Source of the DNA: Liolophura sinensis
Taxonomy: Eukaryota; Mollusca; Polyplacophora; Chitonida; Chitonidae
NCBI RefSeq assembly: GCF_032854445.1
Contig: NC_088303.1
Coordinates: 18,793,501-18,857,500 of the forward strand
Direction of reading: 5' to 3'
DNA: 64,000 nt
Part shown: positions 1 to 64,000 of the stretch, piece after piece
Position numbering within the stretch: the first letter of the stretch is position 1
Layout of the letters: every line of letters begins with the position of its first letter
Translations under genes and position numbers: made by a program
The notes under the pieces: model-generated
Seen by the model: only the letters and a program-made list of their open reading frames with translations
Database searches by the model: none
What the model was told of the DNA's origin: nothing

Positions 1-590
1 GTTAATTTATTGTGAAACAATATAAAAATAATTTATTGATGAAAATGGCCCATGGACAAATAACGTGACAAATGTTCGTCCCCGGAAATTCATACTTTCA
101 AAAAAATACAGGAGCAGATAACCTATTGATGGATGATATGACACTAAAATAACTGCAGTCTGGTGGTTAATAAACGAATATAAAAGACACTAAAAAGAAT
201 TAGTTCCAATAACAAGAAGGATAATAGAAAGAAGAAACACATAGCACATGTGTCTTTGGCGGTTTTAAGTTGCAATAGGCATAGGTGTATAGGTTATACA
301 TACATGTACTTATGACACATTTATAAACTGCATGTAATAATGACCCTCAGGTCTTGAGAGATATGTAGTTGAAATTCACTTACAAACCCTAAAACCTGCA
401 AGGAGGTCCAAGAGGAACATATTATATGGTAGCTATATCAGACTGGGATATTATCATAAGCCACGTGCACCGTCATTCCGTTACTTATTAACCACATATC
501 ACATGGCCAAAGTCAATGGTTTGACGATGTCTGTACTAACAGATAACGGCTTACCTCAAGTCAGTCAAATGAGGGAGGGTCAGGTCAGCG
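1..590. other. Upstream spacer, no gene seen
   Basis: AT-rich sequence with no coding exon, tRNA or tandem repeat that I can recognise. It lies 5' of carboxypeptidase 1 and probably holds its distal upstream region. Confidence 0.5.
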
Positions 591-596
591 TATAAA
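591..596 (+). promoter_or_regulatory. Candidate TATA box of carboxypeptidase 1
   Basis: TATAAA lies 88 bp upstream of the start codon at 684, which would place transcription start near 620. It is a single-motif match in AT-rich DNA, so support is modest. Confidence 0.35.
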
Positions 597-683
597 CATC
601 AGGTGGGATATGTTTAGTGATCATGCGGGAAGAGGCCTAGCCGGCAGAGCAAACAGATTTGTTCATACGTTCAACCAGGCAGC

Positions 684-3600
684 ATGAGGGGTCTGTTGAC
701 GATATTGGCGTACGTCCTGGCGTTCGTGACGTTAACGCTAGGTGAACGTATTAGATATGACGGGTAAGTGTTTAGGCATAGAGCACTTGCCAAAGAATCG
801 ACTTAGAATTAAAATCGTGTCAGTTTATATTAAAATAGAAAAACATGAGAAAAAAATGAACTGTTTGGACATATGTGTTTGAAATAAAATAAATAGCTTC
901 ACTTGATTGCAGCTCGGAACGGCAAACTGCAAAACAGTTGCAAGTGAATATGTCTTGATATTTAAATTATCTTTCTCCAAAGCCACCAAATATGGCGAGT
1001 GATTCCTACTTCTCGAATCCAGCTGGATTTTCTGGGCATTCTGAAGGAAGAGTCACAAAAGTTTCAGGTAATAAGAAGACGACTTTCTACAAGGGCCTTA
1101 AAAAGATATATAACAAATGCATTGTTTGCAAAAACCCCTGTGTTGGCGGTTAATTTGAGCAAAGTGTTAAGAAAATAAATAGCGGAGTGGAGCTTAAAGG
1201 CATAACCCCATTGGAAAAGATACTGGTCAAATGTTAAGCATCTCATAAATACAGCATATTCGGATGTAACATAGTACACATTGTTGTTCCTTCGCATCCA
1301 CACGATCAGTGTCCAAACACTGTACAATGTTGATTGTTCATTTCGTAAAATGTTCAGAGACTTACACGTATTCTGATTTGACATCTAATAGTGTCTTCTA
1401 TATTCTACAACAGAGATCATGTATTTTTTGTTACGAATCCTGGCATCGAGGCGTTGATGAAGCTGGCTAGGTGGGTGCGAAGCAGGAACGACAATCTTGG
1501 AAAAGAATAACTCTACGTGTAACATTTCAGTTGGACTTCTGGAAAGAACCATCGGCTCTTCACAGACCAGTGGTGTTCAAAATACCTCCAAGCAAGCGTA
1601 ATGAGATTTACATCCGACTCGGACTCCAGGGTCTGGTTCCAGAAGTTACGTTAAAAGACCTGCAGAAGAACATTGAAAAGGAAGACGCTCTCTATACTCA
1701 GAAGTCCTTTAATGGGTTGGAGAATTTCGACTACAGCAAGTACCATCCTTTGTCTGATGTAAGAAACTTTTTAGAATAGGTTTGATTTTTGATGTTATCC
1801 TTGTCCGATGGTAGGTCTGTAACTTTATGTGTGCAATGGACCATTCATCTCAGACACAGTCGTGTGCACACACTTGTAAAATTTCCCATATATTTAGAGT
1901 TTTAAATCTTCAGAAAAGACAATATACACAGGTACCGGAAATAGAATTACGAAAAAGTCTCACGCCACTTGACTACCGTTCCTTGAGATTATTGACCAGG
2001 AGCGTCCACCTTGGTCGACTGCTGGTATACGAATGTCTGTTTCGACATCTCGATTCTCGTGTTCAGAAGAGTAGCTCTTGTTCAGTGAGTGTCTTGACTT
2101 AATGGAGAAGAAAATTTAAATATCAATCAAATACCATTGAAGAGAGTATACATTTCCTCGCAGGAGCATGCCATAAAAAATTCTAATATGTACCTCAAGG
2201 TGATAAATTATAAATAAAGTCCGTGCCAACCGCTCTGGGCGACTCCATTTTGCATAAGAACTAGTCCTGAAGTCTTCTGTGTTAGGAAGAGAATTGCCGT
2301 CGGAAACCGCCGAAGTACAGTTCGTACTTTACCAGTTGAACTCTTCCTCACAGAAGGTAGCGAACGGTACAGTAGTTTTCCGCTTGACAATCGGGAAACC
2401 GGAATGTCGGACGTAGGTTCCGAGTTTACACGAACAAGCTGACAGTTTTAAGGACTCTCATTGGCTGAGAGGCAACACACCTCCAGCATAAAATACAGGG
2501 TGTTAAAGATGGAGGACGTGATGGACTCAGGGATTTATGCCACGTTTGCCGTAAATTTTCTTCTCCCTTAATTTTCTGATGTGCATATACGTTACTATAC
2601 TACAGGTGAATGCGTGGATGGAACAGATGGCAAACAGTTACTCAAACCGTGTCGAACTATTCAACATTTCCAGCTCTTATGAAGGAAGGACAATTACAGC
2701 CATGAAGGTACATAAAATGTAGGCTTTCGGTAATCTGTTTTCTCACACTATATTCCACCAAGAAGTGGCTTTTGGCAAATGACCAACAAGCCATAAATTA
2801 TGTATGTATATAGCCACATTTGATAGCTGTAACGTGTTTCACCCCCGTTAATTCTGAGCTCATAACTTTGCTCGTACCCAAGTGTTTATAGGCCTATTGT
2901 TACTTGAAAGTCATTGTTATCGAAACAATAGAAATTTATCAGAACATGGCTAAAAGTATCTTTGAAAATCAGTGTTTAAAATGTTGTTCATATTAGAATC
3001 ACTTAAGATGTATTGAAATGAGCGTTGATATCTGGACACAGGTTTAACCAGAAGAGAAGCATTAGCCCCACTGAAGTAGCCAAACATTAGCATATATAAT
3101 CACAGCCTGTTGGCTTTTTAATTGTTAAATTCGCCATCGAGCAAAATATTCTTTGTGTGGAATAAATCAACAAAGGGATTGACAAAACTGTTAAACATAT
3201 GTTTAAACGTTATTGTTCCTATTGTTCTCAGATAACGGGTGCAAACAGCAGCGATTCAAGGCCTGGTTTTTTCTTCAACGGAGGAATTCACGCTAGGGAA
3301 TGGATATCCCCTGCCACTGTTATCTACATGGCCGCCCAGGTATTTGCCCCACCTGACACATTACTATCAACGAATCATAAACATGTCAGTTTGAAATTAA
3401 TTTCACAGAACTCCATGTACAAATTTTCTCCCTTTCCAACACAAATTTGCAGCTGAGAAATTTTACAATGAATATATCAAAGCAGCTCTGCAATAGCACC
3501 TAGACCCTGTACAACATACCTGATTTCAGGCTATAAGGTAAACACGAACAGCGATGTGTGAATAAGTGTTTGTTTAATGGATCACTTTCTGTTTAACGTT

Positions 3601-6600
3601 GCTTGCAATATTGTTTAGATCACGACAAGACCCTGTCTCCGTGTGGCATGTCATTTAATGCCAACATTTTTATTGTGTTGCTTCTCTTGAACGCCATTAC
3701 ACAAAACATGATGCTTCACATTACACTAACAACTGGGAGTCCAGTACTGGGCATATCAACTCAATTGCTCCGTGTCAAAGAATTAATATTAATCTTCATG
3801 CAGTACATGTATTGCGTCTTATCCGTATATCACAGGAATGCTAAATATCATAATCTATATATTAACATATATAGCACTGTTTTTCTCCAACTACTAAGTC
3901 ATCACAGATAAACAAAGTAATGCCAAAAAAAAATGCAATTGAACGATGTCAATAATTTGATTTTCCATAAAGTAAATCACAAGAGGTACTGGGCTGACTT
4001 AATAAATGTCAAAATATTGACATCTTCTAAATGCATTTCTTTATAGTTTGTTTTATTATTGTGTCAAGGCAAATCATGCAGTGGGTCGTGTATAGACGCC
4101 ATTGAAAATTCGAAAACACAGAGCCACATGTGTAGGTTTAAACTATAAATGGTTACATAGATCTCTACATGTGGTGTCATAGAGAGCTGCAGACATTCGC
4201 CCGTTGAGTTCATTGAAATTGTTTATGTCAACATGAACATAATATCACAATGAAATAATAGTACAGACATTGATTGCATAAATCGGTTATATCAAATATT
4301 AACTCAGTTTTCTTCCATTGCTTTACGTCAGCTAATCGAGCAGTACGGCAAGAATCAGGAAATAACAGACCTACTGGATGAAATTGACTGGTATATACTG
4401 CCGGTTTTTAATGTGGATGGTTACGAATATACTTGGACAAAGGTGGGTGGGAAATCTGCTATACTTATATGTATATGGGACAAAGAAATATAGTTATCAC
4501 CTAACAGAAAAAGGAAAATTTGCCACATTCCTCGAAAAATTCCTTGAAAATTTCGACTAACGCAACTAGTGCGTAAATGATACAGGCTGTATCCACCACA
4601 GTCGCTCGGGCCCTGATCAATCAGGTCACAGGCTTGAATCCAGCTTATGCTTTTTCGACTGCGGTTTTATGTTAGAGGGTTTGCAAGGTATATACATGTA
4701 TGTATAAATGGCAAAGAGTGGTGCTTGAGATTACTATATACCATCCACCCGGATTTCACCATGTATAAATCTAACCGCCGTTGATCATATGACTAAATTC
4801 CTTAGTGTAGCACTTCAGTGCGCAATAAACATCAATCAAATATATAAATCAAGTAAATGAACACAGAGTATATCTTTCTCTGCCTTGCACTTTGCGTCAT
4901 AGTTCAAAATGACATCGGAGCTAAAATGCAACCGTCCGTTTTTAAACGTAGGATCGCAACTGGCGGAAGACTCGCTCCAAACATTTTCTGTGCCATGGGG
5001 TTGACCCTAACCGCAACTGGGACTGGGAATGGTGTAGTAAGTGCAAACTTCATGCTACGATAAAGAACTCCTCCACAGTATGTAAAACAAGAGCAGCGAA
5101 AACTGTGCGATAATTGGCAAATGGTCACACGTAACCGGTGAATATATCAATTCAAACCTCACCGAAATGGAAACGTTCTGATGTGGATGGAAGCTTCTAA
5201 TTATATTTGGACAAGGTGTGTGTCGTCAATTTCTAAGGCGGCTACTTGGACCGCAGAGAAAAGCCTAAAATAAAACCTCTAGTGTAATGCTAAATTTCAT
5301 TTTCGTTTATTCCAACGTTTTGATAAAACTTTTTGCACAAAGTGTTTTTAAATAAACTTTCTGTTACTTTCAAACTTATTTAGAACAGTAAAATTTACCT
5401 GTTTGTGGTTGTTAAACATTAGCTGCTTTATGAAATTATACAGTATTTGTGTAGTCTATTTACTATTTCGAGTGCTTTTAATTATAATGTCATAATTTAG
5501 ACATATCATATGTAGTTTATTTATTGTCTATTCTTGAAGGTTTTCCAATGCACAACAAAAGAAAAACTCTGTAATATAACTGAAATGTCAATTCAGTAAT
5601 AGGATTTATGAAAATGCAAAACTTTTTTTTTAATTTGTAATTTGTTTGTGTCCACAGAAAATGGTGCTAGCAAAGACCCCTGTTCAGATACGTACTGTGG
5701 ACCGAGGCCGTTTTCAGAGTCAGAGGTGAAAGGCGTGGCTGATTTCCTGAATTCTGTACCAGGGCGGTTCCGGGCTTACATCGACTTCCACAGTTTCTCT
5801 CAACTTTGGATGACACCATGGGGATATACTACAGCTCTCCCCCCGGAGTTCCCAGTCCAGGTTGGTACAAATGTATAACGTGAAAATAATTTAAACTTTT
5901 TCCAATCCAGTATAATTTATGTCGAGCAATCCAAACCACTTTTGAATACCACTTCTCTAAATAAAGAAACAAGGTTCATAGTTGGCCGGGTGATATAAAG
6001 ATTTCTCCGGGAACTTGACTATATCATTTGACCAAGGTACATCCATGATGTTTGAGTCCTTTGAGTTCCTGGTTGCGGTTATCAGTAAATCATGCACTAT
6101 TCATGTAAAGTATTCAAATGTTATTTATATTTGACAGGATAAATGCTCCACGACAGCTACTGATGCGCTGACCGCTGTACACGGCACCGAATACAAACAT
6201 GGGAACATAGCCAGTACTATATGTAAGTGGTCGGTGAGGTACCAAACACAAGCTTGAAAACGTAGTCAGCACTGTCTGTAAATAAGTTATATGGAACCCA
6301 AAACAAGTATAGAAACATAACCAGTGGTATCTGTAAGCACCAAACACAAACATGGAAAGATAGCCAGCATTATCTGTACATGACTTAGGCCTATAGGCCT
6401 ACGGAATCGGAAACAAATATGGAACAGGACCAGTGGTATCCGGAAGTGACTAACTAGGGCATCAAACAAAATCTTGCAAACATAACCATTAATGTCTATA
6501 CGTATATAAAATAATTACAGCATCTAAAACAAAACAGAGCAGCGATAACGGTGTGACAGCTGGCAAATGGCCGCACGTAACTGGTGAAATACGCCTTCTT

Positions 6601-7248
6601 GTGAAACCGTCTCTGTTAGTGTTTCATTCTATAGATCTAGCCAAAGAAAGCTGGCTTAAACCGGTGGTACATGTCATGTGGCATTAGATTTAAATAACTT
6701 TTTACTTGTGAAGAAACTATTTTAAACGTAAGAGACGCGTAGCCTTCAATCCCCACCCTCCCATGCAGCCAATAAGCCGTTGTTACTCGTCGACACTGCA
6801 TGTAATATAATTAAAGACGTACAGTATAGAGCGTAAGACCAAGCAGTCACGACAGTGTGATAGCTGCCAAATGGTTAGGCAGCCTCTTGTCAGTTTACCT
6901 CAGTCAGGGTTTTATTCTGACTGTTCATGTAAATGCTCAAATAGTAGCAATTTGCAGGCGCCCTAGCACCATGGCTTCAGGAGAATTACGTAAAAAAAAT
7001 GCAGTGATGTTAATCGCAATTTATTAGACGTCACTGGGTTTTTTTTGTTTTGTTTTTTAGACACTGCCAGTGGAAGCAGCGCAGACTGGGCGTTTGGAGC
7101 GGCCAAAATACTTTACTCTACTGCTGTGGAACTACGGGATACTGGAGAGTACGGCTTCCTTCTACCGGCAGACCAGATCATTCCGTCAGGGGAAGAAACT
7201 CTGCAAGGGTTACTGGCCATGGCAAAGTTCATTTTGAACAATCCCTAG
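684..7248 (+). CDS. M14 zinc carboxypeptidase (A/B type), secreted proenzyme
   Basis: Ten exons join in frame to 424 aa: 684-763, 983-1067, 1531-1758, 2606-2707, 3232-3339, 4332-4442, 4952-5036, 5658-5860, 6138-6222 and 7061-7248. The start codon opens a hydrophobic signal peptide ([20 protein letters not shown]). Residues from about 27 to 125 are the inhibitory pro-segment. The peptidase domain follows with all zinc ligands: His185 and Glu188 in GGIHAREW, and His311 in DFHSF. The substrate-binding Arg243 (WRKTRS), Asn258-Arg259 (PNRNWD), Tyr363 and the catalytic Glu386 (VELRDTG) are present. The residue matching specificity position 255 is Ala, so a hydrophobic C-terminal substrate (A-type) is more likely than a basic one. 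Tyr198 of the family is Phe here. The protein is probably a digestive exopeptidase; its role is inferred from the family. The length matches the usual 415-425 aa. Intron 9 carries an exon-derived array. Confidence 0.93.
5083..5145 (+). repeat. Short dispersed repeat, about 65-80 bp, copy 1
   Basis: This shares a core reading ATTGGCAAATGGTCACACGT with three other places in the window (6523-6604, 6829-6905 and 48427-48515). It sits in intron 7 of carboxypeptidase 1. I do not recognise the family. Confidence 0.5.
5171..5222 (+). pseudogene. Remnant of carboxypeptidase exon 6 end with its donor site
   Basis: The segment GATGTGGATGG, a short degenerate stretch, then TATTTGGACAAGGTGTGTG mirrors the end of exon 6 at 4405-4450 (AATGTGGATGG, then TACTTGGACAAAGGTGGGTG). 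It lies in intron 7, downstream of exon 7. It looks like a decayed copy of the exon end plus 5' splice site; the reading frame is broken. Confidence 0.5.
6183..6510 (+). repeat. 55-bp degenerate tandem array seeded by exon 9 end and donor
   Basis: The first unit is the last 40 nt of exon 9 (6183-6222) plus the first 15 nt of intron 9. About five diverged copies follow, starting near 6238, 6293, 6338, 6402 and 6458. Each keeps a version of the exon words (ACAAACATGG, ATAGCCAG), and most keep a GTAAG/GTAAA-like site in the donor position. Read-through from exon 9 meets a stop within the second unit. Confidence 0.75.
6523..6604 (+). repeat. Short dispersed repeat, copy 2
   Basis: It has the same core as 5083-5145, here reading GCTGGCAAATGGCCGCACGT and running on into GCCTTCTTG. 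It is in intron 9 of carboxypeptidase 1, directly after the 55-bp array. Confidence 0.5.
6829..6905 (+). repeat. Short dispersed repeat, copy 3
   Basis: A more diverged copy of the element at 6523-6604 (ACAGTGTGATAGCTGCCAAA, then GCCTCTTG), also in intron 9. Confidence 0.4.
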
Positions 7249-7269
7249 AACACAGCTATGTTAAACATT

Positions 7270-7275
7270 AATAAA
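7270..7275 (+). other. Polyadenylation signal of carboxypeptidase 1
   Basis: AATAAA lies 21 bp after the stop codon, which implies a very short 3' untranslated region. No better signal is close by. Confidence 0.6.
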
Positions 7276-7436
7276 GTATTTATCAGACTTTGTTGATGTA
7301 ATCGAAATAGCAGATTGCCTACGTCACGTCAAATTTAATTTTAGGGGGAACGAAACAGATTGCGTTCTTCAGTTTACATACAATATTGTGTTTAATGGAT
7401 TGCATGCCAAACATAAGAATCTCATGCCTATTTTGG

Positions 7437-7502
7437 GGTTGAATGAATGATTATGGCTTAACGCCACATCGGCAATATTTCAGCCATATCGTGGCGACCA
7501 TT
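7437..7502 (-). mobile_element. SINE tail fragment, second family
   Basis: The sequence GGCTTAACGCCACATCGGCA followed by AATATTTCAGCCATATCG is the reverse complement of a SINE 3' end also seen at 25655-25715. The words 'gtggcgttaagccataatcattcattca' of that tail also make up the 40-bp array at 39271-39762. Confidence 0.45.
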
Positions 7503-7558
7503 TTGGGGTTGAAGTGAATGCAGTATTCAACACGTTTTCACTTATATGTACTTCACTG

Positions 7559-7780
7559 GTGTTTTCCCCTGAAGTCAAGAATATTTCACTGATACGACGG
7601 CGGCCAGGATTATGGTAGAAGGAAACCCACGACCATCCCCAAGTTGCTGACAGACCTTCCCACGTAAAGCCGAAAAGGAAACCACCATGCGCTGGGCTTG
7701 AACTAACAGCGACCGCATTGGTGAGAGGCTCCTAGACCATTGCGCGGCGCTGGCGTACTAACCCTTCAGTCACGGAGGCC
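7559..7780 (-). mobile_element. tRNA-derived SINE, family A
   Basis: Reverse-oriented, almost full-length and diverged. The tRNA-like head is at the right end (CACGGAGGCC, the complement of GGCCTCCGTG). The conserved body includes the complement of CTTCCCACGTA and of AGTGAAATATTCTTGA. It lies between carboxypeptidase 1 and the 48-bp array. Confidence 0.7.
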
Positions 7781-7902
7781 TCTTGTTTTCACTTTTAAGA
7801 CGGCCGTCAGGTAAATACTGCCTCAGGAAACCGGAGTGCCCGTAGTATATGTCCACCCTTCGTCAGATATACAGTACAAGTAATCAGAGTGCCCAGATTG
7901 AA

Positions 7903-8477
7903 CTGGAATGCCCGGAGTAATCCACCGCCTTTCTCCAGGCTTGAGGGAAACTGGAATACCCAGAGTAATCCACCGCTCTTCTCCAGGCATGAGGGAAACT
8001 GGAATACCCGGAGTAATCCACCGCTCTTCTCCAGGAATGAGGGAAACTGGAATGCCCTGGGTTATTCACCACTCTTCTCCAGGAATAAGGGAAACTGGAA
8101 TACCCGGAGTAATCCACCGCTCTTCTCCAGGCATGAGGGAAACCGGAATGCCCGGAGTAATCCACCGCTCTTCTCCAGGAATGAGGGAAACTAGAATGCC
8201 CGGGGTTATCCACCGCTCTTCTCCAGGCATGAGGGAAACCGGAATGCCTGGAGTAATCCACAGCTCTTCCCCAGACATGAAGGAAACTGGAGTGCCGGGA
8301 GTAATCTACCGCTCTTCTCCAAGAATGAGGGAAACTGGAGTGCCGGAAATTATCCACCGCTCTTCTCCAAAAATGAAGGAAACTGATATGCCGAGAGTAA
8401 TCCACCGCTCTTGAACAGTTATGGTGTAAGCCAGAATACCCGATGTAGGCCACGGCTCTTGGCCAGTTATGGGGGTT
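7903..8477. repeat. 48-bp tandem array, about 12 copies
   Basis: Contiguous 48-bp units are built around GTAATCCACCGCTCTTCTCC followed by AGGCATGAGGGAAA. Because 48 is divisible by three, several frames on both strands stay open for 100-189 codons. These are artefacts of the repeat, since there is no start context and no recognisable fold. The units decay toward both ends, and the last two copies (8383 onward) diverge most. It lies about 650 bp behind carboxypeptidase 1. Confidence 0.9.
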
Positions 8478-9885
8478 TAAATATATTAAATATTTCGAAA
8501 CTAAGTAAGGGAATCATACCAAAATTACTCCAATTGAAGGTGCTTCATCTCACCACTTTGTCGCAAACAGTGATTTCGTTCTAGTTTAAATAGCAGACGA
8601 AAATTTGCTATTATTTGCATAGCGTTTATTTCAACAGAAGATTGATGTTAAGTTCAACATTAGATACAAAGTAAACACAAGGGTATAAACGTATGACAAC
8701 AATAATTGTAGTCCATGCAAGAACGCCATTTTATTTCACATAAGTTTGCAATCAAATGCATGAGTTGCAATTAAATGACAAAAATAATATATTTTTATCC
8801 TACGCTTGCAAGTAACAAGTTTTGTATAGTAAACGTCCATAATATCACATCTGTCCTAGATAAAAACTGAAAATCGAAAAGAATTTAACAGAATCTGTCT
8901 AATCAGAATATCTCGTCCATTCAGTTTGAATGAAATGTCAACAGGTAGACAGGTTGGTATGCATAAAACATTTTCACTTTTGACCGTTATGTGTCCAGAT
9001 TTTATCAGGTAGAATTCTTGACAATCTTCATGTTCATATTAAACTTATTCACTTGATATTTAAGAGGCTACATCTGAGATTCCTCAGTCAAAAATCAATC
9101 AGTTCTAATCCAATCGAATTCTTGTATATCCCAAATAATTACCTTCCACAAAATTTCAGGCTGCTCTGGGCACGTGTTACCGGTCAAAAGTGGTACTAGA
9201 GTTCATAAAATTTCTAAAGCGGGTCACACCATAGCTTTCTCAAACTTATTAAAAATCATTTGAACATAGTAATTAGCAGAGAAATGCGTCTGGTAACCAA
9301 TGAAAAGCAATAACTTGAGAAAACTCGATTGGATTACCAAATATAGATTTTTGGGGTCAAAAATCTCAAATATAGCTTCTTCAATATGCTACACACATCC
9401 TATGTAAAATAAAATTACCTCATATTTATATATCATGTAATATATCGTGCACAACATGCACGTAAGGTGGGGTGAAAGGATTTCTGTCTAACATGTCGTG
9501 ACAGAAGCACACCATACTTCCACTTGCAATTTTAGCAGGTACTAATGAAAAGCACAGGCACACCTTTTATATATTATACCACAGTAGGCCTACACGAATA
9601 GGGGATTTTATAAGAACACGCGCAAAGCTAGTAAAGTTCATTTGATCTTCATATTGCTCAGAAGACAATAAACGGAGGTATCACAAAGTAAAGAATAACA
9701 TGAAGAAGAACAGAAACACGAGATAATAATTATGGTCAAGTCAGCAAGTGATTCCAATAATTCTACATGGATAAAAAACGTTTCCAACCAATTAGAACCA
9801 TGCACCAGAAGGTAGAGCGAGACCTGGACACGTGCAATTCCCTTAAGAACCCATGTCACAGTTGATGGGTATACTCTTCAACGAT
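8478..9885. other. Gene-free AT-rich spacer
   Basis: No exon, RNA gene or repeat stands out. Short open frames here show no recognisable protein feature. Confidence 0.5.
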
Positions 9886-10127
9886 TTGATTGATTGATGT
9901 TTTATGCCGCACTCAAGAATATTTCACTTGTAGGACGGTGGCCAGCAGTGTATGGTGGGAGGAAGCCGGGTGGTGGGAAACTACGACCACCCGCAGTTTG
10001 CTGGAAGACCTTACGACCGGACGGGAGGCCAGCATGAACTGCATTTGAATTCACAGCGATCGCATTGGTGAGAGGCCCCTGGGTTACTGTGCTGTGCCAG
10101 CACGCTAACCACAAGGCCACGGAGGTC
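9886..10127 (-). mobile_element. tRNA-derived SINE, family A
   Basis: A reverse-oriented, near full-length copy. From left to right it shows the complement of the tail (TCAAGAATATTTCACTTG), the body (GCAGTTTGCTGGAAGACCTT) and the tRNA-like head ending in CCACGGAGG. Confidence 0.75.
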
Positions 10128-10269
10128 CATAATCCACAATGGGTCGGCAACGAAACGTTACCTGTATGTTATTGTTCATGCAGGTTAATTTACGTATTTC
10201 ATCAAATCAAACATAATCAAGATTTTTGTCTACTTTCGAAACAATTCGGTTCCAAATAAAATCTGATAA

Positions 10270-10980
10270 TTGATATTCATTCATTCATTTATTTATTGGA
10301 TAAGCCTTTTACGTCAAGGACCAGATCTTTCATCAGCTGGACCCAGACCAGGTTTAGGGTTGCAGGAATCCGGTTGTCCTGAAAAAGCCGCCATATCTAG
10401 CCAGGATTACGTGGCACACGTACGTTGTCTGTTCTTAGATGCGACAAACTACAATCTATAAATAATACATAGTATCTATAAGTCACTTTGTCTGTCTACG
10501 GTCCGTATGTCAAATTCTTAGCTGTGACAAATCCCCCTCTCTGTCCGTCTGTTTGTCGATCGGTCAAATTTGAGACCACCTCCTATCTTAACATAATTCC
10601 CTTTAACATGGGTAACTCACTTAAGGCTTTAGCGTAGGACATGTTGGTGGTCGCTGCATGATATTGCTAATTTGCAAAGGAATACTAAATTAAGGACTTA
10701 TTTGCCAGAACCGACTGAATTGGTCTCATATAAACTCATTACAAAGTGCATCTATTCCTCTAAGAATTATATCACAATATGATGGACACAGTTTCATTCT
10801 TTACGGCCAGGATATCTTCTTTTGAATGTAAACGGCTAACAAGATAAAGCCTTTATGCAAAATAGTTGTTGGTATAATAGACATGTGATTTACAGTTGGT
10901 GCTAACAGAATAGATAAATGGCATACCATAATACCATAATAACTGTAAGCATAACATAGTCATATGATTTAGGCCTGGCA
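10270..10980. other. Spacer with a possible old repeat
   Basis: Bases 10280-10440 read like a degenerate interspersed repeat starting TTCATTTATTTATTGG, but I cannot assign it. No gene is seen. Confidence 0.3.
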
Positions 10981-11108
10981 TCAACCTGCGGATGGTCGTG
11001 TGTTTTCTAGGGCTCTGTCCGGTTTCCTCATATCATAATGATGGCCGCCGTCGTATAAGTGAAATATTCTTGAGAACAGCGTCAAACACCAATCAAATAA
11101 ACAAATAA
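10981..11108 (+). mobile_element. SINE family A, 5'-truncated
   Basis: The 3' half only: CAACCTGCGGATGGTCGTGT, then GTATAAGTGAAATATTCTTG and an A-rich AAATAAACAAATAAATA tail. Confidence 0.7.
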
Positions 11109-11501
11109 ATACGATTTACTATTAGTGCACACAAAACATAGACAAACGGCAGTTAAAGTAAATGCCATGTTATGCCATTTATGATGGATGTTAGCAGAAT
11201 AGACAAATTGCACACTATCATGACAACAGCTTTAAGCATAACATAGTCATATGATTTACTATTAGTGTGCACAAAACATAGAGTAAATGCCATCTTATGC
11301 CATTTACGATTGATGTTAATAGAATTCACAATGTTTTTCAATAAAATATACATATGATGAACACTTTATACATGATACACCAGAAAAGGCATACAATTTA
11401 AAAAAAAGGTTTATATATGTATGAATACATGTATGTACAAAGAGTAAAATACAGTGATACATTTGTTTATTTATTCATTTAATTGATGTTAATACGGTAA
11501 A

Positions 11502-11502
<1 letters not shown>

Positions 11503-11555
<53 letters not shown>
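11503..11555. repeat. (TA)n microsatellite
   Basis: About 26 uninterrupted TA dinucleotides in the spacer between carboxypeptidase 1 and NAGPA. Confidence 0.95.
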
Positions 11556-11556
<1 letters not shown>

Positions 11557-12384
11557 CTGCCCTAATAATAGAACGATCGATATGCATCAGAAAACACTGA
11601 TAAATGGACATGTCGATAATATATAATTCAAAAATGGCTAAGTAAGCCACCAAATTAAGATTAAAGTATGCCACATTTGGTGGCAAACAGATAGTCACGT
11701 GAAGATCCGTAAGTCCAGCGTTTGTGCTGACTACCAGAGTTCCAAAAAAGTAATGATCGACGACGAATATGACAAACTCACAGTACTTTATACTATTAAT
11801 TAATTAACTTTAATACTATTAATACATTAATGCTACTAAGAGAAAAAATATCCAAGAAACAAGATAAGTTGCAATTCAATTTCTTTTCCTTTGACATACT
11901 CAGTGAGGAGCCTTGCTGATAAAAAAAATGGCTGAACTTGTTTCCCTTTCTTCAAACAAAACCCGCAACAACGCCTTGGTAAGGTGAAGGTGTAGGTATA
12001 GTTAACAAACAAAACTTATCACATTTGCAAAATGATAACTGCAACCTGTAGCAGTGGGAAAAATATCAAATATCATTTTATATATATCAGAATCTTTTAT
12101 AAATATCAAATATCATTTTATATATAATATTCTTCCCAAACCTCACTTATTTTTGCCACTCATATTCATATGTGACCTACATCATTATTAAAGGTACATA
12201 CTTGAAATTTTTAAGGTTATTATGAATTTGGCTCCTTGTCAACAGTTACATAAGAAGTTTAATAAAATGTCTTGTAACAGAATAACAGTATATATATGCT
12301 GTAACAATATAGCACCATTTAATGGAATGTGATAGAATTTCTCTTTCTCTCCATTATGGAAGACATACTTGACTTTGATATGGT

Positions 12385-12542
12385 CTGATGGTCACTACAG
12401 CCCTGTTCCCTAACTCTAGCCACTCAATGTTGAGCGCCAAGTGTGGAAGCGACAAGTACCCTTTTTCTACTTGGCTACTACCCGACCCAGATTTGAACTC
12501 TAATCTCCCAAGGTGACGCTCTAACCACTAAGCTACCGACGT
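12385..12542 (-). mobile_element. tRNA-derived SINE, family B head
   Basis: On the minus strand a tRNA-like head (GGTAGCTTAGTGGTTAGAGC, later GAGTTCAAATCTG) runs into TTGGCGCTCAACATTGAG. The latter matches the body of the elements at 42357-42612 and 45550-45915. Confidence 0.5.
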
Positions 12543-13302
12543 TAACTGTTTAATCACTAGGCAACCAAAGCGGCTTGCTTAACTGGTAAATCGTGTACTA
12601 AACCTGCCCACTGAGATATATTCTCTGCAACTGATTCTTACAGGCATTTTCTTAAAGAGAATGTCAAGGCACATCAAAGCAATGTTTGTTTTATACATCA
12701 CATTTACCAATATTTATTTATTTATGTGAAATATGAATGAATTAGCTCTACAAGGCTACATGTAGGAGCTCACTATGTTTATCAGGAAGTAGACCTTGAG
12801 CACCACAGGTAAAACAACCTAACAGGGCATTCCTGCACCCAGAAAGGAGGGCAGTTTTTGGCCACATTAGAGCCTTTGTACCCAAAGAAATGAGCACAGT
12901 GATCAGCCATATTTTGGGCATGTGAATTTGAGAATTGTTATTTTCTGCATTTACTGCTACAAAATGCAGATTATGGCTCATGAGATTCTGGATTGAAATA
13001 TTTTCTACCAATCAGAGGCTCCACTTCCAATGCAGGCTACCATGGTGATGTGATGCCATTCTTGTATTTCCTGCTACTGTATGATGTATATGTGGTAGGA
13101 ACAACCTTCACCTCTTCTTGCACTTTACGTTATTTTGGGCCAGCAAGTGCTTTAAAAGTTAACAGAGACTTTACAGTTTAACCTTGCACACTATTAGCTA
13201 TATGTATGGAGTAGTGACTCTTTTTAGTAATTATATTAGGCCTATATTTTTGAGGGTGTCTTCTGACAAATTAATTCTACATGTACAGTAGTGAAATTTT
13301 TT

Positions 13303-13445
13303 TCACTTTGCAGGATGTCGGAGAAGTCGCACACCATCCAGGTTGAGGTTGAATGCTTGAGCTATAGAGCAGTGTGTTGCCCTATCTCTTTCAAACATAA
13401 AAACCAATTCAACTCTTTCTTCTACTGTTAGTTTAATAGGCATAA
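13303..13445 (-). pseudogene. Fragment with transposase-like helix-turn-helix start
   Basis: The minus strand encodes MPIKLTVEERVELVFMFERD followed by RATHCSIAQAFN. This resembles the N-terminal helix-turn-helix of Tc1/mariner-like or related transposase families. Only about 45 codons are readable and no DDE domain follows. It may be a captured or decayed fragment; the family call rests on general resemblance only. Confidence 0.35.
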
Positions 13446-13559
13446 TTAACTCTGAAAAGAGAGAAAAAAATTTAAAATCAGTATTAAATTTGAAACACAG
13501 AAAAAAAATGAAAATGAGAATGGTGCACGACTTCTGAGACACTCTGTAGTGCAGGTGAA

Positions 13560-14560
13560 GGGCTTGCTAATCCACATATTTGGCGAATGACTAGGTACTG
13601 GTACTTGTATCTGTACTTGCTGCTCCACAGACCTGATGAAATATTAAGTGCTGGATGTACTGTACATGCTGCTCTGCAATGAATAACTATATGTAGGCAT
13701 CTGTATTGTAGGAGCAGCGCTTGCTGCTCCACAGGCATGGTGAATAACTAGGTACATGTAGGTGCAGAGCTTGCTTCTCCACAGACCTGGTGAATAACTT
13801 GGTGCATGTAGGTGCAGAACTTGCTGCTCCACAGACCTGGTGAATAACTAGGTACATGTATTCTAGGTTTTGAGCTTGCTGCCCCACAGATCTGGTGAAT
13901 AACCAGGTACATGTAAGAATAGTGCTTGCTGCTCCACAGACCTGGTGAGTAACTGGGTATATGTATTGTAGGTGCAGAACTTGTTGCCCCACAAACCTGG
14001 TGAGTAACTGGGTACATGTATTGTAGGTGCAGAACTTGTTGCCCCACAGACCTGGTGAACAATTGGATACATGTATTGTAGGTGCAGAACTTGCTGCCCC
14101 AGAGACCTAGTGAAAAACTAGACAGATGTATTGTAGGAGTAGTGCTTCCTGCTGAACAGACCTGGTGAATAATTAGATAAATGTATTGTACACCTGTAGG
14201 TGTAGTGCTTGCTGCTCAACAGACCTGGTGAATAATTAGATACATGCATTGTAGGTGCAGAACTTGCTGCTCCACAGACCTGGTGAATAATTGGATACAT
14301 GTATTGAAGGTGCAGAACTGCTGCTCCACAGACCTAGTGAGTAACTAGAAACATGTATTGTAGGTGTAGAGCTTGCTGCTCCACAGGCCTGGTGAATAAC
14401 TAGGTACATATATTGTAGGTGCAGAACTCGCTGCTCCACAGACCTGGTGAATAACTAGGTACATATATTGTAGGTGCAGAACTCGCTGCTCCACAACCCT
14501 GGTGAATAACTCGGTACATGTATTGTGGGAGTGGTGCTTTTAGTTCAAACCATCCTGATA
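13560..14560. repeat. 55-bp tandem array behind NAGPA stop codon
   Basis: About 18 units of 55 bp are built around CTGCTCCACAGACCTGGTGA, ATAACTAGGTACATGTATTG and TAGGTGCAGAACTTG. The array begins about 35 bp beyond the NAGPA stop codon, so it probably lies in the 3' untranslated region. Unlike the NAGPA intron arrays, I see no exon sequence in its unit. Copies are cleaner toward the gene. Confidence 0.85.
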
Positions 14561-14594
14561 ATTTGACAGATCTGGTGAATCAAACAGCAGGCAC

Positions 14595-17500
14595 TCATGA
14601 ATCACTCAGTGGTATAGAGTCATACTTGTTGCTGCCAAGCTTACTTCGGGGAGGACGTGTGATAAAGCTACTTTCCTCCTCAATTTGACTTTTCTCCCCA
14701 CTAGAATCCTCCCCGTCCCCCTCATTTGCACTCTCTTCAGACACGGCATGCCGGTAAACCCGCTTGCTTCGTGAACGCCGTCTCTTACTGCACACGCACT
14801 GAGCACAGACCAGTGAGATGTTGAGGACAATGCTGCAAGCTGCCAGGATACTGATCAGGATGATGCTAATGAGGCACAGTCTACAACAACAACAACAGCA
14901 CATTTTGATTAGCCTAAATAGAGCACGAAAAAGCCAAATGGCAAGTTGTATCCTTCTAACCAAGTACCCTAATTCTCCAACCTTTTCAACCACCTCTAAA
15001 CCAATACTCTGAAACATTCTGAGAGAACTCTGGATGTAGAGAAAAAATCTGCACAGATTTATGAAGCTTGCTTCTTTAGTGACACGAGTAAATCCTTATC
15101 AGATCATTTATTTCATAATAAATGCAGACATATATTCCACTATGCTTTAAGAGGTTGAAAAAGTCAAGGACACAGTATTTTTATTTATACTCTGTATATT
15201 AAGCTGTGATGTATTTGCCTTTATTGGAGATCTAATATACAAACTTTGGATCTGAAATAAAGTCCAATAGAGAGACATATCCTTTTCTTTGCTTAAATGT
15301 TTAATACTGCTTTCAGTATTATTTTAGAAAACATCAATTAATAAAAGTTGTTTAACCTTGGATACTCAATGAAAAGGTTTAGACCGTCATGCAGAATCAA
15401 CAACTTCCTTTTCCCTTGTTCATGTTTCTCTTGTTCCTAGCTGACTAACACACCACTGACTAAATATCTGCACACCAAAAAGTTAGCCATATCCTAATAA
15501 ACTAACTACTGTATCAATATTGGTGAGAAATTACCTGTACTGCTCTGGCTGATCAACCACCAGGTGTCGCTCTGCAATCATCTGACTCATCAAACATGTA
15601 GCAGCTACATGTAGAAATAACAAAACATTGTTGTGGGTATGTGACAGACAAGAGTGTATGGAAATACTTTTTATTGCAATTATTTTCTTTAACCCTTAGA
15701 TATATTGGCAAAATTACAAAGAATGAATATTCTGTTTAAATAAGGGATTGAAGAAAGGGCGTGAATTACAAAAAAAATTTTGATGAAGATCCTTTACTCC
15801 CAGTGATACCTGGAATTACATAATTGCTTACTTCTTGTTGACACACTACACATACAACCATGTACAATCATGTGGTTTGTTCTATTAATGAGCACTGAAT
15901 TTTTACACTTTCTTTTGTTCACATATTAAAGACAAAAAACACACTAAAATGAAGTACATATATTATATATATCAGATGAAAGACCATCAAAATCTGTCCA
16001 GAAAAATAGTCTGATTTATTTTCTTTCTGCCTCTACAGTTATCTGTTGGGTCCTAAAAGATATTGGTGAAGTCACAGCCATATTTTTGGCATGAAATAGT
16101 TTGTTTCAAGGTCCATTCGTGAGTGCATTCATATTTCTGTACATTTGTACTGGTACCAATACGTTCAGAAAAGGCCATCACAGAATCTAAAGTTTCAAAT
16201 GCATTTTACTACAGTGTAGGTCCAAAAATTTTTGTTAAAAATAAATCAAAAATCCTTTCCTAGACAATGTTCATAGGACTATGAAATATTCCTAATTAAG
16301 GTGTGACACAACAGTCAAATAAATGAATAACATGTAATAAATTTAGAAGAAATCTCTTGATTAGCCAGGGAAAAGCACTGAACAATCAAAGAATGTTATA
16401 CATGTGGAACCATGATTTACCTGTCAGGAGGCTTGTTTTGTTGAGTGAGTATTGGCAGCTGCCGGTGATGGGATCACAGGTACAGTCATTAGGGCAATAA
16501 CATTCCCCGATACATTGACGGCCAAAATAACCGTACGGGCATTCTGACAAAATGATGGTCATAATGACAATACACATTATTACAGAGTATTACATTTCAT
16601 GTATATATATATTGAACTGAACACAAAATCTCTTACATGCATGTGTAATACAGTTATGAAACATTACCTGTCATATAAAACTGCCACACAGCCCTGGTGT
16701 AAATTTAAATAAGAATAAAAAAAGTTATTTTAATCATTACTAAATGAAAAAAGGAAAAAAAAAGGATCAACTCTTTTTCATTTGTATGTAAATGTATCTA
16801 CTTTTTCTTTTGTACATTTATATATTTTTGTACAAAACAAACAAAAAAATATATATATATATACATATCTATGAACAGTACATAGAGTCAACTGTGGAAA
16901 GGAACCTGAAATGATCGGAATAAATACTGTGAGAACTCCTTCTATCGTGTTCATACAGTAAGTCACTCTGTTCGAGACCTGAACAAGGAAATTCCACGTA
17001 TACATGTACACGTGTGAGCGTACAATATCCATGTGGCAGGTTTGGTGAGGAATGTGGCTGCTTCATCTTACATTGTATGCATCCTTATTACCAAAATACA
17101 CTGTGTAAAATTCTCCGTTATAAAGAAACTCAGCCATAGGCTGATTCCACAATACTAAAGTCTGACTTTAAGTCAAAAATTTGGAATAGGATTTTAGGGC
17201 TAATTTTCTAGAACATCAAATGTGCCAAAATTTCAGCTTTCAGCGCCAAAAACTAAGCATTATGGGGAGGTCTTAAATATTGTGAATTTGTGAAGTATTT
17301 CCCAGTTAACTAATGTCGGCTGCAGGTCTTACCTTTATCACAGTGTGCACCAGTATACCCTGGCGGACAGTCACACACTCCAGTGATGGAGTTACAAGAG
17401 GCTCCGTGCTCACACTTACAGCGCTCAGAGCACTGCAGACCATACTGTCCCTGGGGACAGCTAGTGTCACAGGTCTTACCCAGCCAGCCTTTATCACACT

Positions 17501-20500
17501 TACATCCTCCTGTAATACAAACACATGATTGCACTGTTAACAAGGGTTAAGAGAAACCTGTACAAATAGCTCAGTGCTGTGATTTGTTTATTTATTTGAT
17601 TTGTGTTTTATGCCATACTCAAGAATATTTCACTGATGTGATGGCAGCCAGCATTGTAGTGGGAGAAAATCAGACAAAGTCCGGAAGAACTCAGTGGTTA
17701 GAGTAACTGTCACACATTATCCCTACCAAGTGAACAAACGAGTCCAATCAGCCATTATAAAGGTTGCTGAACAAAATGCCCTAGTAATCCAGTGCTACTT
17801 TCAACTTTCTACACAAAAAATTGCAGCAAGGCTACCAAAGAGCTCACCTGTAGGAGACACGTGAATGCAAATATACCTCAAGTATACTTAAACATTTGGA
17901 TTCTAATACACAAAAAAAGGTGCAAACGTCAGGAACTTTTTTACATGTATGCAGAATCTCAGCTTATTACATTCATTACGGGACTTTTTAAGATACACCA
18001 CCTTTACATGTAACACTTGCCTTGTTGACATTGCTTTTATCTGTTATTGGATGTTGACGGCAATGATGTCGCTGACTACAGTACGACATAAGTAACCTCT
18101 CTAGTTTGTACGGGTGAGCTCACAAGCAACAAATAATTGCAACCAATGCATATTATTATTATTATTATTATGCATTTATTAATTTAGTGATTCTTTTCAT
18201 TCTACTGACATTTTACACCATTTTACACCATACTCAAGAACATTTCATACGTTGGCTCAAACATTTCACGTTGTGTTTTACCATGACGTCACTCACCTGA
18301 GGTACACTCTCCATGGTCATGGCAGTTGTGTGGACAAATAAGACGATCACAGGCTTGACCCTCCCAGTACTCCTCACACTCACACTGACCCAGGACACAC
18401 TGACCGTGGTCACTGCAGTTGACTGGTGAGCAATCTGGTTGGTGGACACAGACAATGGTGGAAACTTTCCTGGCACAGCGATACTCTTTGTCATGTTTGC
18501 TAAAAACACAATATATATATATATATGATTGAATCTGAAATTTAAATGTAGACTGTTGTTGTCTAAGATGCTACCTATATATATAGGTCAATATGTTCAT
18601 ACACACTGTACCTACACATACATGACCAATTCTGCATATTTCAACTGGGCATTGTCTGTTGGGCTTCTATTCACACACTTACCAGGTGTCTGTGGGGTAG
18701 TTGGCTAGGGTTCCATTCTCACACTTACCAGGTGTCTGTGGGGTAGTTGGCCAAGGTTCCATTCTCACACTTACCAGGTGTCTGTGGAGAAGTTAGCTAG
18801 GGCTCCATTCTCACACTTACCAGGTGTCTGTGGGGTAGTTGGCTAGGGTTCCATTCTCACACTTACCAGGTGTCTGTGGGGTAGTTGGCCAAGGTTCCAT
18901 TCTCACACTTACCAGGTGTCTGTGGGGTAGTTAGCTAGGGCTCCATTCTCACACTTACCAAGTGTCTGTGGGGTCGTTGGCTAGGGTTCTGTTCTCACAC
19001 TTACCAGGTGTCTGTGGGGTAGTTGGCCAAGGTTCCATTCTCACACTTGCTGGTGTCTTTGGGGTAGTTAGCCAGGGTTCCATTCTCACACTTACCTGGT
19101 GTCTTTGGAGTAGCTGATCAGGGTTCTATTCTCACACTTACTGGGTGTCTGAGGGGCAGCTGATTAGGGTTCTATTCTCATACTCACTAGGTGTCTGTGG
19201 GGTAGTTGGCCAGGGTTCCATCCTCACACTTACCTGTGTCTATGGGCTAGTTGGCCAGTTGGCTGTGAGGTTGTTGGCCAGGGTCCATTCTCACACTTAC
19301 CAGGTGTCTGTGGGGTAGATGGCCATGGTTCCATCCTAGGGTTCCTAAGCTAGGGTTCCTTTCTCACACTTACCAGGTGTATGTGAGGTAGTTGGCTAGG
19401 GTTCCATTCTCACACTTACCTGGTGTCTGTGGGGTAGTTAGCTTGGGTGCCTTTCTCACACTTACCAGGTATCTGTGGGGTAGTTAGCTTGGGTTTCATT
19501 CTCACACTTACCATCTGTGGGGTAGTTGGCCAAGGTTCCATTCTCACACTTATCTGTGAGGTAGCTGGGTAGGGTTCTGTTCTCACACTTACCAGGTGTC
19601 TGCAGGGTAGTTGGCTAGGGTTCCATTCTCACACTTACCAGGTGTCTGTGAGGTTGTTGGCCAGGGTCCATTCTCACACTTACCAGGTGCCTGTGGGGTA
19701 GTTAGCTAGGGTTCCTTTCCCACACTTACCAGGTGTATGTGAGGTAGTTGGCCAGGGTTCCATTCTCACACTTACCTGGTGTCTGTGGGGTAGTTAGCTA
19801 GGGTGCCTTTCTCACACTTACCAGGTGTCTTTGGGGTAGTTGGCCAAGGTTCCATTCTCACACTTACAGGTGTCTGTGGGGTGGTTGGCTAGGGTTCAAT
19901 TCTCTAACTTACCAGATATCTGTGGGGTAGTTAGCTAGGGTTCCATTCTCACACTTACCAGATATCTGTGGGGTAGTTAGCTAGGGTTCCATTCACAACA
20001 AAAGTGGCTGATCCACCTCCATCCAGGTTAATGGCATTAACCACACCCAGTGTAAGCAGGAAGTCCACCATCTCCCACATGGTCATTCTGGAATGTACAC
20101 AAGTCAAACTTCAAGAATCATCATAAACGTCACAAAAACCTTCATGAATATTAAACATATTAAATAATGGGGGTACCAGTATTTATCCCATAATTTGCCT
20201 GTGTCAGTGATATAAAAACAGTGGTGTGAATATATAAATAAACCACAATTTTGATTGATAACTTGAACTTTTATCGACAAGCCTATCCAGTGAAAAAGTG
20301 AACTGCATACTGGACTAGTTCTATTGTTTGTTGCTGTGAAAAAAAAAAACAAAACAAAAAAAAAACACAAACAAGCTAGAGATCACTTACTACACCATGA
20401 CAGGAGTTTCTTGGTACCAAATGATTATGTTTTTTGCACACTGGATAGGCATAACATTTATCTTCACGAAATGTGAAAAGTGGCAAAGGTTGGTGAAAGG

Positions 20501-23500
20501 AAATGAAGTGCTTCATGCAGTGCACCTAAAACAAGGTACAAGTTCAACTCTCATGCCTCAGTGTCAGATTTTCCTTGCAGTTAAACACCTACAAACTTAC
20601 CAGAGTAGTTGTCTTGAGCGTATGAACTGGTCTGCAACTGATGCACCTCAATCAAGATTATGTTTGGATCTAGTCCCTTCTATTTGACACATCCAACACA
20701 ATAATTGGTCCCACTGTGACAACTGGATTTTAAGTTCCAAGAAGATTAGTAAGACCAGCAAATAAGTTTTGAGGTGAATTGTTCACATTAAAAGCCTAAA
20801 TTTAAATATTTCGTTCAGCATGTAAGTCATCCTCCCACCCTGTAAGTCATCGGGTGACGTCAGTTGTCATAGAGAAATGACCTAGATTTAGGTCACAATT
20901 TTGGAGCCATATGTTTAGATAAATAAGCTATTTTGACTGCTGATATTTTTGAAACAAATTAAAGCTCGTCATCTTAACGTAAACTAAACAAATGTGCTAT
21001 GTTTTCTGTTCACAAAAATCATAAATTTCCACAATATTTTCTAGAACTATATTATTTGAAATGTGTGGTTCGATTCCAACCATTTCAAATTTATCAATAT
21101 CAGAACGCATCTCACATACTTGTCAAAACAAACAGACGTTGTCTTCTCTATCAACCACCTAAAACCATTGACAATAAATTATGGGATAAATAAGATATGC
21201 AATTCATGACCCATTACATCAAATTTATTGCATTTGTGATGTAATTTTCATTTGTTCCAAGCCTTTGGCAGTGGGACAAATGAAAATTACACCTCTCGTT
21301 CAATAAAACTGATGTTATGGATCACTCTTTGCACATCCTCTGTATATTTTATAAGGTACTATAAAGACACATGAACATGCAGGTGAGATTCCCACATAAA
21401 ACTGAAAAGTCTGATTCTGTGACAATTAATTTTTCTAGAGTCCGATGTTTCCACTGTTCTTGGTGCCTTGCTGGAAATAAGTGGTCAATGGTGGTCTTTT
21501 GAACATGAAGTTTTGCATGAAGAGTTTGCTGGTATAACTCTCCAACATTCAGTGGTTTACTTCGGGCATTCTCGTTAAATTCACCCACAAAAGTGACCAC
21601 CATATTAGAAGTGAAAAGATCTTGAGTATGGCATTAAACAAAAGTATTAGTAAATAAATTTTAATTGAACTCTCATTATCTCATTTTTCATGCATGTAGC
21701 TAGGCTATAGAGCTTCCAGGGGTTTTTTTTGCAGGGGGATGGGGGGGGGGGGGCAGGGATTGGGTGGCTAAAATGGAAGAAGTCTACTTGTCAAAAGATT
21801 ACAGGAGGGACATACATGTGCGGGTATTATTTGTGTATTATATGTTTTCTTCTCTTCTTGAGACTCTAGGTCACAAAATCATAGCCAGTTACTTAAAACA
21901 GTTCAAAATTCCTGACATTTTGGACTACATATCAGCATCACCTACATGAAGGTAGCAAGTACAAGCAGGATTGTACATTTGTTTTTACACTCAATCTAGC
22001 ACAGAATCCAGGTCAGCAAATTGGCTGGGACCAAACTATGACTTGAATCAACAACCTTAGAAACCCAAATGCCATGCAATACAATATGAACTTTGACGCA
22101 TAACTTTGTCATGAGTCACTGAAGTCCTTGGTGTAGAATGACCTCAACAAACCTCAGGAAGATCCCAATTTACAGGGCTGCCATACATACCCATTAGTTT
22201 TGGTTTGGCCATACATACCCATTACTGTGGGTTTGGCCATACATACCCATTACTGTGGGTTTGGCCATACATACCCATTACTGTGGGTTTTGCCATACAT
22301 ACCCATTACTGTGGGTTTGGCCATACATATCCATTACTGTGGGTTTGGCCATACATACCCATTACTGTGGGTTTGGCCATACATACCTATTACTGTGGGT
22401 TTGGCCATACATACCCATTACTGTGGGTTTTGCCATACATACCTATTACTGTGGGTTTGGCCATACATACCCATTACTGTGGGTTTGGCCATACATATCC
22501 ATTACTGTGGGTTTGGCCATACATACCCATTACTGTGGGTTTGGCCATAAATACCCATTACTGTGGGTTTGGCCATACATACCCATTACTGTGGGTTTTG
22601 CCATAGATACCCATTACTGTGAGTTTGGCCATACATACCCATTACTATGGGTTTGGCCATACATACCCATTATTGTGGGTTTGGCCATACATACCCATTA
22701 CTGTGGGTTTGGCCATACATACCCATTACTGTGGGTTTGGCCATACATACCCATTACTGTGAGTTTGGCCATACATACCCATTACTGTGGGTTTTGCCAT
22801 CCATCTGTACAATGATCACACGACCATCCTTGTCCACACCTATCACAGTCCGGGCAGAGTTAACATCTGCAAATGTCTGCAATGTTCCTGTGTAGATATA
22901 AAAGGCATAGGTTTATTAAGCACTTTATGTAAACTGAAAAATGGCATCAATTTTATCATCAGAGTAATCTGTGTTTTTGTTCAACAATACAGCGTATGTT
23001 AACAACTGAGATCGAAAGGTGTCATATGCTGTATATGTACACAAACATACATTTACATTTAGTGATTGTCCCACCATGATGGCTGCAGTGGTATAAGAGA
23101 AATATTCTTGAAATTAGCGAAAAACACCGATCAAATAAATAAACGTTCAATGATTTCACCTGATATACACACACACCTAATGACTCTCCATTGTCATATG
23201 AATGAAAATTTTTTAAGTACGATGTAAAAACCCATGCATACATACATTCTATAAAATGGAATGCATAAAATATATACATGCCCAAACAGCGCTTCAACAC
23301 AGGGAAATAGCATTCATCTCCTGCATGGATCAGGCCTGTATCACACAGACACAGCACCTGTATCACACAGACACAGCACCTGTATCACACAGACACAGCA
23401 CTTGTATCACACAGCACTTGTATCACACAGACACAGCACTTGCATCACACAGGCACAGCACTTGTATCACACAGGCACAGCACCTGTATCACACAGACAC

Positions 23501-26500
23501 AGCACCTGTATCACACAGACACAGCACTTGTATCACACAGGCACAGCACTTGTATCACACAGGCACAGCACTGGTATCACACAGGCACAACACTGGTATC
23601 ACACAGACACAGCACTGGTATCACACAGACACAGCACCTGTATTCACAAGTACCTGCTCCCTCTGTGTCTTCACATTCCAGGTATATGCCCTCAGAGAGG
23701 TGTCTACATGTATCTCCAACCTTTATCACACAGAAATGACAGACACAGCACCTGTATTCACCTCTTTTCTCACACACCAAGTATACGCCCTCACAGAGGT
23801 GTCTACGTGTGTCTCCAACCTTTATCACACAGACATGACAAACACAGCACCTGTATTCACCTGTTTTCTCACACACCAGGTATATAATCACACAGAGGTG
23901 TCTACATGTACCGCTATCATTTATCACACAGAAATGACAGACATAGCACCTGTATTTACCTGTTTTCTCACACACCAGGTATATAATCACACAGAGGTGT
24001 CTACATGTATCTCTATCATTTATCACACAGACATGACAGACACAGCACCTGTATTCACCTGTTTCCTCATACACCAGGTATACCTCACTGAGGTGTCTCT
24101 CTACATCCTATGTCACACAGACACACCACCTGTATTTACTTGTTTCCTCACACACCAGGTATTTACCCTCACTGAGGTGTCTCTCTACATCCTATGTCAC
24201 ACAGACACCCCACCTGTATTTACCTGTTTCCTCACACACCAGGTATTTACCCTCACTGAGGTGTCTCTCTACATCTTATGTCACAGACACACCACCTGTA
24301 TTCACCTCTTTCCTCATACACCAGGTATGCCCCACTGAGGTGTCTCTCTATATCCTATATCACACAGACACACCACCTGTATTTACCTGTTTCCTCACAC
24401 ACCAGGTATTTACCCTCACTGAGGTGTCTCTCTACATCCTATATCACACAGACACAGCACCTGTATTAACCTGTTTCCTCATACACCAGGTATTTACCCT
24501 CACTGAGGTGTCTCTCTACATCCTATATCACACAGACACACCACCTGTATTTACCTGTTTCCTCACACACCAGGTATTTACCCTCACTGAGGTGTCTCTC
24601 TACATCCTATATCACACAGACACAGCACCTGTATTAACCTGTTTCCTCACACACCAGGTATTTACCCTCATTGAGGTGTCTCTCTACATCCTACATCACA
24701 CAGACACACCACCTGTATTTACCTGTTTCCTCTGTGTCTTCACATTCCAGGTATATACTCTCATTTAGGTGGCTCTCTCCATCTCGTATCACCCAAAACA
24801 CTCCACCCACAAGTTGTAAAAAATCCGTCTCCAATAGGAAGGATTCAGATAGATATCTTTTGGAAATATAATGTGACTAATAATTATAAAGCAATCAACA
24901 CATTCCAAAATACCTTAAAACTTGCTCAAGACAATATGACAACAGCCCTACCATATGTATGTAAGGGAATGGTTTGATAGAATAATAAATACAAACATTT
25001 CCATGAAAAAGACACATGATGAATCATGGAATTATTAACATAGAAGGGGATATATACAGCACTAGGACTCTTAATGTAGACAAAGCATAAAATATACATG
25101 TAAAATAATATAATATATTATCTTTACATACATGTACTTATGATTCACTCACCCAAAAAATAAACTTCCATTTTTTAAAATTCCAAAATGAGCATTTTGA
25201 ATTCCTCCAGAGTCCTGCACAAGTCTTCCATCACTGACAACATTTCCTGAAAATTAACACCTTTTTATATCTCACAAAAGAAATCTAGTTACAACTCATA
25301 CAAAACTAAAAGGGTCCTCACTCCTCCGTGGCTCAGGTAGTTAGCCAGTGCAATGATCCGAAAGCCTCTAACCAATGCGGACGCTTTGAGATTAAGCGTA
25401 GCACATACCGGCTTCCTTCCTGGCTCTACATGGGAAGGTTGTTGAAACCTGCAGATGGCCGTGGGTTTCCCCCGGACTCTGAACCGTTATTTCCTACCAT
25501 AATGCTGGCGGTCATTGTATAAGTGAAATATTCTTGACCACAGCATAAAACACCAATGAAATAAATAAATAAATACAAATATCAACAGCACAAAATTCGA
25601 AATTAAAAACAGGAGGCATAATCAATCAAATTTACTTTACAAAATGTGTCTATTAATGGATGGCCGTGATACGGATGAAATATTGCTGACATGGTGTTAA
25701 ACCATTGTCATTCATTATATTATTGGAATTTTGAAAATGTCCATTGATATGAAGTAAATTGCAATAATATATCTGAAACCTGACAAAAAAAAATTTTAAA
25801 GACATTCTACTGAATTTTACAACATTCCTTACCAAGGCATTCCCCTGTTTTTGTATTGAAGAACCCTGCATTAATTGCAACTAGACAGTTTCTCTGCTCA
25901 GCACTTTTGATCACCGTTGCTCGCTCTGCGCCTCCTTTCTGACAGGTTCCCTGATGAAGTGGCTCTAACACTGCAACTGTCTGCACAGGATTGTTAACAA
26001 ATGTCACGTGACCATGTACACGACGCTTATTCCAGTATTCTCCTACTTCCTTAACAACAAGTTTTGTGTTTGCAATTGGAAGAGTAATCTCCCTTGATAG
26101 GAGTCCATGTGGAGCCACAAAAGAATAGGTTGAATTCCCATACTTTATTTTCTGGCATTCTCGAATGTGGCGATTTCCATGTCTAGGTCCATGATGGAAT
26201 TTGTAGGGTGACAAGATATCCATGCCTTCCATAGGATCTCTGAAATTGGCATGAAAAAATAAGTTTTAGGTGCCAACATGGAAAGGAAAACTGTTATTAA
26301 AAAAAAAACCAAAAAAAAAACAATCACTTTAGGTATTTGAAAGTCAAACTGGAACATATCTGCGTCCCATATAAATTATGTCAACACATGTCACTATATC
26401 CCTAGTTAATATGGTAATCCTATATACTACTATAGGAAAAGACTCTTTGCGTTTCTATGACCCTTACATGACACAAGAGTCACATAGCAATCCCACTTAC

Positions 26501-27223
26501 ATGCATATGTGTACATCAGATTACAGCTCTCCTAAGTGCATATGATATACCATTATGTCAGAACATGTCTTTATGTAGGTCTCTACTGATCTCAACCACA
26601 TCAACAGCTGGAATCTGGAGCAAAAGTTACAGCTGAAACACTTAGTCATTAATGAAAATAAAAACTAAAAACATGTCTTTTTTTCTAGTCTTGTATAAAA
26701 TATTGGGCATTGTGTTCAACCTAAAGCAAGTTGACCAGCAAAATTGGATCACCATGCACGTTAAGTTGTAGAAATTGGTTTGCTTTAATTATGAAAACTA
26801 CTTCAGTCACAATTCAAATGCTATGCTTGTATATTAATGACAGAATACAGTGCCACGTGTGTTTCATTGATTTGTGGTCATAATTTGTAGGCCTAAACTT
26901 TAAATTACCCAAGTTCCAAATTTTAATTGTGTCTAATTTATCAGTTAGTCTCAACATTCCAAGAATGCCACCTATTCCAGGCTAATTTTAAGGGGAGTGA
27001 AGAACCGAGTAAGTCAAGTCGAATAAATACACACAATCTAGTATACTTACTCGACTGATCCAAGAGGTTCATTTCGGACGCGATTCGTGTTGTCAGCATC
27101 ATGGAGTGCCCCATTTCCGTGGCACAGATTAACCACAGTATTTAGCCACAACACCAGGAATGTCAGCTGTCTTGGCGCATTTCGTAATGTGACCATGTCA
27201 AGTGCGTTCGAGAAGAGATACAT
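14595..27223 (-). CDS. NAGPA: NAGPA: N-acetylglucosamine-1-phosphodiester alpha-N-acetylglucosaminidase
   Basis: This Golgi enzyme removes the covering GlcNAc from GlcNAc-1-phospho-mannose on lysosomal hydrolases, exposing mannose-6-phosphate. Eleven exons join in frame (minus strand order): 27223-27051, 26239-25833, 25246-25153, 24856-24723, 22887-22779, 20087-19959, 18499-18297, 17509-17333, 16543-16421, 15604-15535 and 14880-14595. That gives 634 aa, or 625 aa from the Met at 27196; either start precedes a hydrophobic signal peptide. The catalytic domain has NAGFF, ECLGNVVSDG and the hallmark NLDGGGSATF (about residues 326-335). Cys-rich EGF-like modules follow (exons 7-9), then one membrane span (about 541-565) and a basic then acidic tail ending YDSIPLSDS. 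YDSI fits a YxxPhi sorting motif, as the mammalian tail also has. The protein is longer than the human one (515 aa). Introns 4, 5 and 6 each hold an array made of the preceding exon end plus donor. Confidence 0.93.
17583..17690 (-). mobile_element. SINE family A, truncated
   Basis: The reverse-oriented 3' part only (TCAAGAATATTTCACTGATG, then CCAGCATTGTAGTGGGAG). It is in NAGPA intron 7. Confidence 0.65.
18665..19995 (-). repeat. 46-bp array of NAGPA exon 6 end plus donor, about 28 copies
   Basis: Read on the minus strand, each unit is 35 nt of exon 6 end (AATGGAACCCTAGCTAACTA then CCCCACAGACACCTG, coding NGTLANYPTD) followed by 11 nt of intron start (GTAAGTGTGAG). The authentic exon end is the first unit (it ends at 19959). 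Copies run to about 18665, just before exon 7. Most keep a perfect GTAAGT. Several nearby units show the same small substitutions, which suggests repeated expansion. Using a later donor adds a TAA at once (TGG TAA). Confidence 0.92.
20088..22195. other. NAGPA intron 5, unique part
   Basis: About 2.1 kb with no recognisable exon or mobile element. Two open stretches (20397-20687 plus, 21349-21603 minus) show no protein feature that I recognise. A poly-G tract lies near 21740. Confidence 0.45.
22196..22799 (-). repeat. 28-bp array of NAGPA exon 5 end plus donor, about 21 copies
   Basis: On the minus strand each unit is 20 nt of exon 5 end (GGCCAAACCCACAGTAATGG; the exon itself has GGCAAAACCCACAGTAATGG) followed by the 8-nt donor GTATGTAT. 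The first unit is the authentic end of exon 5 at 22779. The copies are very uniform, with scattered single changes. Read-through from exon 5 meets TAA in the second unit. Confidence 0.92.
23063..23143 (+). mobile_element. SINE family A, 3' fragment
   Basis: A diverged 3' end (CACCATGATGGCTGCAGTGG, then GAGAAATATTCTTGA and a CAAATAAATAAA tail) in NAGPA intron 4. Confidence 0.55.
23165..23235 (+). mobile_element. SINE family B, 3' fragment
   Basis: A short CA run followed by CCTAATGACTCTCCATTGTC and ATATGAATGAAAATTTTTTA matches the 3' end of the element at 45550-45915. Confidence 0.45.
23330..23642 (-). repeat. 22/23-bp nested array in NAGPA intron 4
   Basis: Units read TATCACACAGACACAGCACC plus two or three bases on the plus strand. 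The unit is the intron part of the adjoining 84-bp array, so it looks like a secondary amplification of a piece of the larger repeat. Confidence 0.85.
23643..24775 (-). repeat. 84-bp array of NAGPA exon 4 end plus donor, about 12 copies
   Basis: On the minus strand each unit holds a degenerate copy of the end of exon 4 (authentic: ATATACCTGGAATGTGAAGA then CACAGAGGAAACAG) plus the donor GTAAATACAGG and about 27 nt of intron. Most copies lack a 9-nt piece (AAGACACAG). The most distal copy, at about 23643-23700, retains it. That suggests the first duplication took the full exon end and the deleted form spread later. The exon itself is the first unit (it ends at 24723). Confidence 0.88.
25317..25578 (+). 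mobile_element. tRNA-derived SINE, family A, full length
   Basis: A head with tRNA-like A box (TCCGTGGCTCAGGTAGTTAG) and a weak B box, a body with TACATGGGAAGG and GGCCGTGGGTTTCCCCCGG, and a tail GTATAAGTGAAATATTCTTG ending in a TAAATAAATAAATA run. It is in NAGPA intron 2. Confidence 0.8.
25655..25715 (+). mobile_element. SINE tail fragment, second family
   Basis: The words GATACGGATGAAATATTGCT, GACATGGTGTTAAACCATTG and TCATTCAT match the reverse complement of 7437-7502. Confidence 0.4.
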
Positions 27224-27543
27224 AACAGTGCATGGCTAAAATATATGACGTTCAAAGCGTGTCAAGTCAATAAAACTAGAAAACACTTTCATTATTCCGC
27301 CTGACATTGACACGTCTGTCTTTTCCTTCGAACGCAGAAGATGTACTTCCGGACGTCTGCTACAACTCGGCAACATGAACTGGTTGTCTTCGTTGTAGTT
27401 TTGGATTTGAAGGAGCTTATGCTAAATCCATTGGCTTAAAGAAAGTCTCTCTGTTTTAAGTGTGTTTTTAGCCGCTTAGGTATGTTCCTGTGTGATGTAT
27501 TTGAGTGTTAAGAAAGTGTACAAGGGTTTCCAAGTAAAAGAAA
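27224..27543. promoter_or_regulatory. Bidirectional promoter region, NAGPA / NDUFAF6
   Basis: The start codons of two oppositely transcribed genes are separated by 320 bp, and both first exons are firmly placed. The interval has an ETS/NRF-2-type site (ACTTCCGG at 27345-27352), common in promoters of nuclear mitochondrial genes, and a TGACGTT half-CRE near 27245. No TATA box is convincing. Bidirectional use is inferred from the spacing. Confidence 0.6.
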
Positions 27544-30500
27544 ATGGCGTCAAGTGTACGCAGTGCGTTAGCAAACTTTTCTAACACACACTGTGTGACT
27601 TTATCTGTCAGAGCGTGTGATACAAACTGCAGTCGGAAAAATGTCCACAGGAAATTGCGAGAGTGTTTACTACGTGGACAACAGTGTAGAAGCGTTCACA
27701 GCTCGAAGCAGACTGTTCAAAGCACCTCTGCATATTGTGCAGAGTTAGTGAGGTAAGCATAGATAGGTACGAGTACACGCAGTGATTCATCTTGGACTGG
27801 GACGATGACAGTACTTTACTGGATGCATGTACAGGAATGTACCTTGGTAAACAGACATGCTGATGGAAGTAGAATCAGATGACTCTGTCTATCAGCATAA
27901 GAAGAAGTGCATTACTTCGTCAATTGTTAGCATAGATTATCACAGAAAGACATGACGTATATTAGCTCCACGAGTGAAGCTGACAGCTGATGTAACAATG
28001 TACTAACATAATGAGCAGCTCAGCTTCAACCACTCCTCGGATGAAATCACAGGTATTGGAAGAAGAAAATCTTACTTGTTGACAGAAAACTTTGGAAATG
28101 CGTTAAAACAAGCATTGACATGCTATATTCAAACCAGTCGCAGCATTTCTGTGTCTTAATCATTTTGTAGTTTCCAGTCAATGTAAATCCATGTCTTTTC
28201 ACTGCCAGGGTCTCCATCTCAGGGGAACGAAAGCCGGCATAACCCTGCAGTCTCCAGTAATGTCACATGACACAGGGGAAGTTTATTTTGCACGCAGAAT
28301 GAGACGAAAATGTTCGCAGACTGTTTGGACCGATAGTTTATCTACTATTCAAGTTTTCATGTTCACTGTGTTCTTCAAAACTGTCCAAGTTATCCACAAA
28401 GGTGGATATTTACAATGATAAACCATATAGTGACTTTCATTCAGTTATACACATAGTGTGTCATGATAACTTTTTACAGGTCCTGCTGTGCTTTGAAAAT
28501 CGTGGATTCTATTAAAACTTTACAAAGACATGTAAGTCATATTGATTTTATTGAAGCTGTAAATTTGAATGTATTTTGTTTTTTCAGAAAATATGACTAT
28601 GAAAATTTTCTTGCGACTCTTCTTTACCCAAAGACATACAGGTCAGCAGCTTTTGCAATTAGGTCACTGAATGTAGAAATAGCTCAGGTAAGTGCATATA
28701 TGTGTCTTCTTCTTGTGAAATCTGGCTGAGGTGGGGTGTATTTTGCAGGATTATGAGACTACTAGATAGATCAGATCATGTTGGATTAAATCATTTTACC
28801 CTTGATTAAAAGATTACCAATAAAAGATCCCCAGAAATTTGTCCCTTCTGGAATAGGAATAAAAAAGTTGATGTGCCATCAAAGTTAGATACTGTCGGGA
28901 TGGCTCATAAAGCCCACCATAGTTTTCAAATATCTGAATGCCTTTCAGCACTCTTAAACACTCTTATAGTTTTAAATTGTCTGTATGATGAACCTTACTT
29001 CACATTTTAGCTTTCTTCCTTTAAGCTTGGCACAGGACATTTGTCATTCCTGTGTGGGGTGTCATGTGTGGTGCCTTCTGCCATGTCTGCATGGTAAAAC
29101 TAATGCCAGCATGCTGTTCAAAGGGACACCATTCTAATATGACCAAACTAAAGATAAACGTTACAGTGTATGTTAAACACAAGCAAATAAACAAATTATG
29201 TTGGATTATTTTTAATCAGATTTTAACATGGAAGTAGAACTGAAAGGGAGTCTTTAAATAATGCATGTATTATATACATGTTTTACTATTAAACGATGTT
29301 TATTGTTTAAGGTACGAGATGTTATAACAGATAAAAACATTGGTGTCATGAGAATGCAGTTCTGGAAAGAAGCTATTGATTCTATTTACCAGGTAATGTT
29401 TTCTAAATAATTGTCAGAGTTCTGTCAAGTTGACTCAGGCTTAAAATACATGTGTAAATGGGGGACCATTAGCCTTAACAGCTGAATAGTTCAAGTTCTG
29501 GTTGGTTGGCTTGCTTGCTGCTCATCAGACCTTTGATGAGTTAAGGTATGTGACTAAATCTAGCAAGCTCTCTCACTGCTTTGGCTTTCTTGAAGTCATG
29601 AGGTTTGTCTGGTAGTTGATCACTGCCCTGTCATGACTGTACTGCATGCACTTCTGATTGCCATCACATAGGTTAAAATGTTTTTGAGTACAGCATTATT
29701 AGCGGCAATCAAATAAATATATGTGTATTTATCCTCTATTGTCTTTTTTAATCTTTTTTCAGGGAACACCAAGGCAAACTCCTGTGTGTATAGAAATGGC
29801 TAAGGTAAACAAATATCTTTGACATGTGTGTAACATCTCTTCAATTATTAAACACAATTTTAATTATTTAATATCAGAAGCACTGAACACTACAGCCACT
29901 TCTGTTAAATTACAGGAACTTCTTTGCATTTATGCATCTCCAAAGTTTGTATTTGAAAGAAATAAATAAAACATGAACTTCCTCTGAATAAGTGAGAAAT
30001 ATAGGAGATAAGTGCTGACATTAGCTTGACCTAGACATTCCATCTCGGCTTACGTACATGCACATGTATATGTAGTAGCTCCAGCCTCAACTCTCCTCAC
30101 CATTTGTGTACTCTTTAGAAATAGAAATAATGAGATGTTTTAGGAGGAATTGTTTTGATTGTTTATTTATTTATTTGATACAAGAATATTTCGCTTATGC
30201 GAAGGCGACCAGCATTATGGTGGGAGAAAACCGGGCAGAGCCCGGTTAAAGCCCACAACCATCCGCAGATTGCTGGCAGACCTTCCCATGTAGGGGCCAG
30301 AAAAGAAGCCAGCTGAGCTAGACTTGAACTCACAGTGACCACACTGGTGAGAGACTCTTGGGTCATTACACTGTGTTAGCGCGATTACCAACTAAGCCAC
30401 GGAGGCATTGTGTTTGAGGTACGCTGAAAGATTGAACTACATGTATACTTATAGAAACTATTTCCCTACCACCTGTGATATAGCAAGTTGTTTCAGTTCT

Positions 30501-33500
30501 GGCTTTACTTGAGACTTTCATTTTAATTTTTGTGTCATCTTGAATTTCCATCAGGCTGTTGAAGATCACAAGCTTTCCAAACAGTGGATAACTCGTCTGA
30601 TTGAGAGCAGAGTGAGTATAATTATCTTCACTTATTTAGCTTGGATAGTAAATTTGTTCCAGTGGATTCCCGATCTCTCACTGCTTGTGGTGCATGGTGT
30701 TACAGTAAGTGGTTCAGGATACCGATAATGCTGTTTGCGTAGTCTAATATTTGTTGAAAACCACCCTTATGGTCTAGTGGGAAACTTACAGTCACTTGCC
30801 AAATGTTGGTGGTTTTATTGCACCATGCAGGAACACTGGTATTTTCCACCCATAAAACTGACAGCTTCTTCTTGAGTATGACTTTTAAACAACTATCAAA
30901 TCAAAACAATATAACACACTGAGCTGAAAAAGATAATGGTTGAACTGCATGTGTGTACATGTATGTAACCAGGTTGTTGCAATCGAGTGAACCTGATCGA
31001 GGCTTAATTCATGTAAACATGCAACAACTGGAACATGCAGTTACAATGCATATACGTTATGAAGATTGAAGCAGACTTAATTTGAAAGCTTAGAAAACAA
31101 CATTAACGACATTTTTGAAGTTCATGAATGTAGCTGTTGTTGTCCTATTCTTGCTGAGGATATATGGTTTATAACATTATATCGTTATACATGTATATCA
31201 AGTATATGACTCTCCATAATAACGTGTATCTGTATGAGTCTTATTATATTATTTGTAAATAATTTTTGATTACTGGTATATGATGTTTATAAAAAAATCA
31301 TGAATAAATTTGTACCAGTATTTGTTTGTTTGTTTGCTTTTTATGGACAGAGAGCAAAAAACTTATATTAATGGTGCACTGAATCTTAAACGTTATACAG
31401 GCATGTTTATATTATAAGTGTAGTATGATTAATTTATAGTTTCAGATTTATTTGTAAAATTAAGCTTTTAATGTGGTTAAATAGCTGAATTCTCAATTAT
31501 GCTGTGTGGTGTTTTGGTCTTTGAGTATGTTTGTCATTCTTTTATTGCAATTGTTCACATCTGGATCTGTATTCGATTGGAAATGAAAGCTTTCCTGTAA
31601 ATATTCCTGTATGGTTTGTGAAGACAGAGAATCTATCAGATGCACCATTCAGAAACAAGGAACACATGGAGGCTTACTGCGAAAATACTGTCTCATCAGT
31701 CCTGTATCTCCTTCTTCAGGCAGCAGGTATATGCACAGTGTATGCTTTATAGAGGCTTGTCTGATTTATAAAGGACGGAGAAAAAAAGGAATTCTGAGAA
31801 TTTTAAGTAAACTGTATGTGTGTCTACCAAGCTGCCAGAGAGTACATTTCAGAATATGCAGTGTGTGTCATCATGCAGTCACTTGGTAGGACAATGTTTA
31901 GGGGTTTTGTGACATTTATGGTTAGATGTCAGCAATAAATGTTGTATTGACTTCCTAAAGTGTGCAGTAATTCAATCCACCATTGTGGAAGGAACAACAA
32001 AAAAATGATTTCTGTGACCCAATCTGTCAGTCTGAAATTGACACCCTATATACTGGCCATGTTTTAGAAAAAGTAACATCATTGTATCTGATGTTAAATC
32101 ACTTCTATAACACCTCCTCTGAAACGCAAACTCTGTAGCGCTGTTCACTTCATAGTTACATCGAATACCAGTAAACCTTAACGTATTATGAACTGAAAAT
32201 ATCTCTTATCTACTTAGCAGCACTCTTCACTAAACACTCAGTGTTAGGACCTTTCATGGCTTTTAATTCAGTTAAAGTCACTCATCCTCTGATCACTGTG
32301 GGCTCCACACTAGTTTTGACTCTATGTCTTTAATGGAGGAAGTTTGTTACATACGTTGTACTCTCTGTGCTATGTCTGGTTTAATCCACCTATGAACCTT
32401 ACCACTGTATTATGAGTGAAATATTCCTGAGATTATTGTTTTAAAACTTAGCAGATTATAAAATTATAATCAAAGGTTTCTTGTTAAAAATACTTCTATT
32501 AACACATACGTGTATATTTTGTACATAATTTTGTTTCCTATTAGAACTGACTGTCTCCTATTAGAATGATTATTTCAAATATTTAATGTGAAGTTTCTTA
32601 AATTAAAAATTCTTAAGTGTGTATGATGTACCAAAAATAGTCAATTTTCTTAAAAACTTCAGGTGTAAAGAGCATCCATGCAGACCATGCAGCCAGCCAT
32701 ATAGGTAAAGCCCATGGCATAGTGACACTGTTGAGAGCCACACCCTTTAATGCCAATAGAGAGAGGGTCTACCTACCTACAGATGTTCTTCTACAGGTAA
32801 GTTAATATAGCTTTGCCTTACTGAAATCACAATCTCAAAACGTACATGAAAGTGGGGTTTTCCAGGCATCATGCGTTTTCATGTGTTTTCTGTGTAGTGT
32901 TTATCCATATCTCTAATCTCCTTTGTCTGTAAATATGATGACTAAGTTGTACATTTTTCTTGATTCTGAGAGTTCTGTTATTCAAATAGAAGGGTGTTTT
33001 GATGTTTTGTTGGAAGGTAGTATGATATCTTACAGGGAAAATGTAAGTTTCAGCAGTCAAAGATACAGTATTCTGTTTGCCTCTATTTATAAAGCATGAA
33101 CTTTTTGGAGCAAATTTTAGGTCATTTACTATAAATGTAACTTGTAGATTGGAGCTAGTGTTTCAATTCACATTTGTCAAATTTTAATGCATGTATTTTT
33201 TTAGATATCTTTCAGTGGATATCATAATTGTAACTATATCTCTTCTTTTTTGTAACCTGAGTTTGCATGGGTACTTTCTGTAATTATTTCTTTTTTTTTA
33301 TGTTTGCATTATTTTCTATGAAAATACTTTCTTTTCCGTACATCAACAGCATTGTGTGTCTCAGCAGTCGTTTGTGCGAGGTTTGAAAGATCAGCCTGTG
33401 AGGGATGTGGTGTTTGATATCGCCAGCATAGCTAATCGTCATTTAGAAACTGTGAGTGTAACAGAGAAAATATTAAAGTATGAAACATGAGATTGACACT

Positions 33501-35278
33501 GTAATAGCTCTACAGTTGGTTTGGAATGTAACATCTCATTAATAAGTATCAGACAAACAATATTTAATGATTATTACAAATAAATGAAGTATGAATGATG
33601 TACTTTTGATGATTTATTGTGTTTACATATTTGTCTTGTTAACAGTTGTTTGTTAATAAGAGAAATCATCTATAAATATGTACACCAGACTTTCAAATTT
33701 GAAAACTGGACAAAGAGGTGGGTTTTTTTTTTTTATTAAAGCAGTTGAGATGCTGGTGACCTTGAATTGTCACAAACAAGAGGGGCTGGTTCAGTCCAGT
33801 CTTAGACATGTTAGATAGGGGATTTTTATAATTTCCATCCTCTCATAATGCCTTGGCCATCGGGCAACAGTAATAGCAGTTGGATGACTTTTTTATAGGG
33901 GGTTCCTTAAAATACATGAATTTTGTTAAAAAGCACTTTCTCCCATTCACTACCAATCTTGATGTACATCAAGCTTGCTTTGCTGACAAAAAACAAAAGA
34001 AAGTTCGCCATGGTTTCACCAAAAGACTATCCGGTATTTAAACTCGGGTACTTTTAGCTTAATAGTGAAATTTTTCAGAATGAAGCTGTATAAATAATAC
34101 AGCCATACATATAGTTTGTCGGCAATAATTCATGTAGAATAATTCTCATGGTCATTAGTATGGGAATAAATACCTTCAGTTGACACCATGTGCTGATTTA
34201 ATCCCTTATTATTGTAATACATTTACTCACATATTGTATTGCAGGCTAGATCGTTTAAGACTGATGTACCGAGGGAAGCTTTGCCAGTGTTTTACAATAC
34301 AGTAAGTACATGTATATTGAGTCACATTTTTACCCTGGATGGGAATTCGGACTAATCAAGAAAATTGTACTTGGCAGATTCTAATTGTGTTCTGCATATT
34401 TTATTGAATACATATCTTAAAAAATGATTTTTATTTGTCATCGTTGCCCTCAGTTTTATTTATTCATTTATTTATTTCATTGGTGTTTTACGCTATACTC
34501 AAGAATATTTCACTTACACTACGGCGGCCAGCATTATGGCGGGAGGAAACCAGACAGAACGTACCATGTCCCCCTCAGTTTTACATAGATTATTTGAAAT
34601 AGTGATAATTCTTCAAAGAAATTAACAGTTTCACTGATAGCCGTCTGAGATATTTAGTTGAAATTTGACACATATATGTTTAGTAAACTGTAATACTGGA
34701 GACCTTCGAGTTCAATGATTATTTATGAATTTTTGAAGGAAATATGGTGAATATATTGACATGTTAAGGTTTGATGATGATTTATGAATTTATTGTTGAT
34801 TTGTACTGTTTTCATTTTATTAAGAATTTCTCGCGATATTTCACAAAATATGTTGCAAAGATGTCCTCACTTTTTATTGCTTCTCCTTATTTTGATACGT
34901 ATCTTTGCAAGTTTGGTAGCCATCTTTATCATTATATTGCACACAACAAGATCAAATTTTCCTGTTATAAAGCTCTGAGAACCAATAAGGACTATGTATT
35001 GTGCAGCTATGTTTTCTGCTTTCCTTTTATTACTTGACCTGAAAATAGGACAAGAGGGTCATATGATCTGTGCGTGAAATACTTTATATTACTTGTGTGT
35101 CCAAGAATTTTCATAAAGATCTGCCCATGTACCCTATCTGTGTTAATAGGTGATGTGTGACCGGTATTTGAAGATGATCCAGGCGGTAGATTTTGATGTG
35201 TTTCACCCAAGCCTTCAGCAGAGGAATCATCTTCTGCCTCTTCATTTATGGATGAGGAAACTTAAACGGACATACTGA
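27544..35278 (+). CDS. NDUFAF6: NDUFAF6-like complex I assembly factor (phytoene/squalene synthase fold)
   Basis: Ten exons join in frame to 337 aa: 27544-27752, 28588-28687, 29312-29392, 29763-29804, 30555-30611, 31624-31726, 32663-32796, 33350-33451, 34245-34301 and 35150-35278. The N-terminus ([20 protein letters not shown] and on) is rich in Arg and Ser with few acids, as expected for a mitochondrial presequence. Then come [59 protein letters not shown] and a C-terminal [19 protein letters not shown]. All are conserved blocks of NDUFAF6, a mitochondrial protein needed for early complex I assembly. The usual Asp-rich catalytic motifs of prenyl synthases are not obvious. The exon 6 acceptor is ambiguous (31624, or 31628 with a shifted exon 5 donor). 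The length is close to the human protein (333 aa). Confidence 0.93.
30158..30406 (-). mobile_element. tRNA-derived SINE, family A, full length
   Basis: Reverse-oriented, from a TTTATTTATTTATTTGA tail complement on the left to GCCACGGAGGC at the right. It is in intron 4 of the NDUFAF6-like gene. Confidence 0.8.
34455..34562 (-). mobile_element. SINE family A, truncated
   Basis: The reverse-oriented 3' half: TTTATTTCATTGGTGTTTTA, then TCAAGAATATTTCACTTACA and GGCGGCCAGCATTATGG. It is in intron 9 of the NDUFAF6-like gene. Confidence 0.7.
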
Positions 35279-35787
35279 TACAGTTGTGCAATACCTGCTT
35301 TTGTGTGTTTATTTGTAATCCTCATACAATACATAAAATGAATGTTTTCTACTATGCAAGTCTTATGGCATTATTGGAGTTCTCCAGGATGAATATTTGA
35401 TTGGCTCTTTCGTTTGAGTGTTGACCGAAGTGGAACAAAAGTTGGATTTTACATGAAAGTGGCTAGATTGATTGGTTGTCGATTCAACGTTTTTGTAAAC
35501 TCAGTTTAAATTTTAAAAACATGACAACTTTTAATTGAACCTTGGGGTGGAAGTATTGTATGCTATTTTGCATGCATATGAATTTACATATTTATAATGC
35601 TGTTCTCACTTGGGAAATAACCAAGATGAAGACCTCTAGATCAATACCTTCCCCTTCCTCCTCCTTAAAACTAATTTTCCACGGATACAATTGCATTGGA
35701 CAGATCATTGAAAAGGATGTGTTAGGAAGTGAGTACGACAGTAGATGAATCCATGACAAAACTTACCAAATCGTGGACAAGCATTTT

Positions 35788-35910
35788 ATGACCAATAGCA
35801 ATCATTCTGTAACCAGTGGTAATAATTCATTGACCATTGGTAATCATTCCTTGACCAATGGCAAGCATTTCTTGACCAATGGCAGTCATCGCTTGACTAA
35901 TGACACAGAG
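35788..35910. repeat. 20/21-bp tandem repeat, about 6 copies
   Basis: Units vary around TTGACCAATGGCAATCATTC. It lies about 0.5 kb behind the NDUFAF6-like stop codon and may be in its 3' untranslated region. Confidence 0.75.
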
Positions 35911-36296
35911 GTTTTCCATTTTCAGAGGTGACGTTGTGTTTCTGTTACGGCAACCATAGGAGGTCTCACTCATTATAGACTTTACTCCTACAATTTTGTC
36001 AGTGTGAACTTCTTGAGTTTCTATTTGAAGTCATATATTTCCCAACAGCAACATCATAAATATCAATTTTTTTTTTTTCATAACTAAGCATACATGTACA
36101 AAACCAGCTTTCATTGTGAAACATGCATTAAACAAGTGTGAAGTTATTCAGTTTATTGAGTAACGAACTATATAGCACGAACTAATAATATAAAGAAATG
36201 CTGGTGGTAATAAAATATTTAATATGCAGCAGAAAAGTAACAAACTTAGAAAACTTAGGACATCGTGATTGATAATACTTTGGATAAATTCTGTAT

Positions 36297-36310
36297 AATA
36301 AACGAATAAA
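36297..36310 (+). other. Candidate polyadenylation signals for the NDUFAF6-like gene
   Basis: Two overlapping-style AATAAA signals (36297-36302 and 36305-36310) lie about 1 kb after the stop codon. No canonical signal lies nearer, so the 3' untranslated region may be about 1 kb long. Confidence 0.4.
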
Positions 36311-38138
36311 AAGTCAGAATGCTTTCATTCAGTGCCAAAAAAAGTGTGCGTTTTTATTAAAATTTACATGGGGAGTAAAAAAGGTGGGGTGGGGGAGGGG
36401 GTAACTTTAATCAGTATCTTCAAAAGGCCATCACATCCCTAACTGTTCTCCACAGAGTATTTATGTCTATGAAATAAGATTTATCCGTTATACAACAGTC
36501 TTTGGAGAACATCTAATAGACAGACCTATCATAATATATCACATAAATATACATTGTATAACAGTAGGACTAAACATAATACTTAACATTTAAATATCTC
36601 GATCGGGGCAATTAATTTGCGTCAAGTCATTCACAGAATAAAGTGATGTAGAAGTGCAGAAGTAAATTCTTCGCAATACATGGTAAGTATATATTCAGAC
36701 GAGAAATAAACATGAATAAGGCCCATGAAGTAGGTTACTTGTAGTTAAATACATATATGTATATTAATATTTTTACTAAAAAAAAGGGTTAGCAAAGTTA
36801 GGATTAGGATTTTTTAAAATGTAGGAGGAAAAATTATATTTGACATGTATCAAGCTTCAACGTGAGCAGTGCAACAATAGGAATACTTTGATGTACAGGT
36901 ATATATATGTCTCATCCACAGTTTGAGTGCATATAATACAAGCTTAGTAGAAACCATGAACATCACATGTGCATTGCTTAATTTATTATTTTTATTGCTT
37001 AAACTTACCAGATTTTCTGGTAAGAATTCTCTGGATTAGGATTAACAACACATGAAAATTTCCATATTGCATGTCCTTCATCGATGGAAACAGAAACTCC
37101 ACGCCTTCTTTTTACTATAAAGACAGTGCAGGGGGAATATAACACCAGATCGACGACGACAGTGCAATCGCAGGCATTAGGTCACATATAACCATTAAAA
37201 TCCAGTTTCTTGTCTGTTTGCCTCCGTTAAGTTTATTCTCACTGTTCACTTAAATTCTTAAAGAACAGCGACTTACACACCCCATAACATCATGGCTTAA
37301 GCAGGAAATGTTTGTCACACTGACTTCAGTACATGTAGTTTAGACCTGACTGGTACAGAATTACTAAAATGCTTTGTTGTCATCACATTTAATAAGCAAG
37401 TAGCGTGAAAACAATGCAAAGGGAAGCCTCCTATCTTGAGGAAAAGAGAGAAAGAAACCTGAGTTGAAAAACCTGAGTAGCTGCAATGTACACATTGAAG
37501 GGAAGTTACCTGAGTAACAATTCTGCTCATCCGAACAAAAAAGGTTGACCGCAGCTTTCGTCGAGTCCAGTTTAGTATTACAGTACTCTTATTATCCCCC
37601 AAAGTAGGGTCACTCTTTGGTGACGTCAGCATTCCATTCTTCAAGTTCAAAATGCGAACACTGATGAATTCACATGCGATGGTCAACGTCGTAGGCAAGA
37701 AAATGCTCAGTCCGTTACGTTTTGTGGATTTTTACAGTCTTGCCGACTTTTGAATCTTTGGCTTGTGCATAAAACGAAATGGTCCTGTGTAATTGGGCGT
37801 TCCCACTTCAAGTAGGTATGGGAAACCCTATCCAAAACACTAAAGGCTTGGAAGTTCTTCCTCGATTTGGTATGAAGCACTTTGATGGCACTTTTCCAGA
37901 GCAAGTCATTCTGTTAAATCCCATTGGTACATGTGAGACTGCATCCAAACCATTCAGCTCAACATTATTTGGAAAAAGGTATGGGAATGGTAATTTTGAA
38001 AGTTTACTGAAAATGGTCGATCTCCGGGCTTAATAAATGTTTGATAACCAAATATATGCATGTCTTCTACAATGTAATATGTTGCAACTGTTAAAAATCA
38101 AACACTTGACATGTGACTCCGGACAAAGGCTGGTTTAT
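36311..38138. other. Spacer between convergent genes
   Basis: No coding exon is recognised. Open stretches at 37315-37904 (minus) and 37779-38033 (plus) show no known feature. The right part may be the 3' untranslated region of the minus-strand CUB-LDLa gene, since AATAAA complements occur near 36982-36995. Confidence 0.4.
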
Positions 38139-41100
38139 CTACAGTATACGCTGGTAACCATGAATACCGCATTTCTTGAAGGCGAAGGCGTAAGCAGCGA
38201 AGATCAGCATACATAAGATGGCCAGAGATACCAAAGCCACTGCAGCGAAAAAGCCAGCGCTCAAACCACAGTTGACTGTTTCGTCGGAATTGTCACCACA
38301 GTTATTGTAACCATCACATGCTAAGGTGTCCGCTACACATCGCTTGTTGTCACACTGAAATGAGCTCTCGTCGCACAAACCTGCAATGGACAAGAGTGCA
38401 CGGTCATATTCCGTACATATGTGGCGGAGATCTCCTTGGCTGAGCTGCCTAACGGGTGCATGTATATACCCACGCTGTAGATGAAACAATTAATGCAGGA
38501 ATTTGAGGAGACCATTTTACTTTATGCAGAAGAAATGAACCTCTAAGGAACGTCATATTTCTTCATAGGTATATTGTCTCAATCAGACTCGAAAACCCGT
38601 CCACTGAAAGGAAAATGCGAAAAAAAGTAAAAAATAAAAACCGGTTTTCTTTTAACAACATCAAAGCACATTGTACCCAAAGGAGCAGCGTGTGTTATAT
38701 ACGTACCTGTATAGAAGGGTGTGACGAGTATGTGGAAGTCCTCACAGTCGGCCTCTTGTCCACTTACGAACCGTGTGAGCATGCCGTTTCTGCTGGTGAT
38801 GAATGTCTTCTCCGGGACACGGCGTCCACATACCACTGACAATATGGAGCAGGGTATACATGGAACTCTATTAAAGTTTGCTGCATTACACAGGTGTATT
38901 ATCCTCTAGTTGGCACAGTTGGTGGGGAGGACATAACAGCGCCACCCACCACCCCCATCACCCCCACCCCACCCGTGCATCCCGGTGACCTCTTCTGTGA
39001 GGTCCACTTTGCTAAAATGTTCGCCAAAAATGTTCATACTTCATGTAATTAACAGGCAAAATGCAAGGATGGAAATATTGTGAATATTTCAGCAGCTTAG
39101 GTGCATATCAATTAGACCTACCGGTACCTTAAATATTTATTCTGATATAGTGGAATTAGTCATGTGATGAATTCCACAGGTTATATAACGCTCACAAAGA
39201 GTTTAGGTAAATGTCTAATTCATTAGGCACATATTTATTGCATGCAGTAGATTGCAATTGGTCACTTGCCTCAAATTTGAAGGATGTAGCGCCGAGCCAT
39301 AATCATAAATTCAAATTTGAAAGATGTGTCGCCAAGCCATAATCATTCATTCAAATCTGAAGGGTGTGGCACCAAGCCATATTCATTCATTCAAACCTGA
39401 AGGGTGTGGCGCTAAGCCATAATTATTCATTCTAATTTGAAGGATGTGGCGCTAAGCCATAATTATCCATTCAAATTTGAAGGCTGTGGCGTTAAGCCAT
39501 AATCATTCATTCAAATTTAAAGGCTGTGGCGTTAAGCCATTATTATTCATTCAAATTTGAAGGACATGGCGTTAAGCCATAACCATTCATTCAAATTTAA
39601 AGGTTGTGGCGCTAAGCCATAAATATTCATTCAAATTTGAAGGACATGGCGTTAAGCCATGCTCATTCATTCAAATTTAAAGGCTGTGGCGCTTAGCCAT
39701 AATTATTCATTCAAATTTGAAGGACGTGGCGTTAAGCCATGATCATTCATTCAAATCTGAAGGCTTGTTATGTACATGTATAATGTAAAAACCACACCAC
39801 AGATCCACTTTAGCAAATGGTTAACTGCATATACTCGCTACAGAGGATATGATGGCAAGTTCAGACGATGTGATTTGTCGTAACCGTAAAGAAAAGTGGA
39901 ATAAAAAGATTGTAAACAAGTTACAAAATTCTCCAACAACCTTAAAACCCAGGTGTACATAAATGTACATATATGCATATAATATTCTCTATTCGGTAAT
40001 CCTTACCGACCAGTGGGTTTCCGTTCTTATGCCTGTCCTTGAACAGCTCCATCCTGTCGGTGTGACAGTTTGTTGAATTGCGTATGTTGATCTTGAGGAA
40101 CCGGACCATCATCTTGCGGTTGAGCTCGTTGTAAAGCACGGCCGAGCAGTCGAGGTTTGGGGCGAAGGTCAGCATTGACTTGAGCTTGAGGTGAACTGCA
40201 TCCCTTACCTTCACAGACAGCCCGCAATGAGCGTCCAGGTACTCTGTAAACAGTTGGTAGGATCTTGTTTGATGTGTATACCTGCGTTTTGGTACGTGAA
40301 GAAAATATTGTCCGGAAAAAATCCTCACCACCAATGAACTTCACTGTTATTTCTGTTTCTAGACGCGTTTATTCGTTTTCATTATTAACACTAAATTAAA
40401 AAATTTAATTCTTGAAAAATTTTGAGCACTGAAATCTATAAAAATCAATAACTGCTGTAGACTGTCAATATGCAAATGTAAAATTCTTCTTCTCTAGCTC
40501 TGCTTCCTACCACCATAATGCTGCCCGTCGCAGAATAAGTGTAATATTTGAGTGCGGCGGAAAACACCAATCAAATAAATAAAATTCTTGTATATCTGTA
40601 AACAGACAACAACGTTGTAAACTAAGAAGTTTACAATTCATGAGCAATGCATAAAAGTATAAACAGAGCGCTGATCTCACGTGAAGGGTGGCTCATTTGC
40701 TTAGCGGAGCGTAATGACCCAGGAGCCTTTCACCAATGTGGGCGCTATGAGTTCGTCCAGCTCGTGCTGGCTTCCTCTCTGACCGTACGTGGGAAGGTTT
40801 CCCAGAAACCTGCGGATGGTCGTGTGTTTCTCCCGGGCTGTGCCCGGTTTCCTCCCACCATAATGCTGGCTGCTGTCGCATGAGTGAAAACATTCTTGAA
40901 TATGGCGTAAAACACAAGCCAAATAAATAAATAAATCAAATCACATAAGGGAGGTGGCACGAAAACCAGTATTTCAACCAAAAAGTGTTCCAGAAGTATA
41001 CATCAAACTATTGAATTTAGATTTGTAGGCCTATTCGGAATTCAATAAAATGAAATGCTTTAGCATCTGACCAAAAAGGGTTATGAGAGGAACATGGAGA

Positions 41101-43053
41101 AGGTAATATAAATTTTTGGCATAAATACTTACTAAACAGAACTCTGATTGGTTTATTATATACTTGCATGTACAATAGCTTTTGTATTGGGTTTATCTGT
41201 CGGGAAAATGGTGCTAATTATTACACAGCTGTTCATCATGTACATCTAGCAGATGAGAGTTTAATTTGTCAATATATATAACCTGGATAATCTATATAGA
41301 AGAAACCCAGAATGACAATGATACATGTCAAGATGTATGTCAATGCGGTTTTCACACACATTTGTTTACGAGCTGCTCGACATGAGGTAACTGACCATCT
41401 ATCGTGTCTGTTTATTAATAAGCCGTGGTGTAAACCTTTTAAGAGGCAAAACGTTTTCACCACGGAGAAAATGCTTACATTCTGGACAAAACGTTTCCAC
41501 GGCGAAAAAAAAAGGATTTTTGCTGGTTTTAGTTGAGTTTGTTACTTTGTGTAAAATGTTTTTGCTTCTGCGTTAATTTCAACTGCCGATAAAAGGTTTA
41601 CACCACGGAGAAAACGTTTGTACCGCGGAGAAATGGTTTACACCGCGTTTCACTGTTTTTCGAAGTTTATAACTGAGTTAATAGGTCAATTTTGTCCTAA
41701 ATATTTTTGTGTTTGCGTTAAATCCCTTTTCCATATACTTTAAATTCTTTGTTGGTAATAATAGTCTTTCATTAGAAAACCTTGAACGACGGTAAATCGT
41801 TAGAAATTGTTAAAACTTGCGAATGGCACTAACTCCGTAGAGAAGGGTCCATCGGCTGATGATTTTCATCTGACAGATTATCTTCATCTTGAATACATAT
41901 TTTTTGTTCGGTTTCATTAATGTATCTGTCATTTTAAATATTGTACCATTGTACACTGTACATGTATCTTGAACTATTCAATCCACTTCAGGAATATTCT
42001 TAATTTATAGTATACGGATAGCTATGTACACAGGAGTCGCTCGGAATTGCCAAAAGCTCAAAGGATGCATGAAAAGGTACTAATAATAAAACAAAGTGTA
42101 TGGTTTTAAAGAAAATGAAGAACGGTATGCCAAAAATTGGGAAAAAAAATCTTTTTTGAGGCATATTTTATATTTCATAATAACCTGATTTGGGAATTTC
42201 GTAAATAACGTCATCAGAGAACATACTTGAAATGCGGGACCCGATTATGCTCCCAACAAAATTGTTTTAAGAGCTATCTGTTGATGCCACCACAGCAGGC
42301 TACTTGTTAACCGGCCTGAGAAAAAATAGTTTAAGCCATTTCCACGCCCCAAGAAGAATGAATGAATGAATGCTTGGGGTTCAACGTCGTACTTAACAAT
42401 TTTTCAGTCATATAACGACCAGGAGTCATTAAGTGTGTGTACATATACTATGTCTTCCTTTGTCTGAGAGAACCCATGCCGTTGAAGTGTTGCCGCCACT
42501 GAAGTATCATGCCAAAGACACCAGATCTGACACCCCGCCGTTACACTGACACTGCGCCCACCAGTCCTGTTTCCTTGCTCTAACCTCGCAGTGCTGAGCG
42601 CCAAGCGAGGCACGCCCCACGTAGAAAGCTGAGAAGCATTTATATACTTTTATATGTTAGGCCACATCAAACAGGCCTACCACGTATTATGAGATAAAAA
42701 CCAAGCGTTTGATGTATCCTTTAAGCTGCAAATTTTGCAAAAGGATCACGTAATACAATAATTATTGCTCTTGCATTTCCCTTCACGTGCTTTTTTTAGT
42801 TCAAATTGAGCGTCAAATGGAGCATACTCTGGTAGTCCAGCGAACCACTCCATCATATAACTGAGTGGTATTATTAGGTCGATTGCAAGAAACAGAGTTC
42901 TAAAATAATTTACTATACTAATGGGTAAAAATGATTAAGTAATTAATAATGTCGAAAAGCCTTACCTAAGTCCAACGTAAAAACGGGAGCCGTACAGAAG
43001 AAAGCGATCCCATGTAGGATGAGGAGGAGAACCCTGCCCCCGATGTTAACCAT
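38139..43053 (-). CDS. CUB-LDLa single-pass membrane protein A
   Basis: Four exons join in frame to 231 aa (minus strand order): 43053-42966, 40243-40007, 38835-38707 and 38380-38139. The order is a signal peptide ([20 protein letters not shown]), one CUB domain (about residues 35-150, with Cys in HCGL, LDCS, NCH and VCGR plus one extra Cys in EADCED), one LDL-receptor class A module (154-189, with calcium-binding acids in [13 protein letters not shown]), a membrane span (about 194-219) and a 12-residue tail, [16 protein letters not shown] fits a YxxPhi sorting motif. All introns are phase 1, as is usual for shuffled extracellular modules. The architecture recalls half of a NETO-type protein, which has two CUBs, but I know of no named family with this minimal form. 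A ligand-binding or endocytic receptor role is inferred. Confidence 0.87.
39271..39762. repeat. 40-bp tandem array resembling an amplified SINE tail, 12 copies
   Basis: Each unit has TCAAATTTGAAGGATGTGGC and GTTAAGCCATAATCATTCAT. The second half equals the 3' end of the SINE family seen at 7437-7502 and 25655-25715. It is in intron 2 of CUB-LDLa gene A. Confidence 0.85.
40503..40582 (+). mobile_element. SINE family A, 3' fragment
   Basis: CTACCACCATAATGCTGCCC, then GAATAAGTGTAATATTTGAG and a CAATCAAATAAATAAA tail, in intron 1 of CUB-LDLa gene A. Confidence 0.6.
40683..40935 (+). mobile_element. tRNA-derived SINE, family A, near full length
   Basis: A worn head (GGCTCATTTGCTTAGCGGAG), a body GTACGTGGGAAGG with CCTGCGGATGGTCGTGTG, and a tail of four TAAA units. 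It is in intron 1 of CUB-LDLa gene A. Confidence 0.8.
41420..41660. repeat. Short degenerate repeat, ACCACGGAGAAAACGTTT type
   Basis: Variants of ACCACGGAGAAAACGTTT recur four to five times with uneven spacing, near 41458, 41500, 41603, 41623 and 41645. It is in intron 1 of CUB-LDLa gene A and I do not recognise it. Confidence 0.45.
42357..42612 (-). mobile_element. SINE family B
   Basis: Reverse-oriented. The left end has GAATGAATGAATGCTTGGGG and the complement of TATGACTGAAAAATTGTTAA. The right end has CTGAGCGCCAAGCGAGGC, the complement of the body at 45550-45915. Confidence 0.6.
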
Positions 43054-45549
43054 GTCTGTCTAACACGGGTCACGGCCCCACCCTCAATAAAGTCATAATT
43101 CGACGCTGAACACCTTTTCTCGTCGCGCAGGAAAACAGTTGTACTAGTTTGAGGTAGTTTGTGTCAATATTGATATGGCTATGCCGCTGATGATATGATT
43201 TTACGTCCTCTGGACTTTCATCTGGGGTCAGTTAACAGTATCAAGTTCTAAGTGGATCGCTGTATACTAACATGAACACAAGTACATGACCATTGCAGAG
43301 TGATTAATATGTAGGCCTACCGGTAGCCCTATATCAGTTTTATCAACAACACCAAACAAAATGTTGTTGTTGCTTTTATTAAAGGAAAAGAAAACATAAA
43401 AATGATACGAAGCTCAAATGAAGATGCGCGAAAACTTATTTGTAAATATAGTCTTTAACAGTTTTTCGATTTTTTTCTTTCCTTAGAAAAGAGTAGTTGA
43501 AAATATTGTCGTAGGCTATGGTGGGTATTTGAGACTATCTGTATCGTCTTTACATACTAATGTTCTAAATAAGGATATGATACATGTGTAATAAATTTAC
43601 TTGAATGTAAATTTGTTGTTTATATCCACCTGAATTTAATCTGAATTATGATAATAGTTATGAATATATTAAAAACATAAACAGGGACTATAATCAAATT
43701 CCAGGATGAACAAATTTGTTAGCTGAAGATACCAAATTCTAATACATCTGAACTTTTCTCCACCTTTAAGAGAAAATAAAGTTATTTTAAAACATTATCA
43801 ACACGCGCAAAATCAAGATTCAAAAAGAGCGTATGTAGGCTACCTGTAACATCCGGTCAGGTCGTCAATAAATAGGCTTTGGCCAAGAAGCAGTAGGCCT
43901 ATAGCGTATAATTTCTACACAGCGCATCTGCCCTCCCACAAACAATTTTAAACTCATCGAATATTTTAAATGAAAAATTTTGACTATTTTTACCACATGC
44001 ATACAGTCCTACACAATATGTGACTCCGTTTTATATTTCTGACTTGACAAACAGTGATATTGCCATGTCTGTTACTCCTACCTCTCAAGAACAACAACAT
44101 GCGCCCTGGATAAGACTCAAAACAGCATAAATTTAGTACGGAGGAAAGCCAGGCACATGTACAATATCAAAAGCATCTATCCCAGTAAGCCTTTCTGTCA
44201 TGGCAAAGTGCCGCTGTTCCAAGACGATGTTTAAAAACTGTCCGATATACGATTTGTTCCTGATTGCAAACTACAAGTACGCGCATGCGCATTTTCCCTC
44301 CATTTCCCCTCTATATTCCGGGAGCATCAATTTACGCATGTCAACATTCAATTGTCCTGTTTTACATTATAAATTTATCTGCTAAGGAAAGGTATGATAG
44401 AAGTCTTTTATATACTAAAAAGTGTGTCGAAACAGCGTGCAAACGTTAAGTCATTGTCCTACATTGTATTCCACTTGTAAACACATTAGCGTGTCATTTT
44501 CTGGACTGCAAGGGCCTAATGCATATCTAACCATTGGGCGGATCTATAAGACGCTGTTGGTCTCCAACCTGGAATGTTTTCCTTTACCCACAAAACCTGA
44601 TCACCTTTATATAAGTAAAATGTTGTTAAGTTAATATCCGATAAAGGAATAAAAAGATAAAGGTATATGCTGTATGATTTGAAGTACTCCTTGACCGTGA
44701 AATCAATGATAGTTGAGGGAACGCCCCCCTTTTCAACTTACCGACATTCATAGGGAATGTTGATATTTTGCCTGAACAATCTACACAGGATGTAGGCCTA
44801 TAATGGAAATCTTTAATCTATATGTCGGTCAGTCTATTTGGGACATTGTGTAAAGTGTTATAAAATCACCAGTCATGTCAGCGTATGAAACAGCAAAATT
44901 CATGATCTACTTCGAACACACTACATGCATGATGTGGTATGTACATGTACGTAAATAATACGTTAAGACAAAGCAGCAACTTTGTGTTGACCCATAAAAC
45001 TCTCTAATCACATTAGAATAGATATACCCATATATGGAACCTACCTCTGGATTTTTGCCCTCAAATGTCCCAACCGCAACATGACAAATCCTTGATGATG
45101 CAGCGAGGTGCTGCTTGAATTCAACTGTTGCTGGTTCGGCTACGACTTCAAGTCAAGAAATTCTTTTCCGTGTCTACTAAATTGCGGGATTTCGCTAGGC
45201 TGTGCCCAGCATTTTTAAACCTCAAATTTGAGCGAGGTCGTAGGCCTATAATTGAAATATCCCCTTGTAAATCGTCAAAAAAAACACACATGGTATTTAA
45301 ATAAATAAACAAAATCAAAACCCACAGACCACCATAACAAGACATTAGTGCTGTTAACTCTTTAACCCGTCTTACTACTTTGATATAGGCAAACACCTGC
45401 ATCACACAACGATTGGCCTTTCTCAGGAGATTCGCATGATCTCAACTAATGTCCTTTTCTTCAAACGTATACGGAATTAGAAACTTGCTCCCAGATTTAT
45501 TTCCGCCATCGTTTACTGATACCGAGCTGTTTACTCTTTTTATGATCAT
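43054..45549. other. Divergent intergenic region, left part
   Basis: Upstream of CUB-LDLa gene A. AT-rich, with no exon or tandem repeat recognised. Confidence 0.45.
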
Positions 45550-45915
45550 GAAAATAGGTCTGGAGTGTCTGCCTCGAAGTCGGGAGACCCCGGGAGTAAA
45601 CCGGGGTCGGCTTTGAAAATGGTACTTATTACTGCCTCGCTTGGCGCTCAGCACTGAGAGGTTAGAGCAAGGAAACATGACTGGTTGGATCGGCATGACC
45701 AGTATCCATGTGTCCAGTATAATGTGAGTGGGTGGGATGTTGTATGTGGTGTCTGCGGCATGATACTTCAGTGGCGGCAGACCCATGGCGACATAGACAC
45801 CCGCCCTGCCACAAAACGACACAGTATATGCACACACACACACACACACACCTAATAACTCCTCTTCGTCATATGACTGAAAAACTGTTAAGTACGAAGT
45901 TAAATCCCGAGCCCA
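45550..45915 (+). mobile_element. SINE family B, long copy with (CA)n
   Basis: The body has CCTCGCTTGGCGCTCAGCAC, GGTTAGAGCAAGGAAACATG and GGCATGATACTTCAGTGGCG, then a (CA)n tract at 45833-45852 and a tail TCATATGACTGAAAAACTGT. It matches 42357-42612 and the parts at 12385 and 23165. Confidence 0.65.
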
Positions 45916-46612
45916 CACACATACATTCTATTTGAACAAAATACAAAACTCTACAAAAAGTTTCTGTGATGAATTTCTCAAGTCTCAAAGTTGACATGAA
46001 CAATTCCCCTACAAACTCAGCATCCCTACATGTACCTCTATCCTGACTCCAGTAACGTCGACTTAAACTATATAGGTAAATAAATCTAGACAGTCATGAA
46101 AGTCAACCAAAAATCTCAGATTCTCTGCAGCAACTCTAACCAATCTTGTAAACGTCTATCTGAACAAAGCGACCACCCCACCATAAGCTCATTTCTTGTG
46201 CAATCGTTCGCCAGTCTCATGACATGCGTGCAAATCCCATCTACATCTATCTAAAGAATTTCCGCAACTAACTCAGTTTCTCTGCTGTCAACTCTATCAA
46301 GTCTCAAGAAAGTCTTTCTGAACACTCACACCCACGAAAGTCACTTAGCTCGGTAGTCTCATTTCACTGTGATTGAAACGCTCTGCTTAACGTATGTCAG
46401 ATACTAATTCATACCCATTCAGGTCAAACCAACAGCAAAAAAATACCACCTCACACACATGTACAAGCCTTATTGAGCGACGATTAAGTAAGTAGGCTAC
46501 CGGTACATAAGTAAACAGATCTTTGCAATCCTGGCTGATTTTGAAGTCGACTACGAGCAGTTGCTATCAGGAAGATATTGCACAAATCACGCATGTGATT
46601 TCCCCGAAGCTG

Positions 46613-46638
46613 TGACGTCAGCTTGCACTATCCACGTG
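46613..46638. promoter_or_regulatory. CRE palindrome and E-box upstream of CUB-LDLa gene B
   Basis: TGACGTCA at 46613-46620 and CACGTG at 46633-46638 lie about 240-260 bp before the start codon. Perfect TGACGTCA also occurs at 18283, 20855 and 37621, so chance is a real alternative. Confidence 0.3.
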
Positions 46639-46874
46639 ATGTGTGCTCACCCCGGAATAGCCTACCACCAGTTATGGCATAGTGTACAGTGAATCGACGA
46701 GAACTGATGTCTTTGTGGCCGAAGACATAATACATTATACAGTTTATGTTGAGGAAAAGTAGTTAGGTTAGAACCGTTGTCTCATAAGTCTGTGGGCTGA
46801 CAGCTGATTGGGCCTTTAAGTACTTAGTGACGTAAGACAATCGGTCTGGTTTTGTGCTTATTTGTGACAGAAGG

Positions 46875-49800
46875 ATGATGGATCGATCCGGGTTGTTTCC
46901 CCTTGTTCTTTTGACAGTGTTGGCCTCCAGGATCGCCGCCTACGATTACAGCCAATGTGAGTTCAAGTGTTTTCAGCACTATAAATGTTATAATTTCCCC
47001 AGAAACACCTTGACCAAAATGACAAATGCTCCCAGAAAGCTGACTTTTTCTACTGTAACATGTCCAAAAACCATCATATGATGTCCACGATATTTTCCAG
47101 GTAATTTAGCTGGAGTATATTTACCAGCGTTCTATCACCATAAGATCATCAAATTAAGAGAAAGATCATGCCATGACTGGATAGCAATATTCATACATAC
47201 ATCCATCACCATTTATTTGGTATCTGTCTGACCATTATTTGTCTTATTTTTACCTAGTGCTAGGGAATTTCGCCACTTACACCACACTCCTTAAAGCGCA
47301 TGCGCCGCTGTCTGTGTTCACCTACATCAGTGCGACCACTACCATTTTGTAGAAAAAACCTTGAACAACGCCGTTTTAACAGGTATCATGATGATTATGC
47401 AGAACGTGATGTCAGAAAACACAAACACTCTGCCTTAATCTTTCTTTCTAATAATATTTTATATAGTATCCATGCAATCTCTTTATCTATATTACTCACA
47501 ACATGATTCTAATCATCACCTGAAACAATTTTGTCAAACAGTTCTGTGCAAGGACATCCGTGATGAGGCTAAGCGTAAAACAAGCCTACGTGAGTTGTAC
47601 TGGCTCCAAAAGTCAAACTTGCCTTGTTGCGGTGGCAGTGATGAAAAGCGAGCGTGGACAGTGGTACATGCGCTGTAAGGAGTATGCAGCACACTCATCT
47701 TAAGAAATGATCAATGCGTGTACTTTGCAATACATTTGAATGGGTGTCGTATGTAGGCTAAAGGTCAGTCGGCTCAACACTTATCTGGGCACGATTTCTT
47801 CACCAAGACTTGATTACTCATGGGCCTATTATTGGGCCTACATGTACTATTAACGTTCGACAAAAGCGAACTGCGTGTATATTTTATGAGAATGATCAAA
47901 CTACACTAGAGCTTTGACTCGAACCTAATACAAAAAAATCTTGGTAGAATTATGGAATTAAAATGTATCGAGGCATGTTTGAGCGAGCATTTGCTGGGTA
48001 ATTACATGTAACTCCGCCCACTTCATTAGCACTTGGGCAGTAACATCGCGTTTTGGAGTCCATTTTCTGCTGACCATATAAAAACTGCAGCGCTTAACTA
48101 TAGAAATCTTGTTAGATAACAGATATTTTTGAGAACAACATGAAACACCAAGTAAGTTAAAACAAATATATTTTTAACTTCACGATGTGAGAAATTGTGT
48201 TTTTTATAGGGGTTTTTTCTTGACCCTCAGGCAATCCTTACGAGGACTTGCTTCCAGTTAGGAGAAAGAGAAGGGCATATGTTTGTTGGCTCCCTGGAGT
48301 TCAGTGTCGTTTTGGAATATGATTTCTGTCATAGTACGACGTGGCTCTTTTTTCCGGCGAACTCCAGTGCCTCTTGTGAAGGCAAGAGGCTCCACAAAGC
48401 AAGAATATAAAAAAATTATAACATAGAGATTAAAACCAGGGCAGCACGATGACAGTATGATAATTGGCGAATAGTCACTCGTAACCAGTGAAATAAGGCC
48501 TCTTGACAGTTACAGAGGGATTGCCTTTTCTGTTAAGTGGAATGAAGCGATGCATCAAGGTTGTCAGATTGTATGCCGCTTGATCCAACTCTGGAATCCA
48601 AAATCTAGATCTTCGACTGGCGTGTTTTATATTTAACCTGAAAAGATAAAACACAGTTTACCAACAACTTGCAATGACAGAAAATATTCAGGTCCTGATT
48701 AATTGGTTGGTTACTTTCTTAATATTTTTCGCCCTTGATATTGGATTTTTTCTTGGATTTGAGCTGAATAACCCTCAATGAATTTTTCAGAAATACAAGT
48801 AGATCTCTAGAGACTGACGAGTAGTTTCTTTGTTTGAATTTGGTTTCAGGTCAGTCTGTTTCAACATTATGTTTGGTGTTAATATGGTTATCTGTCGAAT
48901 TAACAAATGCTGTTTTCCTATTAAATTCGTGCATGCTAACCCTTATATATAACCCTTCCTTTCAGACGATCTTAGCAGCATGTGCGGTGGCGGACTACTG
49001 TTTTCTAACATGGGCGCTATCATCGTTAAACTGGACACAAGTGGACTACGTCCTAACATTAACTGTTCAGTCAGCTACTCAACGGGCAGACATCGCCGGA
49101 TAACAGTGCGATTCAGTTCCATGAACCTACCCGGTAATTTTGATTGTTGGGAAAACAAAGTGGATCTGTACGACGGCAAACTCCTGCCACAAAACCGCAT
49201 GACAGGTAAGACTGTACTCTTTTTCTCGTCATTTGTTTTGTGAAAAATTTACTTATACCCCAAACACAGTAAACGGCTCGCTGGAATACTGGATAGCTAG
49301 CTTAACTGATGGGACACGGATTAGGTTTCGTAACCAGAAGTCTATTTTAGACACCAACAATAACCTGAGACAGTTGTAACTACCAAGGTAATGTATGTCA
49401 CTGTATATAATGCTGTTAGCTGTTAAAGTAATGTATGTCACGGTATATAATGCTGCTAGTTACCAAGGCAATGTGTGTCACAGTATATAATGCTGCTAGC
49501 TACCAAGGTAACGTGTATCACGGTATATTATGCTGTTAGCTACTAAAGTAATGTATGTCACGGTATATAATGCTGTTAGTTACCAAGGTAACGTGTGTCA
49601 CAGTATATAATGCTGCTAGCTACCAAGGTAACGTGTGTCACGGTATATAATACTGTTAGCTACTAAGGTAATGTATGTAAAGGTATATAATGCTGTCCTG
49701 GTTGCAATCTTGTTAGCGTTATTATTAAAGCAAATGTACGCTTTTGTATTTTATAAATGTATTTATTCATTAATGTTCTTAGCGTTTAATGCACACAACT

Positions 49801-50847
49801 TTGAGCACAGAAACAATGCCTGCATTGATACGCGTAATCTGTCTTGTTTCGCTTCATGGTCCACTTTGTGTCATGTTTTACAATTTGTGACGCCAGTTAA
49901 TAACATACATGTTCCTGACTCTCGTGTCTTCAGGACCAAATGGTCTGTGCGGATATGACGTGGACAGGACGTACACAACGACAGGAGAGAGAATCTACAT
50001 ACAGTTCCGCAGTCACGTGGGCTACGAGGGAAGAGGCTTCACCATTTACCTGACGGACTTTTATTCAAGTAATGCCACGGCTTCTTCCCTCACACCATAT
50101 ACTGGCATGTCAACCCATGCAAGTTTCTAAGTTTGCAGAGTTAAAAGCCACATATCACATTCGATCTGCCTAATCAGTGCTCGTTACGTGTCTGTCAGTT
50201 CTCAATTGGACACAACTTATTCTTTTTGTATTATCTTTTTCTTCATCTAACTTTTTTCGTCATCTAACCTAATCGATTTGCCCTTCAGCTAGCAGTCAAA
50301 GAGTCAAACATGGTGTCATTATACCAATAAAACAACTATGCAAATAATACCACCCCATAATCAAATCCCACATAATATATTATCATTGTTAAACAAAATG
50401 TGGGTCTGTCAGCAACCTGTGGAGGGCTGCGAGTTTCCCCAGTGCTCTGCTCGGTTTCGGCTTCGGCTTCCACCATAATGCTGGTCGCCGTCGTATGAGT
50501 GAAGTATTCTTGAGTACGCGTAAAGCACCAATCAAATGAATAAACAACTGAAGCGACTATGTATATGTGTGTTATTCGCAGATGGCCCTTGCCGTACTGG
50601 CGAGTTCCAGTGTGACAACGGATGGTGCATTGACGGGTTCTTGCGTTGTGATGGTTGGGACAATTGTGAAGACAGATCGGACGAGAGTGCGTCACGTGGG
50701 TGTGATCTGCACTACCTCTTCACCCCGTGGGTCATTGCAGTCTTGTCTCTACTGGGCCTCCTCTTTTTGGGCATTTGTCTCGCTTTGATCACTGTGGTCT
50801 CCAGGAGAGTTTCAAGAAGGAGCAGCTACACGCAGATCAAACATTAG
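46875..50847 (+). CDS. CUB-LDLa single-pass membrane protein B
   Basis: Four exons join in frame to 240 aa: 46875-46956, 48966-49205, 49934-50068 and 50582-50847. The order is a signal peptide ([20 protein letters not shown]), a canonical four-cysteine CUB domain (about residues 32-150; MCGG, INCS, FDCW, GLCG), an LDLa module (156-193; [13 protein letters not shown] holds the calcium ligands), a membrane span (about 202-225) and a 15-residue tail, [19 protein letters not shown] fits YxxPhi. Exon number and phases equal those of gene A, 3.8 kb away on the other strand, so the two are head-to-head paralogues. The CUB domain here is closer to consensus than in gene A. A second in-frame Met lies one codon downstream of the chosen start. 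The function is not known; a cell-surface binding or endocytic role is inferred from the domains. Confidence 0.87.
48427..48515 (+). repeat. Short dispersed repeat, copy 4
   Basis: This shares ATGATAATTGGCGAATAGTC, ACTCGTAACCAGTGAAATA and GCCTCTTGACAGTT with the copies at 5083, 6523 and 6829. It is in intron 1 of CUB-LDLa gene B. Confidence 0.5.
49380..49697. repeat. 40-bp tandem array, 8 copies
   Basis: Units of TACCAAGGTAATGTATGTCA plus CGGTATATAATGCTGTTAGC in intron 2 of CUB-LDLa gene B. Each unit contains AAGGTAA, a donor-like string, but I find no exon that matches the unit. Confidence 0.88.
50397..50546 (+). mobile_element. SINE family A, 5'-truncated
   Basis: From GTCTGTCAGCAACCTGTGGA through GCCGTCGTATGAGTGAAGTA to CACCAATCAAATGAATAAA, ending about 35 bp before the last exon of CUB-LDLa gene B. 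Confidence 0.7.
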
Positions 50848-51167
50848 CACTTCTTTACGCGCACTTAGCTGCATGTACCAGGCAATATATAGCATTTGTC
50901 ACTACCAGACAGGTTGTATTTATCAGATTTGCTAGATGTTCTTTAGGAAGTGGATTTTTAATAACAGTATGGTGTATTGAGAAAGTGTAAACATTAATAA
51001 CATTAATCCTGTGAATTAAAATTCACTTTCTAAACGACAACTACCAGTTAGACACTGTCAGTCACAGAGCATTGTTATTTCTGAACATCAGAAGAGTAAT
51101 ACGTGTTGGAGGTAAAGTCTACCGGTCAGCTTCTTCTTATCTTGTGGGAATATTATTTTTCCGTTGG

Positions 51168-51265
51168 TTGAGTGGTCTAGACGGTTGACACGTATTTTTA
51201 GCTATTTGCAAGGTGCCTCTCTGAGGTCGTTGGTTTCGAATCCGGCAGTGGTCTCAGCCAAATTT
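51168..51265 (+). mobile_element. tRNA-like SINE head
   Basis: TTGGTTGAGTGGTCTAGACG, then GTTGGTTTCGAATCCGGCAG read as A and B boxes of a tRNA-like promoter. A full tRNA cloverleaf does not form. Family unknown. Confidence 0.35.
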
Positions 51266-51284
51266 CACAATTAGATCTGTGTTA

Positions 51285-51480
51285 TACTTACAGATAGTGT
51301 AATCCCTATTAACAATAATACCGTATATATACAGTATAATTGTTACCCACAAGCACACGCCTAACACTCTAACGAACACCAATCCAGATAGTGTTATCCC
51401 TATTAACGTTAATACTGTATATATACAGTATAATTGTTACCCACACGCACACGCCTAAAATACTAACAAACACTAATACA
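51285..51480. repeat. Tandem duplication, unit about 100 bp, with palindrome
   Basis: Two copies of a segment running from AGATAGTGTAATCCCTATTA to CACACGCCTAA. Each contains an internal palindrome around GTATATATAC. Confidence 0.7.
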
Positions 51481-53989
51481 GATCCACAATATCATGATTT
51501 ACATCTTTTTTTACATTTTTTTACTACAACACGTAGCTATTTACAAACTGTCAAAACTTAATCATCACGTAAACACAACACTTTTATTGAAACTGAAGTT
51601 GTCGTTGTTAAATTCCATGTAACTAAATTAAATGTTGTTCAGTGTATGCCTTATGTATTTAATCCCTTTCCTGCTTTACTCTCAGTTTTATTTCAGTTCC
51701 AACATTCCCATGACCTATGTTGTACCAGATGAAGTGTATGCTTATGTTAACCACTGAATTGTCAGGCCCATGCATTTCTTGTATGGGTTTTGTCAGCCCT
51801 ATAAATTAATGCAATGTTTTACGGAAATTTAGGGCCTGCCAAGCCTATGAATAACTGTAATAAAGAGCGTAATTTCCGTACGGTCACACCTTATCTCATG
51901 TGTTGGTTGTATGTCTTATCTTCAGGAAGTATCAGGCTATATGAATTTGACCGTTATATCTGGGGTAAATCATACAGCTGGACCAAGACGATATAGCCTA
52001 CGCATGTAGATGTACAAGTGCCACTTTTCCTTGATTGCATGAAGTAATTGAGGGATATAGCTTGAAATACTTTCTACGCTGTACGTAAAACTGGAGAAAG
52101 TTCGCAGTTTTGAAGATTTTATCAGTGTCAAATTCTGTACATATAGGCCTACATTCAGATTCATCCTATCTACGTGGGTAATCGTGTAACAGTTGCCTTC
52201 TGCAAACACTTGTTGGCCTCCTTACATGTAAACCTACAAGCATTGTAGCTCAGTCCAGTACCGTACTGTATCCGGTCGTAGCAATGGCGGATTCAAAGTG
52301 GTGGTGGGGGTGGGGTGGAGGGGGCAACGATTTTCAGGAAAAAAAATGAAAAATTCTATAGGCCTGCTGCATGGAGATGCTTCAAAATAAATTATCGGTC
52401 AGCGCTAAGTCAGTCCAGCTTTCTCTTTTTTCCCCTGTAGATTTCCCGATTTATCATCATTCACAGAATACTAACCATCTCCGTACGATTTGTCATACTA
52501 AATGGTAATAAAATGGTTAAATTAGATAAATTAAAATTAAAATTTCGTACGAGCTACAGACAGCGATGTGCGTCTATATTACTGATACCATCAACATCAC
52601 TTAGGCGACCGGGGCCGTCAGTTACCCTTCATGTGCCTGTTCAGAAAGTGTGTCAGTCATCGGCTGGGATTGATGTATAAACACGAGGTCAATACATAAA
52701 TGAAAGAAGAAAACATTCCTGTTACGTAGGCCAACATGCTTTTTGGCAAAAAAAAAGTGTTGCGGGCCTAGCCTACATAATAAATAATGGCAACTTCAGT
52801 GATGGAAATTAATTTCACGAAACTAAATTTCTGTGTGTGAAGTCAAACTTTAGGGGCATAGGCCTAGTAACTAGGGAAAATTATTTCTTATTGATTACAA
52901 TCATTTAAATCATATTTTCTGCACACATCAAGGTCAGTAGCTGCTGCATTTCAAAGTCGTCTCAGGGGTTTCCCCGGCAGGCGGCGCTCAGAATCTGAGG
53001 TCAGCTAGGACAAAGGACGTTCCTCATTCGCTGCATTCAAGTGATACCGGTACAGAAATTTGTCAGATTGCTTTGTGCCATTCTCCTTTGGAAGTTAAAT
53101 GCATGTACATGATTATCATTACATAATTATTATCTACAGTTTAATCTTCGAATGCGTGAAAAGATATTTTCATCTTTTTTTCTTATTTGTAGCGTAAGTT
53201 AATCAGCTGTTCCAGGGGTGCACACCTGGATTTTTATTAGATCCACACATGATGATGTACAAATCTTTGTCTTGGAAATCTTCCTGAGAACAACTGGATC
53301 AACTGTTCCACGGCGCTATTCTTAATCAATGCACGAGACCAAATTAATTTCAACTTTGATATTTTGTGTACAAATGTTCTGTTTAACCCACAACAACCGC
53401 TATGGATACTTATGACAATCTCAAAATTTCAGCCACCTTTTAACAGTATTCATTATAGAAAGTCGTAGCGCCTCAGCATGGATCACTAAAAAAAGTCTGA
53501 CATTTTTTGGACAAATATTGGGTATGATTAATACATGCTATATAAACCTGTGGAAAATAAGAAAACAATAAAATAGAAATAAAAAAAATCATGCATTGAT
53601 AGCAAACAAAGTAAAACAGCTAAGCCCAATAACACAACAGAAAAAACAAAATATATCAAAACAGAAAACAATTCTCATTTTTCAGCTGTGTGGAGCCAGT
53701 CACAACGGCACCAACTAAAAGGAGGCCATGCCATGCAGAGAATCAGTCTGAGAATCAGTCGGCTGCAAGTTGCAATAGTGGCAGTTCCGTGTGTGAAGAA
53801 AGTGTTTGTGCCAGAACCATCTTTTACCTTTCCGACGACCAAATATGGTGCAGACAACAGATCATTCCAGTATCGATGACTGACACATTATGACGGACTT
53901 ACATATTCGCTTATTTAGTGAGGATGTGAGGGTGGGGCTTATTGCCTGTATTGTGTCCTCTTTTCTTCGGCTGCTTCCATGGGAAATAC
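51481..53989. other. Gene-free spacer
   Basis: AT-rich, with several TAGGCCTA-type palindromes near 52144 and 52859. An open stretch at 53690-53893 lies just before the hAT relic and may belong to it, but it has no recognisable domain. Confidence 0.4.
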
Positions 53990-55241
53990 AGTCAACTGAT
54001 CAGAGAACCATTCCCCAACTGGAAAAAGGCCACTGAAAGATATGACGAACACTTCCAGAACAAATAACATATTTCCGGAACAGAATTGTGCACTTAGGGA
54101 TCACAGAGATGATGAAAAGCATGACATTGGGGATGGCAATGCTGGAAACTTTTGAGTGTTTTTTCAATACAGAATCAATGGTGGAGACAACGAATTAAAA
54201 GAACACTTTGAAAATGCCCCAAGAAAATCGAAAATTGTTGCAGATATAAAGGAGGCGGTGGGGGGCGGCGATTTTTCACCCTTTCTGCTGACGACGTTGA
54301 AGATGTGTCCAAGAGCAGTTGTCTGCGACGTTGCGCTTCGTTGATGCGTCTGACAACATTGGAGAGGACTTTGTCGGATTTCTTGATGTTAACGAAGGTA
54401 CCGCAGGTGAACACCTGGCTGAGGCTCTGTTGAATTTTATATCTGATTTGGACCTTGACCGGACAAAAATGAGAGATCAGTGTTACGATGGTGCAGAAAA
54501 CATGGCCGGTAAGACAAAAGGAGATGGTGCTCGAGTAAAGTCAATACCCAAAAGCATTGCCCTCCTGGTGTACAGCTCATCAGCTTAATCGGTGTGTGTG
54601 GTGCAAGCATGTACCATACCATGTATTCGAAACATGATATCGGATGTTAATGAAACTGTTAATTTCTTCGAATGGTCACCAGCAAAGCAATTCGTGCTGG
54701 AGAGGTACATTGACGAACTCCTGGATCAACAGAAGAAAACAAAACTGCAGGAGTTGTGTAGGACACAAAGGGTGGAGAGCCATGACTCACTGAAAATATT
54801 TATTGACGTTCTTCCTGCCATTGTTTTACAGGAAGTAAGTGACAGCGTTGCAGACTTCCATACTGAGCTGTATAAGAATGCCACTGAACTTTTGGAGTTG
54901 CTCGACGTTGACCCTGCCAAGCCAAGGACATGCACAAACCAAACGAAAGGAACAATATACCTGTAAAGAATGTGGGAGAATACTTCAGGAAAGCAGTCAC
55001 AGTCCCTTTTCTCGACTACTTGCGTAATGAAATGGACAGTGGCTTTATAACACTTCATGGCCGGGCTGCCAGTGGTCTACAGCTGGTGCCAGCATGCATG
55101 GACTCGAAGCCACAGCACACAGACTTTGATTACTTTGCTGATGATATACCATATATTGATGCGTTTGATGCTGAGCTGCATCGGTATTTCTGGTTTCTCA
55201 CACAAACAACCAAGGAGGATACCGTTGCCAAATTTGTTTAA
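53990..55241 (+). pseudogene. Decayed hAT-superfamily transposase (ZMYM1/THAP12-like, DUF4371)
   Basis: Pieces in shifting frames spell a hAT transposase of the type domesticated in ZMYM1 and THAP12. They are an N-terminal REPFPNWKKATERYDEHF (TTF/zinc-finger region, near 54008), RFVDASDNIGEDFVGFLDVN with MRDQCYDGAENMAGK (DUF4371, 54334-54516), then a long piece with KLQELCRTQRVESHD (54592-54966) and YLRNEMDSGF (55015 on). At least three frame breaks and an early stop show that it is inactive. The C-terminal dimerisation segment is missing. I did not find terminal inverted repeats. Confidence 0.75.
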
Positions 55242-55364
55242 TGAAGTTTACAGGACATGGTCCCCAGGATCACTTTGTTTCTCATGGGTTTATTTTTAGT
55301 ATTCTAGCAATGTTCTCTGCTTTTCCTTGAACGTAGTGATTTTACATGAATTATAAGTTAGCAT

Positions 55365-55600
55365 GTGGGCACGGCCGAGTGGATGGAATATGAGACTTCT
55401 CACCCAAAGATCATGAGTTCGCTACCCGGGTTGGTAACAGGAAATCCCCCCCCCCCCCCCACCACCACCCAGGCTGTTCAGTGCTTATTTGTGGCCTTGG
55501 TGGCAAGATGGGTTATAACGCTTTAATACCATTAAAATGGACTTCTTTCATTAGGGGGCTGGCGGCATTATTAAATCCATGACAATCAATAAATAAGTCA
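55365..55600 (+). mobile_element. Possible tRNA-Leu-like SINE
   Basis: GGGCACGGCCGAGTGGATGG resembles a tRNA-Leu A box, followed at a plausible distance by GAGTTCGCTACCCGG, a C-run near 55448 and an AATCAATAAATAAG end. Family unknown. Confidence 0.35.
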
Positions 55601-56024
55601 TTTTTTAAAAATGATTCATTCAGGGTTCTTTCAGCTTTTATTTGCAAATCAAACTCTACTCGCTTAGGGTGTGTCTTATGGTGCTTGTAACAGATAGAAA
55701 AAATTGTAGAGGGTAGGGTGAGAGATAACTATTGAACCATTTGACTTAAATATAATTTTAAAAAAAACCTTGTACGACCCTCCCCCTGCAGGAGAGGGTC
55801 AGTCTTCGTCTCCCACCTCCTGTGCGATAGACGTCTCGCTAGAAATCTGCCCCATTTCCTCCCCTGGCAGAGGCGCCTCTGGCTCCCCTACTGCGTAGGC
55901 CCGCTACTTTCGATGATGTCGTTTTATAAATGATTCACAACCGTAATGGTCATTGTCCAGATTGCACATCGTCAAGTTTGATCTGACGCTCTCCTCCTGG
56001 CAGGAAATGTCAACAATTTGCATA
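55601..56024. other. Spacer downstream of carboxypeptidase 2
   Basis: No gene. It may include the 3' untranslated region of carboxypeptidase 2; the complement of AATAAA lies at 55637-55642. Confidence 0.4.
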
Positions 56025-59000
56025 CTACGAATATCTTATGACATATCTCGCCATTGCTATTATTCCCTGTAGAGTTTCCTCCCCTGAAGGAATGATCTGG
56101 TTGGCCGGTAGAAGAAAGCCATATTTTCCAGTGTCTCGAAGTTCAACTGTGACTGCATAGGGAATTTTCGCCACACCGTATGCCCAGTCCATTCCTGCAC
56201 CACTGATAACATCTGTGACAGAACAAAGGACATACATTCTGCTGAACTTCGAAGTTTCCGTAAACAGGTGAGGCTACTTGAATGTGACAAAGGCTAAATA
56301 TAGACAGTGCTTTAAGCTTATAACATAGAGGTACATTAGGTTATACATCGATCTTCATGACTATATGGACATACATAATATCCACGATGTATTTAATGAA
56401 GAGACAGAACAATATTGAAGTAAGCGTGACCATGCAGATATACTGTATCGTTTATTGAATGTAATAGCACTTTCACTGATGTTTTTAGCGTTTTTAAAAT
56501 TGGAATTAAGAATGAATATAAACGTTTAAGTTAAATATTCAAAAAATACACTACAATAAAACTTCACATTACAGATAACCAACATCTTGTTTTAGGTACC
56601 GGTAAATTACATAAACTATTTTAACCCTCAGCTCCTATTACACTTCATGAAGAATATGTGATTTTGTTGGGTAAAACGGTGGATAGAGCTTTAAATGTCC
56701 CTCGCATATCTTGTAGGATACGTGTATATATACTGACATCGCTAATGACTGTACATATAAGTGAAATCCTCGGCAGAGTAGGGCTATTACATACAATTTA
56801 TATAGTTTCAAGTTAGTTAATCTTAAATATGAACTTTATAATTTTAAATCACCCGAGAACACTATAAATAGTATTTTCCAGGATCATACTCACACAGTGT
56901 GAGTGCGGTTGTTCCTTGGCGATACTTTGTCCCGTGTACAGCTGTTATGGCTCTTACCGCCTCATTAGAACATAATCTCTGTCAAATAGGTAGTTGCATT
57001 AGTTCAAAACTGAGACACATCTTGAAACTACACATCAGCTAAATAGCAAATAGGTGTTTGGTATGTTTTTATGTTCTTGTTTCAGGTGCACTACAACGGT
57101 CATATGTGGTCTTTAACACCTGTATTTATATTTTTATCATACTTGTACCGCAGAAAGCATTCCACACCGAACACCACTTTCGATGCATGTGAAATACTGT
57201 CAATCATTACCTGGAAAATGAACCACCGTGGAAATGCTCGTGAGTGACCCCACGGGCTTAACCAGATCTGCAGGAAACCATGGAAATCAACATAGGCTTT
57301 AAACCGCCCAGGGACCGCAGCCAGGAAGTCTGCCACACCTTTTACCTCTGGCTCTGACGTGACACTTGGTCCACAATATATGGGCGAGCAAGGATCTTTG
57401 GATGCACCTTTTTCTGCCAAACGTGTAAACAAAGAAAAGAATGATATACGTTTACCTAATTAATAACCAACGTTATATTTGTTGAAAAAGCAGGATGCAA
57501 AATAAATATTATATTTATTATTATTTATTACCCTATAGATCATCCGGCATCATATTGGTACAGGGGTATATTCTTTGAGAAAGTTAGGTGAACCAATGGT
57601 AAATTCATCCTCCTGCCTGCATGTAGACTATTTTAGATGCGATGAGCCATGTTGTTGTTTCTCTCATGTTTAAAGTGCACAAAATCGCACATCGATATTT
57701 TTTCTTCGACAGTTTTTACAAAATAAATGGAAATTTAGTAAACATTTATCTAGACTTTAGTTTCCAAGTATTTAGTGTAAATCAAACATAGGAAAACACT
57801 AACCGCACCATTTCCAGTCCCAGTTCCTGTTAGGATCCACGCCGACACAGGTTTCGTTATTTTGTCGTGATCGGGTTTTCCTCCACAGTCGATCCTTGGA
57901 GAAGTCGGAACAAGCTCCTTACTCTAATCATTTTCAAACACTTTTACAAATAAATGATGATTTTTTCCTGAATTAACGTACACGGAAAATATGTTTCTGA
58001 ATTTTTTTTTCTCTGAAGGAAAGGCCGACTGTTGCAGATATTCAAGATAACATCACCAAGTAGTTTTAATATTTCGAAGTAAGAAAAACAAGAATAATTC
58101 AAGCTAGCATGTACTTGTAAGTACATGCATAGTTTGTCATTTCAACTTCACCATGGTTTCATTTCATGCAAAACACTTGTACTTAATTGCATGAGCAAAA
58201 ATGTTCGTCCCAAAATAAGACAAATGGCAGGTCAAGTATAAAGTGTAAACAACCACCTGGTACCTTACCGTTGTCCAGGTGTAGGTGTAGCCATCCACGT
58301 TAAATACCGGAAGTATCACCCATTCCATGGAGTCCACCAGCTGTGTTACAGCTGTATTATTTCCGTATTGCTCAATTAGCTGTAAAATACCAAGTCCATG
58401 ACGGGAAAAACAAAACGCAGCCAAAACAGTGTTATAGTTGAATGTGGAGACGAATGAAATACCACGCCAGACCATATACTCATATTATTTACTCATCTTG
58501 TTTGTAAATTGTGCCAAGCATACAGTGGTTTCTGTTGTGGCCAAATAATATTTTGTTCACTGAGTAAGAATGATTCCACCTTAAAATGGAATTTGGTTAT
58601 GGAAAAGAGCGCGCTGGAAAAGAAATAACAGTTTTGCGGCATTTATTTTGCATTTTAAAGCCAAACTGAAAAGATTTGATAAAAATCAGTGAAACTTCTA
58701 ACTTTTTAATTTCAAGTCAAGATTAACAGTGTATATATATTAGACAGAGCTACATGATTTCATTTATAAAATCGCTACATTAGTGTTTACTTCCACAAAA
58801 AATATCAAGTTCAAACAAATGAAGAATGAGTTCACGGCACAGTCATCATACCACATTTAGATTAGCAGAGTTTACTTTGGCACTGCATGTATATATAATA
58901 GATAACTTTCTTGTCACCTTTTGATATCATATGCTGACACAGTACGAGGATATGCATTTGCGACATTTTCATTCATGTGCCCCAAGGAGCAATTTGTACC

Positions 59001-62000
59001 TGACCGGCTATGTAGATGAGAGTTGCAGGTGCTATCCACTCCCGAGCATGCATTCCAGCGCTGAGGAAAAACCCAGGTTTTCTGGAACGTCTGCTGACAC
59101 CCGTTATCTGTAGGTTTACACACAGTGGCAGTAGTCTACAGTTTGTACGCACAAGTCACTGTGTTAAACATTGTGGTCAGATATTCCCAAGAAGCTAGTG
59201 CATGTACACGATAGCCAACTGTTGCTGTAAATCAACAGTTTATTAAACATTCTTACTTCAACCCATTTCAAACATTATAACCTGCCATGTATAGGCGAAG
59301 GCGTATCCTATGATTAGATCTACAGGTATATACATGGTTTTTGCTTTTCGAACGGCTCCCGATTCCACCCCTGTAATTAAATATAGATGTTGCAAACACA
59401 GGAGGCTGTATGTCGGTGAACATGAATTGTCCAGATGGTTGAAATTGTTTTCAACTTCCCCTCATAATATCTTGAGTTTCTTTGTAACAAAACAAATCAA
59501 TGACTACAATAATGACTGTCTCACCACTTAACTCCCTACAGGTATATTGTAATTTTACAGGTCAAGAACAGACAGTGTGATTCGTACATCCACTGTCCCT
59601 TGCATTTCAGTATGCGTTGCGATGCAAAATACACTGTGCTGGCGGATGGGCTTGATGTGGAGTGTAACTCTGACATCGACTAGAACGAAGTGTTGGGAGA
59701 GTTACGGAGAATAACTGCTTCTAATGTGTCGAATCGACGGTAAGCATTAAATCTTCCCTGCCGTCAACCTAGTGGCCCCCATAATCAACGACATGTAACC
59801 TGTTCGGAGTCTCGCCGAACCGAAAGCAGTCCATGACAAGCGCACAAATTCTCAAAGTAAATATATTTTCAGACGCTACACTCACTGTGAGCGTAAGCCG
59901 TTTGTAAACATTAGAAACGCAGACGCTACACCCGAGTGGGTGTAGTCTCTGAAAATGTATTTATTTTGTCAATTTGTGCGGTTGTCATGGATCGTTTTTG
60001 GTTCTTCGCGTCTCAGAACAGGTTAGTTAATAGTGGGACTACTCGGTTGACATGGATTTACGCCAGGGAAGATTTAATGCGCCTGTGAAGATGTCGTAAA
60101 TGTGGCTTACCGTCCATCCAACACATAAGAATCATTTATTCTCCGTAACTCTCCCTCTCTTGGTCGATTTCAGAGTTACATTCCGCAACTAGCCGATGAG
60201 TTAAAGCGCCCGCTTCTCAAATGGCAGACTCAGGTTCACTTTCAAATCGGCTCCTTACATCTTTTCTCTTCTGCCTCAGGACATTGCAAGTACTGGCACT
60301 CCAGGTCCCAGTATCTGGTATCTTCGACGTGGCGTTCTATTTATGTATAAATACACCTGAACAGGTCTGCTGCGACTAGGCGTCGAATTATTAAACGATA
60401 AGCAAACGAAGCAATTGCGCGGAGGAGGCACTCGTCTACACCATAGATACGTACTTTCATAGCCATGATGTTTCGGCCTTCGTATGATTTCGAGATGTTG
60501 AACAGAGACGCCAGATTGGGAAAGTCCGATGCCATATTTGTCATCCACTCGTTAACCTGTAAAACAGACAAGACGTTCTCAGTTGCTTGCTTCACGAAGC
60601 TCAAGGGAAACCCACTGCTTCAGGAGTGAGCTTTTTCTAGTTTCTGCGGAGTTATCTCCCCGATATATTTGATTGTTACTTTCATAATTTCATAATCACT
60701 AAGTTTTCATTCATGCCATGACGATCATGCAGTTTAATGGGTGGTCGAAACTGGAGGACCCGGCTAAAACCACCGACAATTGGAAAGTTACTGATAAACT
60801 TTCCCACAAGTGATGTACAGATATGCACGCCACATTGGTGGAAGGAAAAGTAGTCTTAACGTTAGCCTAAGCGAACAGCCACACTGGCATCTTATAGACA
60901 GCATAGTGTCACCAAGGTCCCCAAGCAGTGAGAGCGAAAGAATCTACAATAAAAGACCATGTCCAAGCCCGACGTATGATAAATAAGTATGTACCTCCCG
61001 GGTATGCTGTGCTAGACATGTGACAAGACACGGTAATAAAGAAAAGTCACTGAAACAGTAGATATAAGCCTACAAATCTATACCTCCGCAGTATTGCTTT
61101 GTATTGGCGCCTTCATTTTGTAGATGTGCAATGTTTAAATTCTGCATCTGTCCCAAAGCCCAAGGATAGAATCGAACACTACCTCTTGTAGTGTATGACA
61201 TCTTCTATGAATCTATTTAAATGTATAGGACAGGCACCATAAAAATGCACTAAAATGGAGTTCTAAACCACTGAAGTCAACTACTTGTACGCAGGACTTT
61301 AAGGATAACGAACCTCATCTAGTGCATGATATCTGCCGTAATCGAACCTTGCAGCTTGAGTGTGTAAGTCCTGGTCCAGTGAGACTGGCTCGAGTTCAAT
61401 GGCTCTCTGTACGTCAGCGATGGTCACTTCAGGAAGCATTCCACGCAATACCAGCTGTTTCCACGTCTCAGACCGTCGACTCGGCGGTACGCGGACTATT
61501 GCAGGTGACCCTGGGCTTCTAGCATCGCTCCAAAAGTCTAACTGAAAACAAAGCCGATATATTTATTAAAACTGCTATTAGTCTAGTGATTTTTTTGCCT
61601 TGTATTTTTCCATTTTATGTGATCCCTGTGCTATGACAGGAAGGTAAACTCATTTACGAACCTTACATCCTGATCGTAAACACGAGACACCCATTTACTA
61701 ATCTAAGGCCTTGATCGCATACATAAGAGACACCCATTTAGGAACCCCATGCCCTGGTCGTAAAGTCAAAATACACATTTAAGAACCCAACCTCGTGATC
61801 GTAAACCTGATACACCTGTTTGCGAACCCGACGCCCTGATCGTATACCCGAGATACCATTTACCAACCCGACGCCCTGATCGTAAACCCGAGACACCCAT
61901 TTACCAACCCGATGCCCTGATTGTAAACCCGAGACACCCATTTACTAACCCGACGCCCTGATCGTAAACCCGAGACACCCATTTACTAACCCGGCGCCCT

Positions 62001-62607
62001 GATCGTAAACTCGAGACACCCATTTACCACCCGACGCCCTGATCGTAAACCCGAGACACCCATTTACTAACCCGGCGCCCTGATCGTAATCCCGAGACAC
62101 CCATTTACCACCCGACGCCCTGATCGTAAACCCGAGACACCCATTTACTAACCCGGCGCCCTGATCGTAAACTCGAGACACTTATTTACCAACCCGACGT
62201 CCTGGTCGTAAACCCGAAACACCCATTTACCAACCCGACGCTCTGATTGTAGACGTATGACCATCAACTTGCAAATACGACACTTTGATCCTTAACTCCA
62301 GCTCCGGAGTTCCGGAGTGAACAAAAACCTGCGCTCCCACTTACGAGTTTAAAGCTTTGATGTCTAGGTCGCAGAGTATCATTGCAATGGTTTTATGGAA
62401 CCATGGAACTGGAAATGACTTGATTATTGCATAGTCTCTCTCCATCGTTCAGTGGTGATGGTTTCTATATTCTCTTTCGATGTTACTGTATACCAAATGT
62501 CTAAAGGAGAACATTCGTGTACCTGGAGTTTGTGAGCTTGATCCTGAAGGTAAACCAGGTACTCGAGCTGCGAGCGAGTTCGGGGCCTCACTGTCCAAAC
62601 TTCGTGG
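56025..62607 (-). CDS. M14 zinc carboxypeptidase, paralogue 2 (5' exon missing)
   Basis: Nine exons join in frame to 399 aa (minus strand order): 62607-62523, 61541-61314, 60556-60455, 59107-59000, 58379-58269, 57894-57804, 57413-57211, 56978-56894 and 56212-56025. Eight of the nine have exactly the lengths of exons 2-10 in carboxypeptidase 1; one is 6 nt longer. The zinc ligands are GMHAREW and DFHGF. Arg in LWRKTRS, PNRNWD, the active-site Tyr before VISGAG and the catalytic Glu in [10 protein letters not shown] are kept. Position 255 is Met, pointing to hydrophobic substrates. The usual HSYSQ next to the third ligand is HGFLQ. In the last exon 39 of 61 residues match paralogue 1 by my count. 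The first exon with start codon and signal peptide is not recognised before 64000 and may lie outside the window. Confidence 0.9.
59655..60187. mobile_element. Fold-back element (MITE-like) with long inverted arms
   Basis: The left arm (GAGTGTAACTCTGACATCGA, GAGAGTTACGGAGAATAA, GCATTAAATCTTCCCTG, CCATGACAAGCGCACAAATT) returns inverted in the right arm up to GATTTCAGAGTTACATTCC. The arms are about 230 bp with a short loop near 59890-59930. It is in intron 4 of carboxypeptidase 2. No coding capacity. Confidence 0.75.
61645..62255. repeat. 41-bp tandem array, about 15 copies
   Basis: Units of CCTGATCGTAAACCCGAGAC, ACCCATTTACTAACCCGGCG and C in intron 2 of carboxypeptidase 2. The unit does not match the flanking exon ends. 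Inner copies are nearly identical; outer ones decay. Confidence 0.9.
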
Positions 62608-62838
62608 CTGTAATTTAGTAGCACATACAAGGGATTAACACCAGGAATATCTATCCTTTTATGGTCAATATAGCAATTTCTGGAATGCCCTGTTCAAAGA
62701 AGTTACTCAATAACGGCTGTAAAACTAACCGGATTTATGCTACAGTGTGATGAATAGTTGAAATACACACAGCTATATAAGATACACATGTATATACTGT
62801 TAAGTGGAGAACTTAGTTATTTCTTCATTTCACCCTAG

Positions 62839-63092
62839 GGGCCTCCGTGGCTCAGTCGGTTAGCGCGCTAGCCCAGCGTAATGACCCAGAAGCCTCTCAC
62901 CAATGCGGTCGCTGTGAGTTCAAGACCAGCTCATGCTGCCTTCCTCTCCGGCCGTACGTGGGAAGGTCTGCCAGCAACCTGCGGATGGTCGTGGGTTTCC
63001 CCCGGGCTCTGCCCGGTTTCCACCCACCATAATGCTGGCCGCCGTCGTATAAGTGAAATATTCTTGAGTACGGCGTAAAACACCAATCAAAA
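62839..63092 (+). mobile_element. tRNA-derived SINE, family A, best-preserved copy
   Basis: The head GGCCTCCGTGGCTCAGTCGG contains a good A box, and GAGTTCAAGACC is the B box. The body has GGCCGTACGTGGGAAGGTCT and CCTGCGGATGGTCGTGGGTT, and the tail GTATAAGTGAAATATTCTTG ends in an A-run. It is closest to the consensus of the copies here, so it is probably the youngest. Confidence 0.88.
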
Positions 63093-64000
63093 AAAAAAAT
63101 CAATCATTTCACCCTGTGTGATACGATGAAAAAAGAAATACTTGCAGGTACCTGTAAAAAATGTATATAATTGTGTGCCTATCCATGATGATATCTAACA
63201 AAAGTCAGTAAACTCTATTCAGGAATAAAAAGTCAGAAATAGAAAAAAATGTTTTCTGTTGAGAGGGAAAATAAAGGTGTTAATTTTTGGGGGGGGGGGG
63301 GGGAGGGGGTGTTTTTTTTTAAGTCAATCACTCTGCCAAAGGGCAAAAACTGCAATTTTTTTGAAAATTCTGAAGATTTAAAACCTATTAACAGTGACAG
63401 TTTATCCCTCGTTCATCTCAGCATCCACAGTGTCACCGCGCATGCGCCTCAGGTGCGTTGCTTTTATTATAAAAAAGTACTAAAACAAGTAAACCAGCCT
63501 GAAGTGAAACAAGTGGAGACAATATTCTGTTTTACAGCCCTATTGCCTGAACAACTCTATGCTTGCAAACCCAAACGAGACATACATGTATATATGAAAG
63601 TCAAAAGAAAAACAAAAATTAAAATTCTAAAGCTTGAAAAAAATTCTCATGAGAAGATTTAAAGAAAAAATACATCATCGCCAAAGGGCAGACACAAGAA
63701 TTATCATGGTTATGTTAAAAGCCAAACTTAAAAATATTCACAATGACCCATTTATTGCTTGAATGGTTCTCGTATGGTTTGATATATACTCCGTGTTCAA
63801 GTGCAAACTGAAAACTTTTTAAATATTTCGCATTGTTGCACTGTTCTTAACGCACTGTCTTAATTTACAGTTAGCATTTTTGTTTTCCATCGATGAGTAT
63901 ATTTTCTCAGCTGATCTTGTATGCAGGCACGATCTAAATGTCAAATCAAATCAAGTATCGCAATTATGATCCATTACGCACTTCTGATGTTATTAAGCGA
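63093..64000. other. Right-end spacer
   Basis: A G-rich tract at 63289-63308 and AT-rich sequence. An open stretch at 63249-63662 is low in complexity and unlike any protein I know. I could not find the first exon of carboxypeptidase 2 here. Confidence 0.4.

Follow-up and report, generated by a model that had tools for sequence, protein, structure and literature searches.

Four exon ends, together with their 5' splice sites, are repeated in tandem along the introns that follow them within a single 64 kb stretch of the genome of the chiton Liolophura sinensis (hereafter the window, meaning the whole of the DNA analysed). Introns 4, 5 and 6 of a NAGPA-like gene, consecutive among its 10, each open with such an array, as does intron 8 of a carboxypeptidase B-like gene (CPA1), and the first unit of each array is the end of its own exon with the 5' splice site attached. 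We consider these arrays probably to be minisatellites of the mirage type, formed through duplication of the boundary, expansion, tolerance by way of the first donor, and decay.

Boundary-spanning arrays in two genes

Exon ends were taken from spliced reading frames, each lying exactly within a public L. sinensis protein (P0001 or P0121). Tandem Repeats Finder detected three of the four donor arrays (46 bp, 28 bp and 84/99 bp) plus a 22 bp array, and the fourth was recovered by alignment, which places all four at 6183-24775 as a preliminary description of this DNA had located them (Table 1). That description also held that the arrays follow one rule, and each does begin within its own exon, in register with the donor, and extend into the intron (4/4). 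Unit sizes are 84-99, 28 and 46 bp in the NAGPA-like gene and ~55 bp in CPA1, where the array is old and decayed. The three array-bearing NAGPA introns are the longest of the gene (1459, 1835 and 2691 bp, the other seven measuring 296-816 bp), which fits the suggested intron growth. Arrays of other unit sizes stand apart from the exon-end rule, as described: the 41 bp array and two of 40 bp are intronic but clear of the intron ends, and those of 48 and 55 bp fall outside coding spans. The window also holds what we take, by eye and by homology to a human protein, to be an NDUFAF6-like gene and two CUB/LDLa genes, and an Rfam scan of the window returned 0 matches at the gathering score.

Table 1. 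Positions in the window of the exons, arrays and comparator gene discussed
Feature	Position	Strand	Remarks
CPA1 exon 8	6138..6222	+	donor after 6222, TAT|GTAAGT; reading frame exactly within P0121
Decayed CPA1 array	6186..~6520	+	exon 8 end and five copies; spacing ~45-65 bp
46 bp array	18665..19994	-	unit of 35 nt exon and 11 nt intron; Tandem Repeats Finder
NAGPA-like exon 6	19959..20087	-	donor after 19959, CTG|GTAAGT; spliced frame within P0001
28 bp array	22180..22804	-	begins within exon 5; Tandem Repeats Finder
NAGPA-like exon 5	22779..22887	-	donor after 22779, TGG|GTATGT; spliced frame within P0001
22 bp array	23337..23648	-	14.4 copies; derived from intronic part of 84 bp unit
84/99 bp array	23671..24792	-	exon end, donor and ~30 nt intron per unit; begins within exon 4; Tandem Repeats Finder limits 23671-24732, exon-side limit placed by eye at GTGATAC
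NAGPA-like exon 4	24723..24856	-	donor after 24723, CAG|GTAAAT; spliced frame exactly within P0001
Second carboxypeptidase gene (CPA2)	56025..62610	-	5' limit approximate; public model P0150; comparator

Parsing the 46, 28 and 84 bp arrays into units yielded 70 rows, partial rows included, of which 58 were left for donor counts once rows gapped at the donor had been dropped. The GT was kept in 56 of these 58, or in 53/55 full downstream copies when the three real donors are set aside (23/23 in the 46 bp array, 19/21 in the 28 bp array and 11/11 in the 84/99 bp array). The 28 bp array is the most uniform (94% matches), whilst the distal part of the 46 bp array carries a 3-unit higher-order pattern. 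The 84 bp array has units of varying length; its first unit is the 3' part of exon 4 and its last copy retains a longer exon-like form. This last copy and the 3-unit pattern resemble the clusters of amphioxus, as far as these are described in the available text, in which the ends escape homogenisation (PMC3087553).

The CPA1 array was absent from Tandem Repeats Finder output even at score 30. Its five copies, aligned with limits cut by hand, match at 51-76% between rows, and comparison of the best copy with the exon end gives a score of 28 (z=9.9, 200 first-order shuffles). Unit length is variable and the GT is kept in 3/5 copies. The proposal that every unit spans exon end and donor therefore holds as regards copying of the boundary, and fails for the donor itself in the 2/55 NAGPA and 2/5 carboxypeptidase copies that have lost the GT. 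Across the four arrays, the range from 94% matches in the 28 bp array down to these values forms a graded series, as birth and decay would give.

CPA2 provides a comparison for the age of the CPA1 array, having the same intron positions as CPA1 and equal exon lengths in 7/8 cases, one of them set by homology. No array copy was detected in CPA2 intron 8 (donor score 7, z=-1.3), and the CPA1 copies are only 27-46% alike to the same exon of CPA2, compared with 61-76% identity to their own exon 8 end; the array therefore arose after CPA1 and CPA2 diverged. Separately, CPA2 intron 2 contains a faint fifth candidate, a single decayed exon-end copy carrying an in-register GAG|GT (score 16, p=0.010, 1 of 78 tests), which was left uncounted; the end of CPA2 exon 2 is uncertain, because it was set by homology to CPA1 and public model P0150 differs at exons 2-3.

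Donor choice, reading frame and constraint

Splicing is predicted to use the first, exon-proximal donor. Public protein models P0001 and P0121 exactly contain the translations spliced at this donor, an agreement to be read with the caveat that such models may lean on homology. A slightly different gap filter retained 57 donors for the frame test, 54 of them downstream, and 0/54 of these downstream NAGPA donors left the frame open, all 54 leading to a stop. The supply of alternative coding 3' exon ends, put forward as one effect of the arrays, is thus unsupported.

The later donors are not weak in sequence, since 20/23, 17/21 and 4/11 copies in the 46, 28 and 84 bp arrays, respectively, equal or exceed the score of the first donor on a donor matrix built from the 39 donors of the window, array donors included. 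Such strength, together with the GT in nearly all full NAGPA copies and the stops behind every later donor tested, is what would be expected of functional decoys, which would adjust NAGPA output via unproductive splicing by binding U1 snRNP or competing with the true donor. Against this, conservation of the donor core columns does not clearly exceed that of the whole unit (circular shifts as low: 8/46, 21/28 and 61/84), the CPA1 array has lost GT from two copies, and local RNA folding shows no greater accessibility of the first donor relative to the copies, which are more open in 14/22, 12/21 and 5/11 cases. We therefore regard a decoy function as improbable. A hint of constraint, not predicted by neutrality, is seen in the 46 bp array, where variability is lower in the intronic block than in the exonic part (0.029 vs 0.095; 3/46 circular shifts as low); no such constraint on the intronic block was found in the 28 and 84 bp arrays (9/28 and 36/84 circular shifts as low).

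Possible donor bias and proposed origin of the arrays

Ordinary intronic minisatellites, in which the window is rich, might touch donors by chance, so that seeding at exon ends would be hindsight. Arrays with a Tandem Repeats Finder score of at least 300 and a period of at least 15 cover 15.2% of bases in the 39 introns, and 3/39 donors lie in one, meaning that raw coverage is not raised at donors. Under a null that places one seed unit at random per array, applied after the fact, contact by at least 3 of 6 arrays has P=0.0097 at donors and P=0.0495 at either end, or 0.0130 and 0.0648 with the 22 bp array counted apart. Adding the carboxypeptidase array lowers the donor value to 0.0013 and the either-end value to 0.0123; with the 22 bp array treated separately they become 0.0019 and 0.0176. 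This inclusion is biased, the search for decayed arrays having covered only intron ends. The excess at donors that the preliminary description anticipated is accordingly borne out to the extent that more arrays lie there than one-seed placement predicts (P ~0.01, post hoc). Moreover, an array placed at random would not start in coding sequence in donor register, as 4/4 do, and chance contact is in our judgement unlikely. Restriction to donors is not established, as few sites are involved (arrays at 4/39 donors vs 0/39 acceptors in the window; p=0.058 one-sided, 0.115 two-sided) and amphioxus arrays are described as affecting both 5' and 3' boundaries in the accessible part of that report (PMC3087553).

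Duplication of AG|GT segments in tandem, a model of intron gain, shares the same raw event, a tandem copy of a splice signal, and the available text on amphioxus proposes that mirages can give rise to new introns (PMC3087553). The model nevertheless fits only one of the four exon ends, AG|GT being found at the 84 bp array and TG|GT, GG|GT and AT|GT at the other three, and no new intron is present in the carboxypeptidase gene, CPA2 having the same introns without the array. Intron gain of this kind is therefore very improbable, and we give still less credence to an assembly or sequencing artefact. Long arrays are easily mis-sized, which leaves exact copy numbers provisional, but the copies differ in ordered ways, one array is strongly decayed and the four differ in sequence.

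Under the favoured mirage-type origin, a short segment around the exon end would first be duplicated in tandem, the probable mechanism being slippage or microhomology-mediated repair between a 6-7 nt exon word and an identical word just past the start of the intron. Words shared by the exon and the far end of the array, picked by eye, are TGTGAAT (46 bp), ATGGCA (28 bp) and GTGATAC (84 bp, recurring in the 22 bp array behind it), and decay has gone too far in the carboxypeptidase array for such a word to be seen; these far-end words could instead be stumps of a decayed last copy. Slippage or unequal exchange would then multiply the unit, up to ~30 copies, with homogenisation of the middle. The spliceosome would keep to the first donor, use of a later one giving a premature stop, and with the first donor in use the later copies would be intronic and nearly neutral. 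Old arrays would lose their donors and fade into ordinary intron. Overall, introns would grow at their 5' ends.

As to a common physical cause, R-loop-linked instability had been suggested and is unsupported, the sense-strand GC skew of the four donor arrays having no common sign (+0.44 at 84 bp, +0.09 at 28 bp, -0.11 at 46 bp and +0.01 in the carboxypeptidase array; +0.36 in the 22 bp array). DNA folding was likewise unsupported, as one 141-nt piece from each of ten arrays gave z from -2.29 to +1.88 with donor arrays not set apart, and RNA accessibility found no support, the copies often being more open than the first donor.

A more tentative and on balance doubtful extension is that introns of chitons, and perhaps of other animals, widely grow by donor-biased duplication across the 5' splice site, with the first donor winning and 5' sites serving as minisatellite nurseries. 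If so, introns lengthen from the 5' end and transcripts must pick one among dozens of near-identical donors. The NAGPA introns offer a natural test of spliceosome choice among 12 to 25 such donors, and of intron growth, whilst such introns may cause errors in gene prediction and RNA mapping.

Comparison with known systems

Amphioxus Adh is the subject of an original paper reportedly by Canestro and others, 2002. The suggestion that the chiton arrays form a class without a name does not stand, as the accessible parts of the amphioxus reports already call boundary-spanning minisatellites mirages: minisatellite-like tandem duplications of exon-intron boundaries in Adh3, the globins BflGb6 and BflGb9 and TnC, compared with PGBD5, with units of 10-72 bp in Adh3 and 150-160 bp in the globins, splice signals in many but not all copies, regular splicing reportedly undisturbed and length instability demonstrated (PMC3087553, PMC3902484).

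Several related arrangements differ, as far as their available text goes. Internal tandem repeats (minisatellites) at exon-intron boundaries alter splicing patterns in human segmental-duplication genes; like the chiton arrays they sit at boundaries, but there the repeats form new introns or remain exonic in recent paralogues, whereas in the chiton existing introns seem lengthened (PMC2812944). Dual-specific AGGT arrays of the polyubiquitin gene UBC likewise carry a splice signal once per tandem unit, but need AGGT as both donor and acceptor, a sequence present at 1/4 chiton exon ends (PMC10809524). Intron gain by tandem duplication also copies a segment with a splice signal, unlike the chiton case in that no new intron is found in the carboxypeptidase gene and AG|GT is missing at 3/4 exon ends (PMC3443670). 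Among molluscs, no boundary-spanning minisatellite was found in titles or abstract openings of the literature matches listed; intron 3 of an abalone TSSK1-like gene carries a 27 bp minisatellite (PMC6905558), and the available text of two chiton genome papers makes no mention of such arrays (PMC12005716, PMC11068029). Work on intronic minisatellites and splicing in C. elegans, so far as its accessible text indicates, does not concern boundary-spanning arrays (PMC4039745).

The chiton arrays share with mirages the presence of exon and intron sequence across the splice boundary, each from its own exon end (4/4), unit sizes (28, 46, 84/99 and ~45-65 bp) within the reported 10-160 bp, and a splice signal in many, not all copies (53/55 NAGPA; 3/5 carboxypeptidase). 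They differ in belonging to a mollusc, in occupying three consecutive introns of one gene, in lying at donors only within a small sample of 39 donors and 39 acceptors, and in reaching ~30 copies, compared with 3-6 units described for BflGb6. Mirages are so far linked to amphioxus in the portions of the literature examined, and four in 64 kb of chiton DNA suggest a broader spread. Ultimately, the kind is already known, and its occurrence in a mollusc, at three adjacent introns of a single gene, appears to extend it usefully.

Arrays at donor ends of a NAGPA-like and a carboxypeptidase B-like gene

The 11 exons of the NAGPA-like gene (minus strand) gave a spliced product of 625 aa that lies wholly, with 0 mismatches, inside the 634 aa public model P0001, an N-acetylglucosamine-1-phosphodiester alpha-N-acetylglucosaminidase-like protein of Liolophura sinensis (Mollusca, Polyplacophora). 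Tandem Repeats Finder placed arrays of 46, 28 and 84/99 bp at the 5' ends of its introns 6, 5 and 4, respectively, and a 22 bp array behind that of 84/99 bp. Wrap-around alignment of these NAGPA arrays showed unit 1 to be the exon's own end, with each later unit consisting of exon end, donor and first intron bases (35 nt of exon and 11 nt of intron in the 46 bp unit).

A fourth array, under the detection threshold of Tandem Repeats Finder, was found behind exon 8 of CPA1, the first carboxypeptidase B-like gene, where five copies align with 61-76% identity to the exon end. CPA1 and the second such gene, CPA2, have equal lengths in seven of eight exons, one of these set by homology; the public CPA2 model, P0150, agrees fully across 261 aa beginning with exon 4 but differs at exons 2-3. 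Because the CPA1 copies are just 27-46% alike to the same exon of CPA2, and no copy of the exon end was found in CPA2 intron 8, the array must have arisen in CPA1 after the two genes diverged. L. sinensis has at least five carboxypeptidase B-like models (P0121, P0122, P0126, P0130 and P0150), not all inside the window, among which P0122, 78% identical to CPA1, is a nearer match to it than CPA2 and would serve better in comparisons of the exon 8 array.

Positions of genes, arrays and a further match
Feature	Position	Strand	Remarks
CPA1, carboxypeptidase B-like	~1.0-7.2 kb	+	369 aa product (exons 2-9) exactly inside public model P0121
CPA2, second carboxypeptidase	61.5-56.0 kb	-	intron positions as in CPA1
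CPA2 intron 2	60557-61313	-	single faint exon-end copy
NDUFAF6-like gene	27544-35277	+	head to head with NAGPA-like gene; the start codons adopted are ~350 bp apart
CUB/LDLa-like gene	38142-40243	-	resemblance by eye, with transmembrane tail
CUB/LDLa-like gene	48966-50848	+	resemblance by eye, with transmembrane tail
22 bp array	23337-23648		made from intronic part of adjoining 84 bp unit; a minisatellite born inside a minisatellite
40 bp array	39271-39763		mid-intron; unit reproduces a word found in a dispersed SINE-like element (similar sequence, by eye, at about 7440-7480); on this likeness, a SINE may be where the minisatellite started
55 bp array	13702-14526		starts ~70 bp past NAGPA stop codon (14595); perhaps in 3' untranslated region

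Recurrence at donors and random placement

Recurrence was sought within each of 39 introns from six spliced genes in the window (the NDUFAF6-like and two CUB/LDLa-like genes being positioned by human probe and by eye). The donor query joined the final 45 exon nucleotides to the 10 intron nucleotides that follow, and the mirror piece served as acceptor query. The four array donors were conspicuous among the 39 tested (z = 14.4, 14.7, 15.6 and 9.9), whilst no acceptor reached p = 0.01 (0/39; lowest p 0.020), and none of the nine NDUFAF6-like introns had a donor or acceptor match at that level. The preliminary description had restricted such arrays to donors, a limit that four of 39 donors against 0 of 39 acceptors do not establish (p = 0.058 one-sided, 0.115 two-sided). 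The copy in CPA2 intron 2, in register with GAG|GT (score 16, p = 0.010), is unremarkable among 78 tests and adjoins an uncertain exon end; it is possibly a remnant of an older donor duplication. Both CUB/LDLa-like genes carry a 40 bp array within their first placed intron, away from the intron ends.

When each of six intronic array systems was begun from one unit placed randomly in its intron, at least three fell at donors with P = 0.0097 and at either end with P = 0.0495 (0.0130 and 0.0648 with the 22 bp array counted separately), values that apply to a rule formulated after the arrays had been seen. Inclusion of the CPA1 array (at least four) gave 0.0013 and 0.0123, or 0.0019 and 0.0176 with the 22 bp array separate, though decayed arrays were sought at intron boundaries only, which biases this inclusion. 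As a counterweight, 15.2% of intron bases lie within arrays, yet just three of 39 donors do. Seeding at exon ends, as originally proposed, thus describes these four arrays well, and as a tendency beyond them is moderately supported.

Donor choice, selection and origin

Public protein models agree with first-donor splicing in all four arrays. GT is kept in 53 of 55 full downstream NAGPA donor copies and, scored by a matrix derived from all 39 donors of the window, copies equal or exceed the first donor in 20 of 23 (46 bp), 17 of 21 (28 bp) and 4 of 11 (84 bp) cases. Splicing from any of the 54 later NAGPA donors tested closes the frame within ~10 codons past the normal exon end (stop positions itemised for the first 12 donors per array), so the NAGPA arrays cannot supply alternative coding 3' exon ends by simple donor choice; judged from sequence, they could supply unproductive ones. 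Since predicted accessibility did not favour the first donor, we infer that donor choice most likely follows nearness to the exon.

Donor core columns showed no extra conservation over the whole unit (circular shifts as low: 8/46, 21/28 and 61/84). The intronic block varies less than the exonic part in the 46 bp array (0.029 vs 0.095; 3/46 shifts as low) and is no less variable in the 28 bp and 84 bp arrays (9/28 and 36/84), a weak signal that is possibly an effect of homogenisation.

No feature in strand skew, DNA folding or AG|GT content was common to the four arrays, and R-loop formation, raised as a possible cause, is not supported as a shared one. Matching words were seen by eye at the exon limit and far end of the NAGPA arrays (TGTGAAT, 46 bp; ATGGCA, 28 bp; GTGATAC, 84 bp). 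A single duplication between such words flanking a donor would yield the first two units, and more slippage or unequal exchange the later copies. The far-end word could alternatively be the stump of the last copy, and for this reason we only infer the word-mediated step.

Comparison with known boundary-spanning minisatellites

Neighbouring phenomena are known from human genes with repeats at their exon-intron boundaries (PMC2812944), from polyubiquitin with its AGGT arrays (PMC10809524) and from introns gained by tandem duplication (PMC3443670). No earlier mollusc case was found among the matches listed from the open-licence literature. The chiton arrays are real and well delimited, and are not categorically new: minisatellites spanning exon-intron boundaries are already described from amphioxus as mirages (PMC3902484). 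Their interest lies in the mollusc host, in the fact that a single gene carries arrays of unequal uniformity in three successive introns, and in the chance to test donor choice and intron growth. Known here from sequence alone, they match mirages in every structural feature that could be compared, and are therefore assigned to them.
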